From: Ohtaekwangia koreensis
GTDB taxonomy: Bacteria > Bacteroidota > Bacteroidia > Cytophagales > Cyclobacteriaceae
Reading direction: 5' to 3'
DNA: 64,000 bases
NCBI RefSeq assembly: GCF_900167975.1
Contig: NZ_FUZU01000002.1
Location: forward strand, 1,123,501-1,187,500
The position numbers were made by a program, and so were the translations under genes. The notes beneath the pieces are model-generated. The model was not told the DNA's origin and ran no database searches. It worked only from the letters and a program-made list of their open reading frames with translations. This document shows positions 1 to 64,000 of the stretch, in pieces (within the stretch, counting starts at the first letter, position 1; every line of letters begins with the position of its first letter).

Positions 1-179
1 TGAAGCACCGAAAGCACCAGGGAAGATACACCAGCGATCAACATACCATAAGTAAAAATCTTGCCGACAAGTTTATGGTTCTTGTCACCTTTCTTTCGTA
101 CCAGGTTGATTGTTCCGGTAATAAGTCCGGCTGTGCCGCCAGCAATGTGCAGCATTAGGAATAATTGAAACAAGTTCAT
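1..179 (-). CDS. DUF2306-type membrane protein, cut by the window edge
   Basis: Reading leftwards from an ATG at 177-179 gives MNLFQLFLMLHIAGGTAGLI followed by a polar KKGDKNHKLVGKIF stretch and a second hydrophobic segment, then runs off the window. A first membrane helix with a His, an intermediate KGxxHKxxGKI motif and a second helix is what I know from the DUF2306 family of predicted multi-pass membrane proteins common in Bacteroidota. Function of the family is not established. About 59 residues are visible, so the remainder of the gene lies outside the window. The tandem repeat array begins about 50 bases upstream of its start codon. Confidence 0.7.
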   Translation of the reverse strand, partial: MNLFQLFLMLHIAGGTAGLITGTINLVRKKGDKNHKLVGKIFTYGMLIAGVSSLVLSVL

Positions 180-226
180 GAGGTTGGGTTTAGGGCAAGG
201 GTTAGGAGTAAAACTTTTTAAGTTAA

Positions 227-750
227 AGTCTACGCTAATCTGTGAAATCTGCGGGGAGAAATTTCCCACTGAACTCACAGATGAGTGCAGATAATGCAAA
301 ATACATTCAGGCTATAGATCAACTAAAATTAAAGTCTGCGTTAATCTGTGAAATCTGCGGGAGAAAATTTCCTGCTGAACTCGTAGATGAACGCAGATAA
401 TGCAAAATACATTCAGGCTATAGATCAACTAAAATTAAAGTCTGCGTTAATCTGTGAAATCTGCGGGAGAAAATTTCCTGCTGAACTCGTAGATGAACGC
501 AGATAATGCAAAATACATTCAGCTATAGATCAACTAAAATTAAAGTCTGCGTTAATCTGTGAAATCTGCGGGAGAAAATTTCCTGCTGAACTCGTAGATG
601 AACGCAGATAATGCAAAATACATTCAGGCTATAGATCAACTAAAATTAAAGTCTGCGTTAATCTGTGAAATCTGCGGGAGAAAATTTTCCACTGAACTCG
701 CAGATGAACGCAGATAATGCAAAATACATTCAGGCTATAAATCAAACGAA
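227..750. repeat. Tandem array of five ~106-bp hairpin-forming repeats
   Basis: Five head-to-tail units start at 227, 333, 439, 544 and 650, a period of 106, 106, 105 and 106 bases. The single one-base loss is in the third unit. The three central units are almost identical, while the first and last differ at several positions. Each unit contains TCTGCGTTAATCT followed about 36 bases later by AGATGAACGCAGA; these two 13-mers pair at 12 of 13 positions, so each unit can form a hairpin. The rest of the unit is an AT-rich linker. There is no unique spacer between units, so it is not a CRISPR array. Single and paired copies of the same core recur at 29106-29246, 57929-57957 and 62460-62738. No real gene lies in 180-793. 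Confidence 0.93.
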
Positions 751-793
751 AATAACCCAATTTAGCCTTTCACCAAACCAAATACGACATCAA

Positions 794-1183
794 TTATTTA
801 GGAGTATCACTTTTACGAGGCTCGAAGAATACGCCAGGCTTCTTGTTAACCTTGTCTCCCAAGAAGCATCCTTTCACTTGATTCCGGTTTACGACAAAAG
901 CTGTGTCCTGACCGTTGAGAGTATATTTGACTTTTATCAGACTATCGGAAGTGCAATAGCCGCCCTTTAACTTCATCGGTTTTTTAGGATCTACAGTGCC
1001 TTTGCTGATCTTGAAGGTTTCGTTGAATTCTCCTTCATCCAGGTCTAATACGATGGTAGATTCCTGCGATGCCCCGGCCACCTGGAAATATACCGGGCAG
1101 CTGCACGTATTACATTTCGTAAAACTTACACAGAGTACTATAAATAAAAAAAATCTGGATGTAACCCTTCCCGTATACCTCAT
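794..1183 (-). CDS. Small secreted Cys-containing hypothetical protein
   Basis: The 129-residue product starts with basic residues and a hydrophobic segment (FFLFIVLCVSF), then a Cys-rich stretch (CNTCSCPVYFQ), so it is probably exported, perhaps as a lipoprotein. The mature part is short, polar and probably beta-rich, with a pair of further Cys residues (GGYCTSD, KGCFLGD). I do not recognise a family. It ends 44 bases beyond the repeat array and is transcribed towards it. The opposite strand carries open frames, but they have no signal or domain character and run through repeat sequence. I infer an envelope or extracellular small protein; nothing points to a specific job. Confidence 0.65.
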   Translation of the reverse strand: MRYTGRVTSRFFLFIVLCVSFTKCNTCSCPVYFQVAGASQESTIVLDLDEGEFNETFKISKGTVDPKKPMKLKGGYCTSDSLIKVKYTLNGQDTAFVVNRNQVKGCFLGDKVNKKPGVFFEPRKSDTPK

Positions 1184-1305
1184 AGACCAGCAAGGTAAAT
1201 ATTTTTTAGAAACACACCGTAGTCAGTGGCTTTCTTTGCAATGGCAAATGCAACCTTTTAACCTGTATACCAATTTTATATAGGTTTATCCAACGCCTTA
1301 TTTAC

Positions 1306-2442
1306 TCAGTGATTTCTCTCAACTTTGATTTCCTGCTTCTCCGTCCGTTTAGGCAAACGCTTCTTCATTAAAAGAATTTGTCCCAGGTGACTCGATTGAT
1401 GTTCCATAACATGGAACCAGCAAAAGTGATTGTTGATATCTGAACCCGGCCGTTCCTGTGCAAGCCATTGGTCATTGCGCTTGCGTAACTCTTCAATCGT
1501 TTTTTGGCGAACCTCTTTATATATAGCAAGGTAATACTCAATGTCGTGTCCTTTGAATTGCTGGCGCGCTTCATCACCAAGGTTCAAGGCTACATCCCAC
1601 TTCTTTTTTTCTTCTTCGTTAAACTCGCGGTTCTCGAAAGTATATACCTGGTAGTATGCTTCAGCCGCAGCCAGGTGCATCACCAACGCCCCGATTGAAT
1701 TTGCCTTATCATCCATCAGGTGATCGGTCTCTTGCTGGTTGAGCAAACGCACTGCCGACTCTACACGTGAACTGAGGTTGTTCAGCATGGTTACCAGTGT
1801 GCCGATCTGTGGTGAAAAACCATTTACAGGTCCGATGAGGTAGGTGGTGTCGCGCACTATACCTTTGCCTTCCAACAGCAATGATAGCTTGCCTTGTGTG
1901 CCCTCGTTGGCGGAAGCAATTGTAAATTCTTTAACCCGTACAGGAGCGAGTGGATTTGTGCCTTCGTTCCACTCCGGAATTATATTCTTCGCTGCAGGCA
2001 TTTCGAAACTGCCATTTTTTATAGGAGCCTTTTGAAGTTTACCGGCATCGTTCTGCACATAGAATTCGAAATTGTCAAAATAGAATTTACCATTGTTGAC
2101 GCAAAGACCACCGAAATTTATTTTGTCAGCATTGGCGTCCATTTCACCTTCAATAGTATAGGTGCGCCACTCATTGGATTTGATAGGCCTGTCGTTCATA
2201 TTATCGAAGAAGCCGGCTTCACCATTTTTATTATCTACGCGTACCCAAAGGCCTGCGGACGCAGAGGTATCTGCGGTAATTATTTTTGCAGATGCAGAAA
2301 TTTTGAATTTCACTTTCTTCTTTAGAAAAGATGCATCGGCAGTTTGCACAAAAGATGCCCAGTTCCGGGAGATTTCTTTCACCTGACCAAAGGAGTGAAC
2401 GCTTATAGCGGCTAACACAATTACAACGAGGATCTTTTTCAT
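1306..2442 (-). CDS. Secreted two-domain protein with C-terminal DinB-like domain
   Basis: The 378-residue protein begins with a clear Sec signal peptide (MKKILVVIVLAAISVHSFGQ). Residues of about 30-135 read as a beta-sandwich, carbohydrate-binding-like domain (GLWVRVDNKNGEAGFFDNM, ends YFDNFEFYV). Residues of about 205-365 are a DinB/YfiT-like four-helix bundle, with His-bearing helices at ALVMHLAAAE and HVMEHQSSHLGQ where DinB proteins hold their metal. DinB proteins are usually cytoplasmic thiol transferases or of unknown function, so an exported one fused to a beta domain is unusual. Downstream on the same strand is the small secreted protein at 794-1183. The function is not known to me. 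Confidence 0.8.
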   Translation of the reverse strand: MKKILVVIVLAAISVHSFGQVKEISRNWASFVQTADASFLKKKVKFKISASAKIITADTSASAGLWVRVDNKNGEAGFFDNMNDRPIKSNEWRTYTIEGEMDANADKINFGGLCVNNGKFYFDNFEFYVQNDAGKLQKAPIKNGSFEMPAAKNIIPEWNEGTNPLAPVRVKEFTIASANEGTQGKLSLLLEGKGIVRDTTYLIGPVNGFSPQIGTLVTMLNNLSSRVESAVRLLNQQETDHLMDDKANSIGALVMHLAAAEAYYQVYTFENREFNEEEKKKWDVALNLGDEARQQFKGHDIEYYLAIYKEVRQKTIEELRKRNDQWLAQERPGSDINNHFCWFHVMEHQSSHLGQILLMKKRLPKRTEKQEIKVERNH

Positions 2443-2615
2443 GAGGGGTTTGTTCTTTAAATATAGATATAGTTTGATTTTTTGCCTTTAAAGGTTATTT
2501 GTTAAGAGTTATTCACTTACGATCAACGATCCCTTTCAGCACCAGTCAGTCCAAGACAGACGTAAAATAATCAATATTTTTTTACTCACAACGTTCTTGT
2601 GAAATGGATACGGAG

Positions 2616-3593
2616 TCACACGCCCAACGATGGCAGCAAGCTTAAAATAGCGTCACGGCAAGGCACCAACACATATTTAATAAACTGTGCATGAAATAAC
2701 AACGGCATCGGCAGAATAAGCCACAACATCACCCAAACATGTGATAAAATCCGGTGCCCTATAATTCTCTTCACAAACGGTATTTCACCTTCAGCGTACA
2801 TAACGATACCATGAATTACAAAATATAGCAACGGCAAACCGAATCCTGCATTTACAGGAAAGGATATAGCGATTTCATGCAATATACCCGAGAGTAGAAA
2901 TGCTGCCAGCATAGCAGGTGTTGGTCCAATGGAATTTTTAAGTGGTCTGTAAATAATGAGCGAAGTCATTTCCGAGAACGCTATATTCCAGCGTTTCCCC
3001 CAGAACTCTTTCAAAGAAGAAGCTTTATAGGGCGAGCGAAACAATTCTTTCACGTCAACACCAGACAATCGCCATGATGCAGCCGATAAATTCAGGATAC
3101 CAAAATGCAAAATCATGCTTAGCCCTACCAGCAGTGCCAGCGCGGACGCATAATATAGGTTGATGAAGTTTCTTTCTATATATACTGAAATATAAAGTAG
3201 TACTATACCCACGGCAATCCGGGATATTCCGGTGACTATGAAGGAAATATAGGGTAAAGGCGGTGAAGGGAATTTTTCAAACAGCACCGGCCGCATGCCA
3301 AACCACCCGAGCGAGAATGCACACCATTGAATGAACGTCAATCCCATGTTACCGGAATATGTTTCAACCATAACAACCGCCTTCATTGACAATAGTTGTA
3401 GAGAAACAATGGCGATCATTCTATACAATGCTGATTCTTCCGCAGTGATACCCGCTGAAAAGAATACAGTAATTATACCCAGCGACCAGACTATTATTCT
3501 TGCAGTGGTTTTATTCTTTAAGAAAGGCAAAAAATATCCGATCAATAAAAGCGATAAGCCAAAGGCTACTAAACAGACGAGTGTTATATCCAT
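2616..3593 (-). CDS. MBOAT / wax-synthase-like membrane acyltransferase
   Basis: This 325-residue protein has about eight hydrophobic segments. Residues of about 190-245 carry the signature of the wax-synthase branch of membrane-bound O-acyltransferases: SLKEFWGKRWNIAFSEM, a following YRPL, and an SGILHEIAIS segment whose His is the presumed catalytic residue. That family transfers acyl groups from acyl-CoA to fatty alcohols or related hydroxyls in the membrane. The substrate here cannot be read from sequence. Its start overlaps the end of the upstream membrane gene by 10 bases, so the two are probably translated together. This family is best known from plants; in bacteria it is less often discussed. 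Confidence 0.75.
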   Translation of the reverse strand: MDITLVCLVAFGLSLLLIGYFLPFLKNKTTARIIVWSLGIITVFFSAGITAEESALYRMIAIVSLQLLSMKAVVMVETYSGNMGLTFIQWCAFSLGWFGMRPVLFEKFPSPPLPYISFIVTGISRIAVGIVLLYISVYIERNFINLYYASALALLVGLSMILHFGILNLSAASWRLSGVDVKELFRSPYKASSLKEFWGKRWNIAFSEMTSLIIYRPLKNSIGPTPAMLAAFLLSGILHEIAISFPVNAGFGLPLLYFVIHGIVMYAEGEIPFVKRIIGHRILSHVWVMLWLILPMPLLFHAQFIKYVLVPCRDAILSLLPSLGV

Positions 3594-4012
3594 GAAAGGT
3601 TATATAGGAAGGCTACAAAATATACGATGGTAAAAAGCGCGAACAGCGTAATGAGTGCAAATTCTCCCACTGTATAAATGATTCCTTTAGGGGCGTTTGT
3701 TTTATCAAAGTAAAAGAATTGTATACCGATTCGTGCCAGCCAATATATACTGATAAATAACGTGATGCTTTTCGCCAGCATAGATTTGTTGATGAGCTCA
3801 TCGGCAGCGATCAGGGAGAGAACGCCAAAGCTGAGGTTGATCACCAGGATATAGGCTGCATACGTCCAGAACATTTGGCGAAGCAGTGGCTGCAGATTTT
3901 TAAGATGCATATTCCATTGCAGGGCTTTTGGTATAGCCAGACTTCCGATGCTTAGCGCAATGTGGCCGAGACCACATACGAGGATGAGTAGTTTCAGGGT
4001 AGCAGGAGGCAT
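3584..4012 (-). CDS. Four-helix integral membrane protein of unknown function
   Basis: The 142-residue product consists almost wholly of four hydrophobic segments (about residues 5-25, 47-70, 78-100 and 113-138), with short polar loops such as FYFDKTNAPKG. I do not recognise a named family. Its stop codon lies inside the start of the wax-synthase-like gene (10-base overlap), which argues for a two-gene unit and perhaps a partner role for the acyltransferase. Upstream, 252 bases separate it from the divergent Crp-type gene, so the two genes could share a control region. Confidence 0.7.
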   Translation of the reverse strand: MPPATLKLLILVCGLGHIALSIGSLAIPKALQWNMHLKNLQPLLRQMFWTYAAYILVINLSFGVLSLIAADELINKSMLAKSITLFISIYWLARIGIQFFYFDKTNAPKGIIYTVGEFALITLFALFTIVYFVAFLYNLSWI

Positions 4013-4264
4013 ACTTTTGAGGGTCTGTTATCAGTAACAGGGAATACAATACTAGCAGATCGCAGCAAATAAAAATACATATATATAGCACTTTCAAAAC
4101 TTTTTTCGGGTATGGCGGTTCGATTGCTAATCACTTGGAATTTACCAGAATTAAACTGCTGCTAAACCTGAGTTTGTTATCTTCAATTTGATTTTATTTG
4201 TAATTGTTAAGAAATGATTTGTTGTTGAAGGGCGGGAAAAATCTGAATTACAGGAGCATACAGC

Positions 4265-4846
4265 ATGAGTTTACTTTTGAAGAAACATATCCGTGAAATT
4301 ATACCTGCACTTTCCGATCAGGAGTTTGAATATGTTATGCGTCATTTTGTTCCCGTAAAAAGACAGAAGCATCAGTTTCTCATTCAGGCAGACGATGAAG
4401 TGAAAAGTAACTACTGGGTTGTGAAAGGTTGCTTAAAACTATATTGTCTGGATGACGATGGCAAGGAGCACATCCTTCAGTTCGCCATGGAGAACTGGTG
4501 GGTGTCGGATTACATTGCACTTTACAGCAGAGGGAAGTCGGAGTTTTATATTAGCTGCATTGAAGATTCGGAGTTGCTTTCCATTACGATGGATAACATT
4601 GACAAACTCTGCAGCGAGATGCACGCGATGGAACATTTCTGGAATGTTAAAAAGAGATTTGGTTATGTGGCGCTGCAGAAAAGAATTGTATCGCTTTTGA
4701 AAAATTCTGCGGAAGAGCGCTATAACCAGTTGCTGGAACAGTACCCGCAGTTGTTACAACGTGTTCCTAAAAAAATGATCGCCTCTTACCTGGGTGTATC
4801 ACGCGAAACGCTCAGTCGTTTCAATGCCGGGCAGGATGTGATGTAG
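4265..4846 (+). CDS. Crp/Fnr-family transcriptional regulator
   Basis: The 193-residue protein has an N-terminal cyclic-nucleotide-binding-type beta barrel (about residues 10-120), with the usual KRQKHQFLIQADDEVKSNYWV and VKGCLKLYC strands. A dimerisation helix follows, then a short C-terminal helix-turn-helix (IASYLGVSRETLSRF). The family in Bacteroidota often lacks cAMP-binding residues, so the effector is unknown. A ribosome-binding sequence (CAGGAG) lies 11 bases before the ATG. The next gene in the same direction, a DJ-1/PfpI protein 81 bases on, is a plausible target or partner, but that is inference from position. Confidence 0.88.
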   Translation: MSLLLKKHIREIIPALSDQEFEYVMRHFVPVKRQKHQFLIQADDEVKSNYWVVKGCLKLYCLDDDGKEHILQFAMENWWVSDYIALYSRGKSEFYISCIEDSELLSITMDNIDKLCSEMHAMEHFWNVKKRFGYVALQKRIVSLLKNSAEERYNQLLEQYPQLLQRVPKKMIASYLGVSRETLSRFNAGQDVM

Positions 4847-4927
4847 ATCACTTTATATTAGTGACCTAGCTCCTCTCGTAGGAAGTTATCTTGCTTCATC
4901 TTTGTACCGTTATCAGATATATATTTT

Positions 4928-5719
4928 ATGAAAAAAGCACTTAAAATTTTCCTGACGGGAATAATGTTATTAAATATTCTTTCAGGGTACGCACAATCAC
5001 ATCCGAATCAATCGGCAAAAAATTCAAAACTTAAAAAGATGAAAGTTCTATTTGTATTAACGTCACATGACGCATTGGGAAACACGGGTGAAAAAACCGG
5101 TTTCTGGATTGAAGAATTTGCAACGCCGTATTATAGCCTGACAGATCAGGGTATTGATGTAACCATCGCCTCACCGAAAGGTGGCCAGCCTCCTATAGAT
5201 CCGAAGAGTAATTTGCCAGAATATAGCACAGCTTCAACAAAACGCTTTCAAGGCGATGTTAAAACACAGGAGAAACTGAAAAACTCGGTTGTATTGAAAA
5301 CCGTTGATCAAAAGAATTTTGATGCCGTGTTTTATCCGGGAGGTCACGGTCCGCTGTGGGATCTGGCAGAAGATCAGAATTCTATCAAGTTGATTGAATC
5401 GTTCTACGCAAACAATAAACCTATAGCATTTGTATGTCACGCACCAGGTGTACTTAAAAATGTAAAAGATAAAAACGGTGATTTTTTAGTGAAGGGCAAA
5501 AAAGTAGCAGGCTTTAAAAATTCAGAAGAGGAAGGCGTGAAACTCCAGGATATAGTTCCGTTTTTGGTGGAGAATGTTCTCAAGCAGAATGGTGCCCTAT
5601 ATCAAAGTGGTGATGATTGGAAACCGTTCATTGTTACAGATGGTTTGTTAATCACCGGACAAAACCCTGCATCATCTGAAGGTGTGGCTGAAAAACTGCT
5701 GGAGTATCTTAAGAAATAG
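4928..5719 (+). CDS. Exported DJ-1/PfpI (class I amidotransferase-like) protein
   Basis: The 263-residue protein starts with a signal peptide (residues 1-22, ending GYAQS). It then has a DJ-1/PfpI fold: FVLTSHD near the start of the domain, an acidic turn after TIASPKGG, the FYPGGHGPLWDL loop, and the nucleophile elbow AFVCHAPGVL that carries the expected catalytic Cys. Members of the Hsp31/YhbO branch act as protein or small-molecule deglycases, glyoxalases or chaperones; which applies here is unknown. It lies 81 bases after the Crp-type regulator and is followed by a strong terminator, so the two can form a unit. Confidence 0.85.
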   Translation: MKKALKIFLTGIMLLNILSGYAQSHPNQSAKNSKLKKMKVLFVLTSHDALGNTGEKTGFWIEEFATPYYSLTDQGIDVTIASPKGGQPPIDPKSNLPEYSTASTKRFQGDVKTQEKLKNSVVLKTVDQKNFDAVFYPGGHGPLWDLAEDQNSIKLIESFYANNKPIAFVCHAPGVLKNVKDKNGDFLVKGKKVAGFKNSEEEGVKLQDIVPFLVENVLKQNGALYQSGDDWKPFIVTDGLLITGQNPASSEGVAEKLLEYLKK

Positions 5720-5752
5720 GCACTATAGTATAGATTGAAAAGAAATAAAAAC

Positions 5753-5786
5753 CAGCAGCGCTGATCTATAGCGCTGCTGCTTTTTT
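5753..5786 (+). terminator. Rho-independent terminator after the DJ-1 gene
   Basis: CAGCAGCGCT (5753-5762) and AGCGCTGCTG (5770-5779) form a perfect 10-bp stem with a 7-base loop, followed by C and six T. It lies 34 bases after the stop codon of the DJ-1 gene. The plus-strand T run shows the direction. Confidence 0.9.
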
Positions 5787-5826
5787 ATGTTCGACAATGA
5801 CAATTAGAAGTTGAAAAAGAAGAGCT

Positions 5827-7002
5827 TCATTTCTTGGCTATCGACTTTTTGATATTGCTGAATGACCAAACGCCACGCTTTAGCAACAGGTTGTTTGCAT
5901 TTAAATTCAACGAGTTCCCATCTTTATAGTATATCCGCCAGTTGGCGTCATGCAGGTCGAATTTTTCTACGAAGAGATAATATACTAATCGCGGAATGGA
6001 TACAACCCGTTTCTTGCCTTCCTTCGCCATGCACACAAATGTACTGCCGGGTACTTCTTTACCTTTGGCATCGATCCTGAAATCAACCGTGAGCCTTTGA
6101 ATTTGCTCGGGCATCCACTTCTGTTGCTTGCCGTACGTTATTTTCTGAAGCGCTTTTCCGCGGCCGTAGTTCGATACTTTATAGAGGCCTTCATATCCGG
6201 GTGCATCTTTCCAACGCTCTCCGGGCATCGACTCTGTTGACAGATTTAAGAATGGAGGAAGATTGTCTGGATCAATATTTCGTAGGCGCAGACGTTTCTT
6301 CAGGCTTGTATGTATAGTCTCACGCGTTACATTGCGTTCGATCTTTCCAAGGTTCAGCTTACGCTTGTGTATACCTTCTTTCCAGAAGAATCCTTTATAC
6401 ATGTGTACTTTGCCGCTCACTACTTCGGCAATGTTGCGTCCGCCGAAACCCGTTATCTTACCGGCTTCATACATGCTTGGAAAACTCGCGATTGGGTTCC
6501 CCTCCATATCAAATTGTGTAACAGGCTTACTTAAAACGGTGAGGTGACTAATCGCTCTGCCTTTTTTATAGGATGCAAGTTTGATTGTGCTGATATCCGA
6601 CTTTACCAGATTGTCTACATGTGTATTGCGTCCGTCACCATCTTTATAGGAGATAAATATAGTTTTATCATCCAGGTCAAAAGGCTCGTTGAAAATATTA
6701 TATACCAGCCGCGGCACAGAGTAGTGATACGTTATTCCGTCAAGGTACAACGTGATGATTACAGTATATAGATTTTGTTGAATCGTTTTATTAAGCTTCA
6801 CCTCAAGCTTTGATTTCCTGATCTTCTCCTGCGAAGTATAGGAACCTCCTTGTGGCGTATTCATCACCGTTTCACGCGGAAGTGATTTAATACGACCATA
6901 GTTGGAGATCTTATAGAGTCCTTCAAAAGCAGGAATATCTTTCCATGTTTCTTTTGGCAGGTTAACAAGAGAATAATTTTGATACGGAAACAGAGCTTTC
7001 AA
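5827..7002 (-). CDS. Double NUMOD4 / degenerate HNH protein with NUMOD1
   Basis: The 391-residue protein is built of two related halves. Each begins with a NUMOD4 module (ETWKDIPAFEGLYKISNYGR near residue 19; ERWKDAPGYEGLYKVSNYGR near residue 262), followed by an HNH_3-like region (VPRLVYNIF and IPRLVYYLF). Between them, at about residues 158-210, is a NUMOD1 module (PVTQFDMEGNPIASFPS). In homing-type HNH enzymes the NHxDGxxxN core contains the catalytic His. Here both copies read ISYKDGDGRNTHVDNL and IYYKDGNSLNLNANNL, with Tyr in place of His, so nuclease activity is unlikely. I infer a DNA-binding protein derived from a homing endonuclease. It is a single gene between convergent and same-strand neighbours. 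Confidence 0.8.
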   Translation of the reverse strand: MKALFPYQNYSLVNLPKETWKDIPAFEGLYKISNYGRIKSLPRETVMNTPQGGSYTSQEKIRKSKLEVKLNKTIQQNLYTVIITLYLDGITYHYSVPRLVYNIFNEPFDLDDKTIFISYKDGDGRNTHVDNLVKSDISTIKLASYKKGRAISHLTVLSKPVTQFDMEGNPIASFPSMYEAGKITGFGGRNIAEVVSGKVHMYKGFFWKEGIHKRKLNLGKIERNVTRETIHTSLKKRLRLRNIDPDNLPPFLNLSTESMPGERWKDAPGYEGLYKVSNYGRGKALQKITYGKQQKWMPEQIQRLTVDFRIDAKGKEVPGSTFVCMAKEGKKRVVSIPRLVYYLFVEKFDLHDANWRIYYKDGNSLNLNANNLLLKRGVWSFSNIKKSIAKK

Positions 7003-7144
7003 AATTGTATTATCCTTAAAGGTTAAATACCTGCAAGTTCAGTATTCTGTAGCCTTGAAGCAATGTGATTCAGCGATTAGATTTAGGAGTTACATTATAA
7101 GATAGTAGTTGCGAATTAAATTAAAACCAGGATTAACAGTTACA

Positions 7145-8398
7145 TTAATTCACTGCTTTGTTAATCGGGAGATTATTTATCTTCTCTTCTATCCCCTGTT
7201 TTTCGGTAGCAGTTTTAGCTAATGAATACGCTTTTTGTAGATGTAGTCGTGCTTTTTCGTTGTCTATATTTTTATAGAGTTCACCCAGCAGTATAAAATA
7301 GAAGTGGTTGGTTTCAAGGTTCAGTTGCTCTGCTTCAGCCAAGGCTGCCTGCGCGCCTTTGGCTTTGTATAATGCGAAAGTTCTGTTAAGCGCAACACTG
7401 GGTGAATAGTTAACAAGCAGGAGCTGATCATAGAGTTGAAGTATATCTTCCCATTTTTCGGCTGTATCTTCTTTCATGCAATGCCAGTACGCAATGCGTG
7501 CTTCCAAATGATAGGCGCTTACTTCATCGCCCTGCGCAGAGAGGTTAAGGAAATGCATGCCTTGGTTGATCAACGCTATATCCCACAATGTTTCGTCTTG
7601 TTGCTCATATAGCACCAAAGAGTTTTCATCGGTTTGCCGCGCACTGAAGCGTGAAGCATGAAAGCACATAAGCGCTAGAAGGGCATTTGTTTTTGGAAGG
7701 TTGGTTAATGTATACTCGGTAAGCATGATGCCAAGACGCATCGCTTCCACACATAAATCTTTTCTCAGAATCTGGTCTTGTGTTTTGGAATAATATCCTT
7801 CAGTAAAAAGTAAATATATAATGTGCAGTACAGTATCGAGGCGGTTCGGTATTTCACCTTCCGGGGGTAACTCCATCGTCACTTTTTCTTCGCGCAATTT
7901 CTCTTTCGCCCTGAATAATCTTTTGTTAATGGTTTCTTTGTTTGACAAGAATGACTCTGCAATTTCATCGATGCCAAAACCGCAGAGAATGCGTAGCGCC
8001 AACCCAATCTGTGCTTCACTGGCAATGGCAGGCGTACAGATAGCGAACAACATTTGAAGCTGACTATCGCGAATGTTCTCTTTCGAAAAATTTAATTCTT
8101 CTGGTTCCTCTTTGCTTTCCTGTGTGATGGACAGCTCCGGGACAATCTTCTTCTCAAAAATTTTATTCCTTCTGAAATGGTAAAGTGCTTTTTGTTTGGC
8201 TACTGCGTATAACCATGCCGTTGGATTTTCAGGCATACCCTTCAGTCCCCAGGTTTCAGTTGCCAACATGAATGTTTCACTTACCAGGTCTTCTGCAAGT
8301 TCGATGTGCTGTAACCCAAACTGTTTACTGATAACAGCAACCATTTTGGAAAACTCGTGCTGGAATAAATGCTTTAAAGATTCGTATTCGCTGTCCAT
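7145..8398 (-). CDS. ECF RNA polymerase sigma factor with C-terminal helical repeat domain (ECF42-like)
   Basis: Residues 1 to about 165 have sigma region 2 (LAEDLVSETFMLATETW, then NPTAWLYAVAKQKALYHFRRNK) and region 4 (LRILCGFGIDEIAESFLSNKETINKRLFRAKEKLR). The remaining roughly 240 residues are a TPR-like extension with the motif VALNRTFALYKAKG. This is the layout of the ECF42 group, whose genes sit beside a DGPF/YCII gene, as here. The extension replaces an anti-sigma factor in regulation. The reading frame also opens at a GTG at 8417-8419, but that GTG is inside the preceding hairpin, so I prefer the ATG at 8396-8398. Confidence 0.88.
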   Translation of the reverse strand: MDSEYESLKHLFQHEFSKMVAVISKQFGLQHIELAEDLVSETFMLATETWGLKGMPENPTAWLYAVAKQKALYHFRRNKIFEKKIVPELSITQESKEEPEELNFSKENIRDSQLQMLFAICTPAIASEAQIGLALRILCGFGIDEIAESFLSNKETINKRLFRAKEKLREEKVTMELPPEGEIPNRLDTVLHIIYLLFTEGYYSKTQDQILRKDLCVEAMRLGIMLTEYTLTNLPKTNALLALMCFHASRFSARQTDENSLVLYEQQDETLWDIALINQGMHFLNLSAQGDEVSAYHLEARIAYWHCMKEDTAEKWEDILQLYDQLLLVNYSPSVALNRTFALYKAKGAQAALAEAEQLNLETNHFYFILLGELYKNIDNEKARLHLQKAYSLAKTATEKQGIEEKINNLPINKAVN

Positions 8399-8411
8399 AT
8401 ACGCTACAATA

Positions 8412-8441
8412 AAACCCACTCTTAGTGAAAGAGTGGGTTTC
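8412..8441 (-). terminator. Hairpin between the DGPF gene and the sigma-factor gene
   Basis: AAACCCACTCTT (8412-8423) pairs perfectly with AAGAGTGGGTTT (8430-8441), a 12-bp stem with a 6-base loop. On the minus strand it is followed by TTTTATT, so it looks like a terminator for the DGPF gene. It ends only about 14 bases before the sigma ATG, so it may instead be an attenuator, or may mask the sigma ribosome-binding region. Confidence 0.75.
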
Positions 8442-8467
8442 TATTTATACTAAAGATGACGGTTTTG

Positions 8468-8806
8468 TTATTCAAATATAGGGCGGATCTCAACACTGCC
8501 ATTCGCATCTATAGCAGGACAGCCGTGCGCCAGTGTTGTTGCTTCTTCAAGGTTCTCTGCCTTTACGATGATGAAACTACCGAGCCGCTCTCTGATCTCT
8601 ACAAATGGACCATCGGTAACAACGCCCCCTGCTTTCAGTACTTTTCCTTCTGTTCCCAGACGCACAGGATTGCCGGCTAATTTTCCCTGTGCTGCTATAC
8701 CACCAATCCAGTTCTTCCATTTTTCCACGAGAGCTTGCATTTCCTTGGGCGATACGCTGCTATAGTCATAACTTGGCTGACGAAATATTAACGCAAATTC
8801 TTTCAT
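8468..8806 (-). CDS. YCII-related DGPF protein
   Basis: The 112-residue protein is a ferredoxin-like alpha/beta fold of the YCII family. It has the diagnostic VTDGPFVEIRE motif (about residues 63-73) and ends with SVEIRPIFE. DGPF proteins are the usual genomic partners of ECF42-type sigma factors and are thought to be their targets or partners, although their reaction is not known. The gene lies 69 bases upstream of the sigma gene on the same strand, with a hairpin between them. Confidence 0.88.
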   Translation of the reverse strand: MKEFALIFRQPSYDYSSVSPKEMQALVEKWKNWIGGIAAQGKLAGNPVRLGTEGKVLKAGGVVTDGPFVEIRERLGSFIIVKAENLEEATTLAHGCPAIDANGSVEIRPIFE

Positions 8807-8880
8807 TATGCTGTTTAATTTTGCTGTGAATGTATAAAATATATACCTGATTTTTATAGGCTTTGGCCGATGTTCTGCAA

Positions 8881-8921
8881 ATATAGAAAGGCTTTAACGT
8901 GTAGTTAAAGCCTTTCTATAT
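8881..8921 (-). terminator. Long hairpin after the AhpD-like gene
   Basis: An 18-bp perfect inverted repeat (8881-8898 and 8904-8921) with a 5-base loop begins 3 bases after the stop of the AhpD-like gene. The stem is AT-rich at its base and contains AAAGGCTTT. No long free T run follows on either strand, so it may act as a weak terminator or an RNA end-protecting structure. Confidence 0.75.
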
Positions 8922-8924
8922 TGT

Positions 8925-9386
8925 CTATGCATATTGCCCTACTTTATATGTTCCACCAGGAACACGGAAGGCTATATTAATGCGATTATAGGTGTTGATA
9001 GCGGTGGCGGCCATCGTTAGATCAATCAACTCCAATTCAGAAAAATGTTTCACGGCTTCTTCATATACTTCGTTTGGTACATGGCCTTCTGTGATCTTCG
9101 TGATAGCCTCTGCCCAGGCAAGTGCAGCACGTTCGCGATCGGTAAAGACGATGGCTTCGCGCCATGCTGCTACCATATATAGGCGTTGCTCCGTTTCACC
9201 GCCTGCGCGTAAATCTTTGGAGTGCATGTCGAGGCAATATGCACAGCCATTGATCTGCGATACTCTGAAATATAGCAGGTGCAACAGCGGTTGTTCGATC
9301 GATGATTTTGCAAGATAGGCGCCTACGCTGTACAATGCTTTCAAAGCTGGCAGACCTTTTTGATGGGGATTTAATCTTTGTTCCAT
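8925..9386 (-). CDS. Carboxymuconolactone decarboxylase (AhpD-like) family protein
   Basis: The 153-residue protein is an all-helical CMD/AhpD-type protein. The key motif is INGCAYCLDMHSKDLR at about residues 49-64, the redox-active CxxC followed by His found in AhpD and other peroxidase-associated members. The helix VFTDRERAALAWAEAITKI is also typical. Members act as alkylhydroperoxidase-like or disulfide-exchange enzymes. It lies upstream of the DGPF/sigma pair on the same strand. CMD genes are classical targets of ECF41 sigma factors, so its presence beside an ECF42-like gene is of interest. Confidence 0.88.
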   Translation of the reverse strand: MEQRLNPHQKGLPALKALYSVGAYLAKSSIEQPLLHLLYFRVSQINGCAYCLDMHSKDLRAGGETEQRLYMVAAWREAIVFTDRERAALAWAEAITKITEGHVPNEVYEEAVKHFSELELIDLTMAATAINTYNRINIAFRVPGGTYKVGQYA

Positions 9387-9678
9387 GTTTTTGTTTTTTT
9401 AAATTGTTAGTGATGTTTTTGACTTACACCCCTACAATGACTGACATTTCAGGAATTGGACATCTTCACGAAAAATATTTTAAAAATTTTCTGACGGCAA
9501 TGGAAATAACTCAGAAACAGAGTGTTAGATAGTTGCACTGGCGAAGCATACGGCTAATGTTGTTTCCCTCGAATCCAGGATCCATTTTAAACATTCTGTT
9601 GCAAGCCTTATATCGGAAGGTCTTGTGACTTACAGGGGTTCTTGTAATTACATATCGCAGAAGATTGCCTGGAAGGTT

Positions 9679-10215
9679 ATGAAGTTGAAGTTATTGTTTT
9701 TACTGGTTATTATTCCTGCTACAGGCACTCATGCATGTCAATGCCCTTCCAGAGGTATTGTGTATGAAGCTGATTGTGCTTTTGATATTGTTGTCGCGAG
9801 AGTTGTTGCAGAAAAAGAAGATCCTATTACCTGTGGAGAGTTTTATCTTGATCACTCGTTCATGATACAGATTGAGTTTTCTTACAAGGGGAATCTTAAA
9901 GGCACACAGAAAATCTTTGCAGGACAGGGTGGTGGCCCTTGTGGCGCTATATTATGGACAGGTGTTGACTATTTGTTGGTTGTACAAAAGTATGGTGACC
10001 ATCATCTATATGCCACGATGTGCAATGATAATACATACTTGCATTCCGCAGACGATCACGTAAAATTCCTGAACCAATACTATAATAAGGACTATCACAT
10101 CACAGATCGCCTGTACTTTATAGCCATCATGTTACTGTGTTTAGCAGTAGCATCCTGCGCTTGCATCGTTGTTTTCAGCTATTACAAACAGACACGAGAT
10201 TCTCAATATATATAG
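9679..10215 (+). CDS. Secreted TIMP/netrin-like protein with C-terminal membrane helix
   Basis: The ATG at 9679 is preceded by GGAAGG and gives a 178-residue protein; an earlier in-frame ATG lacks that site. A signal peptide ends at THACQCPSRG. A free Cys directly after the cleavage site, followed by a CxC pattern, a first strand FDIVVARVV, and AGQGGGPCGAILWTGVDYLLVV is the pattern of the TIMP/netrin-like OB fold. In animals this fold inhibits metalloproteases through the N-terminal Cys; in bacteria its role is mostly unknown. A second hydrophobic segment (LYFIAIMLLCLAVASCACIVVF) near the C terminus should anchor the protein in a membrane. Single gene. Confidence 0.68.
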   Translation: MKLKLLFLLVIIPATGTHACQCPSRGIVYEADCAFDIVVARVVAEKEDPITCGEFYLDHSFMIQIEFSYKGNLKGTQKIFAGQGGGPCGAILWTGVDYLLVVQKYGDHHLYATMCNDNTYLHSADDHVKFLNQYYNKDYHITDRLYFIAIMLLCLAVASCACIVVFSYYKQTRDSQYI

Positions 10216-10219
10216 TGTA

Positions 10220-10510
10220 CTAATCGTCACTCAGCGTCTTAACCGGGTCCATAATGGCTATTGAATATATCTTATATCCGATGGTTACGCCACAAACCGC
10301 GAGCAGTACTCCTATAGATGCAGCGAAAGTATATACGTCAACTGTTTTGTAGTAGCGCCATATATTACTCATGATGGTGCTCGACCATGCATAACCGGCC
10401 CATGCTCCTAGTATAGATGCCACTAATAATATGATCACGAACTCTGTATTAACAATTCGACTAATGTTAAAAGTGGATGCCCCCAGGATTGCGTAATTGT
10501 TATAGCGCAG
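10220..10510 (-). pseudogene. C-terminal remnant of an FtsX/MacB-type ABC permease
   Basis: On the minus strand, residues up to the stop at 10220 read AILGASTFNISRIVNTEF, a membrane segment, IMSNIWRYYKTVDVYTF, another membrane segment, and end SIAIMDPVKTLSDD. This matches the last membrane helices of FtsX-type permeases. The permease at 18839-21304 has the same order and ends KAALTNPVTVLKDE. The open frame lacks the N-terminal three quarters of such a protein, begins just past a terminator hairpin, and has no start codon context of its own except a GTG at 10436-10438. I infer a decayed gene end rather than a working 72-residue protein. Confidence 0.6.
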
Positions 10511-10522
10511 TATATAATTATA

Positions 10523-10562
10523 AAAGCCACACGAAGCTCCAGTCAGGAGGTCGTGTGGCTTT
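10523..10562 (-). terminator. Two-part hairpin terminator
   Basis: AAAGCCACACGA (10523-10534) pairs with TCGTGTGGCTTT (10551-10562), and an inner CTCC/GGAG adds a second short stem. On the minus strand it is followed by TATAATTATA. It lies 75 bases beyond the stop of the small gene ending at 10637. Confidence 0.82.
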
Positions 10563-10636
10563 TCTGTTGCCGGTTTTCAAAACCTACTTTTGTATACTCA
10601 AAGTGTTTTGCGTAGTAAAGAGCAGGAATATTTTAT

Positions 10637-10834
10637 CTATTTGAAAATGTTATAATCTGCGGCCATCTTTTTATACTCGGGGAGAATCTTTTCGTAAAGT
10701 GCTTCGTCTGCTTTCTTCAGGGAGTTCATCAACGACCCAATACCCGAGTCTTTCAGGCTGACACGTTGTTGCCTGATGTCTTCCATTTTAGTACGGATAG
10801 TACCTTCCAATTTACGCAGTTCTCGTTCAGTCAT
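10637..10834 (-). CDS. Small helical hypothetical protein (65 aa)
   Basis: I place the start at the ATG 10832-10834, giving 65 mostly helical, highly charged residues (MTERELRKLEGTIRTKMEDI, ending AADYNIFK). The frame stays open a further 38 codons upstream, but that stretch contains a TATCTTTG box, reads as low-complexity Ser/Asn residues and lacks a helix pattern, so it is probably untranslated. No family recognised. A strong hairpin follows downstream. If the longer frame is real, the protein would be 103 residues (start 10948). Confidence 0.5.
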   Translation of the reverse strand: MTERELRKLEGTIRTKMEDIRQQRVSLKDSGIGSLMNSLKKADEALYEKILPEYKKMAADYNIFK

Positions 10835-10851
10835 TGCATTAACATTTACTG

Positions 10852-10859
10852 CAAAGATA
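10852..10859 (-). promoter_or_regulatory. Candidate -7 box (TATCTTTG)
   Basis: On the minus strand TATCTTTG fits the Bacteroidota -7 consensus TAnnTTTG and lies 18 bases before the chosen ATG at 10834, implying a very short leader. I see no clear TTTG at the -33 spacing, so this is only partly supported. Confidence 0.4.
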
Positions 10860-11025
10860 AGTCTATTTACAGATTTATCTGATAGTGTGTTATAGGTGAT
10901 ATAAGTGCCGTGTGAATTTGAATTTGCAGTGCTGTTTCTTCTGAACACTGGTCTGTTTAAAAATAGATCATAAAGTATAACCGAATAGGTTATCTGTATT
11001 CCATTGATGATGTGTATAGGTTGAG

Positions 11026-11649
11026 TTATTTTTTCCTTCCCACAAAGCGGATAACAGAACCTCGCCCATTATGATATAACCCTTCGGCAAGTTCAATTTC
11101 GGTTTCTGTAAGTTCGATAATATTGTAGTTTTCAAAATCGGACTTTAACTCGTCTGTGGAGAATAGCGATGCTATATCTTTTGGTCCGCCAACCTTTTCA
11201 TTCTTTGAATTATAGTCAATATGCTTTTTACTGAACGCCTCGAAGATTATGATACCATCGTTACGCAGATATTTGCTCAGCGTTTTGTGGTATAAAGATT
11301 TAATATCTGCGGGGAAATGTGCATAGATTAATGCAATGGCGTCAAACTGTTCATCGTGATAATTCAATGACTGTAATTCGCCAACCTGATAATCGATGGT
11401 CACATTATAATTTTCTGCAAGTCGTAGCGCTTTCTTCTTTCCTTCTAAACTGATGTCGAACGCAGAAACGGTCCAGCCGTGTTTTGCTGCATATACTGCG
11501 TTGCGTCCTTCACCTTCCGCAGGAAAAAGTATTGTTCCGGGCGTTAACTTTTCCAGTTGTTGTTTGAAATAGGTGTTGGGCTCCTCACCGAATGCATATT
11601 CTGCAGCACTATACCTGTCATTCCATTTATCACGCCAGTGGTCGTTCAT
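11026..11649 (-). CDS. Class I SAM-dependent methyltransferase (TehB/thiopurine-type)
   Basis: The 207-residue protein starts [22 protein letters not shown], the typical lead-in of TehB-like methyltransferases. It has motif I as [19 protein letters not shown] (about residues 41-59), an acidic residue at the end of strand 2 (VSAFDIS) and a post-motif YAHFPADIK. These bind S-adenosylmethionine. Related enzymes methylate oxyanions or thiols, but the acceptor here is not evident. The gene is alone, between the small helical protein and tRNA-Lys on the same strand. Confidence 0.85.
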
Positions 11650-11880
11650 ACATTTTATTTTTTATCTGCCAACAAAAGTAGCGGGTGTCATACTCTGCAC
11701 GATAGGATAAAAGTTTAGTTTGACAGGACGCATCTGAAATTGTGGGTAACTATCCGATCATCATGGTTGACAATTTTATTTCAGATGAAAAAAATTTAAG
11801 CTTAAAATGAAAGTCAGAGGTATTTTATCAGCTTCAGGAATGATTTAAAAAAAATATTTTCAGAATTTTTTTAAATAAAA

Positions 11881-11908
11881 AAAGCCAGATGCGCTTGCAT
11901 CTGGCTTT
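11881..11908 (-). terminator. Terminator after tRNA-Lys
   Basis: AAAGCCAGATGC (11881-11892) pairs perfectly with GCATCTGGCTTT (11897-11908), a 12-bp stem with a four-base loop. On the minus strand it is followed by a run of T (TTTTTATTT). It begins 5 bases beyond the tRNA 3' end. Confidence 0.92.
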
Positions 11909-11913
11909 TGGAG

Positions 11914-11986
11914 TGATCCCGCTGGGATTCGAACCCAGGACCCATACATTAAAAGTGTATTGCTCTACCAGCTGAGCTACGGAATC
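11914..11986 (-). tRNA. tRNA-Lys (anticodon UUU)
   Basis: The minus strand gives a 73-base cloverleaf. Acceptor arms GATTCCG/CGGGATC pair at all seven positions with one G-T pair. The D arm contains AGCTCAGCTGGTAGAGC. The anticodon stem ATACA/TGTAT encloses CTTTTAA with anticodon TTT. The T arm contains GGTTCGAATCC, and the discriminator base is A. CCA is not encoded. It has its own promoter upstream and a terminator directly downstream. Confidence 0.95.
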
Positions 11987-12022
11987 TTGTCAATTTTGCG
12001 GTTTTTCCCGTAATTGAGGGCA

Positions 12023-12053
12023 CAAAGGTAATCCAATCTGAAATATATGCAAA
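12023..12053 (-). promoter_or_regulatory. Bacteroidota-type promoter for tRNA-Lys
   Basis: On the minus strand TTTG (12053-12050), exactly 19 bases, then TACCTTTG (12030-12023) match the Bacteroidota consensus TTTG-N19-TAnnTTTG. Transcription would start near 12016, about 30 bases before the tRNA. The -33 box lies over the first codons of the divergent gene at 12047. Confidence 0.82.
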
Positions 12054-12781
12054 GGTGCGTTTCAAAATTTCTCATCATTCTTTCATTAAATATTTTTTGT
12101 GCTGGTTATTCGGCTTTTGCGCAGGCTTCTACGCACCGATTAAGTCAAGCCGATTCTCTTTTTAAGGAGAAGCGTTACGTACAATCGCTCGAACAATACC
12201 AGGCAATCTTTGCTCAGAAGCAGTATACACCTGCCATGTTGCTGAAAATGGCCTACATAGAAGAAGGATTACATAAAACCGGGGAGGCTCTTTACTATCT
12301 AAACCTCTATTATAATGTAACAAACGATAAGAGCGTACTCGAAAAGATGGAAGAGCTTGCAGATAAGCACAACCTGGCAGGGTATGAACAAACCGATACC
12401 GGGAGATTTTTAAATTTTTATAATGATTATCATTGGCCGGTAGGCATTGCATTGATGGCCATTGCATTATTTCTTTTAAGTCTGAGTTTTTATTTCAAAA
12501 GAAAAAAAATAAAAATATGGCCTTCGCTTACCGGGCTCGCGATTATTCTCGTGCTGCTGGTTGTACATAACACTGCCGGAGAAAAAGTTTCGAACGGTAT
12601 TATCGCGAACACCAACACGTATATAATGGATGGCCCATCGCCTGGGGCAACCGTTGTTTCAGTAATTGAATCGGGGCACCGTGTAGAGGTTATCGGAAAG
12701 AAAGATGTTTGGATAAAAATTCTTTGGAAAGGTGAAACGGCTTACGTAAAAGAAAATAATCTTTTACCGTTGAGCTTGTGA
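12047..12781 (+). CDS. TPR and SH3-like membrane protein (BatE-like)
   Basis: The 244-residue protein has a signal peptide (to about residue 25, GYSAFAQA). It continues with TPR-like helices at about 30-110 (ADSLFKEKRYVQSLEQYQAIF, LLKMAYIEEGLHKTGEALYYL), two membrane helices at about 130-150 and 158-175, and a C-terminal SH3-type domain (VSVIESGHRVEVIGKKDVWIKI, AYVKENNLLPL). This order is like BatE of the Bacteroidota Bat operon, but no other bat gene is nearby, so I do not assign the name. Its end overlaps the convergent large secreted protein gene by 18 bases. Confidence 0.75.
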   Translation: MQRCVSKFLIILSLNIFCAGYSAFAQASTHRLSQADSLFKEKRYVQSLEQYQAIFAQKQYTPAMLLKMAYIEEGLHKTGEALYYLNLYYNVTNDKSVLEKMEELADKHNLAGYEQTDTGRFLNFYNDYHWPVGIALMAIALFLLSLSFYFKRKKIKIWPSLTGLAIILVLLVVHNTAGEKVSNGIIANTNTYIMDGPSPGATVVSVIESGHRVEVIGKKDVWIKILWKGETAYVKENNLLPLSL

Positions 12782-15526
12782 TTCATCATCCCAATACGAA
12801 ACAGACACTACACCTTTATATTCTTTGTTGGAATATTTGATAAGGTAGTAATATATACCGGAGGCTTCTCCCGGTGCGTACCATTTAAACTCCCGGTCGG
12901 CACTGGTAAATATTTCGCGACCCCAACGGTTGTAGATTACTATACCTTCAAAGTGACCAGTGCAATTATCGAGTGGCAGAATGTTTTTCAGTTCACCGGT
13001 AACGGCATCGCGCTTGATCATCGCGAAGAAATCATTTTTTAAATCGCCATTGGGTGTAATAACATTGGGAGGAAGAAACTCGGTATCGCTTCCGTCAACA
13101 TCTTTTATTTTGATGTTTACATCTATCGTGTCGCCCTTCTCATTGAAGCATCGGTTGTCAGAAACCAGAAATGTAAAGACATAGTCATTTTCATATACAC
13201 CGTTGGTGAAAATATCACACTCGGGCTTCCAGGTGAACGGACTTTGTACATTGCCAAGTCCTTCCGCATCGGCAAAGGTATATCCTTCTGGCTGTACGTT
13301 GCCTGTAGCGGAGAGCAACTTCAATTGTAAAAGATCGGCGTGGGGCGAAGTGTCATAATCAAACCCATTCAAACTCAGATCAATTTGTTGTCCGAGCGTT
13401 ACGGCGAGATGATTGTCAGTGCTAAGCAGAAGCTCCGGGTTTACGCTCGATATAAATAACTCCGGTGCTGTATTATCAGGCGGAGTAACCGTAACATTCA
13501 CTACGAGTGTATCGGAATAATGAAAACGACATTTGTTTTCATTGTCGCTTACAATAAAATGAAATGTAAACTCATCTTTTGCATCCAGGTTTACATTATC
13601 GCAGGTGATATTCCAGGTAAACAAAGAGCTTACGTTCTCGACATCAGCGTCTCCCGGAAAAGTAATAGAGTATGTTGCTAAACTAAAGTCTTTACCAGTA
13701 CCTGTTAATACAATTTTATCTTTATCATCATCATGTCCATTAACATGGAAGGTGAGTGATTCATTTACTTTCCTTTCAAGGTTTACAGTATCAATCAATG
13801 GACTGTTGTTGGTAAGCTCTGGTGAGAAAATTATTGGCTTGCTGTTACCCGGAAGAAGAATGTTCAGATTTATTTTCATTTGATCCGGATGATTGAAGTT
13901 ACAGTCATCTTTATCTTCCACCTGAAGCATGATATCAAAATTTGTGCGACTGGTGAAATTATATACATCGCAGCGTGGATCCCAGGTAAACTCTGTAAAC
14001 AACGTATCGCCTACCTGCCCCAATGATTTAAAGCTCATGCCAGCACTGGCTAAATCTACACCTATACCAGGCACGATCACTTGTGTCATCACATCAAAAT
14101 CTTCATCAACTGCTTTGATCAGCCACTTCCGCAATGCAGAACCTTCTGTGATGGAAGAAGTAATGTTAGAGGTAACGTAATATGGATTGTGATTTACAGG
14201 AGGCGTGATATTCACCAGTACTTTTAGTGTATCAAAGTAAGGAAGGCTACAGGCATCATCGAATGCGACAATGCCAATGGTAAAAGGCCCTTCTATATAT
14301 GGACATTCGTCAAAACAGATCTGAAATGTTTTTGTGGGGTTTGTTGATGTAAGTGTAACCGAAGTTATAGAAGGTAATATACCACTCACATCTTTTTTAA
14401 AACCTAGCGGGATAGCCTTGATGGTAACGTTCTCCATAAATCCATCTGAACTTTTCAAAGCATCCGGATCAGATACCTGTACTTCGATGCAGCGATTTGC
14501 ATCGCTTACCGTATTGCTGAAAGTAACGTTCATCGTTTTATCATACGTAAAACTTCCATCGGTTAATTTCTTACCAAGTATCTGAGGAGGGTCTGCCACC
14601 GGACAAGCATCGACTACCAGCATCTGGAAGTCACGTCTTACTTCACCAAGCTTTACACCTTTTCTATACTCTTCACATTTCACGGCGAATACAAACAACC
14701 CTTGCAACGTAGGGGTTACTGTAAGCAAGCCATCGGAAGTGACTTTAAGATCGGGTGCACCGCCAACTATATTTGTAAGATTAAAGGGTGATTGCCACGT
14801 TACTAATGGATAGGGTGCCGAAGCCGGACCTGCCGAAGGAATTGCTTCGGCAGTATGCGTGTTTAGCGGAGTGACAAGGGTGTATGCGAGCGAGTCGCCA
14901 TCAACGTCTGTTCCTGCAAAGTCTGCATAGTAAAATTTATTAGGACAAGCGTAATCATTAAGAGGGGGAAACAACCGTGGTGTTGAATTGATAAAGGGCT
15001 TGCCATCTTTTACTACCGGGGGAAATTCAAGATAGAAAGTTTGTCCTGCAGCCGTAGGATAATCAATCACACCGGGTGGAGGTTCAGCACTTACAATATT
15101 GATAAGTCCTTTACTATTATAGTTACGACAGCATCTTTCCCACACTATATAATATCCTTGGGCATCGCCATATTGGCTATCAGAAAATGTGACCGTTGTT
15201 TTATATATTAATTTATTAGTCTGAATCTCACCGTTTGAACATTCGGGTTGAGTATAGGAAACTCGTGAGATGCTATCCAAAGGAAGAAATACATCTTGCA
15301 TGAAGCGATTATCGCGTTTCCTGAAAATGCGCGCATTTGCAAAATCATCCTGTGCACCCGGATTACCATTTTGAAGATCGAAGTACAGGATGAGCCTCAC
15401 CTCATAGCGGTTACTGGATATATACCGTATTTCAAATTCTCCACCCACTATGTGGGAAGCGATGACAGGAAACGTCACTACGCATAATGTCAGCAACAGT
15501 AAAGATCTTTTCATACGTTTCGGCAA
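12764..15526 (-). CDS. Large secreted protein with gliding-motility/T9SS type B C-terminal domain
   Basis: The 920-residue protein has a signal peptide (MKRSLLLLTLCVVTFPVIAS) and a beta-rich body of repeated domains, each with a cadherin/Ig-like D-x-D pattern and recurring FTWDPRCDVYNF, FTWNITCDNVN and FTWKPECDIF motifs (Cys-containing units of about 120-150 residues). The end, from about residue 825, has the gliding-motility-associated C-terminal pattern: PPNVITPNGDLKNDFF, IVIYNRWGREIF and GIYYYLIKY. Such domains direct export and surface anchoring by type IX secretion in Bacteroidota. The opening SHIVGGEFEIRYISSNRYEVRL is shared by many such surface proteins. Its stop overlaps the convergent TPR-SH3 gene. 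Confidence 0.9.
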   Translation of the reverse strand: MPKRMKRSLLLLTLCVVTFPVIASHIVGGEFEIRYISSNRYEVRLILYFDLQNGNPGAQDDFANARIFRKRDNRFMQDVFLPLDSISRVSYTQPECSNGEIQTNKLIYKTTVTFSDSQYGDAQGYYIVWERCCRNYNSKGLINIVSAEPPPGVIDYPTAAGQTFYLEFPPVVKDGKPFINSTPRLFPPLNDYACPNKFYYADFAGTDVDGDSLAYTLVTPLNTHTAEAIPSAGPASAPYPLVTWQSPFNLTNIVGGAPDLKVTSDGLLTVTPTLQGLFVFAVKCEEYRKGVKLGEVRRDFQMLVVDACPVADPPQILGKKLTDGSFTYDKTMNVTFSNTVSDANRCIEVQVSDPDALKSSDGFMENVTIKAIPLGFKKDVSGILPSITSVTLTSTNPTKTFQICFDECPYIEGPFTIGIVAFDDACSLPYFDTLKVLVNITPPVNHNPYYVTSNITSSITEGSALRKWLIKAVDEDFDVMTQVIVPGIGVDLASAGMSFKSLGQVGDTLFTEFTWDPRCDVYNFTSRTNFDIMLQVEDKDDCNFNHPDQMKINLNILLPGNSKPIIFSPELTNNSPLIDTVNLERKVNESLTFHVNGHDDDKDKIVLTGTGKDFSLATYSITFPGDADVENVSSLFTWNITCDNVNLDAKDEFTFHFIVSDNENKCRFHYSDTLVVNVTVTPPDNTAPELFISSVNPELLLSTDNHLAVTLGQQIDLSLNGFDYDTSPHADLLQLKLLSATGNVQPEGYTFADAEGLGNVQSPFTWKPECDIFTNGVYENDYVFTFLVSDNRCFNEKGDTIDVNIKIKDVDGSDTEFLPPNVITPNGDLKNDFFAMIKRDAVTGELKNILPLDNCTGHFEGIVIYNRWGREIFTSADREFKWYAPGEASGIYYYLIKYSNKEYKGVVSVSYWDDESQAQR

Positions 15527-15576
15527 GACATTAAATATACAGAATCAGGATGAGGCGAAAAACCCCCGCGGCTTTG

Positions 15577-15584
15577 TATTTTTG
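15577..15584 (+). promoter_or_regulatory. Candidate -7 box of rlmD
   Basis: TATTTTTG matches TAnnTTTG and ends 7 bases before the ATG at 15592, which would make the message nearly leaderless. No TTTG is present at the -33 spacing, so only one of the two elements is supported. Confidence 0.4.
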
Positions 15585-15591
15585 CGCCCTT

Positions 15592-17040
15592 ATGCGAAAA
15601 GGAGACGTAATCGAAAATCTTGTCGTTGAAACCATGGCTTCTGAAGGCAAATGCGTTTCGCACATTGAAGGAAAAGTGATCTTTTTACAAGGTGGAGCAC
15701 CTGGTGACACTGTAGACGCCCGGCTCACCAAGATCAAAAGCAGTTTTCTGGAAGGAACCGTAACCGCTGTTAAGAAATTTTCTGCCGACCGCGAAACTCC
15801 TTTTTGTATACACTTTGGTTTATGTGGTGGTTGCTCATGGCAACATATCAACTATGCAACGCAGTTGCTATACAAACAAAAACAGGTAGTCGACAACCTC
15901 GAAAGAATCGGGGGGCTTGAGCTTCCTGCTATTAACCCAATTGTGGGATCCACGAAAACAAGGTTCTATCGCAACAAGCTTGACTATACATTTTCTGCGC
16001 AACGTTGGTTAACAAAAGAGGAGCTTGCTACGCGCAAAGCGCAATCACCTGATGGCTGGATTGAAGATTTACACACTGCAGATGATGTTGCCTTGGGATA
16101 TCATATTCCACGTAAGTATGATTTAGTATTTGATGTAAAGGAATGTCATCTGCAACCCGATCCTTCCAATGCTATACGTCTTGCAGTGAGAGACGAAGCT
16201 GTTAAATCATCGATCCCGTTTTTTGATCTGCGCAAGCAAATTGGATTTCTACGCACCGTTACCATTCGCACCGCGAATACAGGTGAGACGATGATCATTC
16301 TGCAAGTGACCTATGATAAAATGGAATGGATCGAAAAGATTTTACATCGACTCGAAAAAGATTTTCCACAAGTGACCTCTTTCAATTATGTTATTAACGG
16401 CAAGAAGAATGATACCTTCAGCGATTTGAATATAGTTTGCTGGAAAGGCAATCCCTATATAACGGAATCTATGCCGAAGCCCGATGGATCGGGAACACTT
16501 CAGTTTCGTGTTGGTCCGAAATCATTTTATCAAACCAACTCCGATCAGGCTTTCGAACTCTATAAGATTGCATGGCAGATGGCCGAGTTAAAAGGCGATG
16601 AACTGGTATACGATCTATATACGGGCACCGGTACCATTGCAAACTTTGTTGCCGGGCAGGCAAAGAAAGTTATAGGACTTGAATATGTAGCGGCTGCTAT
16701 TGAGGATGCAAAAGTAAATTCACAGATCAACAACGTTGGCAATACTGATTTTTATGCAGGGGATATAAAAGATCTTCTCGATGATAATTTCCTGGATCAA
16801 CATGGAAGACCCGATACAATTATTACCGATCCTCCACGTGCCGGTATGCATGAGGATGTATGCAGAATGTTACTAAAGGCTGAGCCGAAGAAGATCGTAT
16901 ATGTGAGCTGCAACCCAGCAACACAAGCTCGCGATCTGAAAATGCTTTCTGAGAAATATACTATCGTTGCTGTGCAGCCGGTGGATATGTTCCCGCATAC
17001 CATGCACGTAGAAAATGTAGTGAGCCTGGTGCGAAAATAA
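15592..17040 (+). CDS. rlmD: 23S rRNA (uracil-C5)-methyltransferase, RlmD type
   Basis: From the ATG at 15592 the protein has 482 residues; an earlier in-frame ATG at 15550 would start inside the promoter region. An N-terminal TRAM-like domain (VIENLVVETMASEGKCVSHI) is followed by an iron-sulfur site with CIHFGLCGGCSWQH. The C-terminal half is the SAM methyltransferase, with LVYDLYTGTGTIANFVA and DPPRAGMHEDVCRML, then VYVSCNPATQARDL carrying the catalytic Cys. The family methylates U1939 or U747 of 23S rRNA. The exact site in this organism is inferred, since RlmD and RlmC types are close. Single gene with its own promoter. Confidence 0.9.
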   Translation: MRKGDVIENLVVETMASEGKCVSHIEGKVIFLQGGAPGDTVDARLTKIKSSFLEGTVTAVKKFSADRETPFCIHFGLCGGCSWQHINYATQLLYKQKQVVDNLERIGGLELPAINPIVGSTKTRFYRNKLDYTFSAQRWLTKEELATRKAQSPDGWIEDLHTADDVALGYHIPRKYDLVFDVKECHLQPDPSNAIRLAVRDEAVKSSIPFFDLRKQIGFLRTVTIRTANTGETMIILQVTYDKMEWIEKILHRLEKDFPQVTSFNYVINGKKNDTFSDLNIVCWKGNPYITESMPKPDGSGTLQFRVGPKSFYQTNSDQAFELYKIAWQMAELKGDELVYDLYTGTGTIANFVAGQAKKVIGLEYVAAAIEDAKVNSQINNVGNTDFYAGDIKDLLDDNFLDQHGRPDTIITDPPRAGMHEDVCRMLLKAEPKKIVYVSCNPATQARDLKMLSEKYTIVAVQPVDMFPHTMHVENVVSLVRK

Positions 17041-17326
17041 TGTTTATGCACTCATCGCTGGTGTGTGCTAAAGAGTGGTTAAAAAATTATTCAAGAGTAA
17101 CCATTGTAATTCATGATGAGTGATTCATTGATGTAATTGTAAGATTGTCGCTTCTGATTTTAACCCTTGGTAATTATATATATGATTTCAGCACTTTTAG
17201 AATAAGTTAAAAGTCTTTGATTGATCTGACATCCCGCTACCAAACACTTGTTATAAAAATTTTTTAGTGATTCTTCTTGAATCCTTCCTGCAAAACTCTC
17301 AACATCGCTTTTTGAAATTTTAAGGC

Positions 17327-18649
17327 ATGCGACAGAAGTTATTAAGTGAAGGTGCAAAGGAGCTGAGCTACGAGATCCGCGAGATCGTGAAGAAAGCTGA
17401 TCTGCTAAAGAAGCTTGGTGTAAACATCACGTGGGAGAACATTGGTGACCCGATTCAGAAGCATCATAAACTTCCGCAGTGGATTAAGGATATCATTTCT
17501 GATATGATGAAACAGGATGATACCTATAGCTACTGCCCATCGAAGGGTATGTTGGAGACACGTGAGTTCCTGGCCAGGCAAACCAACGCCATGGGTGGTG
17601 TACAGATTACAGCAGATGATATTTGCTTCTTCAACGGATTAGGCGATGCTATATCAAAAGCATATCAGTTCATTTCACGAACGTCACGCGTCATTGGTCC
17701 ATCACCTGCATATTCAACACACTCCAGTGCTGAAGCTGCACACGCTGCGCATGAACCGCTTACCTATAAACTTGATCCGAATAATAAATGGTATCCGGAT
17801 CTGGATGATTTGTACAACAAGGTAAAGTATAATCCCAACGTGGTCGGTATACTCATTATCAATCCGGACAACCCTACGGGGATGGTATACCCGCTCGAAA
17901 CGCTGAAGCGGATTGTTGAGATTGCCAAAGAGTTTAACTTGTTCCTCCTGGCAGATGAGATATATATCAACATAACCTATAACGGAGCACGGGCATATTC
18001 TCTTGCTGAGATCATTGAAGATGTACCTGGTATATCCATGAAGGGTATCTCAAAAGAATTACCATGGCCCGGTTCACGCTGTGGCTGGATGGAATATTAT
18101 AATCGTGATAAAGACGAGGACTTCAACAGATTTTGCCAGGCACTCGATAATGCCAAGATGATTGAAGTATGTTCTACTAAACTTCCGCAGTTAACTATAC
18201 CGAAGATCTTTGGTGATCCGCGCTTCAAAGTATACCGCGAAGAAACAAATCGGAATATTGGAAAGCGGAGCAAGATCATTTCAGATATACTTAGCACCGT
18301 TCCGCAGCTTACATTTAATGAAACATTCGGAGCATTCTATAACACGATTATTTTCCGCGATGGAAGTTTGAAGCCAACACAAAAACTGGCGATCGGCAAT
18401 GAACAAATCAGTAAACTGGTAAGCAGTTGGGTAAACAATGCGGATGGCTCACCTAAAACAGATATAGCCCTCGACAAGCGTTTTGTATATCATCTGCTCG
18501 CAGCGAAAGGCGTTTGTGTTGTTCCGATTTCATCTTTCTGTTCCGAGTTGCAAGGCTTCCGCGTGACGTTACTGGAAGAAGATGAAGAAACACTGGTAAA
18601 AACCTTCACAGCTATTCGTGATGGGATCGTTGAATATTTAGAGTCTTAA
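17327..18649 (+). CDS. PLP-dependent aminotransferase, class I/II
   Basis: The 440-residue protein begins MRQKLLSEGAKELSYEIREI, as in AlaA/AspC-like class I enzymes. It has the fold-type I features IINPDNPTGMVYP (Asn-Pro), FLLADEIYINITY (Asp and Tyr contacting PLP) and GISKELPWPGSRCGW in the place of the PLP-lysine loop (SKE, Lys near residue 240). Substrates may be alanine, aspartate or aromatic amino acids; I cannot decide. The 286 bases upstream (17041-17326) hold no clear element, and the gene seems to stand alone. Confidence 0.82.
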   Translation: MRQKLLSEGAKELSYEIREIVKKADLLKKLGVNITWENIGDPIQKHHKLPQWIKDIISDMMKQDDTYSYCPSKGMLETREFLARQTNAMGGVQITADDICFFNGLGDAISKAYQFISRTSRVIGPSPAYSTHSSAEAAHAAHEPLTYKLDPNNKWYPDLDDLYNKVKYNPNVVGILIINPDNPTGMVYPLETLKRIVEIAKEFNLFLLADEIYINITYNGARAYSLAEIIEDVPGISMKGISKELPWPGSRCGWMEYYNRDKDEDFNRFCQALDNAKMIEVCSTKLPQLTIPKIFGDPRFKVYREETNRNIGKRSKIISDILSTVPQLTFNETFGAFYNTIIFRDGSLKPTQKLAIGNEQISKLVSSWVNNADGSPKTDIALDKRFVYHLLAAKGVCVVPISSFCSELQGFRVTLLEEDEETLVKTFTAIRDGIVEYLES

Positions 18650-18838
18650 AATCTTAAATATCTCGAGTCTTAAATTTTTTCTACTGCAGATTTATCCTGA
18701 AATCTGCGGTAGAATTCTTTCCGAAATCGAACACCGTGATCTGATAGCGGACGACTTTTTGGTCAAAAAGCCCTCTTTTACCCTGGTTTAGCAATGGTAC
18801 GACCTTTGTCATAGAACTGGTCAAACCAATTCCGTGGT

Positions 18839-21304
18839 ATGATCAAGTATTACATTCTTTTGTTTGTCCGTAACATCAAGCGTCAAAAATTATTCTCTGC
18901 GATTAACCTCCTGGGCTTGACTGCTGGTATCGTCAGCACGCTGCTCATATACCTATATGTACAGCATGAGTTCAGCTATGATCGCTTTCATAAAAACGGT
19001 GACCATATTTATCGCATCAATCAAACCTTTATTTGGGGTGAAAAAGATGACAAACAGTTTGCTTCGCTTGGTCCTGGCGTTGCGTATGCATTAAATGCTG
19101 AGATTCCCGAAATAAAAGAAGTGACGCGTGTACAGCCTCCTGGAAATTTTCTGGTGACCTACGCTGATAACAAAGAAGACATTAAAGCATTTGATGAATC
19201 AAATATATTGGCGGTTGATTCAAATTTCTTTCGTGTATTCACTTTTCCCTTGCTTAAAGGAGATATAAATACGGCGTTGCAAAAGCCGCACTCTGCTATA
19301 CTCACTGAATCAACAGCGCGAAAATATTTTGGAACAAATGAAGCACTTGGTAAACTTCTGCAAGTTGGAAGTGACAGCGCGAAGGAAACATATGAAGTAA
19401 CAGCCGTTGTTCAGGATGTTCCGGATAACTCCTATATACAATTTGATATACTGGTATCGATGAACAGTTTCCCGAAGGTGATGAGCGCGAACGATCTTTG
19501 GCTTTGGACGACCTTCGAAACTTTTGTACTACTCGATGAACGTGCTACGATAGCCGCATTGGAAAGCAAACTTCCGGCACTTCCAAGAAAGTATGCCGAA
19601 GGAACCTTGCAGCGCGTCATGAATCAGTCGTTTGACGACTATATAAAAACCGGTAAAAAGTGGGAACTCTTTGTTCAGCCTTTTACATCTATACATTTAC
19701 ACTCTACCAATGTATATAACCGGCTCAACAACGTTGGAAATATTACAACGGTATATACTTTGATAGGGGTGGAGGTTTTGATCATCCTGTTGTCGTGTAT
19801 CAACTTTATGAATCTTTCTACGGCGCAGTATACACGTAGAATAAAAGAATCAAGCCTGCGAAAAATTATGGGCTCCGATAAGTTTCAGTTGGCACTGCAT
19901 TTTTTTTCAGAAGCATTTATGTTCTGTTGTCTCGCAGCATTGATAAGCCTGGGACTGGTGCAAATTCTTCTTCCTTTTTTTAACGTTCTTACTGGCAACG
20001 ATCTGAAGCTAAACCTGCTTCGTCATCAGGATATACTTTGGGTGCTGCTCGGATTGATTGTAGTGATGAGTTTGTTATCCGGAAGTTACCCGGCTATATT
20101 CCTGAGTAAATTCTCACCAGTGGAGGCTATGAAAGGAAAACTGCGCACTGGTAAACAAGGTAAAACTTTACGAAACGGATTGGTAACATTTCAATTCGTG
20201 ATCTCGATGGTATTGATTGTTTGCACGATTGTAGTCTTTCAACAGATCAGGTTTTTAGCACAGAAAGACATCGGGTTTAACCGTGAAAACCTCCTGGTTG
20301 TAAACCGTGTCGAACGCATAAACGATAAAGAGACATTTATACATTCACTGGGAAATATATCCGGTGTGCAGGAGGCTTCATGGTGTAGTGCTGTGCCACC
20401 CTATATTCAGGATGGAGATCAATTCAGTGCGGAAGGCTCTGGTGGGAAAATTACACCACTGAATTATGTGAAGGCTGATGAGAAGTATATACCAACCTTA
20501 AACCTGGATCTTAAAATAGGCCGTAATTTTTCCAAGGATGTACCGGCTGATAAAAACAGGGTTATCATAAACGAGTCGGCAGCAGAAGCCTTAGGTTGGA
20601 ACGTGGACGAAAGTGTGATCGGCAAAAAAATAGATTATCCAGGTCGTGAGCAATATGAAGTGATTGGCATTGTACGTGATTTTAATTACTGGTCATTGAA
20701 TCAGCCGATTCAACCCATGGCTATATTTCATATCAATAGCAATATATTCACAGTGGGTGAACAAAGTGCTGTCTTGCGCATTGCACCTGATAATACAACT
20801 GCGCTCAATGCATTACTTGCTTCTGTAGAAAAGGATTGGAAACAGTATGCTGGTAACAACCCGTTTCAATACAATTTTGTAGACGATTCCTTTGAAAGAA
20901 ATTTTCAGTCTGAAGAAAAGTTTGGTCACGCTCTCACTGTATTTGCTGGGTTGGCAATCATGATTGCATGCTTCGGCTTACTGGGGATGATCATCTATAC
21001 TGTAGAGCAACGCACCAAGGAAATTGGCATACGCAAAGTCGTAGGTGCTTCCGTATGGAGTATATGGTTGTTGGTAGTAAAAGATTATACGTTGCTTATA
21101 CTCACTGCGATTATAATAAGTACACCGTTATGCCTTTGGGGATTGAATACCTGGCTTGAAGGATTTCAATACAAGGTACAAATCTCTCCCTGGGCGTTTA
21201 TCATTTCAGGTGGGGGAATAATAATTACCGCGTTAGCGATTACAAGCTATCATGTCATTAAAGCCGCGCTTACGAATCCCGTTACAGTTTTGAAGGACGA
21301 GTAG
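18839..21304 (+). CDS. ABC transporter permease of the FtsX/MacB family
   Basis: The 821-residue protein has the Bacteroidota double-FtsX layout. An N-terminal helix (SAINLLGLTAGIVSTLLIYLYV) and a periplasmic MacB-like core (residues about 45-260) lead to the first permease helices (residues about 290-440). After SGSYPAIFLSKFSPVEAMKG comes a second core, and the last helices end with ERNFQSEEKFGHALTVFAG, RTKEIGIRKVVGASV and NPVTVLKDE. Such proteins pair with an ATP-binding subunit to move lipoproteins, peptides or drugs, or to transmit signals. No ATPase is adjacent, so the partner is elsewhere. An imperfect palindrome CTTTTTGGTCAAAAAG lies at 18752-18767, about 70 bases upstream. Confidence 0.9.
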   Translation: MIKYYILLFVRNIKRQKLFSAINLLGLTAGIVSTLLIYLYVQHEFSYDRFHKNGDHIYRINQTFIWGEKDDKQFASLGPGVAYALNAEIPEIKEVTRVQPPGNFLVTYADNKEDIKAFDESNILAVDSNFFRVFTFPLLKGDINTALQKPHSAILTESTARKYFGTNEALGKLLQVGSDSAKETYEVTAVVQDVPDNSYIQFDILVSMNSFPKVMSANDLWLWTTFETFVLLDERATIAALESKLPALPRKYAEGTLQRVMNQSFDDYIKTGKKWELFVQPFTSIHLHSTNVYNRLNNVGNITTVYTLIGVEVLIILLSCINFMNLSTAQYTRRIKESSLRKIMGSDKFQLALHFFSEAFMFCCLAALISLGLVQILLPFFNVLTGNDLKLNLLRHQDILWVLLGLIVVMSLLSGSYPAIFLSKFSPVEAMKGKLRTGKQGKTLRNGLVTFQFVISMVLIVCTIVVFQQIRFLAQKDIGFNRENLLVVNRVERINDKETFIHSLGNISGVQEASWCSAVPPYIQDGDQFSAEGSGGKITPLNYVKADEKYIPTLNLDLKIGRNFSKDVPADKNRVIINESAAEALGWNVDESVIGKKIDYPGREQYEVIGIVRDFNYWSLNQPIQPMAIFHINSNIFTVGEQSAVLRIAPDNTTALNALLASVEKDWKQYAGNNPFQYNFVDDSFERNFQSEEKFGHALTVFAGLAIMIACFGLLGMIIYTVEQRTKEIGIRKVVGASVWSIWLLVVKDYTLLILTAIIISTPLCLWGLNTWLEGFQYKVQISPWAFIISGGGIIITALAITSYHVIKAALTNPVTVLKDE

Positions 21305-21529
21305 CCTATATATAGCATGAAATATATAGTTATGGCAGCTGAATATCGGATAGGGATGAATAGGACAGTAACTACAAATTTAGAGGGTGAACATGTGTTT
21401 TAATACTACATTAACGAACGCCTGTAAGCAGTAGCTAACATTCGTTTTTAGCGAAATTTTCAAATATTTTTTACGTTTCGCTTGAATAGTAATTGATTAT
21501 TTGTGACAATTGTACTCGCACAGAATTTT

Positions 21530-21652
21530 ATGATGAACAATCAACAAATCACCGAACGCTTGTTAAACTCTACGGAGTTGAGCAGCTTCACTGTGCTTGT
21601 AAATAGTGTGAATATTCTACTTGTCAAACCCGCGGGGGCGATAGTGATATAG
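21530..21652 (+). CDS. Branched-chain amino acid leader peptide (40 aa)
   Basis: From the ATG at 21530 a 40-codon frame ends at TAG 21650-21652. The first half is ordinary (MMNNQQITERLLNSTELSSF). The last 20 codons contain 11 Val, Leu or Ile codons (TVLVNSVNILLV, then a short KPAGAIVI). Its stop is 24 bases before a strong terminator in front of ilvE. No other explanation for such a frame in a biosynthetic leader fits as well. I infer a regulatory peptide whose translation senses charged tRNA-Val, -Leu and -Ile. It resembles the ilv leaders of enteric bacteria in role, not in sequence. Confidence 0.75.
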   Translation: MMNNQQITERLLNSTELSSFTVLVNSVNILLVKPAGAIVI

Positions 21653-21708
21653 CATTTTTAAAAAGAACATCACAGACCGCCCCGATAGCCTCGGGGCGGT
21701 TTTGTTTT
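21634..21708 (+). promoter_or_regulatory. Transcription attenuator of the ilv operon
   Basis: The terminator is ACCGCCCCGA (21676-21685), loop TAGCC, TCGGGGCGGT (21691-21700), then TTTGTTTT. The leader-peptide codons at 21635-21640 (GGGGCG) can pair with CGCCCC (21678-21683) of the terminator's 5' arm. If the ribosome stalls on earlier Val/Leu/Ile codons, this pairing is free to form and blocks the terminator. If it reads to the stop at 21650-21652, it covers that segment and the terminator forms. Only 40 bases separate the terminator from the ilvE start, so it cannot be a terminator for an earlier gene followed by a separate promoter. Confidence 0.75.
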
Positions 21709-21740
21709 ATATAGTAAACTACAAACTAACAGTTGTAAAT

Positions 21741-22628
21741 ATGTACTACACGAAAGACACGATCTTGTTCCTGAATGGTAAGTTCATTAAGGCTGTCGAT
21801 GCGCATACGGATTTGTATAGTCAATCGCTCCATTATGGATTTGGCGCTTTCGAAGGGATCCGTGCCTATCAGACAATGAACGGTGTAAAAATCTTCAAGG
21901 CATATGAACACTTTGAGCGTTTGAAAAAAAGTTGTGCACTGGTAAACATTCCGTTCAGCTACGAGACTGAAGAACTTATACAGATCGCATATCAACTGTT
22001 AGAAAAAAATGATATGGGTGATGCGTATATCCGTCCGTTGGTTTACTGTGGCCCGAATATGCAACTCACGCACACCGATGAAGTATACCTCATGATGTGT
22101 ACATGGGAATGGGACAAGTATCATGGTGACAAGCAATTGAAAATGTGTGTGTCATCCTACCAGCGCCCCAATCCAAATTCATTGAAGATGGAAGCGAAAG
22201 TTACCGGTCATTATGTAAACTCTATACTGGCAACAAGTGAAGCAAAAGTAAGAGGCTATGATGAAGCCTTGATGCTCGACATGAATGGCTTTGTTGCGGA
22301 GGCTCCCGGAGCAAATTTCTTTTTGGAAAAAGACGGAGTACTCTATACACCTTCTCTTGGACATATACTTCCTGGTATAACGCGTCAGACTGTAATGAAC
22401 ATTTGCCGCGAATTAGATATACCTGTAAAAGAAAAACAGATAAAGGTAGAAGAACTTGAATCAGCTGACAGCGCATTCCTGTGTGGTACAGCTGCTGAAA
22501 TAGTAGGCATTGAATCGATCGATGCCAAGCCATTTAAAAAAGAATGGTTCGACAGCTTAGGCGCAACAGTACAAGAAGCATATAAATGCCAGGTGCTCGA
22601 AAAATCATTTAGCTACGTCATCATCTAA
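21741..22628 (+). CDS. ilvE: Branched-chain amino acid aminotransferase (first copy)
   Basis: The ATG at 21741 gives 295 residues; the frame opens at 21702 inside the terminator, so that start is not used. Fold-type IV features are present: LHYGFGAFEGIRAY (about residues 28-41), VTGHYVNSILATSEAKVRGYDEALMLD with the PLP Lys in the usual place near the VTGHY segment, ANFFLEKDGVLYTP and GITRQTVMNI. It converts Val, Leu and Ile to or from their 2-oxo acids. It opens the ilv operon and is directly downstream of the attenuator. A second, longer aminotransferase of the same job lies at 54051-55124. Confidence 0.92.
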   Translation: MYYTKDTILFLNGKFIKAVDAHTDLYSQSLHYGFGAFEGIRAYQTMNGVKIFKAYEHFERLKKSCALVNIPFSYETEELIQIAYQLLEKNDMGDAYIRPLVYCGPNMQLTHTDEVYLMMCTWEWDKYHGDKQLKMCVSSYQRPNPNSLKMEAKVTGHYVNSILATSEAKVRGYDEALMLDMNGFVAEAPGANFFLEKDGVLYTPSLGHILPGITRQTVMNICRELDIPVKEKQIKVEELESADSAFLCGTAAEIVGIESIDAKPFKKEWFDSLGATVQEAYKCQVLEKSFSYVII

Positions 22629-22650
22629 ACAACCAGATGTCCGTGGATAG

Positions 22651-22672
22651 GGAGTATCCTTCGGGGTACTCC
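22651..22672 (+). other. Stable UUCG hairpin between ilvE and ilvD
   Basis: GGAGTATCC (22651-22659), loop TTCG, GGGTACTCC (22664-22672) form a nine-pair stem closed by C-G around a UUCG tetraloop, among the most stable RNA hairpins. There is no T run after it, so it is unlikely to stop transcription. It may protect or punctuate the operon message. A second weaker stem (ATCCCG/CGGGAT, 22709-22728) follows. Confidence 0.7.
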
Positions 22673-22777
22673 TATATCTGCGAGATGATAAAAAACAAAA
22701 TGCGAAAACATCCCGAATGTTAGCGGGATACGAATCTGAAGGGAAGAATTTTTTAAACTTAATCATTAACCAATAAC

Positions 22778-24463
22778 GTGAGTAAAGAACTAAATAAGTA
22801 CAGCAAGACATTAACGCAAGATCCAACCTTGCCTGCTGCACAAGCGATGCTATACGGAATCGGGCTTACCGATGATGACATGCAAAAAGCGCAGGTAGGT
22901 ATCGTGAGCACAGGCTATGATGGAAACACGTGTAACATGCATTTGAATGCGCTCGCACAAGATGTAAAAACGGCTGTATGGAGTAATGAACTGGTAGGAT
23001 TGATTTTCAATACGATCGGTGTAAGCGATGGGATGAGCAACGGTACCGAAGGTATGCGCTACTCACTCGTAAGCCGTGAAATTATAGCGGACTCAATTGA
23101 AGCTGTATGTGGCGCCCAGTATTATGATGGATTGATCGCAGTAGTGGGATGTGATAAAAATATGCCCGGAGCACTCATCGCAATGGGACGCTTGAATCGC
23201 CCCGCCATTATGGTATATGGTGGAACGATAGCGGGCGGTGACTGGAAAGGTCAGGAACTGAACATCATCTCTGCTTTTGAAGCGTTGGGACAAAAGATGG
23301 CAGGTACTATATCTCCGGAAGATTTTAAAGGTATAGTAAAAAATTCATGTCCGGGTGCAGGTGCTTGTGGTGGTATGTATACTGCTAACACCATGGCTTC
23401 TGCTATAGAAGCACTAGGCATGTCGTTGCCATACTCTTCGTCTAACCCCGCTGTAAGCAAGGACAAGAAAGATGAATGTATAGCTTCCGGAAAAGCGATT
23501 AAGAATTTACTCGCGCTTGATCTCAAGCCTCATGATATCATGACATTCAAAGCATTTGAAAATGCAATTACAGTCGTGATGGCGTTAGGAGGATCAACCA
23601 ACGCTGTGCTGCATTTAATTGCCATGGCTAAATCTGTGAATGTAAAAATCACGCAGGAAGACTTTCAACGTATATCGGATAAGACTCCATTGCTTGCTGA
23701 CTTTAAACCAAGCGGTAAATATCTCATGGATGCGTTGCATAAAATCGGTGGTGTTCCATCGGTGATGAAGTATTTATTGGAACAAGGTTTTCTGCACGGT
23801 GATTGTGTCACCGTAACAGGAAAGACGATTGCTGAAAATGTGAAGGATGCTCCATCACTTGATTTCGCGAAGCAAGACGTTATATACCCTATTGAAAATC
23901 CGCTCAAAGCTACAGCACACTTGCAGATCCTCTATGGTAATCTCGCAGAGAAAGGTTCTGTAGCGAAGATCACGGGTAAAGAAGGAGAGAAGTTTAGCGG
24001 TCCTGCTAAAGTTTTTAATGGTGAGTTTGAATTGATTAATGGTATACAAAGTGGTCGCGTAAAAGCGGGCGATGTAGTCGTCATCCGTTATGTAGGCCCA
24101 CGGGGTGCACCCGGTATGCCCGAGATGCTGAAGCCTACATCTGCCATTATGGGAGCTGGCCTTGGTAAGGCAGTAGCCATGATAACAGACGGACGTTTTT
24201 CCGGAGGTTCTCACGGATTTGTTATAGGTCACATCACACCGGAAGCTTATGAAGGTGGAGTGATTGCCCTAGTAGAAGAGAATGATCAGATCGAGATCGA
24301 TGTTCAGAAACATACTATCAACTTGTTGGTAGACGATCAGACGATAGCCCAACGTAGAGCAGCCTGGAAAAAGCCAGCGCTGAATGCCAAGAATGGAGTT
24401 TTATTGAAGTATGCTAAACAAGTAAAAACTGCGGCTGATGGATGCGTTACTGACGAAGACTAA
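22778..24463 (+). CDS. ilvD: Dihydroxy-acid dehydratase
   Basis: The 561-residue protein uses a GTG start (22778) and has the IlvD/Edd iron-sulfur motifs [15 protein letters not shown] (Cys about residue 125) and [17 protein letters not shown] (Cys at 191 and 197), plus [19 protein letters not shown] near the end. It dehydrates 2,3-dihydroxy acids in Val and Ile synthesis. It follows ilvE after 149 bases that hold two hairpins, and its last 26 bases overlap the next gene, so it is part of the ilv operon. Confidence 0.95.
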
Positions 24464-26198
24464 ATCTGCTGTTGAAAAAAACACTCAACAGAAACAAAAA
24501 ATTTCCGGCTCGGAAGCATTACTGATTTCGCTTATCGAAGAGGGGGTTGATATAATTTTCGGATACCCGGGCGGAGCGATCATGCCGGTATACGATGCGT
24601 TGTATGGCTATGCAGATAAACTGAAGCACATCCTGGTTCGTCACGAGCAAGGTGCTATTCATGCTGCACAAGGTTATGCACGTGTATCCGGAAGAACAGG
24701 CGTTGTGTTTGCAACGTCAGGGCCAGGCGCCACAAACCTGGTGACAGGTCTTGCTGATGCGCTGATCGATTCAACACCGTTGGTGTGTATCACAGGTCAG
24801 GTATTTGCACATTTATTAGGTACCGATGCGTTTCAGGAAATAGATGTAGTGAACACAACGTTGCCGGTCACTAAATGGAATGTGCAGGTAGCAGAAGCAA
24901 AAGATATAGCACCTGCTGTCGCGAAAGCATTTTATATCGCCAAGACCGGAAGACAAGGTCCTGTACTCATCGACATTACAAAGAATGCTCAGAACGAAAT
25001 GATCGATGCATTCGAGTATAAGAAGTGTGACTATATACGTACCTATAAACCGAAGCCTGTACTTCAACCATCACAAGTTGAGAAAGCAGCTGATCTGATC
25101 AACAACGCAAAACGTCCATATATACTTGCCGGGCAAGGTATATTGTTGTCAGGTGCGACCAAGGAACTGATTGCATTCTCTGAAAAAACAGGTATACCGG
25201 TAGCCTCTACGTTGCTTGGACTTGGAGCATTTCCAACCGATCATCCAAACTATGTAGGATACCTGGGTATGCACGGTAACTATGGACCGAACGTTAACAC
25301 GAATGAGTGTGATGTACTGATCGGTATAGGGATGCGCTTTGACGACCGCGTGACGGGTAATGTAAGCAAGTATGCACGTCAGGCGAAAGTTGTTCACATC
25401 GATATTGATAAAGCCGAGATCGACAAGATCATCAAGACCGAAGCATTTATACATGCCGATGCAAAAGAAGCATTGGAACTGCTCACACAGAAGTGTAATA
25501 CAGGTAAGCATGATGAATGGGTGAAGAGCTTTCACAAGCTTAATGACATTGAGTACGACAAAGTCATTCACCGTGAATGTAATCCATCCGAAAAGATTAC
25601 TATGGGAGAAGCAATCTATAATCTCTCAAACCTTTCAAAAGGTGAAGCGATTGTAGTAACAGATGTAGGGCAGCATCAAATGGTAACATCACGTTACTAT
25701 AAATATAAAAACCCAAGAACCAACGTGACCTCCGGTGGCGCAGGTACAATGGGATTTGCATTGCCTGCTGCATTGGGAGCGAAGCTTGCGAAACCACAGA
25801 ACCAGGTGATCGCTGTCATTGGTGATGGTGGTTATCAAATGACAGTACAGGAATTAGGGACGATTATGCAATATGAAATACCAGTAAAGATCATGGTATT
25901 GAATAATAGCTTTCTCGGTATGGTGCGTCAGTGGCAGCAGTTATTTCATAACAAGCGTTACTCGTTTACAGAAATGACGAACCCTAATTTTATAAAGCTT
26001 GCAGAAGCCTATAACATTAAGGCCCGCAAAGTTGAAGATCGCAAAGATCTTGTTGACGCTTTACAGGAAATGCTGGATTCAAAAACTTCATACTTCCTTG
26101 AAGTAGTGGTAGGAAAAGAAGACAACGTATTCCCGATGGTTCCAGCAGGAGCAGGTGTAGCAGATGTATTGCTGGAAGCGCCTCCTTGCAAAGATTAA
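24438..26198 (+). CDS. ilvB: Acetolactate synthase large subunit
   Basis: The 586-residue protein has the TPP-enzyme layout. The N-terminal pyrimidine-binding domain includes [14 protein letters not shown] and [19 protein letters not shown] with the catalytic Glu. The middle domain carries [13 protein letters not shown], and the TPP pyrophosphate-binding motif is [15 protein letters not shown]. It condenses pyruvate with pyruvate or 2-oxobutyrate, the first common step to Val, Leu and Ile. The ATG overlaps ilvD by 26 bases, which suggests coupled translation. The first 20 residues (Lys/Gln rich) are an extension before the core. Confidence 0.94.
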
Positions 26199-26265
26199 TT
26201 GATCACACACAAACTCACAACCCACACGACTAGTGGCGTATAGCCAGTACCTAGCAACTATATTT

Positions 26266-26559
26266 ATGAAACAGGATTTCACATTAGAGATACATTCGGA
26301 TAATAACTTTTCGGTTTTAAACCGGATCGTCAATATTCTGAACAGGAGAAGAGTAAGAATAAAACGACTGATCGCACATGAAGCGGAAGATGATTTTCGC
26401 AGAGGTGTAGCCGTAGTACTTCTCTTTACATCAGAAGATATGATCGAAAAAGTAAAACAACAGGTTGAGAAATTGATTGAAGTAGAGCATGCTATATATT
26501 ATGCAGGTAGCGATCTCTACTGTGAGCTCAGTGCAAGACACGCTGCACAGATTGTGTAA
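26266..26559 (+). CDS. ilvN: Acetolactate synthase small (ACT-domain) subunit, short form
   Basis: From the ATG at 26266 the product is 97 residues; a frame opening 33 bases earlier has no ribosome-binding sequence. A single ACT domain is visible (FTLEIHSDNNFSVLNRIVNILNRRRVRIKRL). The enteric IlvH-type subunit has about 160 residues with a second domain, which is absent here, so this resembles the short IlvM/IlvN type. The expected role is to activate the large subunit and give feedback sensitivity. It follows ilvB by 67 bases in the operon. Confidence 0.82.
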   Translation: MKQDFTLEIHSDNNFSVLNRIVNILNRRRVRIKRLIAHEAEDDFRRGVAVVLLFTSEDMIEKVKQQVEKLIEVEHAIYYAGSDLYCELSARHAAQIV

Positions 26560-26643
26560 TTATAGTCTGTAATCAATACAAGTATTTATCAATTGTAAAC
26601 ACTTAAAACACGTACAAAACGTAATAACTTAAACACAACGAAA

Positions 26644-27714
26644 ATGGCAAAAATTAATTTCGGAGGAACCATAGAAGAAGTAGTAACTCGCGAAGAGTTC
26701 CCGATGGAAAAAGCACTGGAAGTAATGAAGAATGAAACCATTGCAATTATCGGATATGGTGTACAAGGTCCTGCACAGGCATTGAACCTTCGTGATAATG
26801 GTTTTAAAGTAATTATTGGTCAGCGTAAAGGATCAAAGACCTGGGACAAGGCTGTTGAACACGGATGGGTTCCTGGCGAAACGTTATTTGAAATTGAAGA
26901 AGCAGCAAAAAAAGGAACGGTAATTCAGTTTCTTCTTTCAGATGCTGGTCAGATCGAATTATGGCCAACCATCAAACCATACCTTACAAAAGGAAAGACA
27001 CTATATTTCTCACACGGCTTTGGTATCACTTTTAAAGATCAAACCAACATCATCCCTTCAGCAGATGTAGATGTAATTCTGGCTGCTCCAAAAGGATCGG
27101 GTACATCTGTTCGCAGATTATTCTTACAAGGTAAAGGTATAAATGCAAGTTATGCTGTATTCCAGGATGCTACCGGTAACGCGAAAACAAAAGCGATTGC
27201 GTTAGGTATTGGTGTAGGTGCAGGATACTTGTTTGAAACAGATTTCAGAAAAGAGGTATATTCTGATCTTACAGGCGAGCGTGGTACATTAATGGGTGCT
27301 ATTGCCGGTATATTTGAAGCACAGTACGAAGTATTGCGTGCAAAAGGTCATACACCTTCAGAAGCATTCAACGAAACAGTAGAAGAGTTGACGCAATCAT
27401 TGATGCCACTGGTGGCAGAAAATGGTATGGACTGGATGTATGCTAACTGTTCTACAACAGCACAACGTGGTGCGTTGGATTGGAAGAAAAAATTCAAAGC
27501 CGCTACACTTCCTGTGTTCAAAGAACTATATGAAAGTGTTGAGTCGGGAGCAGAAGCAAAACGTACCATCGATACTTGCAGCAAGCCTGATTACCGCGAG
27601 AAACTCGCAGAAGAATTGAAAGAACTTCGCGAAAGCGAACTCTGGCAAGCAGGCGCAGCAGTGCGCAAACTCCGCCCTGAAAAACAGCAGGTAGAAGCCA
27701 GCATGATAAACTAA
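26644..27714 (+). CDS. ilvC: Ketol-acid reductoisomerase
   Basis: The 356-residue protein has a Rossmann N-terminal domain with AIIGYGVQGPAQALNL, an NADPH-type loop (IGQRKGSKTW) and SHGFGITFKDQ, then the helical catalytic domain with DLTGERGTLMGAIAGIFEAQYE carrying the metal-binding acidic residues. It isomerises and reduces acetolactate and acetohydroxybutyrate. Length is as for class I enzymes, slightly longer at the end. It lies 84 bases after the small subunit, in the same operon. Confidence 0.95.
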   Translation: MAKINFGGTIEEVVTREEFPMEKALEVMKNETIAIIGYGVQGPAQALNLRDNGFKVIIGQRKGSKTWDKAVEHGWVPGETLFEIEEAAKKGTVIQFLLSDAGQIELWPTIKPYLTKGKTLYFSHGFGITFKDQTNIIPSADVDVILAAPKGSGTSVRRLFLQGKGINASYAVFQDATGNAKTKAIALGIGVGAGYLFETDFRKEVYSDLTGERGTLMGAIAGIFEAQYEVLRAKGHTPSEAFNETVEELTQSLMPLVAENGMDWMYANCSTTAQRGALDWKKKFKAATLPVFKELYESVESGAEAKRTIDTCSKPDYREKLAEELKELRESELWQAGAAVRKLRPEKQQVEASMIN

Positions 27715-27730
27715 TTATAGCTCAACCGTC

Positions 27731-27760
27731 AGCGCTTCGTCTGAGATCAGACGAAGCGCT
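27731..27760 (+). other. Perfect 14-bp inverted repeat between ilvC and ilvA
   Basis: AGCGCTTCGTCTGA (27731-27744) and TCAGACGAAGCGCT (27747-27760) are separated by only two bases, so the inner pairs must open to make a loop. No T run follows on the plus strand. It probably protects or processes the operon message rather than ending it. Confidence 0.75.
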
Positions 27761-27785
27761 ATACGGAAGAGTATAGATCTCACTT

Positions 27786-29039
27786 ATGTCACCAGCTACA
27801 CAAACATATACCCTTAACATCAACGCAGCAGCGGATATACTCAAAACCGTTGTACTGAAAACCCCGTTGCAATTCCATCGCAAGCTATCTGAAAAATTTA
27901 AGGCTGAGATTTACATTAAGCGTGAAGACTTGCAGGTAGTGCGCTCCTATAAGTTGCGTGGCGCCTATAACTTAATGCAGAGCCTCACAGATGAGCAGAG
28001 GAGCCGCGGTATTGTTTGTGCGAGTGCAGGGAATCACGCGCAAGGCGTAGCGTTCTCGTGCAGGCACTTGGATATAAAGGGAGTGATCTATATGCCGGCC
28101 ATTACGCCAAAGCAAAAGATCAACCAGGTGAAGATGTTTGGTGGTGACAATATAGAGATCGTACTTACAGGTGATACATTTGACGAATGTCAGGCGCATG
28201 CCCTGGAGTATACTCAAAAGAACAACATGGTATTTATTCCTCCATTCGATCATGTTAAAGTGATTGAAGGACAAGGAACCGTTGCAAAAGAAATTCTGGA
28301 TGAAGTATCCGGTATAGACTATATCTTCGTGCCGATTGGCGGAGGAGGTTTATGTGCCGGTGTAGGAGAGTATTTCAAAACGTACTCACCACAAACAAAA
28401 ATTATAGGTGTAGAACCCGCTGGAGCTCCTTCCATGAAGGAAGCATTGAAAGCAGGGAAACCGGTGAAGCTCGAAAAAATACAACGCTTCGTTGATGGCG
28501 CTTCTGTTCAGAAAGTAGGAGACCTCACCTTTTCTTATTGCAAAGATGCACTGACAGATATGTTGTTGGTGCCTGAAGGAAAAGTAAGCTCTACGATACT
28601 TCAACTCTATAATCAGGATGCCATTGTAGCAGAGCCTGCAGGTGCACTTTCCATTGCTGCGCTTGATCAATATGCAGAGCAGATCAAAGGAAAAAAAGTA
28701 GTCTGTGTTCTTAGTGGAGGAAACAATGATATAGACCGCATGCAGGAGATCAAGGAACGATCTTTACTATATGAAGGACTGAAGCATTATTTCATCGTTC
28801 GCTTTGCACAACGCCCGGGAGCGCTTAAAGAATTTGTCAACCAGATCTTAGGTCCAACCGATGATATAGTACGCTTTGAATTCATTCAAAAGCATAACAA
28901 GGAAACCGGTCCTGCATTAATAGGTATAGAAGTAAAATCAGCGGAAGATTTCAAAACGCTTATCGAGCGGATGGATGGACACAAGCTGAACTACACTCTT
29001 GTTAATCAGAACGAGAACCTGTTCGAATACCTGGTATAA
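27786..29039 (+). CDS. ilvA: Threonine ammonia-lyase (dehydratase)
   Basis: The 417-residue protein has the fold-type II PLP enzyme motifs KREDLQVVRSYKLRGAYN with the PLP Lys, SAGNHAQGVAFS, the phosphate loop PIGGGGLCAGVGEY, and VLSGGNND. A C-terminal ACT-like domain (about residues 325-417, from YFIVRFAQRPGALKEF) provides Ile feedback. The enteric IlvA has two such domains; here only one is present, as in the shorter class. It makes 2-oxobutyrate for Ile. It ends the ilv part of the locus, 71 bases after ilvC. Confidence 0.93.
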   Translation: MSPATQTYTLNINAAADILKTVVLKTPLQFHRKLSEKFKAEIYIKREDLQVVRSYKLRGAYNLMQSLTDEQRSRGIVCASAGNHAQGVAFSCRHLDIKGVIYMPAITPKQKINQVKMFGGDNIEIVLTGDTFDECQAHALEYTQKNNMVFIPPFDHVKVIEGQGTVAKEILDEVSGIDYIFVPIGGGGLCAGVGEYFKTYSPQTKIIGVEPAGAPSMKEALKAGKPVKLEKIQRFVDGASVQKVGDLTFSYCKDALTDMLLVPEGKVSSTILQLYNQDAIVAEPAGALSIAALDQYAEQIKGKKVVCVLSGGNNDIDRMQEIKERSLLYEGLKHYFIVRFAQRPGALKEFVNQILGPTDDIVRFEFIQKHNKETGPALIGIEVKSAEDFKTLIERMDGHKLNYTLVNQNENLFEYLV

Positions 29040-29105
29040 TTCTTCTTTCTTCGATTTTGTAATTTTATTTTCTTGCTTGACGCAGGGATTGCAAAGTCAT
29101 TTTTT

Positions 29106-29246
29106 CTCCCTCAGATTTCGCAGATAGACGCAGACTTTTAAATGCATCTGCATAATATCGATCGGCAAAGAGACTCGTCAAAAATCTTGTCGCCAAAGGC
29201 GATAAAAAAATGCATTATCTGCGTTAATCTGTGAAATCTGCGGGAG
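29106..29246. repeat. MITE-like element with 29-bp inverted ends
   Basis: The left arm (29106-29134, beginning CTCCCTCAGATTTCGCAGAT) and the right arm (29218-29246) match as inverted repeats at 25 of 29 positions. They flank 83 bases that themselves have an inner match (ATGCAT near both arms). The right arm is the same core as the tandem array at 227-750. No ORF and no transposase lie between the arms. A GTG in the right arm opens a frame into the following helicase gene, which I do not use as a start. Confidence 0.8.
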
Positions 29247-29278
29247 ATGTTTTACTTTCATCGATTATGTTAGCCACG

Positions 29279-31126
29279 ATGAACCCGTTCGAAAACAATC
29301 CGATCTTTGAGTTGGCCGCCAATCTTGTGAAGCAGACAAGCCGGCATATTTTCCTGACAGGTAAAGCAGGTACAGGTAAAACAACCTTCCTGAAGTATAT
29401 AAAAGAGCATTCTCCGAAGAAGAGTGTCGTTGTAGCCCCCACAGGTATAGCGGCTATTAATTGTAGCGGTGTTACCATTCACTCATTTTTCCAGTTGCCA
29501 TTTACACCGTTCATCCCGGTGCCACAGCGGGGAACTGACTCAGAGAGTTCAGGGCTTTCGGATGCATATACACTTCTGCAAAATCTTCGTCTTCATAATG
29601 AAAAAAGAGAATTGTTTGAAGAGATCGAGTTGCTGATTATTGATGAGATCTCCATGGTGCGTTGTGATGTACTCGATGCAATTGATACCGTCCTCAGGCA
29701 CGTTCGGAAAAGGCATGGCATTCCTTTTGGAGGTGTGCAGATGCTATATATAGGAGACCTCTTTCAGTTGCCACCCGTTGTACAGGAACAGGAGTGGAGC
29801 ATTCTTCGAAATTTTTACAAGACTCCGTTTTTCTTCCACGCAAAAGTTCTCGAGCAAATACCACCGTTGATCATTGAGCTGCAGAAAATATACAGGCAAC
29901 AGGACGCTGTATTTATAGATTTACTGAATCGGGTTCGTAACAACAATACACTGCGTACGGATCTTGAATTGCTAAATAGCCGCCATGCTATAGCACTCGG
30001 GCAAGGGGAAGATGAAGTCGTTATTACCCTAACCTCGCACAACTATCTGGCAGATCGTATCAATGCAGAAGAACTCGCAAAGTTGCCAGGCGAATCATTT
30101 CGGTTCGATGGAACCGTAGATGGCGATTTTCCAACAAAATCATATCCGACAGAAAAAGAACTTTGGCTGAAGGAAGGCGCTCAGATTATGTTCATCAAGA
30201 ATGATTTACAGAAAGAGCGAAGATATTTCAATGGTAAACTCGGGCGCATCGCGCAAATCAGTGATGATAGAATCGAGGTAGAATTTCCGGGTGAATCTAT
30301 ATACTTTACATTGGAGCGCGAGACGTGGCGAAACATACGATATGCTTACAACGCTTCCGAGCAACGCATAGAAGAAGAGGAACTTGGATTGTTCTGTCAA
30401 TTTCCAATTCGCCTCGCCTGGGCTATAACGATTCATAAAAGTCAGGGACTTACATTTGAAAAAGTAATTGTAGATGCAGCAAACTCTTTTTCTGCAGGTC
30501 AGGTATATGTGGCATTGAGCCGTTGTACTGCATTGGAAGGTATTGCTTTGAAATCACCGATCACCAGCCGCAGTATACAGACCGATGAACGCATCCTGGA
30601 CTTTATGCGTGACAGCACTTCCATGGATACCTTACAGTCAGTATATCACAATGAAAAACACCAATATCTTTATAGCATTATCGTAAAGGCTTTTGAATGG
30701 TCGGCAATCTCACATCAGGTTATCGAGTTGCTGGAGTCGATTGATCAGAAAAATATTCCGCACAAAGAGGATGCTATAGCATTGATGCAAAGTATAAATA
30801 CCTGGTTGGAGGATAATAAAAAAGTAAATCAGACTTTTAAAAGACATTTATATACCTGGATGAAAGAGGCATCCGATCAGAATGATTATACGCATGTATA
30901 TCAGCGTGTAAAAGATGCTTCGGATTATTTTACAAGCAAGATGCAGGACGATATTATCAGTCCGTTAGAGTTGCATATACAAGCCACACGAAAACTAAAG
31001 AAAGTAAAAAAGTATCTCAAGGAAATTCAGCAGCTGCTTCGTATACTTTTACAGCAAGAAAAAAGCATGATACAGTCACGAGAATTGCTTGTGGTGAGCA
31101 ACTATAAACAACCAATCAATCGTTAG
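29279..31126 (+). CDS. Pif1/RecD-like AAA+ helicase
   Basis: From the ATG at 29279 (MNPFENNPIFELA) the protein has 615 residues; the ATG at 29267 is the alternative. Walker A is FLTGKAGTGKTTFLK, Walker B is LLIIDEISMV, and the superfamily 1 C-terminal motifs are present as WAITIHKSQGLTFEKVIVD and GQVYVALSRC. The last 180 residues are helical and charged, with an HRDC-like character I cannot confirm. Pif1-like helicases unwind DNA forks and G-quadruplexes. It stands between ilvA and the leu genes. It has no pathway link and may be an independent gene after the repeat element. Confidence 0.85.
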   Translation: MNPFENNPIFELAANLVKQTSRHIFLTGKAGTGKTTFLKYIKEHSPKKSVVVAPTGIAAINCSGVTIHSFFQLPFTPFIPVPQRGTDSESSGLSDAYTLLQNLRLHNEKRELFEEIELLIIDEISMVRCDVLDAIDTVLRHVRKRHGIPFGGVQMLYIGDLFQLPPVVQEQEWSILRNFYKTPFFFHAKVLEQIPPLIIELQKIYRQQDAVFIDLLNRVRNNNTLRTDLELLNSRHAIALGQGEDEVVITLTSHNYLADRINAEELAKLPGESFRFDGTVDGDFPTKSYPTEKELWLKEGAQIMFIKNDLQKERRYFNGKLGRIAQISDDRIEVEFPGESIYFTLERETWRNIRYAYNASEQRIEEEELGLFCQFPIRLAWAITIHKSQGLTFEKVIVDAANSFSAGQVYVALSRCTALEGIALKSPITSRSIQTDERILDFMRDSTSMDTLQSVYHNEKHQYLYSIIVKAFEWSAISHQVIELLESIDQKNIPHKEDAIALMQSINTWLEDNKKVNQTFKRHLYTWMKEASDQNDYTHVYQRVKDASDYFTSKMQDDIISPLELHIQATRKLKKVKKYLKEIQQLLRILLQQEKSMIQSRELLVVSNYKQPINR

Positions 31127-31273
31127 TTTTGGTAAATATTTTTTAACAATTCGTTGATGTACGGCTTAACTTTTTTCATCTTCGTGTCTGAAGAACCCTC
31201 GTTTTGATATAGACTTTTTTGAGTATTCAGATCAACAAAAAATGACCTGAATTAAATATAGAACAACCGTTAT

Positions 31274-31313
31274 CGTCCCGTCTGATATACTCAGACGGGA
31301 CGTTTCGTTTTTT
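31274..31313 (+). promoter_or_regulatory. Attenuator-type hairpin before leuC
   Basis: CGTCCCGTCTGA (31274-31285), loop TATAC, TCAGACGGGACG (31291-31302) form a perfect 12-bp stem, followed by TTTCGTTTTTT. It lies 148 bases after the helicase stop and 73 bases before the leuC start. The sequence directly after it (31324-31339) is identical at 15 of 16 positions to that after the ilvE attenuator, at almost the same distance. This supports a shared leader design rather than a helicase terminator. A Leu-rich leader peptide is not evident. Confidence 0.6.
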
Positions 31314-31385
31314 ATGTAGCAGGACAAACTAACACTTGTTCTACTTCGATGCAATTGAAACACAAATAGACCTGAAAACTGAGAC

Positions 31386-32792
31386 ATGAGTCAACCGAAA
31401 ACACTGTTCGACAAACTCTGGGATGCACACGTGGTGAAGACAAGTGAAGGGTACCCGGATGTAGTGTACATCGACCGTCACTTCATTCACGAAGTAACCA
31501 GTCCGCAAGCCTTTGACGGATTACGGAAACGCGGCATTAAATTATTCAACCCGGCCCGCACAACGGCTACGCCAGATCACAACGTTCCTACAAAAGATCA
31601 GCACCTTCCAATCAAAGAAGCACTCTCCCGTCACCAGGTAGAAACACTTCGTAAAAATACGGCCGAGTTTGGCGTTACGATGTACGATCTAGGTCATCCG
31701 TATCAAGGTATAGTTCACATCATCGGCCCGGAGCTGGGATTAACTTTACCGGGTATGACCATCGTATGTGGCGATAGCCATACATCAACGCACGGAGCGT
31801 TCGGAAGTATAGCCTTTGGTATTGGTACCAGTGAAGTTGAGCAGGTACTGGCTACACAATGTATACTTCAGTATCGCCCGAAAACGATGCGCATCGAAAT
31901 CAACGGTACGCTTGGTAAAGGCGTGGTATCCAAAGATATTATACTATATATCATCGCGAAGATTTCAGCCAGTGGCGCAACAGGATACTTTGTGGAGTAT
32001 GCCGGTGAAGCCATCCGCAGTCTTTCTATGGAAGCACGTATGACCATTTGCAATATGAGTATTGAAATGGGCGCTCGTGGCGGATTGATCGCTCCGGATG
32101 AAACCACTTTCAACTATATAAAAGGAAGAAAATTTGCACCACAAGGAGCAGCTTTTGATAGCATCGTTGAAGAATGGCGTCAATTGAAAACCGATGATGA
32201 CGCGAAGTACGATCACGTACTGACTTACGATGCAGCAGATATAGCTCCTATGATTACCTATGGAACCAATCCAGGCATGGGTATAAAAGTTACGGACCGT
32301 ATCCCTACCATTGCAGAACTGAATGATATAAGCGAACAAAATTCTTTCACAAAGTCGCTTGAATATATGGGACTTGAACCCGGTTCACAGTTACTGGGTA
32401 AATCAGTGGATTATGTTTTCATCGGAAGCTGTACCAACGCACGCATTGAAGATTTAAGATTGGTAGCTTCTATTGTGAAGGGCAAGAAGAAAGCTGCCGG
32501 TGTTGAAGTATGGGTGGTGCCCGGATCGAAACAAGTAGAAGAGCAAGCACGCAAAGAAGGTCTTCATACAATTTTTGAAGAAGCAGGTTTCGAATTACGC
32601 GAACCAGGATGCTCCGCTTGTTTAGGAATGAACGAAGATAAAATTCCCGCTGGTAAATATTGCATCAGTACATCGAACCGAAACTTCGAAGGAAGACAAG
32701 GTCCAAAGTCCAGAACATTTTTGGCGAGTCCGTTGAGCGCAGCAGCAGCAGCGATCACCGGCAAAGTAACAGACGTACGGGAACTGGTATAA
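31386..32792 (+). CDS. leuC: 3-isopropylmalate dehydratase large subunit
   Basis: The 468-residue protein begins with the conserved [12 protein letters not shown] and carries aconitase-type iron-sulfur Cys residues in [14 protein letters not shown] (about residue 350) and [12 protein letters not shown] (about residue 410), plus [32 protein letters not shown]-type residues around position 125-160. With LeuD it converts 2- to 3-isopropylmalate. It opens the leu operon after an attenuator-type hairpin. LeuD starts 23 bases after its stop. Confidence 0.95.
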
Positions 32793-32815
32793 TTAAAACG
32801 GATAACATTGGACCA

Positions 32816-33403
32816 ATGGCGAAAGAGAAATTTATAACCTTGAAGAGTCGTGCAGTGCCACTGCCGATTGAAAATATAGATACAGACCAGATTATACCGG
32901 CACGTTTTCTGAAAGCAACAACACGTGATGGTTTTGGAGAAAATCTTTTCAGAGACTGGCGCTATAACAACGACAATACTCCGAAGGATTTTGTGCTGAA
33001 TGATAAAACGTATACTGGGCAAATTTTAGTGGCTGGTAAAAACTTCGGATGTGGTAGCAGTCGCGAACATGCAGCGTGGGCTATAGCCGACTATGGTTTT
33101 AAAGTAGTGATCTCAAGTTTCTTTGCAGATATATTCAAGAACAACGCACTCAATAATGCAACGCTACCGGTACAGGTAACGGATACGTTTTTGAAAAAGA
33201 TTTTTGCGGCGATTGAAAAAGACCCGGCAACAGAGATTACAGTTGATCTTCAAAATCAAAAGGTATCGCTCGAAGATGGTTCTTCAGAATCATTCGACAT
33301 CAATGCCTACAAGAAGATCTGCCTTACCAACGGATACGATGATATAGATTATCTGTTGAGCCTTCGTGAAGAGATCAAACAATTTGAACTCGCCCGCGCT
33401 TAA
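32816..33403 (+). CDS. leuD: 3-isopropylmalate dehydratase small subunit
   Basis: The ATG at 32816 begins [20 protein letters not shown], the normal start of LeuD, giving 195 residues; the frame opening at 32660 overlaps leuC and is not used. The swivel-domain signatures [18 protein letters not shown] and [18 protein letters not shown] are present. It pairs with LeuC. It lies 23 bases after leuC and 59 bases before leuB, in the same operon. Confidence 0.95.
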
Positions 33404-33462
33404 ACACAACTCACACAACTCAGCTTGCAGCTGGAAACTCGAAGCTTATTAAAAGAGATTGA

Positions 33463-34563
33463 ATGAAAAAGAAAATTGTAATACTTCCCGGAGACGGTAT
33501 AGGAAAAGAAGTAACAGCATGTGGTAAAAAAATACTCGAACAAGTAGCCGAATGCTTTGGTCATCAATTTACATTCGACTATGCAACGATTGGCCATGAG
33601 GCTATAGAAGCTACTGGAAATCCACTACCGGATGAATCCCTTGAGAAAATGAAAAATTCGGATGCTATACTCTTCGGAGCTGTAGGACATCCTAAATATG
33701 ATAATGATCCTTCAGCGAAAGTTCGTCCGGAACAAGGTCTGCTGAAGATGCGCAAAGAGTTAGGCCTATATGCCAACCTTCGTCCGATAAAACTTTTTGA
33801 TGAATTGCTTGCAGCCTCCAGCATTAAACCTGAAATACTGAAAGGTGCAGATATACTTTTCTTCCGTGAATTGACAGGAGATGTATACTTCGGTGAACGC
33901 GGACGCAAAGACCAGGGCAGTACTGCTTTTGATACCATGATATACTCTCGTTATGAAGTAGAGCGTATCGCACACAAAGCTTTCAAGGCTGCATTAACAC
34001 GCGGAAAGAAATTAACATCCGTTGATAAAGCAAACGTACTGGAAAGCTCACGCCTCTGGCGCGAGGTTGTTCAGGAAGTAGCAAAGCAATATCCGGATGT
34101 AACAGTAGAGCACATGTTTGTAGATGCTGCTGCCATGAAGTTAATCCAGAATCCGCGCAGCTTCGATGTAGTAGTAACCGGAAATCTTTTCGGAGATATA
34201 CTTACAGATGAAGCATCGCAGATTGCAGGTTCCATGGGTATGCTTGCCTCTGCTTCTATCGGTGACACGGTAGGGCTATACGAACCTATCCACGGAAGTG
34301 CACATGACATTACCGGCAAAGGTGTTGCTAATCCATTAGCATCTATACTTTCAGCTGCATTGTTACTGGATATATCTTTTGGTCTGAAAGAAGAATCCGA
34401 AACGGTGATTAAAGCTGTAGAGCAAACTTTAAAGGACGGATACAGAACACGTGATATAGCAGATGCAGCTACTCCACACGAAAAAATTCTGGGAACAGAG
34501 GTGATGGGAAATGTAGTATGTAACAATGCACGCATGCTGGTGAATTGCCAGGTTGCGGTATAG
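33463..34563 (+). CDS. leuB: 3-isopropylmalate dehydrogenase
   Basis: The 366-residue protein begins MKKKIVILPGDGIGKEV and has the family motifs LLKMRKELGLYANLRP, FFRELTGDVYFGERG and LTDEASQIAGSMGMLASAS, with EPIHGSAHDITGKGVANPLA near the end. These bind isopropylmalate and NAD. It oxidises and decarboxylates 3-isopropylmalate in leucine synthesis. In this gene I counted Ile codons by hand: after a codon ending in T, 8 are ATA, 3 are ATC and none ATT, an unusual preference described under findings. Confidence 0.95.
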   Translation: MKKKIVILPGDGIGKEVTACGKKILEQVAECFGHQFTFDYATIGHEAIEATGNPLPDESLEKMKNSDAILFGAVGHPKYDNDPSAKVRPEQGLLKMRKELGLYANLRPIKLFDELLAASSIKPEILKGADILFFRELTGDVYFGERGRKDQGSTAFDTMIYSRYEVERIAHKAFKAALTRGKKLTSVDKANVLESSRLWREVVQEVAKQYPDVTVEHMFVDAAAMKLIQNPRSFDVVVTGNLFGDILTDEASQIAGSMGMLASASIGDTVGLYEPIHGSAHDITGKGVANPLASILSAALLLDISFGLKEESETVIKAVEQTLKDGYRTRDIADAATPHEKILGTEVMGNVVCNNARMLVNCQVAV

Positions 34564-34650
34564 TATATAAATAATGGTGTTGAATACCAGCACAGATGCC
34601 TGACCCGAAACCCGAAATAATACTTTTAACAATTAAAGGATAACGAAACC

Positions 34651-35811
34651 ATGAGCAGAAAAATTGAAATCTTCGACACTACGCTTCGCGATGGCGAGCA
34701 AGTGCCCGGCTGTCAATTATCAACCGATGAAAAGGTCGTGATTGCACGGGAGCTTGAGCTACTCGGAGTAGATGTTATAGAAGCCGGTTTCCCTATATCC
34801 AGTCCCGGTGATTTTCTTTCGGTTGTAGAGCTTTCCAAAGCTGTGAACGTTGGTATATGTGCATTGACGCGCTCCAAGAAAGAAGACATTGATGTAGCAG
34901 GAGAAGCGTTGCATCATGCAAAACGTGGGCGCATCCATACCGGTATTGGTTCATCTGATATTCATATCAAACATAAGTTCAATACAACACGCGAAAAAGT
35001 TCTCGAGCAAGCCGTATGGGCTGTAGGATATGCGAAAGCAAAAGGTGTTGAAGTAGAATTCTTCGCAGAAGATGCCGGTCGTGCTGATCTTGCATTTCTC
35101 GCACAAATGGTAGAAGCTGTTATTGCTGCAGGTGCAGATGTAGTGAACATTCCGGATACTACAGGCTATTGCCTTCCGCATCTATATGGAAAACGCATTC
35201 AGTATTTGTTCGAGCATGTTAAGAACATTGATAAGGCAACAATCTCTGTACATTGCCATAATGATCTTGGACTTGCTACTGCCAATACAATGGCTGGCTT
35301 AATTGCTGGCGCAGGACAGGCTGAAGTAACGATCAATGGTATAGGAGAGCGTGCAGGAAATACTTCCCTTGAAGAAGTAGCCATGATCATTAAGACGCAT
35401 AAAGATCTTGGCTTGCATACCAATCTTAAATCGGAAAAATTATTTGCAATCAGCACGCTCGTATCGGATATGATGCGTATGCCAGTGCAGCCGAACAAAG
35501 CAATTGTTGGTGCGAATGCTTTTGCGCACTCATCCGGAATTCACCAGGATGGTTTCCTGAAGAACTCAGAAAATTATGAGATCATCAATCCTGCAGATGT
35601 AGGTGTACCGACTTCATCTATCTTGTTAACTGCGCGTAGCGGCCGTGCTGCATTGAAGCACAGACTTGAATTACTCGGTTATCAACCTAATAAAATAGAG
35701 CTTGATCAGCTATATGAAAACTTCCTGATCGTAGCAGATGAGAAGAAAAGTGTAAATGATTCAGACTTGATCACCATTGTGGCCAACACACCACTTCTGG
35801 TTCAGAAATAG
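34651..35811 (+). CDS. leuA: 2-isopropylmalate synthase, short form without the C-terminal regulatory domain
   Basis: The 386-residue protein has the TIM-barrel signatures [32 protein letters not shown] and [13 protein letters not shown], and a following communication subdomain ([19 protein letters not shown]). Full-length LeuA of enteric bacteria is over 500 residues and ends with a leucine-binding regulatory domain; that domain is missing here. The enzyme joins acetyl-CoA and 2-oxoisovalerate. It closes the leu operon and is followed by a terminator. A homocitrate-synthase-like role is possible for short forms, but the leuCDB context argues for LeuA. Confidence 0.9.
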
Positions 35812-35838
35812 CCAACCAAACCAAATCGTTTATACCCC

Positions 35839-35868
35839 AAAAGCGTCATCATACGGTGACGCTTTTTT
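35839..35868 (+). terminator. Terminator of the leu operon
   Basis: AAAAGCGTCA (35839-35848) and TGACGCTTTT (35857-35866) form a 10-bp stem with an eight-base loop, and the 3' arm continues into a run of T. It is 27 bases after the leuA stop. Confidence 0.9.
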
Positions 35869-36076
35869 TACGTGCTTTATCTGCTTAAATGTTATTTGTT
35901 ATTCAGTCTATTAAATTTTGTGTCTCATTTTTGAACTCAATGGCGTTGGATTTTTTTCATCGGTAACAACGTGCCTTAACGGCTAACGGTAGAAAACTCA
36001 CAATTAACTTTAAGTCCGGCCACTCATCGATTGTTTCTTCACCCAGTTTACCTATCTTGAATCAAGAATTCTCTCT

Positions 36077-36910
36077 ATGCAACCCTCTTTCAAAAAACTC
36101 GTTGGACTACTCCTCGTACTTTTTAGTCTCGCTACTCATGCGCAGGAAATCGGACTACAGCTTCACAGCCTTCGTAATGAATTTGCGAAAGATGTGCCTG
36201 GCACGATGGCAAAAATCAAATCGTTTGGAATAAAGGAAATTGAAATAGGGGACTCATATGGATTGGAATTTCCGGAGTTCATAAAGTTAATCGCCCAGAA
36301 TCAACTCCAGGTTGTGAGTTATGGTACGGACTTCGAACGACTAATGAATTATCCGCAGGCTGTAGCCGATGACGCACGTGCCTATGGCGCAAAGTATGTA
36401 GTTTGTTTTTGGATACCACACAAAGGCGATACGCTTACCATTGAAGATATCAACCGGGCATCCGCTGTTCTTAATAAAGCAGGAAAGATCCTTGCGCAAA
36501 ACGGCTTGCTGCTGTGTTATCATCCTCACGGTTATGAATTCCAGCCACATGAAAACGGAACGTTGTTTGAGTATATGGTGAATACATTCGATGCACGCTA
36601 TATATATCTGGAGATGGATGTATTCTGGATTAAACAAGCTGGTCAGGATCCTGTAGCGCTGTTGAAAAAATATGCTAACCGCTGGATCTTGCTTCATCTA
36701 AAAGATCGTAAACCGGGCACACCTGATAGCAAGAATGGAAGAGCAGATGTGGAAAGTAATGTTGTATTGGGAAAAGGAGATGTCGGTATCGATGCAATTA
36801 TGAAAGAAGCACGCGCTATAGGTATAAAACATTATTTTATAGAAGACGAATCTTCACGTGCAGTGCAACAAATTCCGCAAAGTCTTAGTTACCTGCGGTC
36901 GCTGAAATAA
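36077..36910 (+). CDS. Exported sugar-phosphate isomerase/epimerase-like TIM barrel
   Basis: The 277-residue protein has a signal peptide (MQPSFKKLVGLLLVLFSLATHAQ) and an AP-endonuclease/xylose-isomerase-like barrel, with IGLQLHSLRNEF as first strand. Metal-ligand candidates lie in CYHPHGYEFQPHENGT, YLEMDVFWI, LLHLKDRKPG and YFIEDESSRA. Exported members of this class are common in Bacteroidota and are presumed to act on free sugars or sugar derivatives in the periplasm, but the substrate is unknown. It is a single gene, 265 bases after the leu operon. Confidence 0.85.
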   Translation: MQPSFKKLVGLLLVLFSLATHAQEIGLQLHSLRNEFAKDVPGTMAKIKSFGIKEIEIGDSYGLEFPEFIKLIAQNQLQVVSYGTDFERLMNYPQAVADDARAYGAKYVVCFWIPHKGDTLTIEDINRASAVLNKAGKILAQNGLLLCYHPHGYEFQPHENGTLFEYMVNTFDARYIYLEMDVFWIKQAGQDPVALLKKYANRWILLHLKDRKPGTPDSKNGRADVESNVVLGKGDVGIDAIMKEARAIGIKHYFIEDESSRAVQQIPQSLSYLRSLK

Positions 36911-36962
36911 AAACGAATCTATTGGGTGTTTCTCGATCTGTAAGAAAGAATATATACCGAGG

Positions 36963-37394
36963 CTATAATTTTAATTTGCTCAGTAATACATCTGGTATCG
37001 TTGCTATTTTTCTTTTCTCATAATCAAAGCACACAACGCCTGTTTTGCCACGCGCTACTTCTTTGCCAGTCTCTTTGTTTTCAATCACATAATACATATC
37101 AAAACCGTATTTGGAAAAATCGTCAACGGCAATTTTTATAATTAGAAGTTCACCTAAGAATGCTTCAGATTTATATTGAATGGCGGCATCAGCAATGATT
37201 TGTCCTATAGAACCTTCAAAACTTATTTCATCTTTAAAACCGAGCGTACGATAGAAGATCACGCGAGCTTCCTGCATCAGCGTAAGAATTGAGTCGTTGC
37301 CAACATGTGCACCGTAATTCAAATCAGAGACACGAACGGGCAGTTCAGTTGTAAATATAAATTCATCAGGAAGTGTAAGGTGTATACGAGCCAT
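36963..37394 (-). CDS. Acyl-CoA thioesterase-like (hotdog fold) protein
   Basis: The 143-residue protein has a 4HBT-type hotdog fold. It begins with strand FTTELPVRVSDLNYGAHVGNDSILTLMQEARVIFYR, where the Asp-Leu-Asn-Tyr-Gly-Ala-His-Val segment and the following helix hold the active site of 4-hydroxybenzoyl-CoA-type thioesterases. Strands KIAVDDFSKYGFDMYYVI follow. It probably hydrolyses an acyl-CoA or acyl-protein thioester in the cytosol. Convergent with the isomerase gene and 54 bases from the next gene on its own strand. Confidence 0.82.
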   Translation of the reverse strand: MARIHLTLPDEFIFTTELPVRVSDLNYGAHVGNDSILTLMQEARVIFYRTLGFKDEISFEGSIGQIIADAAIQYKSEAFLGELLIIKIAVDDFSKYGFDMYYVIENKETGKEVARGKTGVVCFDYEKRKIATIPDVLLSKLKL

Positions 37395-37448
37395 AGCGTG
37401 AAGATAAAAATTTCGTCACACATGAATCGTGAAATGATGAGATTGGTA

Positions 37449-38360
37449 TTATACCTTTCGGAAGCCCGCGTAACCTTTGCAATAGTTTAGAACGAAGATA
37501 TAGTCTTTTAATACATCCATGCCAATGGAAGCATGGTTATGCCAGGGCGAGTGGATGATGCCCGTACGCAGATGGGTCATCTCCAAGGTGTTGAGCAGGA
37601 GTTTTTCTGTAGTCGTTTCAAAGCCCTCAATATCACCATTGAGTCCACGACCAATTACTCTTTCCGAAGAATATACTTTGTAATCATTGAGGTCGGTAGT
37701 TTTTAATAAAAGCCCTAAGGTAGAGCCGGTATCAATCATGAGATCGCACACATGCGTTTGATTCTTATCTAATACAACGCGGCAATCAATTATAGGCCGT
37801 GCATCGGTTACGCGAATCGGTACGGAGATATAGTCTTCATTAAGACTTGCTGTTATAGCCGGACGAAATGTAATGAGTTGTATACTGGGATTGAGTTCAA
37901 CTTCAAACTTTGTAAAGATATCATACCCAATCACGCCATGTACATTATTATAGACACTGAAAAGATTTTGATTTGGTATAATGATCACCGGTATATTTTC
38001 GCCGAGTACATCGTTGATTGATACTTTGTTTTTTAATGAGAGCGCTCCGTTTACGGCTCTGCCTGATCCCAGTCCGGAGAACTGTACTCTTTTGTCTGGC
38101 TCCAGCGTGAATAATTTCTGAAAGCGTTTCCCAAACAACACCAGGTTGCGACAGCCCGTATCGAGTATAAGATTGAGTTGAATTGAGTCATTGATAATGA
38201 CAGGAAGTATAATAAGCTTATCTATACTTCTGTACCGGAACGATACTTCCTGAATGTGATCGGGTATATAGAAACCCGCGCGGGTAGGAGCGGAGAAGGT
38301 TATAGGTAAAGATGAAAACAGCAGCAGCGCTGTGGTCAGAACTTTTAGAAATGCATTCAT
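37449..38360 (-). CDS. Exported retropepsin-like aspartic protease with two DTG motifs
   Basis: The 303-residue protein has a signal peptide (MNAFLKVLTTALLLFSSLPI). Two aspartic-protease motifs lie about 130 residues apart: LNLILDTGCRNLVLFG (about residue 67) and CDLMIDTGSTLGLLLK (about residue 211), each followed by hydrophobic glycine-containing strands. Retropepsins normally have one DTG per chain and dimerise; two in one chain give a pepsin-like bilobed arrangement. Family members in bacteria are periplasmic. It is followed by the thioesterase gene on the same strand; I see no functional link. Confidence 0.78.
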   Translation of the reverse strand: MNAFLKVLTTALLLFSSLPITFSAPTRAGFYIPDHIQEVSFRYRSIDKLIILPVIINDSIQLNLILDTGCRNLVLFGKRFQKLFTLEPDKRVQFSGLGSGRAVNGALSLKNKVSINDVLGENIPVIIIPNQNLFSVYNNVHGVIGYDIFTKFEVELNPSIQLITFRPAITASLNEDYISVPIRVTDARPIIDCRVVLDKNQTHVCDLMIDTGSTLGLLLKTTDLNDYKVYSSERVIGRGLNGDIEGFETTTEKLLLNTLEMTHLRTGIIHSPWHNHASIGMDVLKDYIFVLNYCKGYAGFRKV

Positions 38361-38557
38361 ACGAGGTAGCTTTTAGTATAGGAAAGCTACCCGATAGCGA
38401 ATCGCTGGGGTACACGCGTAAAGGCGGATTTTCTACAAGCGATTAAAAATCGTTTGCACTGCAATTAGCGAGGGTTACACTATATATCGGTATGCATGTC
38501 GGTAATTATAGGGGAAAGCTATACCGCCAGGCGCGTGATTTTTATAGTGCGGACAAT

Positions 38558-38595
38558 AAAAAAGTGCTGAAGTTTTTTTTCTTCAGCACTTTTTT
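38558..38595 (-). terminator. Bidirectional terminator at the subtilase 3' end
   Basis: AAAAAAGTGCTGAAG (38558-38572) pairs with CTTCAGCACTTTTTT (38581-38595), a 15-bp stem whose base is A/T rich, giving a T tail in both directions. It begins 39 bases beyond the stop of the subtilase gene. Confidence 0.88.
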
Positions 38596-38633
38596 ACAGT
38601 TAACTGTTGCGTTATCGGACGATTTCTGTCCGC

Positions 38634-40322
38634 TTATTTTTCAACAGACTTACTTTTTAAGGATTGCGCGAGCTTCACAGCTTCATAAACATTTACTAAA
38701 CCTCCTGTACTGCTCAATTCGCTGAAAGCAACCTGATCTTGTGTGCCAGGCTTCGTCACTTTCAAGCCATCGAACTTGCGTGTTGACTGACGGATAATAT
38801 CTTTTACTTGTGTTGCGGTCAACTCGGGGAAATATGAAAAGAGAACTGCAGCAACACCGGCTGTTGCAGGGCTCGCCATACTGGTACCTTGCAGGTCTTC
38901 ATATGTATTGTTCGGAGTTGTAGAGTATATCTGTACGCCTGGAGAGAAAAGATCAACAGATTTTTTTCCATAGTTCGAGAATGAACCAACAAAGTTAGCA
39001 TCAGCACCCCATGAAGATGCGCCAATCTCTAACCAGTTTTTCGCTTCACCGCCTTTTATGAATTTACGATTCGGGAAATTTGATTCTACATCTGTATCGT
39101 CAGAGTCATTACCCGCAGCATGTACCAGCAATACTCCTTTTGATTCAGCATACTTCACGGCTTTATCTACCAGTTCTTTATTCGGAGAGAAAGCTTTACC
39201 GAAGCTCATGTTAATAACCTTCGCGCCATTATCAACAGCATATAGAATGGCATTCGCTATATCTTTATCACGCTCATCACCATTGGGCACAGCGCGTACT
39301 GACATAATGCGTACGTTATCTGCTATACCTTTAATGCCGACTGTGTTTTTACGATTCGCAGCAATGATACCTGCCACGTGTGTACCATGGCGGGCATCAG
39401 GACCTTCCACATCGTTGTTACCATAATTTTTCTCCGTTAGATTTTTAGGATCATCACCTATAACCGTTCTTGAATCGAACGTAAGGTTATAGCCGTACTC
39501 AACGGCCACACGATAATGATCAACGCCTTCCTTCAGTTGGCTAACATAGCCATTCAACTCATCAACGAATTCGGTTACCAGTATATCGCCATCAACATTT
39601 TCCAATACTTTCGAAAGTGTTTCTTTTGCAAAGCGTATGGTGTCATTCGTAGCATTTATACTCGGCAGTGTCGATTTAGATACTGGCTTGCCGGTATGGG
39701 CCTGCAACAGGCTATCACAAAATCTGATGGTAGCAGAGGCGTTTGTATATAGTTCGTACTGCTGATTGTATTGTTCGTACTGCGTTTTGTTGAATTCAAA
39801 ATCACGATCATACTTCGCCTGTACTTTTTTCCAGAGCTCGTACTCAGCTTTGTTTTTCTTGGTGATTTTCTTTTCGTCTATATTTTCATATTTCGGTTTC
39901 AGACGCGCGTATTCACGTGTTACCTCATAGGTATCTTCGTTTACGTTTCCTTTTTTACCGCCAATAAAATTCCAGCCATTGATGTCATCTATATAACCAT
40001 TTTTGTCATCGTCAATGCCGTTACCGGGAATCTCATCTTCATTTACCCACATGATATCTTTCAGATCTTCATGCTCAGCATCAATTCCGGAATCGATAAC
40101 TGCTACTAAAACAGTTTTAGAAGGCTTGTCTTTTAGCAAAGTGTTGTATGTTTTTTCAACACTAAGTCCTTGAATATGATCAGTCTCGGGATCGCGTAAG
40201 AACCAATCCGAAGGCGCAGTAATTGTATCTTCTTGTGAAGTTTCTGTCTGGAAAGCATAGCTGCTAAAGCCTAACAGGCTCCCCGCTGCCAACAGCACGA
40301 GCCTCAAAGTTTGTTTTATCAT
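38634..40322 (-). CDS. Exported S8 (subtilisin-like) serine peptidase
   Basis: The ATG at 40320-40322 gives a 562-residue protein with a signal peptide (LRLVLLAAGSLLGFSSYAFQ); the frame opens 33 bases earlier without support. The catalytic triad is seen in VAVIDSGIDAEHEDL (Asp), ARHGTHVAGIIAANRK (His) and LQGTSMASPATAGVAAVLF (Ser), with HAAGNDSDDTD holding the oxyanion Asn. About 180 residues lie between Asp and His, including a long charged helical insertion (KKNKAEYELWKKVQAKYDRD). It would act outside the inner membrane. A terminator follows. Confidence 0.9.
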   Translation of the reverse strand: MIKQTLRLVLLAAGSLLGFSSYAFQTETSQEDTITAPSDWFLRDPETDHIQGLSVEKTYNTLLKDKPSKTVLVAVIDSGIDAEHEDLKDIMWVNEDEIPGNGIDDDKNGYIDDINGWNFIGGKKGNVNEDTYEVTREYARLKPKYENIDEKKITKKNKAEYELWKKVQAKYDRDFEFNKTQYEQYNQQYELYTNASATIRFCDSLLQAHTGKPVSKSTLPSINATNDTIRFAKETLSKVLENVDGDILVTEFVDELNGYVSQLKEGVDHYRVAVEYGYNLTFDSRTVIGDDPKNLTEKNYGNNDVEGPDARHGTHVAGIIAANRKNTVGIKGIADNVRIMSVRAVPNGDERDKDIANAILYAVDNGAKVINMSFGKAFSPNKELVDKAVKYAESKGVLLVHAAGNDSDDTDVESNFPNRKFIKGGEAKNWLEIGASSWGADANFVGSFSNYGKKSVDLFSPGVQIYSTTPNNTYEDLQGTSMASPATAGVAAVLFSYFPELTATQVKDIIRQSTRKFDGLKVTKPGTQDQVAFSELSSTGGLVNVYEAVKLAQSLKSKSVEK

Positions 40323-40520
40323 AATACGTTGGTTTTCAAATAAACAAGGGTGCAATTTAAATAGTTAAGGTTTAATTAGAATCTCAATTACACAGGTGGT
40401 TTGTCGCGTCAAAAAATGCAAAAGCCTTGCCGAACTTACTTCCGTGACGGATGGGGAAAGAGCCGTAGGTGTGGCAAAAATAGTAAGAGCATCTTTGATA
40501 TAGAATTAATCGAGGGGCTT

Positions 40521-40607
40521 ATGGTGTACGTCTTTATCTCAATAATGATTTTTTTCGGATTCTTTTTCTGGCAAGCAAGCAAGTTTGCAAGCAAAAATGC
40601 TGAGTAA
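40521..40607 (+). CDS. Possible 28-residue single-helix membrane protein
   Basis: Within the 370-base gap between the subtilase start (40322) and the MocR gene end (40693), the ATG at 40521 is preceded by GAGGGG at a suitable distance. It encodes 28 residues: one hydrophobic helix (MVYVFISIMIFFGFFFWQAS) and a short charged tail. It may be real because the composition is clean and no coding strand opposes it. The opposite-strand ORF there has a worse pattern. The rest of the gap holds no element I can name. Confidence 0.35.
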   Translation: MVYVFISIMIFFGFFFWQASKFASKNAE

Positions 40608-40692
40608 TCCTTGATGAGGAAAATTTTCTTCATGCTCGCATTTTTTTAAAAAGAATTGGTGTTGATGCCTGGAATACGTGCGCTTGATTTTA

Positions 40693-42180
40693 TTATTTCC
40701 AATCGCGCACAAGCCTTCCAAGTGTTTTAATTCCTTCCTCTATCTTTTCGTCCCACGGAGCGCCATAGCTCAAACGAAAACAATTTTCAAATCTACCTTG
40801 TGTTGAAAAAATTTGTCCCGGTGCAATGCCGATGTTATGCTTCAACGCGCGCTTGTGAAGTTTAAAAGCATTTATTTTTTTATTCATCTCGATCCATAAC
40901 GTGAAGCCACCTTGTGGTCGTGTAACACGCGTATCATCCGGAAAATATTCTGATACCGCCTGAAGGTAACGAAGCGATTGTGTATGCAGTGCTTTACGCA
41001 AATGACGCAAGTGTAATTCATAACGTCCATTGCTTAAAAAATTGGCAACCGCTGCCTGTGTTAATGTATTAGTAGATACCGAGTGCATACGCTTCAGCCG
41101 AATCACACGCTCTTTAAATTTACCGGGTATAGTCCAGCCAATGCGATAACCTGGTGCCAGCGATTTTGAAAATGATGCGCAATGAAGTACCAATCCTTTT
41201 TTATCAAACGACTTGCAGGTCTTGGGGCGTGTCTTACCAAAATATAGCTCACCATATATATCATCTTCAATCAATGGTATCTCTTTCTTGGCTAGCATGT
41301 CCACGAGTTTTTTCTTGAGATCATCAGGCATGCAGCTCCCCAACGGGTTGTTGAAGTTATTTACAAACAAGCAAGCCTTTATATCAAAGCGAGGTATAGC
41401 TTGCTCCAGGTAATCAATGTCGATGCCCAACAGAGGGTCTGTTGGAATCTCTACAACTTTCAATCCATGGCTTTCCATCACCTGGAAGATCGCATAGTAT
41501 GTCGGTGTTTCAATAGCCACCGTATCGCCAGGTTTTGTAACCGCCTTCATGCAAAGTGAAAGCGCTTCAACAGCGCCTGCCGTAACCACTATATCATCTT
41601 CACTGGGTGTACCTCCCCAGTTGAAAGCTTGCCGCGCAATTTGCTTTCGCAGATCAGCATTGCCCTGCACATTTTCATAATTGAGACAACTCGTAGGCGA
41701 TTCACGTATAGCCTGCAGTGCTGCCTTGTTTAATTTAGCTGTAGGCAATAATTTAATAGAAGGTGTTGCCAGTGAAAAATTAGTTATACCCTTCGCATTC
41801 AGATCACGGTATACACTATTGATCATATCATCAACACTCACCGGCACAGCATCATCTGAAGGTTCGCATACCTGGGGTATATCTAGTGTATGCTCACGCG
41901 AATATTTTACATAGTATCCCGATTGAGGTCTGGCCTCTATCAAACCCTTACTCTCTAAAAAATAATACGCCTGAAATGCAGTGCTCAAACTTATACCCTG
42001 CTCTTTACTGAGTGCTCGTACCGACAGAAGTTTATCACCAACTTTTAAAAGTTTCTTTTCAATAAGCGACTCAATACGTTCGGCTACTTCCGTGTATTTG
42101 TGTTCCGTCTTTACATCCAGCATATCTTTCATGGTAGCACTTAAATAAGTTTTTGATACTTTATATTCTTCAGTATACAC
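40693..42180 (-). CDS. MocR-family regulator (GntR HTH fused to aminotransferase)
   Basis: The 495-residue protein has an N-terminal GntR-type winged helix (residues about 28-95; GDKLLSVRALSKEQGISLSTAFQAYYFLESKGLI) joined to a class I aminotransferase fold. The latter has NNFNNPLGSCMP, PLIEDDIYGELYFG and the PLP lysine in HCASFSKSLAPGYRIGW. MocR regulators bind PLP or a PLP adduct and often control transport or catabolism of amino acids or amines. It is divergent from the DUF817 gene; the 154 bases between the two start codons hold one copy of a duplicated 38-bp sequence (42240-42277). Another Met (residue 17 or 20) is a possible start. Confidence 0.88.
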   Translation of the reverse strand: MYTEEYKVSKTYLSATMKDMLDVKTEHKYTEVAERIESLIEKKLLKVGDKLLSVRALSKEQGISLSTAFQAYYFLESKGLIEARPQSGYYVKYSREHTLDIPQVCEPSDDAVPVSVDDMINSVYRDLNAKGITNFSLATPSIKLLPTAKLNKAALQAIRESPTSCLNYENVQGNADLRKQIARQAFNWGGTPSEDDIVVTAGAVEALSLCMKAVTKPGDTVAIETPTYYAIFQVMESHGLKVVEIPTDPLLGIDIDYLEQAIPRFDIKACLFVNNFNNPLGSCMPDDLKKKLVDMLAKKEIPLIEDDIYGELYFGKTRPKTCKSFDKKGLVLHCASFSKSLAPGYRIGWTIPGKFKERVIRLKRMHSVSTNTLTQAAVANFLSNGRYELHLRHLRKALHTQSLRYLQAVSEYFPDDTRVTRPQGGFTLWIEMNKKINAFKLHKRALKHNIGIAPGQIFSTQGRFENCFRLSYGAPWDEKIEEGIKTLGRLVRDWK

Positions 42181-42239
42181 AGAAAAAACTTTTGCAGTTT
42201 GTCTGCGTTAATCTTCAAAATCTCCATGAAGACAATTTC

Positions 42240-42277
42240 AACTGATCTGGTCAAAAGTAGTAAAATTGAAACTGTTT
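42240..42277 (+). promoter_or_regulatory. Candidate MocR operator, copy A
   Basis: AACTGATCTGGTCAAAA, a five-base variable part, AAAA and TGAAACTGTTT match the sequence at 47223-47260 at 32 of 38 positions. The two AACTGA-like half-sites are about 24 bases apart, in direct orientation. It lies in the divergent promoter region of the MocR and DUF817 genes and ends 57 bases before the DUF817 ATG. I infer a MocR-binding site controlling both directions. Confidence 0.6.
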
Positions 42278-42334
42278 ATTTCATGTGCAAAACAATAAAT
42301 ATTTACATTTGAAACCCTTGACTATCCATATCAT

Positions 42335-43195
42335 TTGAAGCAACTCCATAACGCAATCGAAAATTGTTTTGTACTTCATGGCGATGAAACCAGGTTTATT
42401 TCCTTCCTAAAACAATTTCTATTGTTTGGCTATCTACAGGCTATATCCTGTATATTCCCGGTATTGATTTTTATTTCGCTCGCACTTTCGTCTGCGTTGC
42501 ATATAGGAATTCCGCGCTATGATCTTTTGTTGATCGTCTGTATTATTGCTCAGGTGATCATGTATAAAACCGGACTCGAAACACGTGATGAAGTATATGT
42601 GATCACACTTTTCCATTTACTGGGGCTGATCATGGAATTGCATAAAGTGAATCGCGGTTCATGGTCGTATCCGGATGAGGCATACACCAAAATCATGGGT
42701 GTGCCTTTATATGCAGGCTTTATGTATGCGAGTGTGGGGAGCTATATCTGCCAGGCATGGCGAAACCTCAAGCTTGACACAGTGCATTGGCCGAAAGATA
42801 TATTTGCTATCGGTATAGGCGCAGCCATTTATCTGAACTTCTTTACGAATGCCTTCATCATAGACTTACGGCTATATATAACACTGGTGTTGGTCGTGAT
42901 CTTTTGGAAAACAAAATTTTCATTCAAGCTTCATCAGAAGACATACTATATATCGGCTTTACTTTCATTTTTGATCATTGGCTTTTTTATATGGCTTGCA
43001 GAAAATATTGCCACTTTTTTCGGTGCGTGGAAATACGCTTATCAGCACAGGGGCTGGCAAATGGTAACGTGGCATAAAATTACTTCGTGGAGTTTATTAG
43101 TGATTGTAAGTATTATTATCGTAGGACAATTAAAGCGCCTGAAGGAAAGTCGAACCACGATAAGTTCTTCTTCCTCAGAGATCCCGCAAATGTAG
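42335..43195 (+). CDS. DUF817-family integral membrane protein
   Basis: The 286-residue protein has about eight membrane segments. The family signature is recognisable in LETRDEVYVITLFHLLGLIMELHKVNRGSWSYPDE and in the C-terminal WLAENIATFFGAWKYA. DUF817 proteins are of unknown function. Being divergent from a MocR regulator and preceded by the shared operator-like sequence, it is probably part of the same regulon as the EamA exporter at 47321. It may transport or sense the MocR effector, but that is inference. Confidence 0.82.
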   Translation: MKQLHNAIENCFVLHGDETRFISFLKQFLLFGYLQAISCIFPVLIFISLALSSALHIGIPRYDLLLIVCIIAQVIMYKTGLETRDEVYVITLFHLLGLIMELHKVNRGSWSYPDEAYTKIMGVPLYAGFMYASVGSYICQAWRNLKLDTVHWPKDIFAIGIGAAIYLNFFTNAFIIDLRLYITLVLVVIFWKTKFSFKLHQKTYYISALLSFLIIGFFIWLAENIATFFGAWKYAYQHRGWQMVTWHKITSWSLLVIVSIIIVGQLKRLKESRTTISSSSSEIPQM

Positions 43196-43371
43196 TATCT
43201 GTCCCCAAGCAGTGTGAGACAGAAATGAGTTTATACTTTTCACGTTGCGGAGGCCGACCAACTAACGGATTGAGACGATGAGCAGCCAAAAGGGTCAATC
43301 TCAACTTCTGTAAGATGTGTTAACTTGCATTATCGAAATCGGCTCGTGACGATTTCTGTTTACGTATAGTT

Positions 43372-44190
43372 ATGAGATACCCTACCGCTCGAAACCTTTT
43401 CTTTATAACGTTCCTTATTCTCTTCATAACTATATCGGGTTGTGATGACACTAAAACATTTAGCGTACAAACAGAAACCATAAAGGTAGAATCGCTCGAC
43501 CAGATTGTGCTGGTAGCGGATGTCCTGGTGAAACCATTACTCTATACGCATGTTTCAGGACTTGAAAAACTCCCGGTTCGCAAAGCAAAAGCAAAATTTA
43601 TATCAGCAGTGTTGCCATCCATCCTGGTAGCCAAGCACGAAATCGAACAACGCAGACAAAAGATAGTAGCCTTGCGGGGAAAAACGCGGTGGTCTGAAAA
43701 GGACAGTGCCCTATATATAGACCTGCGGAACCGCTATCGTGCTAAAGATATAGATGACCTGATCGTGCGTACAGGAACGTTACCTACAAGTCTCGTTCTC
43801 GCTCAAGCAGCTGTTGAAAGTGGTTGGGGCAAGTCGAGATTTTTCCTTCAGGCGAATAATCTTTTTGGAGTTTGGTCTTTCAATACAAATGAATCGCGCG
43901 TGGTGGCCAGACGTACGCGAAAAAATAAAAGGATATATGTTCGCGCCTATCCCGATATGTCCAAATCCATAATAGATTATTTTGAGATTCTGGCACGTTC
44001 ACGCACCTATAAAAGTTTACGCGAAGCACGCGCGCAGACAGAAGATCCACTTCAGTTGTTGCCACATTTGAAAAACTATTCCGAGCGAAGAACAGCCTAT
44101 ACCAATCAGTTGAAGAAGATCATTCTGCGCAACAACCTCAAGCAGTTTGATGCATATACCATTGATCCACAGTATTTGGTTGAAGATTAA
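43372..44190 (+). CDS. Glucosaminidase-type lipoprotein (Bax-like)
   Basis: The 272-residue protein has a lipoprotein signal peptide (LFITFLILFITISGCDDTK) and a lysozyme-like domain with LVLAQAAVESGWGKSRFFLQANNLFGVW containing the catalytic Glu, then KNKRIYVRAYPDMSKSIIDYFE. This is the Bax/N-acetylglucosaminidase group that cleaves peptidoglycan glycan strands. It ends 3 bases before the deacetylase gene, so both are co-transcribed. The joined roles (cutting and deacetylating amino sugars) suggest wall remodelling in the periplasm. Confidence 0.87.
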   Translation: MRYPTARNLFFITFLILFITISGCDDTKTFSVQTETIKVESLDQIVLVADVLVKPLLYTHVSGLEKLPVRKAKAKFISAVLPSILVAKHEIEQRRQKIVALRGKTRWSEKDSALYIDLRNRYRAKDIDDLIVRTGTLPTSLVLAQAAVESGWGKSRFFLQANNLFGVWSFNTNESRVVARRTRKNKRIYVRAYPDMSKSIIDYFEILARSRTYKSLREARAQTEDPLQLLPHLKNYSERRTAYTNQLKKIILRNNLKQFDAYTIDPQYLVED

Positions 44191-44193
44191 GTT

Positions 44194-45252
44194 ATGTCGC
44201 GTTTATATATTCTATTTTTTCTTCTATCGGTTTTTTCATGCACTGGCAAGTCGGCATCTGTAGAGGATAGTGCTATACTGACTCAAGGTGATAAAGAAGT
44301 TGTTTGCTTTATATATCATCGTTTTGGTGATTCACGATATCCAACCACCAACACACCGGTAAAAGATTTTGAAGCACACCTGGCATATCTCGCCGATAAT
44401 AATTTTCAGATACTAACTTTTTCTGAGGCTATAGATTATTTGCAATCTGATAAGCCAGCACGGAAAACTGCCGTTATTACCATTGATGATGCCTATAAAA
44501 CTTTTTACGATCGCGGCCTTCCTTTACTCAAGAGATATAGCATGCCTGCTACATTATTTATCAACACCAAAACAGTTGGTGGTGGTGATTATATGAGTTG
44601 GGCGCAGTTGCAAGAAGCCTTAAAAAATAAAGTAGAGATTGGAAATCATACGCACTCCCACGACTTCTTTTTGAATGAGGCTGCCGCTACACGATATAAA
44701 ACTTTTAAGGATGAGATCGAATTAAGCCAATCAATCATAGAAGAAAAACTGGGCAGCAAACCAATCATATTTTCATATCCTTATGGAGAATTTGATGGAA
44801 AGATGAAAGCCATCGTAAAAGAGTCAGGATTTAAAGCGGCAGCAGCGCAGAATTCAGGAGTCATGTATGCAGGGATGGATCTTTTTCAATGCCCTCGCTT
44901 TCCCATGTCAGAAGCATATTCTGAGAAAAGTAAATTTGTAGAGAAAGCAAAGATGAAAGCGCTACACGTGGTGAGCAGCAAGCCTGATAATTTCATTTTG
45001 CCTGCTGATAATCCGCCCGTCCTGACGTTGACATTTGATGGGACGGATTTGCGGATTGATCAGCTCCAGTGTTTTGTACAAGGTGGCGAATGCTCACTTA
45101 AAACTATAGATAAGCAGAAAGTTACCGTTACACTGCAAGCCACAAAGCGCATTGGTAAGAAACGCAGAACGTTGTACACTATAACTGTTCCCGATAAGCA
45201 AGGTATATGGCATTGGTATAGTCATGTATGGATAAATACAGCAGTAGAATGA
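44194..45252 (+). CDS. Polysaccharide deacetylase lipoprotein
   Basis: The 352-residue protein has a lipoprotein signal peptide (MSRLYILFFLLSVFSCTGKS). A NodB-type deacetylase domain spans about residues 35-250. The metal/active-site motifs are AVITIDDAYKTFYD (motif 1, Asp pair), IGNHTHSHDFF (motif 2, two His) and FSYPYGEFDG (motif 3). A beta-rich C-terminal part (residues about 265-352) may bind sugar. It likely removes acetyl groups from an amino-sugar polymer. It starts 3 bases after the glucosaminidase gene. Confidence 0.88.
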   Translation: MSRLYILFFLLSVFSCTGKSASVEDSAILTQGDKEVVCFIYHRFGDSRYPTTNTPVKDFEAHLAYLADNNFQILTFSEAIDYLQSDKPARKTAVITIDDAYKTFYDRGLPLLKRYSMPATLFINTKTVGGGDYMSWAQLQEALKNKVEIGNHTHSHDFFLNEAAATRYKTFKDEIELSQSIIEEKLGSKPIIFSYPYGEFDGKMKAIVKESGFKAAAAQNSGVMYAGMDLFQCPRFPMSEAYSEKSKFVEKAKMKALHVVSSKPDNFILPADNPPVLTLTFDGTDLRIDQLQCFVQGGECSLKTIDKQKVTVTLQATKRIGKKRRTLYTITVPDKQGIWHWYSHVWINTAVE

Positions 45253-45598
45253 TCTATCGGTAAGCATGCTTTAAAGCACATAATATTTCCCCGCGCAACG
45301 CAAGCAGGAATAGTTGTATTGGACATCGCAACGTGTTGCATCGCAAGTGGTTTACTGTCAAAATATATTCGGATATATTCCTATCTTTTTGAACCTTTTT
45401 ACGTTCAACTAAGTGTGTTCGGGATAAGAACAAACCAGTGGAAAATAAAAGTAAAAAACTGGTTTCTTATTAACGCTATCCCGGATATACACATCCATAT
45501 GTAACGATCACATCCGTTGTTGTTCAGTAAATAGCCAAAAACAAGAGGCTCAAACATTCTTCTTTACATTCTTTCAAGTATATATTCAAACAAATAAT
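45253..45598. other. Non-coding stretch without recognised elements
   Basis: 346 bases between the deacetylase and the tiny membrane protein. I find no strong hairpin, no repeat copy and no convincing promoter. A 61-codon open frame (45319-45504) has no signal or domain character and is not counted as a gene. Confidence 0.5.
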
Positions 45599-45727
45599 AT
45601 GATAAGACTAACACTTGCAGTCGGATTTCTGGCTGTGTTCGGCATAGTAGGCTACGCTGTAGTACTGCTCCTGACAAACTATTTTTCTAACCATAATAAA
45701 CCTAACAACAAACCAAACAACAATTAA
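45599..45727 (+). CDS. 42-residue single-helix membrane protein upstream of the SPFH gene
   Basis: The ATG at 45599 opens a 42-codon frame with a clean pattern: MIRL, a hydrophobic helix (LAVGFLAVFGIVGYAVVLLL), and a polar Asn/Pro/Lys tail (NHNKPNNKPNNN). The stop is 2 bases before the ATG of the SPFH gene, so the two are almost certainly translated together. One-pass proteins next to membrane-organising genes often act as partners. The family is not known to me, and it is too short for routine gene calls. Confidence 0.65.
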   Translation: MIRLTLAVGFLAVFGIVGYAVVLLLTNYFSNHNKPNNKPNNN

Positions 45728-45729
45728 AC

Positions 45730-46965
45730 ATGAACCCTTTAATCTCAAAAAAAACCATCGTCATTGGAGTAGTAGCAATCCTCGGTATGGTTTTGTTTCT
45801 GACCATTAATCCATTTTCGTGGAATGATGCTGGTAACAGAACTGTAGTGGAAAGAACAACCGGAGAACAGATCGTACAGTTTGCGCCCGGAATTTTCTAT
45901 GCAGGATTTTTTGCCAAGGAAAAAGAATGGCCTAACCAGATCTCGGTTACGTACCAGGACGAAAATCCTAAACTCGAAATCGAGGACAACGGAATTGAAG
46001 TCGGTCAGATTATGATCCGCTTTAGCGATGCCACTACTGCGAATGTGAAAGGTATAACACAGTTTATATTACCTTCTGATGAGAAGGAGATGATATTGAT
46101 TCATAACACACACAGAACGCCACAGTCACTGGTGGTAAAAAGATTGGCTCCCTATACCAAAGAGTGTTTGCAGTCATCCGCTCAGTTAATGAGTAGCGAG
46201 AAACACTACGGTGGGGGTAGAGCACAAATGGCGCAGGACTTTATGGATCAGTTGAAGGATGGTGTATATCTTTTGAAGACGGAAGAAAATGTAGTATATG
46301 ATTCACTGGAGAAAGAAAAGAAGAGAGTATACCAGACTGAAATTCAATACGACAAAAAGACTGCAGCACCGAAACGTAAATTGTCTTCTATAAAGGAATA
46401 CGGTATTACGGTAGCAGATGCAGCGATAACCGATGTTGACTATGAAGATAAAGTCGATCAGAAGTTAACAAAGATTATTGATGCGGTAACGAAGTCATCT
46501 ATATCTAAACAGGAATTGATGACCGCACAACAACAGACTTTAACAGCGAAAGCTAAAGGTGAGCAGGCCTTGGTTGAAATAGAGTATCAACAGAAGCAAG
46601 AGCAAACCAAACAGGTTGTTGAAGCTGAAACAAAAGTAAAAGTTGCCGAGCAAGACAAGATGCAGCAGAAGATCGCGTATGAGGGTGCTATATTAGAAGC
46701 CAAGAAAATAAAAGAGTTGGCAGATGCACAAGCATATGCTCGCGCTAAAATCATGCAAGCTGACGGTGCCTTGGAAATGAAATTGAAAGCCCAGGTAGAA
46801 GTACAGAAAGTTTGGGCAGATGCATTTAGTAAATATACTGGTGCTATTGTTCCACAATTCCAAACAGGAGGTTCGACTACTACCAATGGTGCATTGAACT
46901 TCATGGACATCATGACTGCTAAGACAGCGAAAGACTTCGCGCTGGACCTGAAGAACAAAAACTAA
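45730..46965 (+). CDS. SPFH (band 7/prohibitin-like) domain membrane protein
   Basis: The 411-residue protein has a membrane helix at residues 7-26 (TIVIGVVAILGMVLFLTIN). A beta-rich SPFH core follows, in which TVVERTTGEQIVQFAPGIFYAGFF starts the domain and IKEYGITVADAAITDVDYED marks its end. A long Gln/Lys/Glu/Ala-rich coiled coil runs over residues about 245-355, and a short disordered tail ends the protein. SPFH proteins assemble into membrane rings or microdomains and regulate proteases or envelope stress responses. With the 42-residue membrane protein 2 bases upstream it forms a two-gene unit, closed by a terminator. Confidence 0.85.
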   Translation: MNPLISKKTIVIGVVAILGMVLFLTINPFSWNDAGNRTVVERTTGEQIVQFAPGIFYAGFFAKEKEWPNQISVTYQDENPKLEIEDNGIEVGQIMIRFSDATTANVKGITQFILPSDEKEMILIHNTHRTPQSLVVKRLAPYTKECLQSSAQLMSSEKHYGGGRAQMAQDFMDQLKDGVYLLKTEENVVYDSLEKEKKRVYQTEIQYDKKTAAPKRKLSSIKEYGITVADAAITDVDYEDKVDQKLTKIIDAVTKSSISKQELMTAQQQTLTAKAKGEQALVEIEYQQKQEQTKQVVEAETKVKVAEQDKMQQKIAYEGAILEAKKIKELADAQAYARAKIMQADGALEMKLKAQVEVQKVWADAFSKYTGAIVPQFQTGGSTTTNGALNFMDIMTAKTAKDFALDLKNKN

Positions 46966-46992
46966 AAATTAGTTAGGTCTTATATTGAGAAG

Positions 46993-47021
46993 AGAGCGGA
47001 ATATACTTCCGCTCTTTTTTT
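46993..47021 (+). terminator. Terminator after the SPFH gene
   Basis: AGAGCGGAA (46993-47001), loop TATAC, TTCCGCTCT (47007-47015), then a run of seven T. It begins 27 bases after the SPFH stop. The rest of 46966-47320 holds only the operator-like sequence annotated separately. Confidence 0.9.
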
Positions 47022-47222
47022 GTTTTATGATTCTGCGGAAGATATAGGCTAAAGTTGTTCACGTTATTATTTTCCTGTCACCACTCATTTGTCCCTACAT
47101 AGCGCAGTTAAACGTTTGCGCCCCAACACAGATGCGTGGTACAGTTATATATGAATGCATGGCATTTGTGAACTTGTCTGCGCTTTCCCCGCTGTATCAT
47201 CCGAGATCTTGAATCAGTTTTA

Positions 47223-47260
47223 AACTGATATGGTCAAAATAAACAAAACTGAAACTGTTT
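47223..47260 (+). promoter_or_regulatory. Candidate MocR operator, copy B
   Basis: AACTGATATGGTCAAAA, five variable bases, AAAA and TGAAACTGTTT repeat copy A (42240-42277) at 32 of 38 positions and in the same orientation. It ends 60 bases before the EamA start. The five adjacent variable bases in the middle fit a spacer between two protein-contact zones. I infer the same MocR regulator controls the gene run that begins at 47321. Confidence 0.6.
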
Positions 47261-47320
47261 TTTTTACGTAATAACTTCAAGATTTGAGTTCTGTTTCACA
47301 CACTATAACAAAACACGCCC

Positions 47321-48238
47321 TTGAAAAGAGAATTACTATTTGCGTACATCGCTTTGGTTGCGATTTGTATCATCTGGGGAACAACGTACCTCGTGATGCG
47401 AATGGCTGTTGTCGAGTTTCCTCCGTTCTTGTTTGTATCGGTTCGCCAGATTATTGCCGGATTGATCCTTGCAGGTTTCATGCTTACCATCGGTAAGATA
47501 AAATTACCCGGAAAGGCTTATATCATTCGCCAGGCGATTGCAGGATTCTTTATGATCACACTTGGCAACGGGTTGGTTGCATGGGCTGAAGTACATATAC
47601 CCAGTGGTGTTGCTGCGGTTATCTGCTCATTGATGCCGGTCACGGTTATTATGATCAACCTTTCTATCAATAGAGAAGAACGTCCTACCGTTCCGATTAT
47701 GCTCGGTGTAGCGATTGGTATGATTGGTATCATTCTCATCTTCAGTGAACACATCAGTGAATTTACAAGGATTGAATATATACTCGGTATCGTGATGACA
47801 TTTGTTGCCGTATTGAGCTGGGCCAGCGCCAGTATATGGTTGAAGAAGCATAGCGAGAATTCAAATCCATTTCTAAACGCAGGACTTCAAATGTTCTTCG
47901 GTGGTGTATGGATGATTCCCTTGTCTTTAATGTTCGATGACTTGAGTGAAGCGCATTGGACACCTGCTATTATATATCCATTAATATACCTGATCGTAAT
48001 GGGGTCCATTGTTGCGTATGCATGTTACTCCTATGTACTGCGCAAATTGCCTATGACAATCGTGTCCCTTTATGCTTACGTGAACCCTTTAGTGGCCGTG
48101 GTATTGGGATGGTTTGTACTTGGTGAAAAGCTTAACCTGAAGATATGGATGGCCATTCTTCTCACGGTGGCAGGTATATATATTGTCAACCGAGGCTACC
48201 AGCTCCGTGATGCATGGAAGGCTCAATTCAGCAGGTAG
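47321..48238 (+). CDS. EamA/DMT-superfamily transporter
   Basis: The 305-residue protein uses a TTG start (47321) and has ten hydrophobic segments in two EamA halves: ICIIWGTTYLVMRMAVVEFPP opens the first, and ILGIVMTFVAVLSWASASIW opens the second. Proteins of this type export amino acids and other small metabolites. They are frequent partners of MocR regulators. A copy of the duplicated operator-like sequence precedes it by 60 bases. It is the first of ten closely spaced genes. Confidence 0.88.
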   Translation: MKRELLFAYIALVAICIIWGTTYLVMRMAVVEFPPFLFVSVRQIIAGLILAGFMLTIGKIKLPGKAYIIRQAIAGFFMITLGNGLVAWAEVHIPSGVAAVICSLMPVTVIMINLSINREERPTVPIMLGVAIGMIGIILIFSEHISEFTRIEYILGIVMTFVAVLSWASASIWLKKHSENSNPFLNAGLQMFFGGVWMIPLSLMFDDLSEAHWTPAIIYPLIYLIVMGSIVAYACYSYVLRKLPMTIVSLYAYVNPLVAVVLGWFVLGEKLNLKIWMAILLTVAGIYIVNRGYQLRDAWKAQFSR

Positions 48239-48240
48239 CA

Positions 48241-48615
48241 ATGCAATCCATTTTATTTCAAACTACTGACTGGAGTGCTGTTCCCGTTACACAGCATAGC
48301 GGAGAACAAGGTATAGCTTTGTGGCGAACGAAGCAGCTTGGAGGTTTACGCATCAGGCTCGTGGAGTATTCTGCTAACTACCGGGCTGATCATTGGTGTA
48401 AGGCAGGTCACATTGTGTATTGTATCGAAGGTGAAATGATTTCAGAGCTGGCGGATGGCAGAACCTATACGCTATCAAAGGGAATGACATACGAGGTTTC
48501 TGATAATGTAAGTATACATCGTTCGTACTCCAAAGACGGTGTGAAGCTTCTGATCATTGACGGAGATTTTTTAAAACATGAATATAATAGAGTAGATAAT
48601 CCATGGAGAATGTAA
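48241..48615 (+). CDS. DHCW-type cupin-fold protein
   Basis: The ATG at 48241 gives 124 residues; the frame also opens at 48214, inside the EamA gene. A cupin barrel is seen in LRIRLVEYSANYRADHWCKAGHIVYCIEGEM, which carries the DHWC segment that names this group, and in YEVSDNVSIHRSYSKDG. The group has no assigned reaction. It starts 2 bases after the EamA stop and its end overlaps the next gene by 13 bases, so it belongs to this operon. Confidence 0.8.
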   Translation: MQSILFQTTDWSAVPVTQHSGEQGIALWRTKQLGGLRIRLVEYSANYRADHWCKAGHIVYCIEGEMISELADGRTYTLSKGMTYEVSDNVSIHRSYSKDGVKLLIIDGDFLKHEYNRVDNPWRM

Positions 48616-49067
48616 CTGCTAAAGTTGTAACGTACCGACCGGAGCATCAGCCGTGGTTTGAAAAATTTAACCGCACCTGGATCGAACGATATTTTTGGAT
48701 GGAGCCAATCGATTTTGAAGTGTTGCAGCATCCGGATAAGTATATCATTGAGAAAGGTGGTACCATACTAATGGTATATGCCGGTGATACAGTTGCAGGC
48801 ACTGCAGCGTTGAAATATGTATCTCCTGGTATTTATGAGTTCACCAAAATGGCAGTGGACGAAAAATTTCAGGGATTGAAACTAGGCAGGTTGCTGGCAG
48901 AAACTTCGATCGCAGAAGCCAAAGCGCTGGGCGCCGTTAAAATTATACTATACTCACACACGAGTCTTACAACAGCCATTGGGTTGTATCGGAAATTAGG
49001 ATTTATAGAGGTACCTGTGGATGGCCCCTATAAAAGGAGTGATATAAAAATGGAATTGGCATTATGA
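48603..49067 (+). CDS. GNAT-family N-acetyltransferase (1)
   Basis: The 154-residue protein has a GNAT fold: FTKMAVDEKFQGLKLGRLLAETSIAEAKALG (strand 4 and the acetyl-CoA-binding QGLKLGR loop), then LYRKLGFIEVP. The acceptor is unknown. It overlaps the cupin gene by 13 bases and the next gene by 4 (ATGA), both typical of coupled translation. Confidence 0.87.
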   Translation: MENVTAKVVTYRPEHQPWFEKFNRTWIERYFWMEPIDFEVLQHPDKYIIEKGGTILMVYAGDTVAGTAALKYVSPGIYEFTKMAVDEKFQGLKLGRLLAETSIAEAKALGAVKIILYSHTSLTTAIGLYRKLGFIEVPVDGPYKRSDIKMELAL

Positions 49068-49582
49068 AATCGGATATCAGAATAAGAAGAGCAACCGTTG
49101 CTGACAAGACTACACTTTGTGCGCTGGGGAAAAAAACGTTTCATGAAACGTTTGATCCCTACAACACGCCTGAGGATATGGAGTCGTATGTAAGCGTAGC
49201 ATTTACTGACGAACAATTAGAAAGTGAGTTGAAGGAAAAAGATACCGTTTTCTTTCTGGCTGAAGATGGAGCTATACCAGCAGGCTATATTAAACTTCGA
49301 AAGGGAAAAAAGCAGGAGGCATTGCCCGACGAACAAATTGAGCTTCATCGTATTTATGTAGACAAGGAATATTTCGGACAAGGTGTGGGTGAAGCTTTGT
49401 TTCAGGCTGGTCTTGAATATGCGAAGCAGGCTGACTGTAAGGTAATATGGCTGGGAGTATGGGAGGAAAATGAGCGGGCAATAGCGTTTTATAGAAAAAA
49501 AGGATTTGAAAAATTCAGTTCACATGTATTCCTGCTCGGTACTGATCCACAGACGGATTGGTTAATGAAGAAATATATATAG
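49064..49582 (+). CDS. GNAT-family N-acetyltransferase (2)
   Basis: The 172-residue protein has IELHRIYVDKEYFGQGVGEALFQAGLEYAKQ (acetyl-CoA loop GQGVGE) and AIAFYRKKGFEKFSSHVF. This group includes polyamine and amino-acid acetyltransferases of the PaiA type, and a PaiB-like gene is in the same run (51839), so a spermidine-like substrate is worth considering but not shown. Its start overlaps the previous stop by 4 bases. Confidence 0.86.
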   Translation: MKSDIRIRRATVADKTTLCALGKKTFHETFDPYNTPEDMESYVSVAFTDEQLESELKEKDTVFFLAEDGAIPAGYIKLRKGKKQEALPDEQIELHRIYVDKEYFGQGVGEALFQAGLEYAKQADCKVIWLGVWEENERAIAFYRKKGFEKFSSHVFLLGTDPQTDWLMKKYI

Positions 49583-49593
49583 TATATATAACT

Positions 49594-50091
49594 ATGCATT
49601 TTAGAATTGCCACCATACAAGATCTGCCTACAATTGTTGCGATCTATAACACTACGGTAGCCGGCAGAATGGTAACAGCTGACACGGAGCCTGTTTCTGT
49701 AGAGAGCAGAGTGAAGTGGTTTGATGCACATGCTACAGCCGACCGGCCATTGTGGATGGTAGAGGATGAAGACTCCGCTATAGTAGGCTGGGTAAGCATT
49801 CAGTCATTTTATGGACGACCAGCGTATCATGGTACAACGGAAATATCAATTTACCTCGATCCGGAATATCGCGGTAAAGGGTTAGGGAAAAAGATTTTGC
49901 AGCAGGCTATAGATGAGTGCCGGACACTCGGGATTAAAACACTGCTCGGTTTCATCTTTGCGCACAATGAGCCTAGTCTGAAGTTATTCAGACACGCAGG
50001 GTTTACCGATTGGGCATTGTTCCCGGATATAGCGGTGTTGGATGGTGTGGAACGAAGCCTTATAATTTTAGGAAAACGTATCGCGCAGTAA
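49594..50091 (+). CDS. GNAT-family N-acetyltransferase (3), phosphinothricin-acetyltransferase-like
   Basis: The ATG at 49594 gives 165 residues. Typical of the PAT group are FRIATIQDLPTIVAIYN at the start, ISIYLDPEYRGKGLGKKILQQAIDEC with the GKGLGK loop, and a later LFRHAGFTDWALFPDIAVLDG. It probably acetylates a small amine or amino-acid analogue. The gap to the previous gene is 11 bases and to the next only 2. Confidence 0.86.
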   Translation: MHFRIATIQDLPTIVAIYNTTVAGRMVTADTEPVSVESRVKWFDAHATADRPLWMVEDEDSAIVGWVSIQSFYGRPAYHGTTEISIYLDPEYRGKGLGKKILQQAIDECRTLGIKTLLGFIFAHNEPSLKLFRHAGFTDWALFPDIAVLDGVERSLIILGKRIAQ

Positions 50092-50093
50092 AT

Positions 50094-50597
50094 ATGAAAA
50101 AGCTCGCATGGTTTGAACGGCAATTTACATTTGGGCTTCCTGCTGGTATGCTCCCGTTTTACCTGGAGCGACTCAGTGGAACCGCTATTCGTATAGAGGC
50201 TAAAGTAAAAGATATAACCGAAGCTATACTTTCGGAAAGACGAAACGAAAAGTGGAGTATAAAACAGAATATAGGACACCTCGCGGAAGTCGATGAGGTT
50301 GCCAATCATCGGATAGATCAGATGTTGCAGGGCGTGCCTGTGATGCTGCCTGCCGTATTTGAGCCCAAAGACTATAATCAGCAACCTGTACAGGAAGTGC
50401 TTGAATACTTTCGTGAAAACAGGCTGAAGAACCTGGCGAAGTATAAAAGTATTCGTGAGGAAGATCTTGCTAAGTCATCGCTTCATCCGCGATTACAATT
50501 GCAGATGAACCCGGTTGATCTCGCATTCTTTGATGCTGAGCATGATGATCACCACCTGGTAATGATAGAAGAAATACTTACTGCCAGTACCCGGTAA
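50094..50597 (+). CDS. DinB-family protein (1)
   Basis: The ATG at 50094 gives 167 residues; the longer frame overlaps the previous gene. Four helices with His residues in the DinB positions are visible: IKQNIGHLAEVDEVANHRI and FFDAEHDDHHLVMIEE. DinB-type proteins are metal-binding helix bundles, with some acting as thiol S-transferases. Function here is unknown. It starts 2 bases after the third acetyltransferase and is followed by 87 bases before the next gene. Confidence 0.82.
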   Translation: MKKLAWFERQFTFGLPAGMLPFYLERLSGTAIRIEAKVKDITEAILSERRNEKWSIKQNIGHLAEVDEVANHRIDQMLQGVPVMLPAVFEPKDYNQQPVQEVLEYFRENRLKNLAKYKSIREEDLAKSSLHPRLQLQMNPVDLAFFDAEHDDHHLVMIEEILTASTR

Positions 50598-50684
50598 CCG
50601 GATTTCCAGGCAGCATACGTATATATAGCACGTGCTTAACAGGAATTTTGATTTGTATTTCCAACACCCTAATCCATACAATCA

Positions 50685-51263
50685 ATGTCAAAGAAAATTA
50701 CCATCGTAGCATTCGACAAGTTTACCGATGTAGATGTATACCTTGCATGGGATCTATTCAATCGAGTTAAGCTGATTGATGACTCCTGGTTGGTAAAAAT
50801 AGTAGGCACTGAAAAAACACATACCTCGGTTACAGGTCTTCCGCTACATATACACGGTACGATTGAAGAATGCGCCACTGCTGATGTTGTATTTTTTTCA
50901 AGCGGTCCTGGCACACGGAAATTAATGCGTGATACAGATTACTTGAGTCGCTTTAACCTTGATCCAACGAGACAATTAATTTGCTCTATGTGTTCAGGTT
51001 CGTTAATTCTTGCGGGCTTGGGATTACTAAATGATATCACTGCCACCACTTATCCAACAGCGATTGAAGAATTAAAATCGTTTGGTGTTACGGTAGAGGA
51101 GAAACCACTAGTGATACATGGCAATATCGCTACCGCTGCAGGTTGCCTGGCGGCTATCGACCTTGTGGGATGGGCCATCGAACGCACGTTAAATACACTT
51201 GCAAAAGACGAAGTACTTGCCTCCGTTCAACCCGTAGGCAAAGGCCTGGAGTGTATATATTAA
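50685..51263 (+). CDS. DJ-1/PfpI-family protein
   Basis: The 192-residue protein begins KKITIVAFDKFTDVDVYLAWDLFNRV, as in the DJ-1/AraC-N subgroup, and has the nucleophile Cys in LICSMCSGSLILAGLGLL plus an FFSSGPGTRKLM loop. This subgroup includes isonitrile hydratases and glutamine-amidotransferase-like stress proteins; the reaction is unknown. It is cytoplasmic (no signal). It sits in the middle of the run and may be the first gene of a sub-operon, since 87 bases precede it. Confidence 0.84.
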   Translation: MSKKITIVAFDKFTDVDVYLAWDLFNRVKLIDDSWLVKIVGTEKTHTSVTGLPLHIHGTIEECATADVVFFSSGPGTRKLMRDTDYLSRFNLDPTRQLICSMCSGSLILAGLGLLNDITATTYPTAIEELKSFGVTVEEKPLVIHGNIATAAGCLAAIDLVGWAIERTLNTLAKDEVLASVQPVGKGLECIY

Positions 51264-51360
51264 TGTAACTCTATACATATATTTTATCGATCGCATATAT
51301 CGAGGGATAAATTTCTCTAGACATCATATTCTCATATTAACGGATAATTTCATAGAAACT

Positions 51361-51810
51361 ATGCTCACACAAGTTCTCAAAACAGTATTCAACAGAGATC
51401 TTTTAAAATTGAAACAGGAGATCGCGTCTTATAAACATGAACCTAACCTTTGGAAAATAGAAAAGAATATAGCCAACCCGGCCGGAAATCTCTGTCTCCA
51501 TTTAGTAGGTAATCTCAATACCTATATAGGTGCAACCTTGGGTAACACAGGCTATATCCGCCATCGTGATTTGGAATTTTCATCACGAGATGTTCCACAG
51601 GAGGAATTGATTCGGAAGGTTGAGGAAACTATACAGGTGGTTGACCGTGTGCTCTCTACATTAACCGAATCACAACTTAATGAAGAGTACCCGTTACTGG
51701 TATTGGCCGAGAAAACTTCAACCGGTTTTTTTCTGGTGCATTTAGCAACGCACCTTACATATCACCTTGGACAGGTAAACTACCATCGCAGGTTGCTTGA
51801 CAGCAATTGA
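51361..51810 (+). CDS. DinB-family protein (2), DUF1572-like
   Basis: The 149-residue protein is a DinB-type helix bundle. It has CLHLVGNLNTYIGATLG and a C-terminal LVHLATHLTYHLGQVNYHRRLL, where the three His positions fit the metal-binding pattern. This is more like the DUF1572/YfiT-type group than the first DinB protein in the run. No function is assigned. It is 97 bases after the DJ-1-like gene and 28 bases before the PaiB-like gene. Confidence 0.82.
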   Translation: MLTQVLKTVFNRDLLKLKQEIASYKHEPNLWKIEKNIANPAGNLCLHLVGNLNTYIGATLGNTGYIRHRDLEFSSRDVPQEELIRKVEETIQVVDRVLSTLTESQLNEEYPLLVLAEKTSTGFFLVHLATHLTYHLGQVNYHRRLLDSN

Positions 51811-51838
51811 AATACTATTCAATCTTAATACAAAAGAG

Positions 51839-52459
51839 ATGTATACCCCAAAGCAATTCAAGAACGATAATGATGCAGAGATAAAGGAATTTGTCAGACA
51901 CAATGGTTTTGGAATTCTGGTTAGTCAGAAGGAAGGAGCCATGTTGGCAACGCATATACCTTTGGAATTGTCGGAAGACGGCACGAAGCTGTCCGGGCAT
52001 ATATCCCGTGGTAATCCACAATGGAAAAGTTTTACAACGGATGATGTGCTGGTGATCTTCAACGGGCCACACACTTATATATCATCTTCCTGGTATAATC
52101 ACGCGAATGTGCCCACCTGGAATTATATAGCGGTTCACGCATACGGCAAAATCAACATCATAGAAGACGAGGAACTGTTTAATTCATTGGCGAACCTGAT
52201 GAACAAGTACGAAAAGAACTCACAGCATCCTGTTACAGTAGAAAAGCTCACACCTGAATATATAAAACGTGCCATGCAGGGAGTCGTTGGCTTTGAGGTC
52301 ACCATAACAAAACTGGAAGCAACGTATAAGCTATCACAAAATCGTGATCACGAAAGCTATAATTCCATTGTTCACGAATTAGAGAAACGTAAAGATGAGA
52401 ACTCCGAGCAAATCGCCCAGGCGATGGTAAAGAACCACGCTTCACTTTTCAACACTTAA
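51839..52459 (+). CDS. PaiB-like FMN-binding protein
   Basis: The ATG at 51839 gives 206 residues. MYTPKQFKNDNDAEIKEFVR and the later SGHISRGNPQWKSF, LVIFNGPHTYISSSWY and VPTWNYIAVHAYGKINI are typical of the PaiB family, a split-barrel flavin-binding fold. In Bacillus, PaiB is encoded with the polyamine acetyltransferase PaiA and affects protease production. The three GNAT genes in this run make a similar pairing possible. It starts 28 bases after the second DinB gene. Confidence 0.86.
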   Translation: MYTPKQFKNDNDAEIKEFVRHNGFGILVSQKEGAMLATHIPLELSEDGTKLSGHISRGNPQWKSFTTDDVLVIFNGPHTYISSSWYNHANVPTWNYIAVHAYGKINIIEDEELFNSLANLMNKYEKNSQHPVTVEKLTPEYIKRAMQGVVGFEVTITKLEATYKLSQNRDHESYNSIVHELEKRKDENSEQIAQAMVKNHASLFNT

Positions 52460-52472
52460 TATCCCAACAACC

Positions 52473-53885
52473 ATGCATCCGCTTTTAGAAAACGATAAAC
52501 AAGATCTGCGCCAAATACTGAGTAATACAGTGACGCTGGCAGAAGAATATTTAGCGCAGCAGGAGTCACTGCCGCCAGGTCGTTTTATCAAAGATATACC
52601 GCTGGAAGATATACCCGAGCGTGGCGAAAGTGCACTCCATGCACTGGAATATTTCAAGCAACACTACGCACCCTATATAACCAACAGTGCCGGTCCGCGG
52701 TATTTTGGTTTTGTTACCGGAGGGTCAACGCCTGCAGCGGTAGCCGGAGATTGGCTGGTAAGCGCTTACGATCAGAACGCTTGTGGCAGTAACGACTCCA
52801 TAGCACCACAGGTAGAGCGCCAGACTATACATTTTTTTAAACAGCTTTTTGGATTAGACGATATATACTTCGGAAGCTTTGTAACCGGAGCAACGGTGTC
52901 CAACCAGGTAGGTCTCGCGTTGGGCCGTCAGTGGGTTGGTGAGCAATATGGCAAAGATTTTAGTGCTGAGGGAAGCTATAACGTTTTACCAGTGAAGGTG
53001 GTGAGCGCTACACCGCACTCGAGTATTCTGAAGTCCATGGCTATATTAGGCATGGGCAGAAATACGCTTGTTAAAATTGACACCTTGCCTGATCGTGAAG
53101 CTATAGATATAGTGGCATTGGAAAAATATCTGCAGACCGTAAATGAGCCGGTAATTGTTGTTGCCAATGCGGGCACTGTAAATACGGTAGACTTTGATGA
53201 TCTGGAAGCTATTGGCAAACTGAAAGCGAAATATCCTTTCTGGTTACATATAGATGCAGCCTTTGGTGGATTCGCTGTACTGTCAAAAAAATACACTCAT
53301 CTCGTACAAGGTATAAATCATGGCGACAGCATCACTATTGATGCTCATAAATGGCTGAATGTTCCCTACGATGCAGCGATGCAGTTTACGCGTCACAAGC
53401 GTATTCAATTAAAAGTATTCCAAAACAGTGCTGCGTACCTGGGTGATCCTGAGCAAAGTCCGGATTACTTTCACTATACACCTGAGAACTCGCGCAGATG
53501 GCGAGCACTTCCTTCCTGGTTTACACTGAAGGCTTATGGAAGAGAAGGTCATCGCGAAATTGTAGAACGTAATTGCGACACGGCATATAGTCTTGGTGAG
53601 AAGATCAAGCAATCATCTGAGTTCAGGTTGCTGGCTCCCGTTCGTATGAATGTAGTTTGCTTTACGTTGAATCAGGAGGGAGTGACCTTTGATGGTATAC
53701 GCGCATATCTGAGCGCAATCCGTGATGATGGCCGGGCATTCTTTACCCCAACGCTTTATAAAGGCGTGCCTGCCATCCGTGCTGCTATTTCAAACTGGCA
53801 AACAACGGAGGCCGATATTCAACTCGCATTTGATGTGCTCACAGAAGTGTATCAAACACAAAAGCACACTTTGATACCTGCGTAA
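52473..53885 (+). CDS. PLP-dependent group II decarboxylase (aromatic-amino-acid-decarboxylase-like)
   Basis: The 470-residue protein has the pyridoxal-decarboxylase II layout: PRYFGFVTGGSTPAAVAGD, the middle segment VVANAGTVNTVDFDDLEAI, and the PLP lysine in ITIDAHKWLNVPYD. It probably removes CO2 from an amino acid such as an aromatic one or glutamate, giving an amine; the neighbouring acetyltransferases and exporter could then act on that amine, which is inference. It closes the ten-gene run (13 bases after the PaiB gene). Confidence 0.87.
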   Translation: MHPLLENDKQDLRQILSNTVTLAEEYLAQQESLPPGRFIKDIPLEDIPERGESALHALEYFKQHYAPYITNSAGPRYFGFVTGGSTPAAVAGDWLVSAYDQNACGSNDSIAPQVERQTIHFFKQLFGLDDIYFGSFVTGATVSNQVGLALGRQWVGEQYGKDFSAEGSYNVLPVKVVSATPHSSILKSMAILGMGRNTLVKIDTLPDREAIDIVALEKYLQTVNEPVIVVANAGTVNTVDFDDLEAIGKLKAKYPFWLHIDAAFGGFAVLSKKYTHLVQGINHGDSITIDAHKWLNVPYDAAMQFTRHKRIQLKVFQNSAAYLGDPEQSPDYFHYTPENSRRWRALPSWFTLKAYGREGHREIVERNCDTAYSLGEKIKQSSEFRLLAPVRMNVVCFTLNQEGVTFDGIRAYLSAIRDDGRAFFTPTLYKGVPAIRAAISNWQTTEADIQLAFDVLTEVYQTQKHTLIPA

Positions 53886-54050
53886 ACATGTATCAGCAAA
53901 AACATAAATATGAAACTGCGATCTTTACAAAATTAAGTTTGCTCTTTTACAGGAATACAAAAGATTTAGGGCTTGCGATAGAAAATATACCCGCAGGCAG
54001 GGATATGTCAGCAATAATTAGGAAATTTCACCCTGTAACTCTTTAATATC

Positions 54051-55124
54051 ATGACAACTTTAACGACTTCAATCCCAGTGCAGCGTATTGCGAAATCGAG
54101 AATCAAAGAAGTTGATTTCAATAACCTGGAATTCGGAAAATACATTGCTGACCACATGGTGGTCGCAGATTTTAAAGATGGTAAATGGCATGAGCCTGCA
54201 ATTTTCCCATATGGTGATATGCTCATGAGTCCCGCGATGCTTTCACTTCATTATGGTCAGGCAGTATTCGAAGGGATGAAAGCCTTCTTCATGAATGATG
54301 GTAACATCAATATATTTCGTCCGCAGAAACACCATGCACGTTTCAACAGATCACTCGATCGTATGTGTATGCCGCAGATCAGCGAGGAAGCTTTTATTCA
54401 GTCACTACGCGCGTTGATTGAACTCGATAAAGATTGGATCCCTACCAGCGAAGGATCTTCATTCTATATTCGTCCATTCATGTTTGCTTACGAAGCAAGA
54501 CTCGGTGTTAAAGTTGCCGATCATTTCAAATTTATAATTATCAATAGTCCTGTAGCTGCATACCAGGCTAAACCATACCGCCTGAAAGTAGAAGATACAT
54601 ACGTACGTACTGCTGAAGGAGGTACTGGCTTTGCTAAATGTGCGGGTAATTATGGCGGAGCATTTTATCCTACACAGATTGCACGTGAGGAGGGCTTCGA
54701 TCAAATTCTTTGGACGGATCACAAAGAGCATAAGTATATAGATGAGGTTGGTATGATGAACGTGATGTTCGTGATCAACGGAAAACTCGTCACACCTAAA
54801 TTGACAACAGCCATTCTCGATGGTATTACGCGTGACACAATTTTAACGCTTGCAAAAGATATGGGCGTTACGGTTGAAGAACGTAAAGTAAGCATCGATG
54901 AAATTGAAGCTGGCTTGAAAGATGGCTCTGTAACAGAAGCTTTCGGAACAGGTACCGCTGCCGTTGTGGCGCCGATTGCCGTAATCAAAATCAAAGGAAA
55001 TGATTTAATTATACCAGAGGCCGGACCAGACAGCTTCCAGCTTCGCGTGAAGAAAAAATTAAATGATATCCGTATGGGTGTTGAACCCGACAAGCACGGA
55101 TGGAATTATATCATTCACGTTTAA
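54051..55124 (+). CDS. ilvE2: Branched-chain amino acid aminotransferase (second copy, long type)
   Basis: The 357-residue protein has the eukaryotic/type II BCAT features: SPAMLSLHYGQAVFEGMKAF, RPFMFAYEARLGVKVADHF, KCAGNYGGAFYPTQIAREEGFDQILWTDHKEHKYIDEVG with the PLP Lys (in KCAGNYGG), and GITRDTILTLAKDMGV. It works on Val, Leu and Ile. No attenuator is seen upstream, only a possible -7 box (TAAGTTTG at 53934-53941), so it may be a catabolic or constitutive enzyme. The first copy opens the ilv operon. Confidence 0.92.
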   Translation: MTTLTTSIPVQRIAKSRIKEVDFNNLEFGKYIADHMVVADFKDGKWHEPAIFPYGDMLMSPAMLSLHYGQAVFEGMKAFFMNDGNINIFRPQKHHARFNRSLDRMCMPQISEEAFIQSLRALIELDKDWIPTSEGSSFYIRPFMFAYEARLGVKVADHFKFIIINSPVAAYQAKPYRLKVEDTYVRTAEGGTGFAKCAGNYGGAFYPTQIAREEGFDQILWTDHKEHKYIDEVGMMNVMFVINGKLVTPKLTTAILDGITRDTILTLAKDMGVTVEERKVSIDEIEAGLKDGSVTEAFGTGTAAVVAPIAVIKIKGNDLIIPEAGPDSFQLRVKKKLNDIRMGVEPDKHGWNYIIHV

Positions 55125-55229
55125 ACCTTGCCTTACTGGACCATGTATTAAACATTTCCGGAAGAGCTTGTGGTGAGGTTGAAATATATACTTGCTAAAT
55201 ATAGTTAAAAATAAAATTAAGAATTGCCT

Positions 55230-55285
55230 AAACCTCATCCAGATACTTTCCTTTCAGGGAAGTTGCACGGATGAGGTTTCTTTTT
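55230..55285 (+). terminator. Terminator after the second branched-chain aminotransferase
   Basis: AAACCTCATCC (55230-55240) pairs with GGATGAGGTTT (55269-55279), with a shorter inner stem (TTCC/GGAA) in the loop, then TCTTTTT. It precedes the ATG at 55298 by only 13 bases, so the following gene may need its own promoter or read-through. Confidence 0.78.
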
Positions 55286-55297
55286 GAAACTGATTTT

Positions 55298-56314
55298 ATG
55301 TTCGCATCCAAAAAAAGAGCTGTCCTTTTTAAAGGCAAAGATTATCCGGTAGAAGTTCAGGAATTTAAAAAGCCACGACTGGTAAAAGATCAAGTGCTGA
55401 TTCGCATGCATTATGCTGCGCTCAATCATCGCGATCTGTGGGTGATCAAAGAACAAGCACAGCATTTTCCGGATGGAATTGTATTGGGTTCGGATGGTTG
55501 TGGTGTAATTGAAGATGTAGGAGAGGATGCAGATCCAATGTTGGTAGGATTGGAAGTTGTGATCAATCCAAGTTTGGACTGGGGTGATAATCCGATCGTG
55601 CAAGGTGACAGGTTTAGAATTCTCGGTTTCCCGGATAACGGAACCTTCAGTGATTACCTGGCGATCTCGAAGAAATATATATTTGAAAAGCCGGAGCATC
55701 TCACCTTCGAAGAATCAGCTGCCGTACCGTTGTCTGGTCTTACTGCTTACCGCGCATTGTTCTCGAAAGCAAGATTGCGCTCTAAAGAAAAAGTATTGAT
55801 CACAGGGATAGGAGGAGGAGCAGCGTTGTGGGCATTGCAATTTGCTGTTGCCTATCAGGCGCGGGTATATGTAACGTCCGGTTCAGACGAAAAAATAGAA
55901 AAGGCAAAGAGGCTTGGAGCGCTTGGTGGTTTTAACTATAAAGATCCGGAGTGGGCAACCAAGGCACAGAAGGAAACCGGAGGCTTCGATATTATTATTG
56001 ACAGTGCAGGTGGTGATCAATTCAATAAACTCATTGAGCTTGCCTTGCCCGGTGGAAGAATTGTAAACTTCGGTCGCACGGCCGGCAACATTACCGAAGT
56101 AGCCACGCGATTGCTCTATTGGAAGCAACTTTCTGTTCTTGGTACAACCATGGGAACACGAGATGAATTCTTATCGATGCTGGATTTTATTGAAGGCAGG
56201 AAAATCAAACCTGTTATCGACCAGGTATATTCCATCGACCAGGTAAATGAAGCTTTCCAACGAATGGAAAACAGCGATCAGTTTGGCAAGATTGTATTAA
56301 AAATCGCCCGGTAA
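55298..56314 (+). CDS. Zinc-binding/MDR-type dehydrogenase (quinone-oxidoreductase-like)
   Basis: The ATG at 55298 gives 338 residues; the longer frame begins within the terminator stem. A GroES-like N domain (MHYAALNHRDLWVIKEQAQHFPDGIVLGSDGCGVIEDVG) is followed by a Rossmann part with VLITGIGGGAALWALQFAV and FDIIIDSAGGDQFNKL. The family reduces or oxidises alcohols, aldehydes or quinones using NAD(P)H. A structural zinc Cys set is not evident. It starts a run with two acetyltransferases and a flavin-binding protein. Confidence 0.86.
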   Translation: MFASKKRAVLFKGKDYPVEVQEFKKPRLVKDQVLIRMHYAALNHRDLWVIKEQAQHFPDGIVLGSDGCGVIEDVGEDADPMLVGLEVVINPSLDWGDNPIVQGDRFRILGFPDNGTFSDYLAISKKYIFEKPEHLTFEESAAVPLSGLTAYRALFSKARLRSKEKVLITGIGGGAALWALQFAVAYQARVYVTSGSDEKIEKAKRLGALGGFNYKDPEWATKAQKETGGFDIIIDSAGGDQFNKLIELALPGGRIVNFGRTAGNITEVATRLLYWKQLSVLGTTMGTRDEFLSMLDFIEGRKIKPVIDQVYSIDQVNEAFQRMENSDQFGKIVLKIAR

Positions 56315-56318
56315 TTTT

Positions 56319-56765
56319 ATGGATATCGTGAAACAGCAAACCATCGATGGGTTTATATTCAGCTCCGATCGTACACGTATAGATATACCGTATGTTCATA
56401 AGGTTGCTTCAACGCAACTATACTGGGCAAAAGGAATTCCGCTTGAGACAGTAGAACGATCTATCGAAAACTCGTTATGCTTTGGAGTATATATAGCGGA
56501 TCAGCAAATAGGTTTCGCTCGATTGGTGACAGATTATGCAACGTTTGGTTATCTGGCGGATGTTTTCATTGATGAACAGTATCGAGGAAAAGGCCTATCG
56601 AAACAACTGATGAAATTTATCTTTGACATAAAAGAGTTGCAGACCTTCAGACGTATGATATTGGTTACGCGCGATGCACACTCACTTTACGAGCGCTATG
56701 GGTTTACTCTACTAAAAACGCCCGAAACCTATATGGAATTGCATCGCCCGAATGTATATAGTTAG
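56319..56765 (+). CDS. GNAT-family N-acetyltransferase (4)
   Basis: The 148-residue protein has FGYLADVFIDEQYRGKGLSKQLMKFIFDI with the acetyl-CoA loop RGKGLSK, then LYERYGFTLLKTPETYMELHRP. It begins 4 bases after the dehydrogenase stop, and 21 bases precede the next acetyltransferase. Substrate unknown. Confidence 0.88.
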   Translation: MDIVKQQTIDGFIFSSDRTRIDIPYVHKVASTQLYWAKGIPLETVERSIENSLCFGVYIADQQIGFARLVTDYATFGYLADVFIDEQYRGKGLSKQLMKFIFDIKELQTFRRMILVTRDAHSLYERYGFTLLKTPETYMELHRPNVYS

Positions 56766-56786
56766 TTCAATTCAAACCCCATTACC

Positions 56787-57194
56787 ATGCTCTCCATTCA
56801 GTACCACGACAACCGTACTATTTCTGCTGGTCAGTTTATAGATGTGCTAAAGCGATCTACACTTGCCGAACGAAGACCCGTAGACGATTTAGATCGTATC
56901 AACCTTATGTTGAAGCACGGTAATATACTCATCACAGCCTGGGATGGCGACAAACTCATTGGTATTTCAAGAGCGCTCAGCGATTTCTCATTTTGTTGTT
57001 ATCTGTCCGATCTCGCAGTTGATGAAGCGTATCAGAAACAAGGTATAGGGAAAGAGTTAATAAAAAGAACGCATGATGTATCGGGTGCGAATACAACGCT
57101 CATCCTGTTGGCTGCTCCCAAGGCTGTAAATTACTATCCCAGAATTGGCATGGAGCGAAATACAGAATGCTTCATCATTCCCAGAGCACGCTGA
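56787..57194 (+). CDS. GNAT-family N-acetyltransferase (5)
   Basis: The 135-residue protein begins [23 protein letters not shown] and has [27 protein letters not shown] with the QKQGIGK loop, plus [14 protein letters not shown]. It is the fifth GNAT gene in 9 kb. It follows the fourth by 21 bases and precedes the flavin-binding protein by 25. Confidence 0.87.
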
Positions 57195-57219
57195 TCCTTA
57201 TCTATAAATATATACTTCC

Positions 57220-57861
57220 ATGGAAAAATTCTCTATCACTGATAAAACTGAAATCACACGTTTACCAAAGCGTGGCGTATACGATAAGGAAACTGTATAT
57301 AGCATCCTTGATGAGGCGATGTTCTGTACACTTGCCTATGTACGCGATGGACAGCCGTTTCAAATTCCAACAGGCTTTTGTAGAATAGACAATAAACTAT
57401 ATATACACGGTTCGGTGGGGAGTTTCTACATGCGCGAACTTGCAGAAAAGAAATTACCGGTATGCATCAGTGTAACGTTTATGGATGGATTGGTGCTGGC
57501 GCGCTCGGCATTTCATCATTCTGTAAATTATCGTTCAGTGGTTGTTTTTAGTGAGGCTACCAAGGTGGAAGATCAGGGCGAGCTATATACCGTGCTCGAA
57601 GTTTTTACCAACAAGCTGCAGCCGGGCCGTTGGGATGATGTACGTAAACCCGATGCAGGTGAGTGGAAGGCTACCATGGTATTATCATTTGATATACAGG
57701 AGGCATCTGCCAAGGTTCGAACAGGCGGACCGAAAGATGATGACGATGATTATAATCTGGATATATGGGCTGGTGTAGTGCCTCTAAAAATAGAACGAAA
57801 AGAACCTATACCAGATGACGTGCTGAAACCGGGAATAGCGTTCCCTGATTATCTGAAATGA
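57220..57861 (+). CDS. Pyridoxamine 5'-phosphate oxidase-like flavin-binding protein
   Basis: The 213-residue protein is a split-barrel FMN-binding protein: RGVYDKETVYSILDEAMFCTLAYV, then DGQPFQIPTGFCRIDNKLYIHGS, LARSAFHHSVNYRSVVVF and GEWKATMVLSFDI. It belongs to the broad nitroimidazole-resistance/PPOX-like group; substrate unknown. It closes the dehydrogenase-GNAT-GNAT run and is followed by a repeat core. Confidence 0.85.
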   Translation: MEKFSITDKTEITRLPKRGVYDKETVYSILDEAMFCTLAYVRDGQPFQIPTGFCRIDNKLYIHGSVGSFYMRELAEKKLPVCISVTFMDGLVLARSAFHHSVNYRSVVVFSEATKVEDQGELYTVLEVFTNKLQPGRWDDVRKPDAGEWKATMVLSFDIQEASAKVRTGGPKDDDDDYNLDIWAGVVPLKIERKEPIPDDVLKPGIAFPDYLK

Positions 57862-57928
57862 ACAATAAATATATATTCGTAAAACCCTCCGGAGTTTCCA
57901 GCGATATACATTTCATTCGTTAAAAAAG

Positions 57929-57957
57929 ATCTGCGCTTATCTGTGAAAGTCTGCGGG
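57929..57957. repeat. Single core copy of the TCTGCG repeat family
   Basis: ATCTGCGCTTATCTGTGAAA followed by GTCTGCGGG differs by a few bases from the core in the tandem array at 227-750. No partner arm lies within the 125-base gap, so this is a solo or decayed copy. Confidence 0.75.
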
Positions 57958-57986
57958 CAATAAAATACAAAACTGAAATATAGACT

Positions 57987-58376
57987 ATGAGAATAGATCA
58001 TCTCGCTATCTGGACACACGACCTTGAAAAAATGAGAGCTTTTTACGAAAAGTATTTCAACGTTACTGCCGGTGAGAAATACATCAATCCAAAAAAGAAC
58101 TTTGAATCTTATTTTTTAAATTTTGAGAACGACTGCCGGTTAGAGATCATGAAGATGCCCAATATTCCGGCAAATGAAAATGATGTTTACAAGCAATTCA
58201 CCGGACTCATTCACTTTGCTATATCTACCGGAAGCAAAGAACAAGTAGATACACTCACCGAACAACTCCGCGCAGATGGTTATGAAATAGTGGGTGAACC
58301 GCGCACAACAGGAGATGGTTATTATGAAAGCGTAGTGCTGGATCCCGAAGGAAATCGCATTGAGATAACTGAGTAG
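57987..58376 (+). CDS. VOC/glyoxalase-family protein
   Basis: The 129-residue protein has the paired beta-alpha-beta-beta-beta modules of the VOC superfamily: MRIDHLAIWTHDLEKMRAFYEKYF at the start, FTGLIHFAISTGSKEQVDTL, and YYESVVLDPEGNRIEITE ending with the Glu metal ligand. Members include glyoxalase I and fosfomycin-resistance enzymes; the reaction here is unknown. It has 122 bases before the Dabb gene. Confidence 0.86.
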   Translation: MRIDHLAIWTHDLEKMRAFYEKYFNVTAGEKYINPKKNFESYFLNFENDCRLEIMKMPNIPANENDVYKQFTGLIHFAISTGSKEQVDTLTEQLRADGYEIVGEPRTTGDGYYESVVLDPEGNRIEITE

Positions 58377-58498
58377 AAAATCAATACGCTGCTTTAAAGG
58401 CCTGTGGTACACCGCTGATCACAGATCGTTCAACGCATAGTTAATTTTTTGTATTTTCAACCCGTAAAATTGGATTTCAAATCTTACAGTATCAGCGT

Positions 58499-58906
58499 AT
58501 GTCCCAAACCCGCAGAACATTCATCGCCAGCGCAGCTGTATTAACAGCCGGTGTGGCTTCAGGTATGTCATTAACATCTATGGAAACAAAAAGCAAAAAA
58601 CAACTCGCACACCACGTATTCTTCTGGTTGAAGAACCGTGACTCCAAGGAAGATCTGAATAAGCTTCTGGAAGGTCTTAACACGCTAAGGAAAATTGAAA
58701 CCGTACGCAGTATATATATAGGCGTACCGGCCAGCACAGAAAAGCGCGATGTAGTCGATAACAGCTATAGTGCTTCTGAACTAATTTTCTTTGACGATGT
58801 AGCTGGTCAGGATGTTTACCAAGTGCATCCTATCCACAAAAAGTTTGTAGAGAACTATTCGCATTTGTGGGAGAAGGTTATTGTATACGACGCTATAGAT
58901 GTATAG
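58499..58906 (+). CDS. Exported Dabb-domain protein with twin-arginine signal
   Basis: The 135-residue protein starts SQTRRTFIASAAVLTAGVAS, a twin-arginine-type signal peptide. It is followed by a Dabb (stress-responsive alpha/beta barrel) domain with LAHHVFFWLKNRDSKEDLNKL, RDVVDNSYSASELIFFDDVAGQ and VHPIHKKFVENYSHLW. Dabb proteins are small, often stress-linked, of unknown reaction. The Tat signal implies export of a folded or cofactor-bound protein. Confidence 0.85.
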   Translation: MSQTRRTFIASAAVLTAGVASGMSLTSMETKSKKQLAHHVFFWLKNRDSKEDLNKLLEGLNTLRKIETVRSIYIGVPASTEKRDVVDNSYSASELIFFDDVAGQDVYQVHPIHKKFVENYSHLWEKVIVYDAIDV

Positions 58907-58921
58907 TCAGTCACTGGCTTC

Positions 58922-58961
58922 AGGTTTCAGGATGTTGATCTATACTAGCATCCTGAAACCT
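58922..58961. terminator. Hairpin between the convergent Dabb and thioredoxin-like genes
   Basis: AGGTTTCAGGATG (58922-58934) and CATCCTGAAACCT (58949-58961) form a perfect 13-bp stem with a 14-base loop. It lies between two convergent stop codons and lacks a T run on either side, so it may end both messages only weakly. Confidence 0.7.
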
Positions 58962-58975
58962 CAGCCGGTACTTTA

Positions 58976-59545
58976 TTATTTCTTTCTGATAGTACATCCC
59001 ACAGGGCGTACTTCCGTTGTTTGAATGCCTTGATTGGCCAGCATAATATCAATTGCATCCTTCAGGTGATGGTGACGAACGTCTGCTTCCACCTGGGCAT
59101 TGTCGTCAATCGCACCCTTATAGACTACCGAAAATTTTCCACCTTCATTCTTCAGTAAATATACTGCAGGACTTTTCGTGGCGCCCAGTGCAGTCATTAA
59201 GGTTTGATCTTTATCGGCTAGGTATGGCAAGGTAATGCCTGCCTGCTGTGCTTTCCGGGTCATGGCATCTGTAGATTCATTGGCATCAACATGTGAATTC
59301 ACCAACAGCACAGGGACCTTGTCCGCATAGTCACGTGATAATTTATTGATACGCGCACGATAATATTCATCATACGGACAAGCGTTGCTGGTAAAGATGA
59401 TTACAATACCGGAGCACGAAGGATATGTACCCAATGACACTGTATTTCCATTCAATACATTTACCAATTTAAAATCCTGGACAGGCTGTGCTTTTGCAAT
59501 AAAACAGGCAACCAGTATGAACCATAGTCCGATGAGTTTTCTCAT
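58976..59545 (-). CDS. Exported thioredoxin-fold (redoxin-like) protein
   Basis: The 189-residue protein has a signal peptide (MRKLIGLWFILVACFIAKAQ) and a thioredoxin-type fold: VVIIFTSNACPYDEYYRARI, where the motif is CPYD rather than CxxC, then VLLVNSHVDANESTDAM and a later YLADKDQTLM and LLKNEGGKFSVVYKGAIDDN. The peroxiredoxin-like form with a single Cys could act as a periplasmic peroxidase or thiol protein. Its start overlaps the phosphopantetheinyl transferase by 4 bases. Confidence 0.82.
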   Translation of the reverse strand: MRKLIGLWFILVACFIAKAQPVQDFKLVNVLNGNTVSLGTYPSCSGIVIIFTSNACPYDEYYRARINKLSRDYADKVPVLLVNSHVDANESTDAMTRKAQQAGITLPYLADKDQTLMTALGATKSPAVYLLKNEGGKFSVVYKGAIDDNAQVEADVRHHHLKDAIDIMLANQGIQTTEVRPVGCTIRKK

Positions 59546-60177
59546 GACGCGTTACGTTTAGTATATACCACTACAAAGTTTGGATAAACCTTGTAGTATA
59601 AAGGTATTATCGTTTCTACATCTTTGACAATAATGCTGCCAAGAATGTTACCCTCAGATTCCCGTGAAAAAGGGCTTATAATCAGGTTTTCTGCCAAGGT
59701 AAGATCTTTTTTGCCGTATACTTTTATCAAGGCTTCCTTTGCACACCAGTAGATGCAGAGCTTCGTAATATCCCTGCCGGCATCTTTCAACTCATCGTGT
59801 CGAAATACCCGTGGGGCTATACGCAGAAGTTTTTCTTTAGGCTGTTCGAGGTCTATACCGGTTGGAGGTTCGCGATCTACAAGCGCAGTTACATACGGAT
59901 ACGAATGACTTAGCGAAAGCTGGTAGTCATAGGCCTTTGGAAAAGGTTTCCCAAATTCATCTTTCACAATACCTTTAAAGGTTAGCCCGAGTTGCTCAAG
60001 TATAGCCTTTACAACGACACGGCCTGCGAGCCACTCCATTCGTTTTTTAGGATTATGCACAGAGGCTGGTATGGGATCAACCGTTCCGATCATCTTCTGC
60101 AGTTCATCTTCATCCTCTTCAATTTTCCATAACGCCCTGCCGCGGTCTTTGGTAATCTCTATTTCTTCTAATGCCAT
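59542..60177 (-). CDS. 4'-phosphopantetheinyl transferase
   Basis: The 211-residue protein has the PPTase motifs TGIDLEQPKEKLLRIAPRVF (Asp and Glu of the metal site) and YWCAKEALIKVYGKKDL (WxxKEAxxK type), with an Sfp-like start (KKRMEWLAGRVVVKAILEQLG). It transfers the phosphopantetheine arm from CoA to a carrier protein. It may serve fatty-acid synthesis or a polyketide/peptide pathway; no synthase is in the window. The downstream gene overlaps its stop by 4 bases, so they are one unit. Confidence 0.88.
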   Translation of the reverse strand: MALEEIEITKDRGRALWKIEEDEDELQKMIGTVDPIPASVHNPKKRMEWLAGRVVVKAILEQLGLTFKGIVKDEFGKPFPKAYDYQLSLSHSYPYVTALVDREPPTGIDLEQPKEKLLRIAPRVFRHDELKDAGRDITKLCIYWCAKEALIKVYGKKDLTLAENLIISPFSRESEGNILGSIIVKDVETIIPLYYKVYPNFVVVYTKRNAS

Positions 60178-60273
60178 TCAGGTATACCTTCTTTACAGTT
60201 CGGTGTTTTCGGATTTAAGCATTTTATTTTAAAAACATCCCTGAAAGTTAGAACTTTGCCGTTTAATTCAAGG

Positions 60274-61182
60274 ATGTCGAAGATAGAAGTAATAAAACGT
60301 CATACACTCCGGGGGCATAACGACTGTGTCTATACCTTAGCACGTTCGGGCAACGACAATCTTTTTTTCTCGGGAGCAGGTGATGGCATGGTGGTGGCAT
60401 GGAATTTAAGCGATCCTGAAAACGGTGAGCTGATTGCTAAACTTCCCAACTCAGTATATGCTTTACATCATCATGCCCCAAGTAACTTCCTGTTGGCAGG
60501 TCATAACTATGAAGGCATTCATGTACTGGACTGGAAGAATAAAACAGAAGCAGCATCGTTACAATTAACCAAGGCATCGATCTTTGATATACAGTCAAAC
60601 CACGATGACGTGTTTGTGGCAACGGGTGACGGCACTGTAATAAAAATAGCGCTGTCGTCCATGAGTATATTGACAAAAGATCAGTCCTCTGAAAAAAGTG
60701 CGCGCACCATCGCGATCCATCCCACCAATGGAGACATCGTAGTGGGCTATAGCGATCACTATATCCGGGTATTTGATACTAACCTGCAATTGAAGCACGC
60801 CTGGCAGGCGCACGCTAACTCTATATTTACCATTCGCTATACTCCGGATGGACATTTTTTGATGAGTGGCTCACGCGATGCAAGGTTAAAAGTTTGGGAT
60901 GTTAACAACCAGTATATCCAGGCAGCCGAAGTGGTAGCGCACCTATATGCGATAAATCACATCGATTTTAGCCCGGATAACAAACATTTCGTAACTTGTA
61001 GCATGGATAAGTCCTTAAAAGTGTGGAAGTTGGATGAGCTCAGGCTGCTCAAGGTCATAGACCGGGCGCGGCATGCAGGACATGGAACTTCCGTGAATAA
61101 AGTTTTATGGACCAACTATGAGAATCAACTGGTAAGTGCCAGTGATGATCGCACTATTTCCGTCTGGAATATCATTTTTTAA
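60274..61182 (+). CDS. WD40-repeat protein
   Basis: From the ATG at 60274 the protein has 302 residues, with about seven WD40 blades recognisable by the ends VAWNL, HVLDW, KVWDV, KVWKL and VWNI, and GH or H dipeptides at the starts of blades (RGHND, AHANSIFTI, HAGHGTSVNK). WD40 propellers are protein scaffolds; no enzymatic domain is fused. It ends 14 bases before the DivIVA-like gene, so the two may be co-transcribed. Confidence 0.86.
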   Translation: MSKIEVIKRHTLRGHNDCVYTLARSGNDNLFFSGAGDGMVVAWNLSDPENGELIAKLPNSVYALHHHAPSNFLLAGHNYEGIHVLDWKNKTEAASLQLTKASIFDIQSNHDDVFVATGDGTVIKIALSSMSILTKDQSSEKSARTIAIHPTNGDIVVGYSDHYIRVFDTNLQLKHAWQAHANSIFTIRYTPDGHFLMSGSRDARLKVWDVNNQYIQAAEVVAHLYAINHIDFSPDNKHFVTCSMDKSLKVWKLDELRLLKVIDRARHAGHGTSVNKVLWTNYENQLVSASDDRTISVWNIIF

Positions 61183-61196
61183 ACTTTTTAGTAATT

Positions 61197-62045
61197 ATGA
61201 GAGTAACACCACTAGACATTCGCCAGAAGACGTTCGAGAAGAACTTCCGCGGCTATCAGACAGATGAAGTTAATGCTTTTTTGCTCACGCTGTCGCAGGA
61301 ATGGGAACGCACCATGGATGAGAACAAGGAGCTTCGTATAAAATTAGAAGCTACTGAACGTGAAGTGACTAAGCTTCGCGAAGTTGAAAGTTCTCTTTAC
61401 AAAACTTTAAAGACAGCAGAAGATACCGGTGCTAATGTTATTGAGCAGGCACGTTATGCGGCAGACTTGCATTTGAAAGAATCGCAGATGAAAGCAGATG
61501 CTATACTGCATGAGGCTAAAACAAAAGCGAGAGATACTATAGAAGAATCTGATCAGCGCGCGAAAGAAATTGTAGAGCAAATGGAAGACCGCCTCAAAAT
61601 GATGGTGGAGAACTACAAGAAGCTTGAGACAAACCGTGAAGATTTGTTGGCGGACCTGAAGCGTCTTGCCAATGATACTATAGATCGCGTAGAGCGCGCC
61701 AGAGTATATACAAAAGATTTCAATCCTGATCAGCATCTTGCTATGGCAAAACGTGAAGCCAAGAAGATTGCTTTTCCAAATCAATACCGCGCGGAAGAAA
61801 GACCTGAGCCCAAGCCAGCAGTAGCTGCTATTCAGGAAGAACCTGTTGCGCCAAAAGAACCCGTTGCTTACAAAGAGCCGGTAGCATATAAAGAACCCGT
61901 CATCCAAAAAGAAACTCCAAAAGAAGCAGCTAAAGAAACTCCTGTTGAACCTCCGCCTCCAGTATTTGAAGAGGTAATGATATCTGCACCTGCTCCCGTT
62001 CCGGCAAAAAAAGTAATGAAATCCTTCTTTGACGAAATTGCATGA
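61197..62045 (+). CDS. DivIVA-domain protein with coiled coil and repeat tail
   Basis: The 282-residue protein begins VTPLDIRQKTFEKNFRGYQTDEVNAFLLTL, the membrane-binding DivIVA/Wag31-type motif. It continues as a coiled coil to about residue 185 and has a Pro/Glu-rich tail with four hexapeptide-like units (PVAPKE, PVAYKE, PVAYKE, PVIQKE), then ends KSFFDEIA. DivIVA proteins mark curved membranes and organise division or cell poles. Its last codons overlap folB by 4 bases (ATGA). Confidence 0.85.
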   Translation: MRVTPLDIRQKTFEKNFRGYQTDEVNAFLLTLSQEWERTMDENKELRIKLEATEREVTKLREVESSLYKTLKTAEDTGANVIEQARYAADLHLKESQMKADAILHEAKTKARDTIEESDQRAKEIVEQMEDRLKMMVENYKKLETNREDLLADLKRLANDTIDRVERARVYTKDFNPDQHLAMAKREAKKIAFPNQYRAEERPEPKPAVAAIQEEPVAPKEPVAYKEPVAYKEPVIQKETPKEAAKETPVEPPPPVFEEVMISAPAPVPAKKVMKSFFDEIA

Positions 62046-62401
62046 GCGGACGTGTAGCGCTCGAAGGTCTTGAGTTTCATGCCTACCATGGTGTATATCC
62101 TCATGAACGTGAATCGGGCAATTGGTTTGAAGTAGATATAGCGGTAGATACAGATTTTGCAACGGCTGCCGAGCATGATGATCTGCTCGGCACCGTTAAT
62201 TATGAAACGCTTTTCCGCATTGTAAAAGAAGAGATGGGTAAACCCTCGAAGCTCCTTGAAACAGTTGCCGGAAAAATCGCAGACGATGTTTTGAAAGCAC
62301 TACCTGCAGCCAAAGCAGTAGAACTAAAAATCTCAAAACTCAATCCTCCTATCGGAGGCAAATGCAGACGCGCTTCGGTCAGTTTGACGTTGAGACGATA
62401 G
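62042..62401 (+). CDS. folB: Dihydroneopterin aldolase
   Basis: The 119-residue protein has the FolB signature FHAYHGVYPHERESGNWF, VDIAVDTD and the later LNPPIGGKC, with SKLLETVAGKIADDVL in the helix. It cleaves dihydroneopterin in folate synthesis. It overlaps the DivIVA gene by 4 bases; no other folate gene is next to it. Confidence 0.9.
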   Translation: MSGRVALEGLEFHAYHGVYPHERESGNWFEVDIAVDTDFATAAEHDDLLGTVNYETLFRIVKEEMGKPSKLLETVAGKIADDVLKALPAAKAVELKISKLNPPIGGKCRRASVSLTLRR

Positions 62402-62459
62402 TATATATCTGAGAGATCATAATTTTTCCTGCGGATTTCATGTCTAAAATGCATTTAAG

Positions 62460-62738
62460 AATCTGCGTCAATCTGTGAAATCTGCGGATAAAAATGCATT
62501 GAATTTTATAGCCTCCTTATCAGGAATTATGATCGCCATATTCATGATATACTATTCTTTTGATCCGGAATTTTTCCTGCAGAACTCGCAGAGTGACGCA
62601 GATAATGCAAAATGCAGTCTAACATAAGAATCAACAAAAAATAAAGTCTGCGTTAATCTGTGAAATCTGCGGGATAAAAATGCATTGAATTTTTGTAGCC
62701 TCCGTATTCATGATATATTGTTTTTCTGATCCAGAATA
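62460..62738. repeat. Cluster of two direct copies of the TCTGCG repeat with shared flanks
   Basis: A right-arm core with the same following sequence (ATAAAAATGCATTGAATTTT, then TAGCCTCC) occurs at 62460-62515 and again at 62646-62703, about 185 bases later. In both places similar sequence ending ATTCATGATATA follows after a gap, so the second copy reaches the last codons of the hypothetical gene at 62708. Between them lies a left-arm core (CAGAACTCGCAGAGTGACGC). The 306-base gap 62402-62707 holds nothing else. Confidence 0.8.
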
Positions 62739-63307
62739 GCACTGATAATATTGTAGAGGATTTCGGAGTGCCACTCATTATAGTCTATCCAGATATGAAA
62801 TTCAGGCTTGTCTCGTTTCGATAGAACAAAGAATCGCCTATAGGATTTGAAGTCCACTTCCTGCCATGTAAAACGTAAGCCGGTTCCGGATACAATAATG
62901 CCATCCTGCGTTAGCTTCAGTTTACCTAGTACTAAATCTTTCTTTTGTTCAAAGAACTCTTCCTCGTATCGATCCGCTATATCTTTTAGGAAGTACTCCC
63001 AAAGCAAGTCGGCAAGTTCTACATATATAGCACGATAATGTTTCCGAATGCCAAGGTAATTTTTAAAACGAATCGATAGTACTTTATTGTTTATGTCTTT
63101 GATTGATATACTATATCTATCGCCCAAATAAAAATGATAAAACCGAATAGGAGTAGTGTCAAACTTAATGTCAGCGATATCCTTCTTGTGTATAAGAGCA
63201 GGGGTACGGCTCTTTATATCGTTATTATCAAAAGCAATAGAATCAGGTGTTATAGTAAGTGTTCGTAATCTGTCTAATAACCCTGATTGAAGTAAGTATT
63301 GTTTCAA
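62708..63307 (-). CDS. Hypothetical protein, possibly PH-like domain
   Basis: The 199-residue protein alternates short strands and helices (TLTITPDSIAFDNNDIKS, IADIKFDTTPIRFYHFYLGDRYSI, LTQDGIIVSGTGLRFTWQEV). The two beta-rich halves look like a repeated PH-type or similar small beta domain, but I cannot name the family. No signal peptide or membrane helix. Its last codons (DQKNNIS) lie inside repeat-associated sequence, so the true end may have been altered by the repeat duplication. Same strand as the DUF488 gene, 30 bases away. Confidence 0.6.
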   Translation of the reverse strand: MKQYLLQSGLLDRLRTLTITPDSIAFDNNDIKSRTPALIHKKDIADIKFDTTPIRFYHFYLGDRYSISIKDINNKVLSIRFKNYLGIRKHYRAIYVELADLLWEYFLKDIADRYEEEFFEQKKDLVLGKLKLTQDGIIVSGTGLRFTWQEVDFKSYRRFFVLSKRDKPEFHIWIDYNEWHSEILYNIISAILDQKNNIS

Positions 63308-63337
63308 GCAACAGTTTTTTAAAAGTATAGATTAACA

Positions 63338-63955
63338 TCAAATCTGTCCCGGAGCATACGCTATATCTTTGTTCAGCAGCCGGTATGCTGCTTTGAGTCG
63401 TGCTTCGCGATTGACAACGCTAGTAAATATATCTTGTTGCGGGAGTTTCTTTTCATATTTTTTCAAAAGTTCTTCCTCAAGCGCTGCGTTGGTCTTTAGT
63501 GTTTTATCTTTCAGAATGTGATTGATATCAAATCCTTGTTCTGTTAAAGCTGTAGATATCATGCCAAACCTATGACAGTCGAGCGGATCGCTTTCCGCGC
63601 ACATTAATGCTATAGTATATCCCTTTGCAACACCTTGCTTCAAGCGGTCAACGCCATTTTTGAAATGCGTGGCGTTTCTTACCTTCTCAAAATCAAGTTG
63701 TCCGGCTTCATCCAGTAATTCGGGAGAGGTTTGTCGTGCACCGAACTCTTTATCGAAATGGAGATACTGAATGCTGTTCTCTTTCAGGAAGGAAGCGAGC
63801 GCTTTTTTGTTATACTGCGGATTATACCGACTGGCCGCCATGCTCCTGACATCCACCAGGCAATCTATTGAGTATAATTGAAGAAGCTCCAGGAAGTAGG
63901 CGCTTGTATGCGTGGAATGTCCTATAGTGTAAAGTATACTTTGTGAATTGCTCAT
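63338..63955 (-). CDS. DUF488-family protein
   Basis: The 205-residue protein begins SILYTIGHSTHTSAYFLELL and has DVRSMAASRYNPQYN and LMCAESDPLDCHR, the hallmark segments of the DUF488 family (small cytosolic proteins with a conserved Cys and a CHR triad). Biochemical function is not known. It may be in one unit with the hypothetical gene that follows it by 30 bases. Upstream (63956-64000) the window ends. Confidence 0.88.
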   Translation of the reverse strand: MSNSQSILYTIGHSTHTSAYFLELLQLYSIDCLVDVRSMAASRYNPQYNKKALASFLKENSIQYLHFDKEFGARQTSPELLDEAGQLDFEKVRNATHFKNGVDRLKQGVAKGYTIALMCAESDPLDCHRFGMISTALTEQGFDINHILKDKTLKTNAALEEELLKKYEKKLPQQDIFTSVVNREARLKAAYRLLNKDIAYAPGQI

Positions 63956-64000
63956 GAACGAATGCCGGTTATCAAATGAATGAAAGCATTACGATGAACA

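Follow-up and report, generated by a model that had tools for sequence, protein, structure and literature searches.

Two 38-bp sequences in the window, the 64,000-nucleotide stretch of Ohtaekwangia koreensis DNA analysed here, are best explained, with considerable confidence, as operators of a MocR-type regulator that would activate the eamA operon from one copy and repress its own gene from the other. Direct comparison bears out the original prediction that 42240-42277 and 47223-47260 agree at 32 of 38 positions and lie in plus orientation, 57 and 60 nt before a start codon, respectively. That codon is TTG in both cases, at 42335 for the DUF817 ORF and at 47321 for the EamA ORF. Agreement in the flanks is limited to a few adjacent T-rich positions. 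The ten-gene, EamA-led run that had been described downstream of copy 2 was likewise found at 47321-53885, with ORF gaps of -82 to +97 nt. The features discussed below are as follows.

40693..42132, minus strand: mocR, encoding a winged helix and an aminotransferase-like domain (Pfam GntR and Aminotran_1_2); upstream, its reading frame stays open as far as a GTG at 42180.
42240..42277, plus strand: predicted operator copy 1, in the divergent gap between mocR and the DUF817 gene, 5' of mocR (profile E 1.7e-10).
42252..42259, minus strand: predicted mocR -7 box TACTTTTG (read on the minus strand), inside operator copy 1.
42304..42311, plus strand: candidate DUF817 -7 box TACATTTG, displaced by 8 nt from the activator register.
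42335..43195, plus strand: gene of a DUF817 protein (Pfam PF05675, E 4.8e-92), doubtful as a regulatory target.
47223..47260, plus strand: predicted operator copy 2, 5' of the EamA-led operon (profile E 6.8e-12).
47279..47286, plus strand: predicted eamA -7 box AAGATTTG, in TTTG register after the 38-mer.
47321..48238, plus strand: eamA, encoding an EamA/DMT transporter (Pfam PF00892; the nearest NCBIfam model is the YedA exporter, below cut-off), and heading the operon that is predicted to be regulated.
48214..53885, plus strand: remainder of the ten-gene run, encoding a DHCW cupin, three GNATs, two DinB-like proteins, a DJ-1/PfpI protein, an FMN_bind_2 protein that we take to be PaiB-like, and a PLP-dependent decarboxylase.
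54051..58376, plus strand: same-strand continuation, encoding BCAT (ilvE_II), a zinc-type dehydrogenase, two GNATs, a Pyridox_ox_2 protein and a glyoxalase; its co-transcription with the ten-gene run is uncertain (gaps of 165, 146 and 125 nt).

The 38-mer is rare. A pattern search allowing up to 3 mismatches gives 2 matches in the window, against 0.00 expected from 100 dinucleotide shuffles, and the genome scan proposed with the original prediction gives 2 in the whole 7.24-Mb genome, the backwards control pattern giving none. A profile of 28 aligned sites recovers the same two sites, at the E-values listed above. Neither the pattern nor the profile yields a third clear copy in the genome, the profile having scored 150 of 6,027 first-look candidates, so that very weak sites could escape; its next-best match covers model positions 4-27 only (E 0.19). 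Some other 38-mers in the window recur more exactly and are part of an unrelated dispersed repeat.

The protein encoded at 40693-42132 appears to fit the MocR subfamily of GntR regulators, both domains and the lysine being present. Its N-terminus matches the GntR winged helix (PF00392, E 1.4e-10, above the Pfam cut-off) and its C-terminus the fold-type-I aminotransferase-like domain (PF00155, E 8.1e-38). The lysine of the SxSK motif, K323, is invariant in 23 of 23 sequences and is presumably, going by the family, the PLP-binding lysine. Structural matches include LysN, GabR and PdxR, the latter two being full-length fold matches; the best NCBIfam model is PdxR (NF052282), at 268.2 bits below its curated cut-off of 320.

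The operator, as aligned across the 28 sites, has one CTG half-site at positions 3-5 and a second, 30 bp further on, at 33-35, the definition of the boxes being our own. T4 and G5 are invariant and C3 is present in 26 sites; C33-T36 are also invariant, giving CTGT in 28/28, and most sites carry TGG at positions 9-11. The main text of Suvorova and Rodionov (2016; PMC5320631) describes MocR operators as containing a box repeated two to four times, at intervals of one or several helical turns, with a conserved TGT or TGG group. Measured against the MocR criteria of that paper, the 38-bp operator has the repeated boxes and the TGT/TGG group, tracks the orthologous regulator, and is located at the regulator gene or at predicted targets. 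Residue 50 of the recognition helix covaries with operator base 10: asparagine goes with C in 12 of 15 cases and any other residue in 1 of 65, counted over the 80 of 105 rows with a readable helix and a site in agreement with the consensus at 24 or more of 36 positions. Few changes (4 and 3) underlie the covariation, and an independent-pairs test is not significant; the pattern is consistent with this MocR reading the site. Both operators are predicted to be bound by it.

The distribution of the sites follows that of the regulator. All seven genomes of the genus have a site preceding eamA and carry one or two clear sites apiece, 11 in total by profile and pattern. The outcome named beforehand as a refutation of the original prediction, numerous copies scattered over unrelated genes or a sequence that is a general repeat, was not obtained. 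The family set comprises 148 genomes, 26 with the MocR and 122 without it. Clear profile matches (E<=1e-6) occur in 17 of the 148, every one of which carries the MocR, and in none of the 122 MocR-negative genomes, with 45 first-look candidates scored per genome and with E-values that are rough (co-occurrence Fisher 3.7e-16, kinship ignored). Among the 20 family genomes that carry a MocR with 60% identity or more, the eamA-side site is present in 19 and the mocR-side site in 13; the remaining seven (G001, G002, G005, G021, G030, G098 and the borderline G106) have no clear mocR-side match, so autoregulation would not be universal. In three genomes (G039, G109, G144) a single site is common to divergent mocR and eamA. 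Wherever a locus with a site has sufficient flanking sequence (18 of 18 loci), its downstream cluster includes homologues of BCAT and the decarboxylase.

Beyond the family, a score of 15 or more is reached upstream of mocR at 54 of 77 named loci, against none of the 77 in a reverse-orientation control and 6 of 9,558 control windows, at least three of which, judging from their scores, are Chitinophaga sites themselves. Six Chitinophaga have a second site 62-136 nt 5' of a decarboxylase-eamA operon. Across genus, family and other families, this phylogenetic footprinting strongly supports the proposal that the duplicated sequence is a MocR operator linking mocR with the EamA-led run, as far as comparison of sequences can indicate. 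Weaker matches alone occur in 16 family genomes (best E 4.7e-4 to 0.01). Two of these, G053 and G116, have the MocR, and their best matches adjoin it; the other 14 are MocR-negative (best E 7.7e-4, in G037), and their matches, which exceed the rough E-value expectation, are treated as chance. A 3-mismatch pattern match in G056, a genome without this MocR, is absent among profile matches at E<=0.01 and was also counted as chance. Extra weak sites were seen in MocR genomes (G089; G098, C194; L078; L071).

The operator stands in a fixed relation to the promoter. The tetramer TTTG ends at +26 in 55 and at +25 in 14 of 95 sites, and in no more than 4 at any other offset; this phasing played no part in choosing the sites. 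The register is thus found at 69/95 sites overall, and at 16/16 eamA-only sites. A Bacteroidota -7 box 25-26 nt past the 38-mer places half-site 2 near -33, an activator-like arrangement. The predicted eamA box AAGATTTG deviates from TANNTTTG in its first T, which is present in only 9 of the 55 boxes at +26, and transcription would start at about 47291. In the account of Flavobacterium johnsoniae promoters in PMC6847099, the -33 motif is weak and G at -10 is nearly absent; AAGATTTG has G at -10, and we therefore infer, rather than read off, its identity as a promoter. The functional unit seems to extend beyond the 38 bp and to comprise the operator, 18 nt and the -7 box. CGT at positions 45-47 was considered as a third MocR box and rejected, since it occurs in only 3 of 10 mocR-side sites; it is present in 16/16 eamA-only and 3/3 shared sites. 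The three mocR-side sites that have it (L077, L082, L083) face a divergent outer-membrane-like gene, and CGT is therefore read as a probable promoter feature of targets within the family.

Copy 1 most likely controls mocR and not DUF817. The sole TANNTTTG on the minus strand within 42100-42345 lies at 42252..42259, inside the operator, and the activator register toward DUF817 is absent. Such an embedded reverse -7 box occurs in 7 of 10 mocR-side sites of the family, in none of 16 eamA-only sites (Fisher 1.8e-4 for this split, some rows being near-copies) and in none of 3 shared sites; in the named loci, 26 of 54 mocR-side sites contain it exactly. The activator register, in turn, is found at 16/16 eamA-only sites against 2/10 mocR-side sites, and those two (L077, L082) head a divergent outer-membrane-like gene. 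These role-split counts omit L083:12821 (target not assigned), L085 and L087 (MocR identity below 60%), as well as weak sites in L071, L078 and L088. Main control of DUF817 by copy 1 is an unlikely alternative reading: the gene adjoins the copy and has a good -7 box of its own at 42304, but this box sits 8 nt off register, relatives for which no homologue of DUF817 turned up beside mocR keep the mocR-side site, and in G002 and G005 the mocR-DUF817 pair is present with no operator site in the gap. The placement of copy 1 in the divergent region, as originally described, therefore stands, while mocR reads better than DUF817 as its conserved target.

At copy 2, the operator overlaps the -33 position, and MocR might bind there and repress eamA, the half-site blocking polymerase until an effector relieves it, as with EnuR, which is described as a repressor (PMC8739950). 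The sequence shows no direct sign of such repression. We regard it as possible though doubtful: a repressor would be expected to allow varied spacing, and the fixed 25-26 nt register, together with a -7 box in which the first T is mostly missing, suits a helper-dependent promoter. Activation of gabTD combined with repression of its own gene is the behaviour of GabR, one of the full-length fold matches (PMC9452892 and PDB titles). It is very improbable that the site belongs to another regulator and lies near mocR by coincidence. The genome encodes three proteins with a GntR HTH, among them a second MocR-like protein (G000:C4), which with the third would be the candidates; the second MocR-like gene, however, has no operator site nearby (best PWM score -1.0, L242), and the sites track this MocR in the 148 genomes and adjoin related mocR genes in other families. 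Scarcely credible, and rejected here, is a general promoter element or dispersed repeat. The site does include or abut promoter elements and an unrelated dispersed repeat is common in the window, but the genome holds two copies of the site and none of its backwards control, and the dispersed repeat (26 matches) differs in sequence.

Under the favoured reading, activation of eamA and autorepression of mocR, the regulator, probably a dimer with PLP, would read two same-orientation CTG-centred half-sites 30 bp (about three helical turns) apart. At copy 2, half-site 2 would occupy the expected -33 position of the eamA promoter, with the -7 box, its first T missing, at a fixed distance; once bound, MocR most likely recruits RNA polymerase, thereby turning on the transporter/decarboxylase/acetyltransferase operon, the trigger presumably being an amino-acid-like effector that reacts with MocR's PLP. 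At copy 1, bound MocR most likely shuts down mocR, because the -7 box of its promoter lies inside the operator; mocR transcription would begin near 42247.

The arrangement resembles that of Bacillus subtilis GabR, whose structure (4n0b) matches the MocR along its full length at 19-20% identity in structural alignments. According to PMC9452892, GabR is an autorepressor and an activator of the neighbouring operon, and its gabR-gabTD region has 41 bp of repeated boxes overlapping divergent promoters. For GabR, a pair of 6-nt direct repeats flanking an inverted one has been proposed, whereas no inverted middle box is apparent here by eye; the target genes also differ, and the promoters in the present case belong to the Bacteroidota -33/-7 type. 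Holo-PdxR-DNA structures (7zla, 7zn5; PdxR of Bacillus clausii and others) match the MocR model as well, but the protein falls under the PdxR cut-off and none of the 18 proteins scanned resembles pdxST, pdxK or pdxU products. In gene content, operator and operon may form a MocR regulon resembling the PdxQ regulons, for which the main text of PMC5320631 lists a DMT transporter, a PNP-oxidase-type protein, a RimI acetyltransferase, a GloA-type lyase and a PLP aminotransferase. Pfam assigns proteins of each of these five kinds to the window cluster. A PdxQ regulon has a PLP-metabolic oxidase (pdxO, pdxO2 or pdxH) and a DMT or LysE transporter under control of a MocR; EamA and proteins with a PNP-oxidase-like domain occur here, but the Pyridox_ox_2 gene (57220), at most a candidate for a pdxO type, may lie outside the regulated transcript; the decarboxylase, DinB-like and DJ-1 genes are absent from that main-text list.

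Predicted regulons exist for 23 Bacteroidota MocR proteins (Table 1 of PMC5320631). Our literature search found no study of such a MocR operator in Bacteroidota, and the supplements of PMC5320631 or RegPrecise may list the motif; what appears to be new here is the geometry, that is, the operator-to--7 spacing. We lean slightly towards a wider reading, in which MocR activators across Bacteroidota would share one architecture: a 30-bp direct-repeat operator with its second half-site in place of the -33 element, rigid spacing to a -7 box whose first T is mostly absent, and, where the regulator's gene has a copy, that gene's own -7 box buried in the operator, with the spacing alone predicting the target. 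A single operator design would then serve two ends: activation in one direction and, in the opposite direction, self-shutoff. If this is true, the operator-to--7 spacing would let targets be predicted from sequence, and the content of the regulon (transporter, PLP decarboxylase, BCAT and acetyltransferases) would hint at amino-acid or amine handling.

Two 38-bp sequences in the window had been proposed in the original prediction as operators of the MocR-type regulator. They lie exactly where it had placed them, both on the plus strand, and are equal at 32 of 38 positions.

40693-42132, minus strand: mocR, predicted MocR-type regulator gene
42240-42277, plus strand: copy 1, in the gap between the divergent mocR and DUF817 genes
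42335-43195, plus strand: DUF817 gene
47223-47260, plus strand: copy 2, before the EamA-led operon
47321-48238, plus strand: eamA, transporter gene

The proposed search pattern, at up to 3 mismatches, has 2 matches in the window against 0.00 expected from shuffles, and 2 in the whole genome (7,241,272 bases), where the backwards control gives 0. A sequence-only profile, R1, built from 28 sites (alignment A2), recovers the same two copies in this genome (E-values 6.8e-12 and 1.7e-10); the next-best match is partial, with an E-value of 0.19, among the 150 first-look candidates, out of 6,027, that were scored. Applied to the seven genomes of the genus, R1 yields 11 sites at E<=1.5e-6, after which the best match stands at 0.083. 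The window additionally contains a dispersed, partly tandem repeat with the core TCTGCGTTAATCTGTGAAATCTGCGG at 218-740 (period about 106 bp), 29208-29245 and 62458-62700; it has 26 genome matches at up to 3 mismatches and 0 in the backwards control.

Phylogenetic footprinting supports the proposed tie to eamA: the pattern precedes an EamA gene, as located by tblastn, in 7/7 genus genomes, all seven of which carry this MocR. Of the 148 family genomes, 26 carry a MocR ortholog at E<=1e-60. R1 sites (E<=1e-6, 45 candidates scored per genome) were found in 17/148, all within the 26 carriers and in 0/122 others; the co-occurrence (Fisher, 3.7e-16 over the 148 genomes) ignores kinship, and R1 is biased towards MocR-bearing genomes, the source of all its training sites. 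The pattern, slightly widened after the relatives had been seen, matched 18/148 genomes, 17 of them with MocR; the match in G056, the sole genome without it, has 3 mismatches. Among the 20 orthologs with 60% identity or more (7 from the genus and 13 others, G106 counted), a site lies before eamA in 19 and near mocR in 13, the mocR-side sites of G003, G004 and G050 being weak (26.7-32.0 bits). Site and eamA ORF are separated by anything from fewer than 100 to some 500 nt; in some loci a small ORF, judged by eye, seemingly intervenes. In G039, G109 and G144 mocR and eamA are divergent and have one site in common. Eighteen site-bearing loci (the window and 17 fetched ones; L089 was too short) extend far enough downstream to show the gene cluster, and in all of them it includes homologues of both the PLP decarboxylase and BCAT; a GNAT homologue is present in 17. 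The lone ortholog without a clear site is that of G106, where eamA adjoins mocR; neither a PLP decarboxylase nor a BCAT homologue was found at this locus (L100). On sequence grounds, 42240-42277 and 47223-47260 are very likely a MocR operator pair.

The search outside the family covered named loci, namely the best 80 of 591, chiefly Bacteroidota and a few others; excluding L102-L104, training genomes or copies of them, leaves 77. A site scoring at least 15 precedes mocR by no more than about 260 bp in 54/77, against 0/77 in reverse orientation at the same cut-off and 6/9,558 control windows taken from other parts of these loci. As judged by eye, the 54 sites repeat none of the 18 training 38-mers; their majority sequence is AACTGTTATGGTCAAAATTACAAAAACTGTATCTGTTT. 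The 23 loci without such a site include those of Sorangium, Archangium and Verrucomicrobia. Ten sites are listed away from mocR among the best 80 of 591 loci:

L102, one site: the eamA site of the window, as found in a near relative
Chitinophaga, six sites: ahead of a decarboxylase-eamA operon at a distance of 62-136 nt, gene start taken from tblastn
L105 and L107, one site each: at locus ends, no gene assigned
L125, one site: 22.0 bits, no related gene nearby

The mocR product matches the Pfam domains GntR and Aminotran_1_2, and its best NCBIfam model, PdxR, falls below cut-off. The AlphaFold model (pLDDT 86.3, pTM 0.80) finds its best fold matches in LysN-type aminotransferases, over the C-terminal domain. 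It matches GabR (4n0b) and DNA-bound PdxR (7zn5, 7zla) over most of its length at an rmsd of 26-28, which would reflect a different placement of domains. Residue 50 of the recognition helix reads S, G or N in proteins whose operators mostly have G, A or C at base 10; a test of this pair on the tree, with only 4 residue and 3 base changes, was not significant. In a more remote MocR subgroup, with identities of about 45-49% (L026-L031 and other BCAT-linked loci), a BCAT gene lies across the upstream region from mocR, and the operator takes a variant form, AACTGTACCCNNCAAA...ATCTGTAA. The genome also encodes a second, divergent MocR-like protein (C4:124475-124666; L241, L242), with a GNAT-like ORF and no operator of the copy 1/copy 2 type nearby.

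For Bacteroidota promoters, PMC6847099 describes the -33/-7 elements TTTG/TANNTTTG, in which position -12 is almost always T and position -5 is G; it reports the -33 motif as far less evident and hardly any G at -10 or -9. The same -7 box appears in PMC9723704. We compared 95 distinct sites, chosen without use of downstream sequence (named loci from the best 80 of 591 scoring at least 15, family loci at least 24, and the window, with identical 78-mers counted once). The last base of TTTG falls 26 nt past the 38-mer in 55/95 and 25 nt past it in 14/95, any other offset accounting for at most 4; T is the first base in 9 of the 55 -7 boxes at +26. With G at -5, transcription would start at position 69, half-site 2 (CTG, positions 33-35) would cover -36 to -34, and half-site 1 would lie near -66. 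The predicted eamA -7 box is 47279-47286, and transcription would begin at 47291, giving a 30-nt leader. MocR is likely to activate eamA. Several families show this spacing rule, which extends beyond the original prediction; a literature search on MocR operators found no paper on it.

Family sites were grouped by neighbouring gene, near-copies from close species being retained. The TTTG register is present in 16/16 eamA-only sites and 2/10 mocR-side sites, and the reverse -7 box CAAANNTA (positions 13-20) in 0/16 and 7/10 (Fisher, 1.8e-4 with near-copies retained); sites common to both genes have the register in 3/3 and the reverse box in 0/3. The exact reverse box occurs in 26/54 mocR-upstream sites of the named loci (best 80 of 591). 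A divergent gene for a secreted, outer-membrane-like protein (about 250 residues, by eye) adjoins mocR at L077:7947-8693, L082:5501-6280 and L083:12867-13637. The two register-bearing mocR-side sites are those of L077 and L082, and because operator and phased -7 box precede the outer-membrane-like gene there, that gene may belong to the regulon as well in these genomes.

Within the gap 42100-42345, the single TANNTTTG on the minus strand (42252-42259) lies inside copy 1, and the single one on the plus strand (42304-42311) faces DUF817, 8 nt off register, so that copy 1 would most simply be the autoregulatory site of mocR. Against this stand G002 and G005, which retain the mocR-DUF817 pair without any site. 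Autorepression at mocR is likely in the window's genome and is not universal. Copy 1 lies 107 nt from the mocR ATG, and several relatives have the operator closer; the greater distance may be due to a degenerate remnant of the TCTGCGTTAATCTGTGAAATCTGCGG repeat, recognised by eye at 42202-42225, between the mocR start and copy 1.

The predicted operon encodes an EamA transporter, a DHCW cupin, GNATs, DinB-like, DJ-1 and FMN_bind_2 proteins and a PLP decarboxylase, followed by BCAT (ilvE_II), a dehydrogenase, GNATs, Pyridox_ox_2 and glyoxalase. BCAT, to which transcription may extend, is preceded by a 165-nt gap with a candidate -7 box, TAAGTTTG, at 53934. Another class-IV aminotransferase domain gene lies at 21843-22520 (G000:C5:1145343-1146020), with four matches in the genome. 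The operon resembles in content the PdxQ regulons, for which PMC5320631 lists a DMT transporter, PNP oxidases, RimI acetyltransferase, GloA lyase and PLP aminotransferases. We infer from its gene content that the eamA operon encodes a PLP-linked system for amino-acid or amine handling and export.
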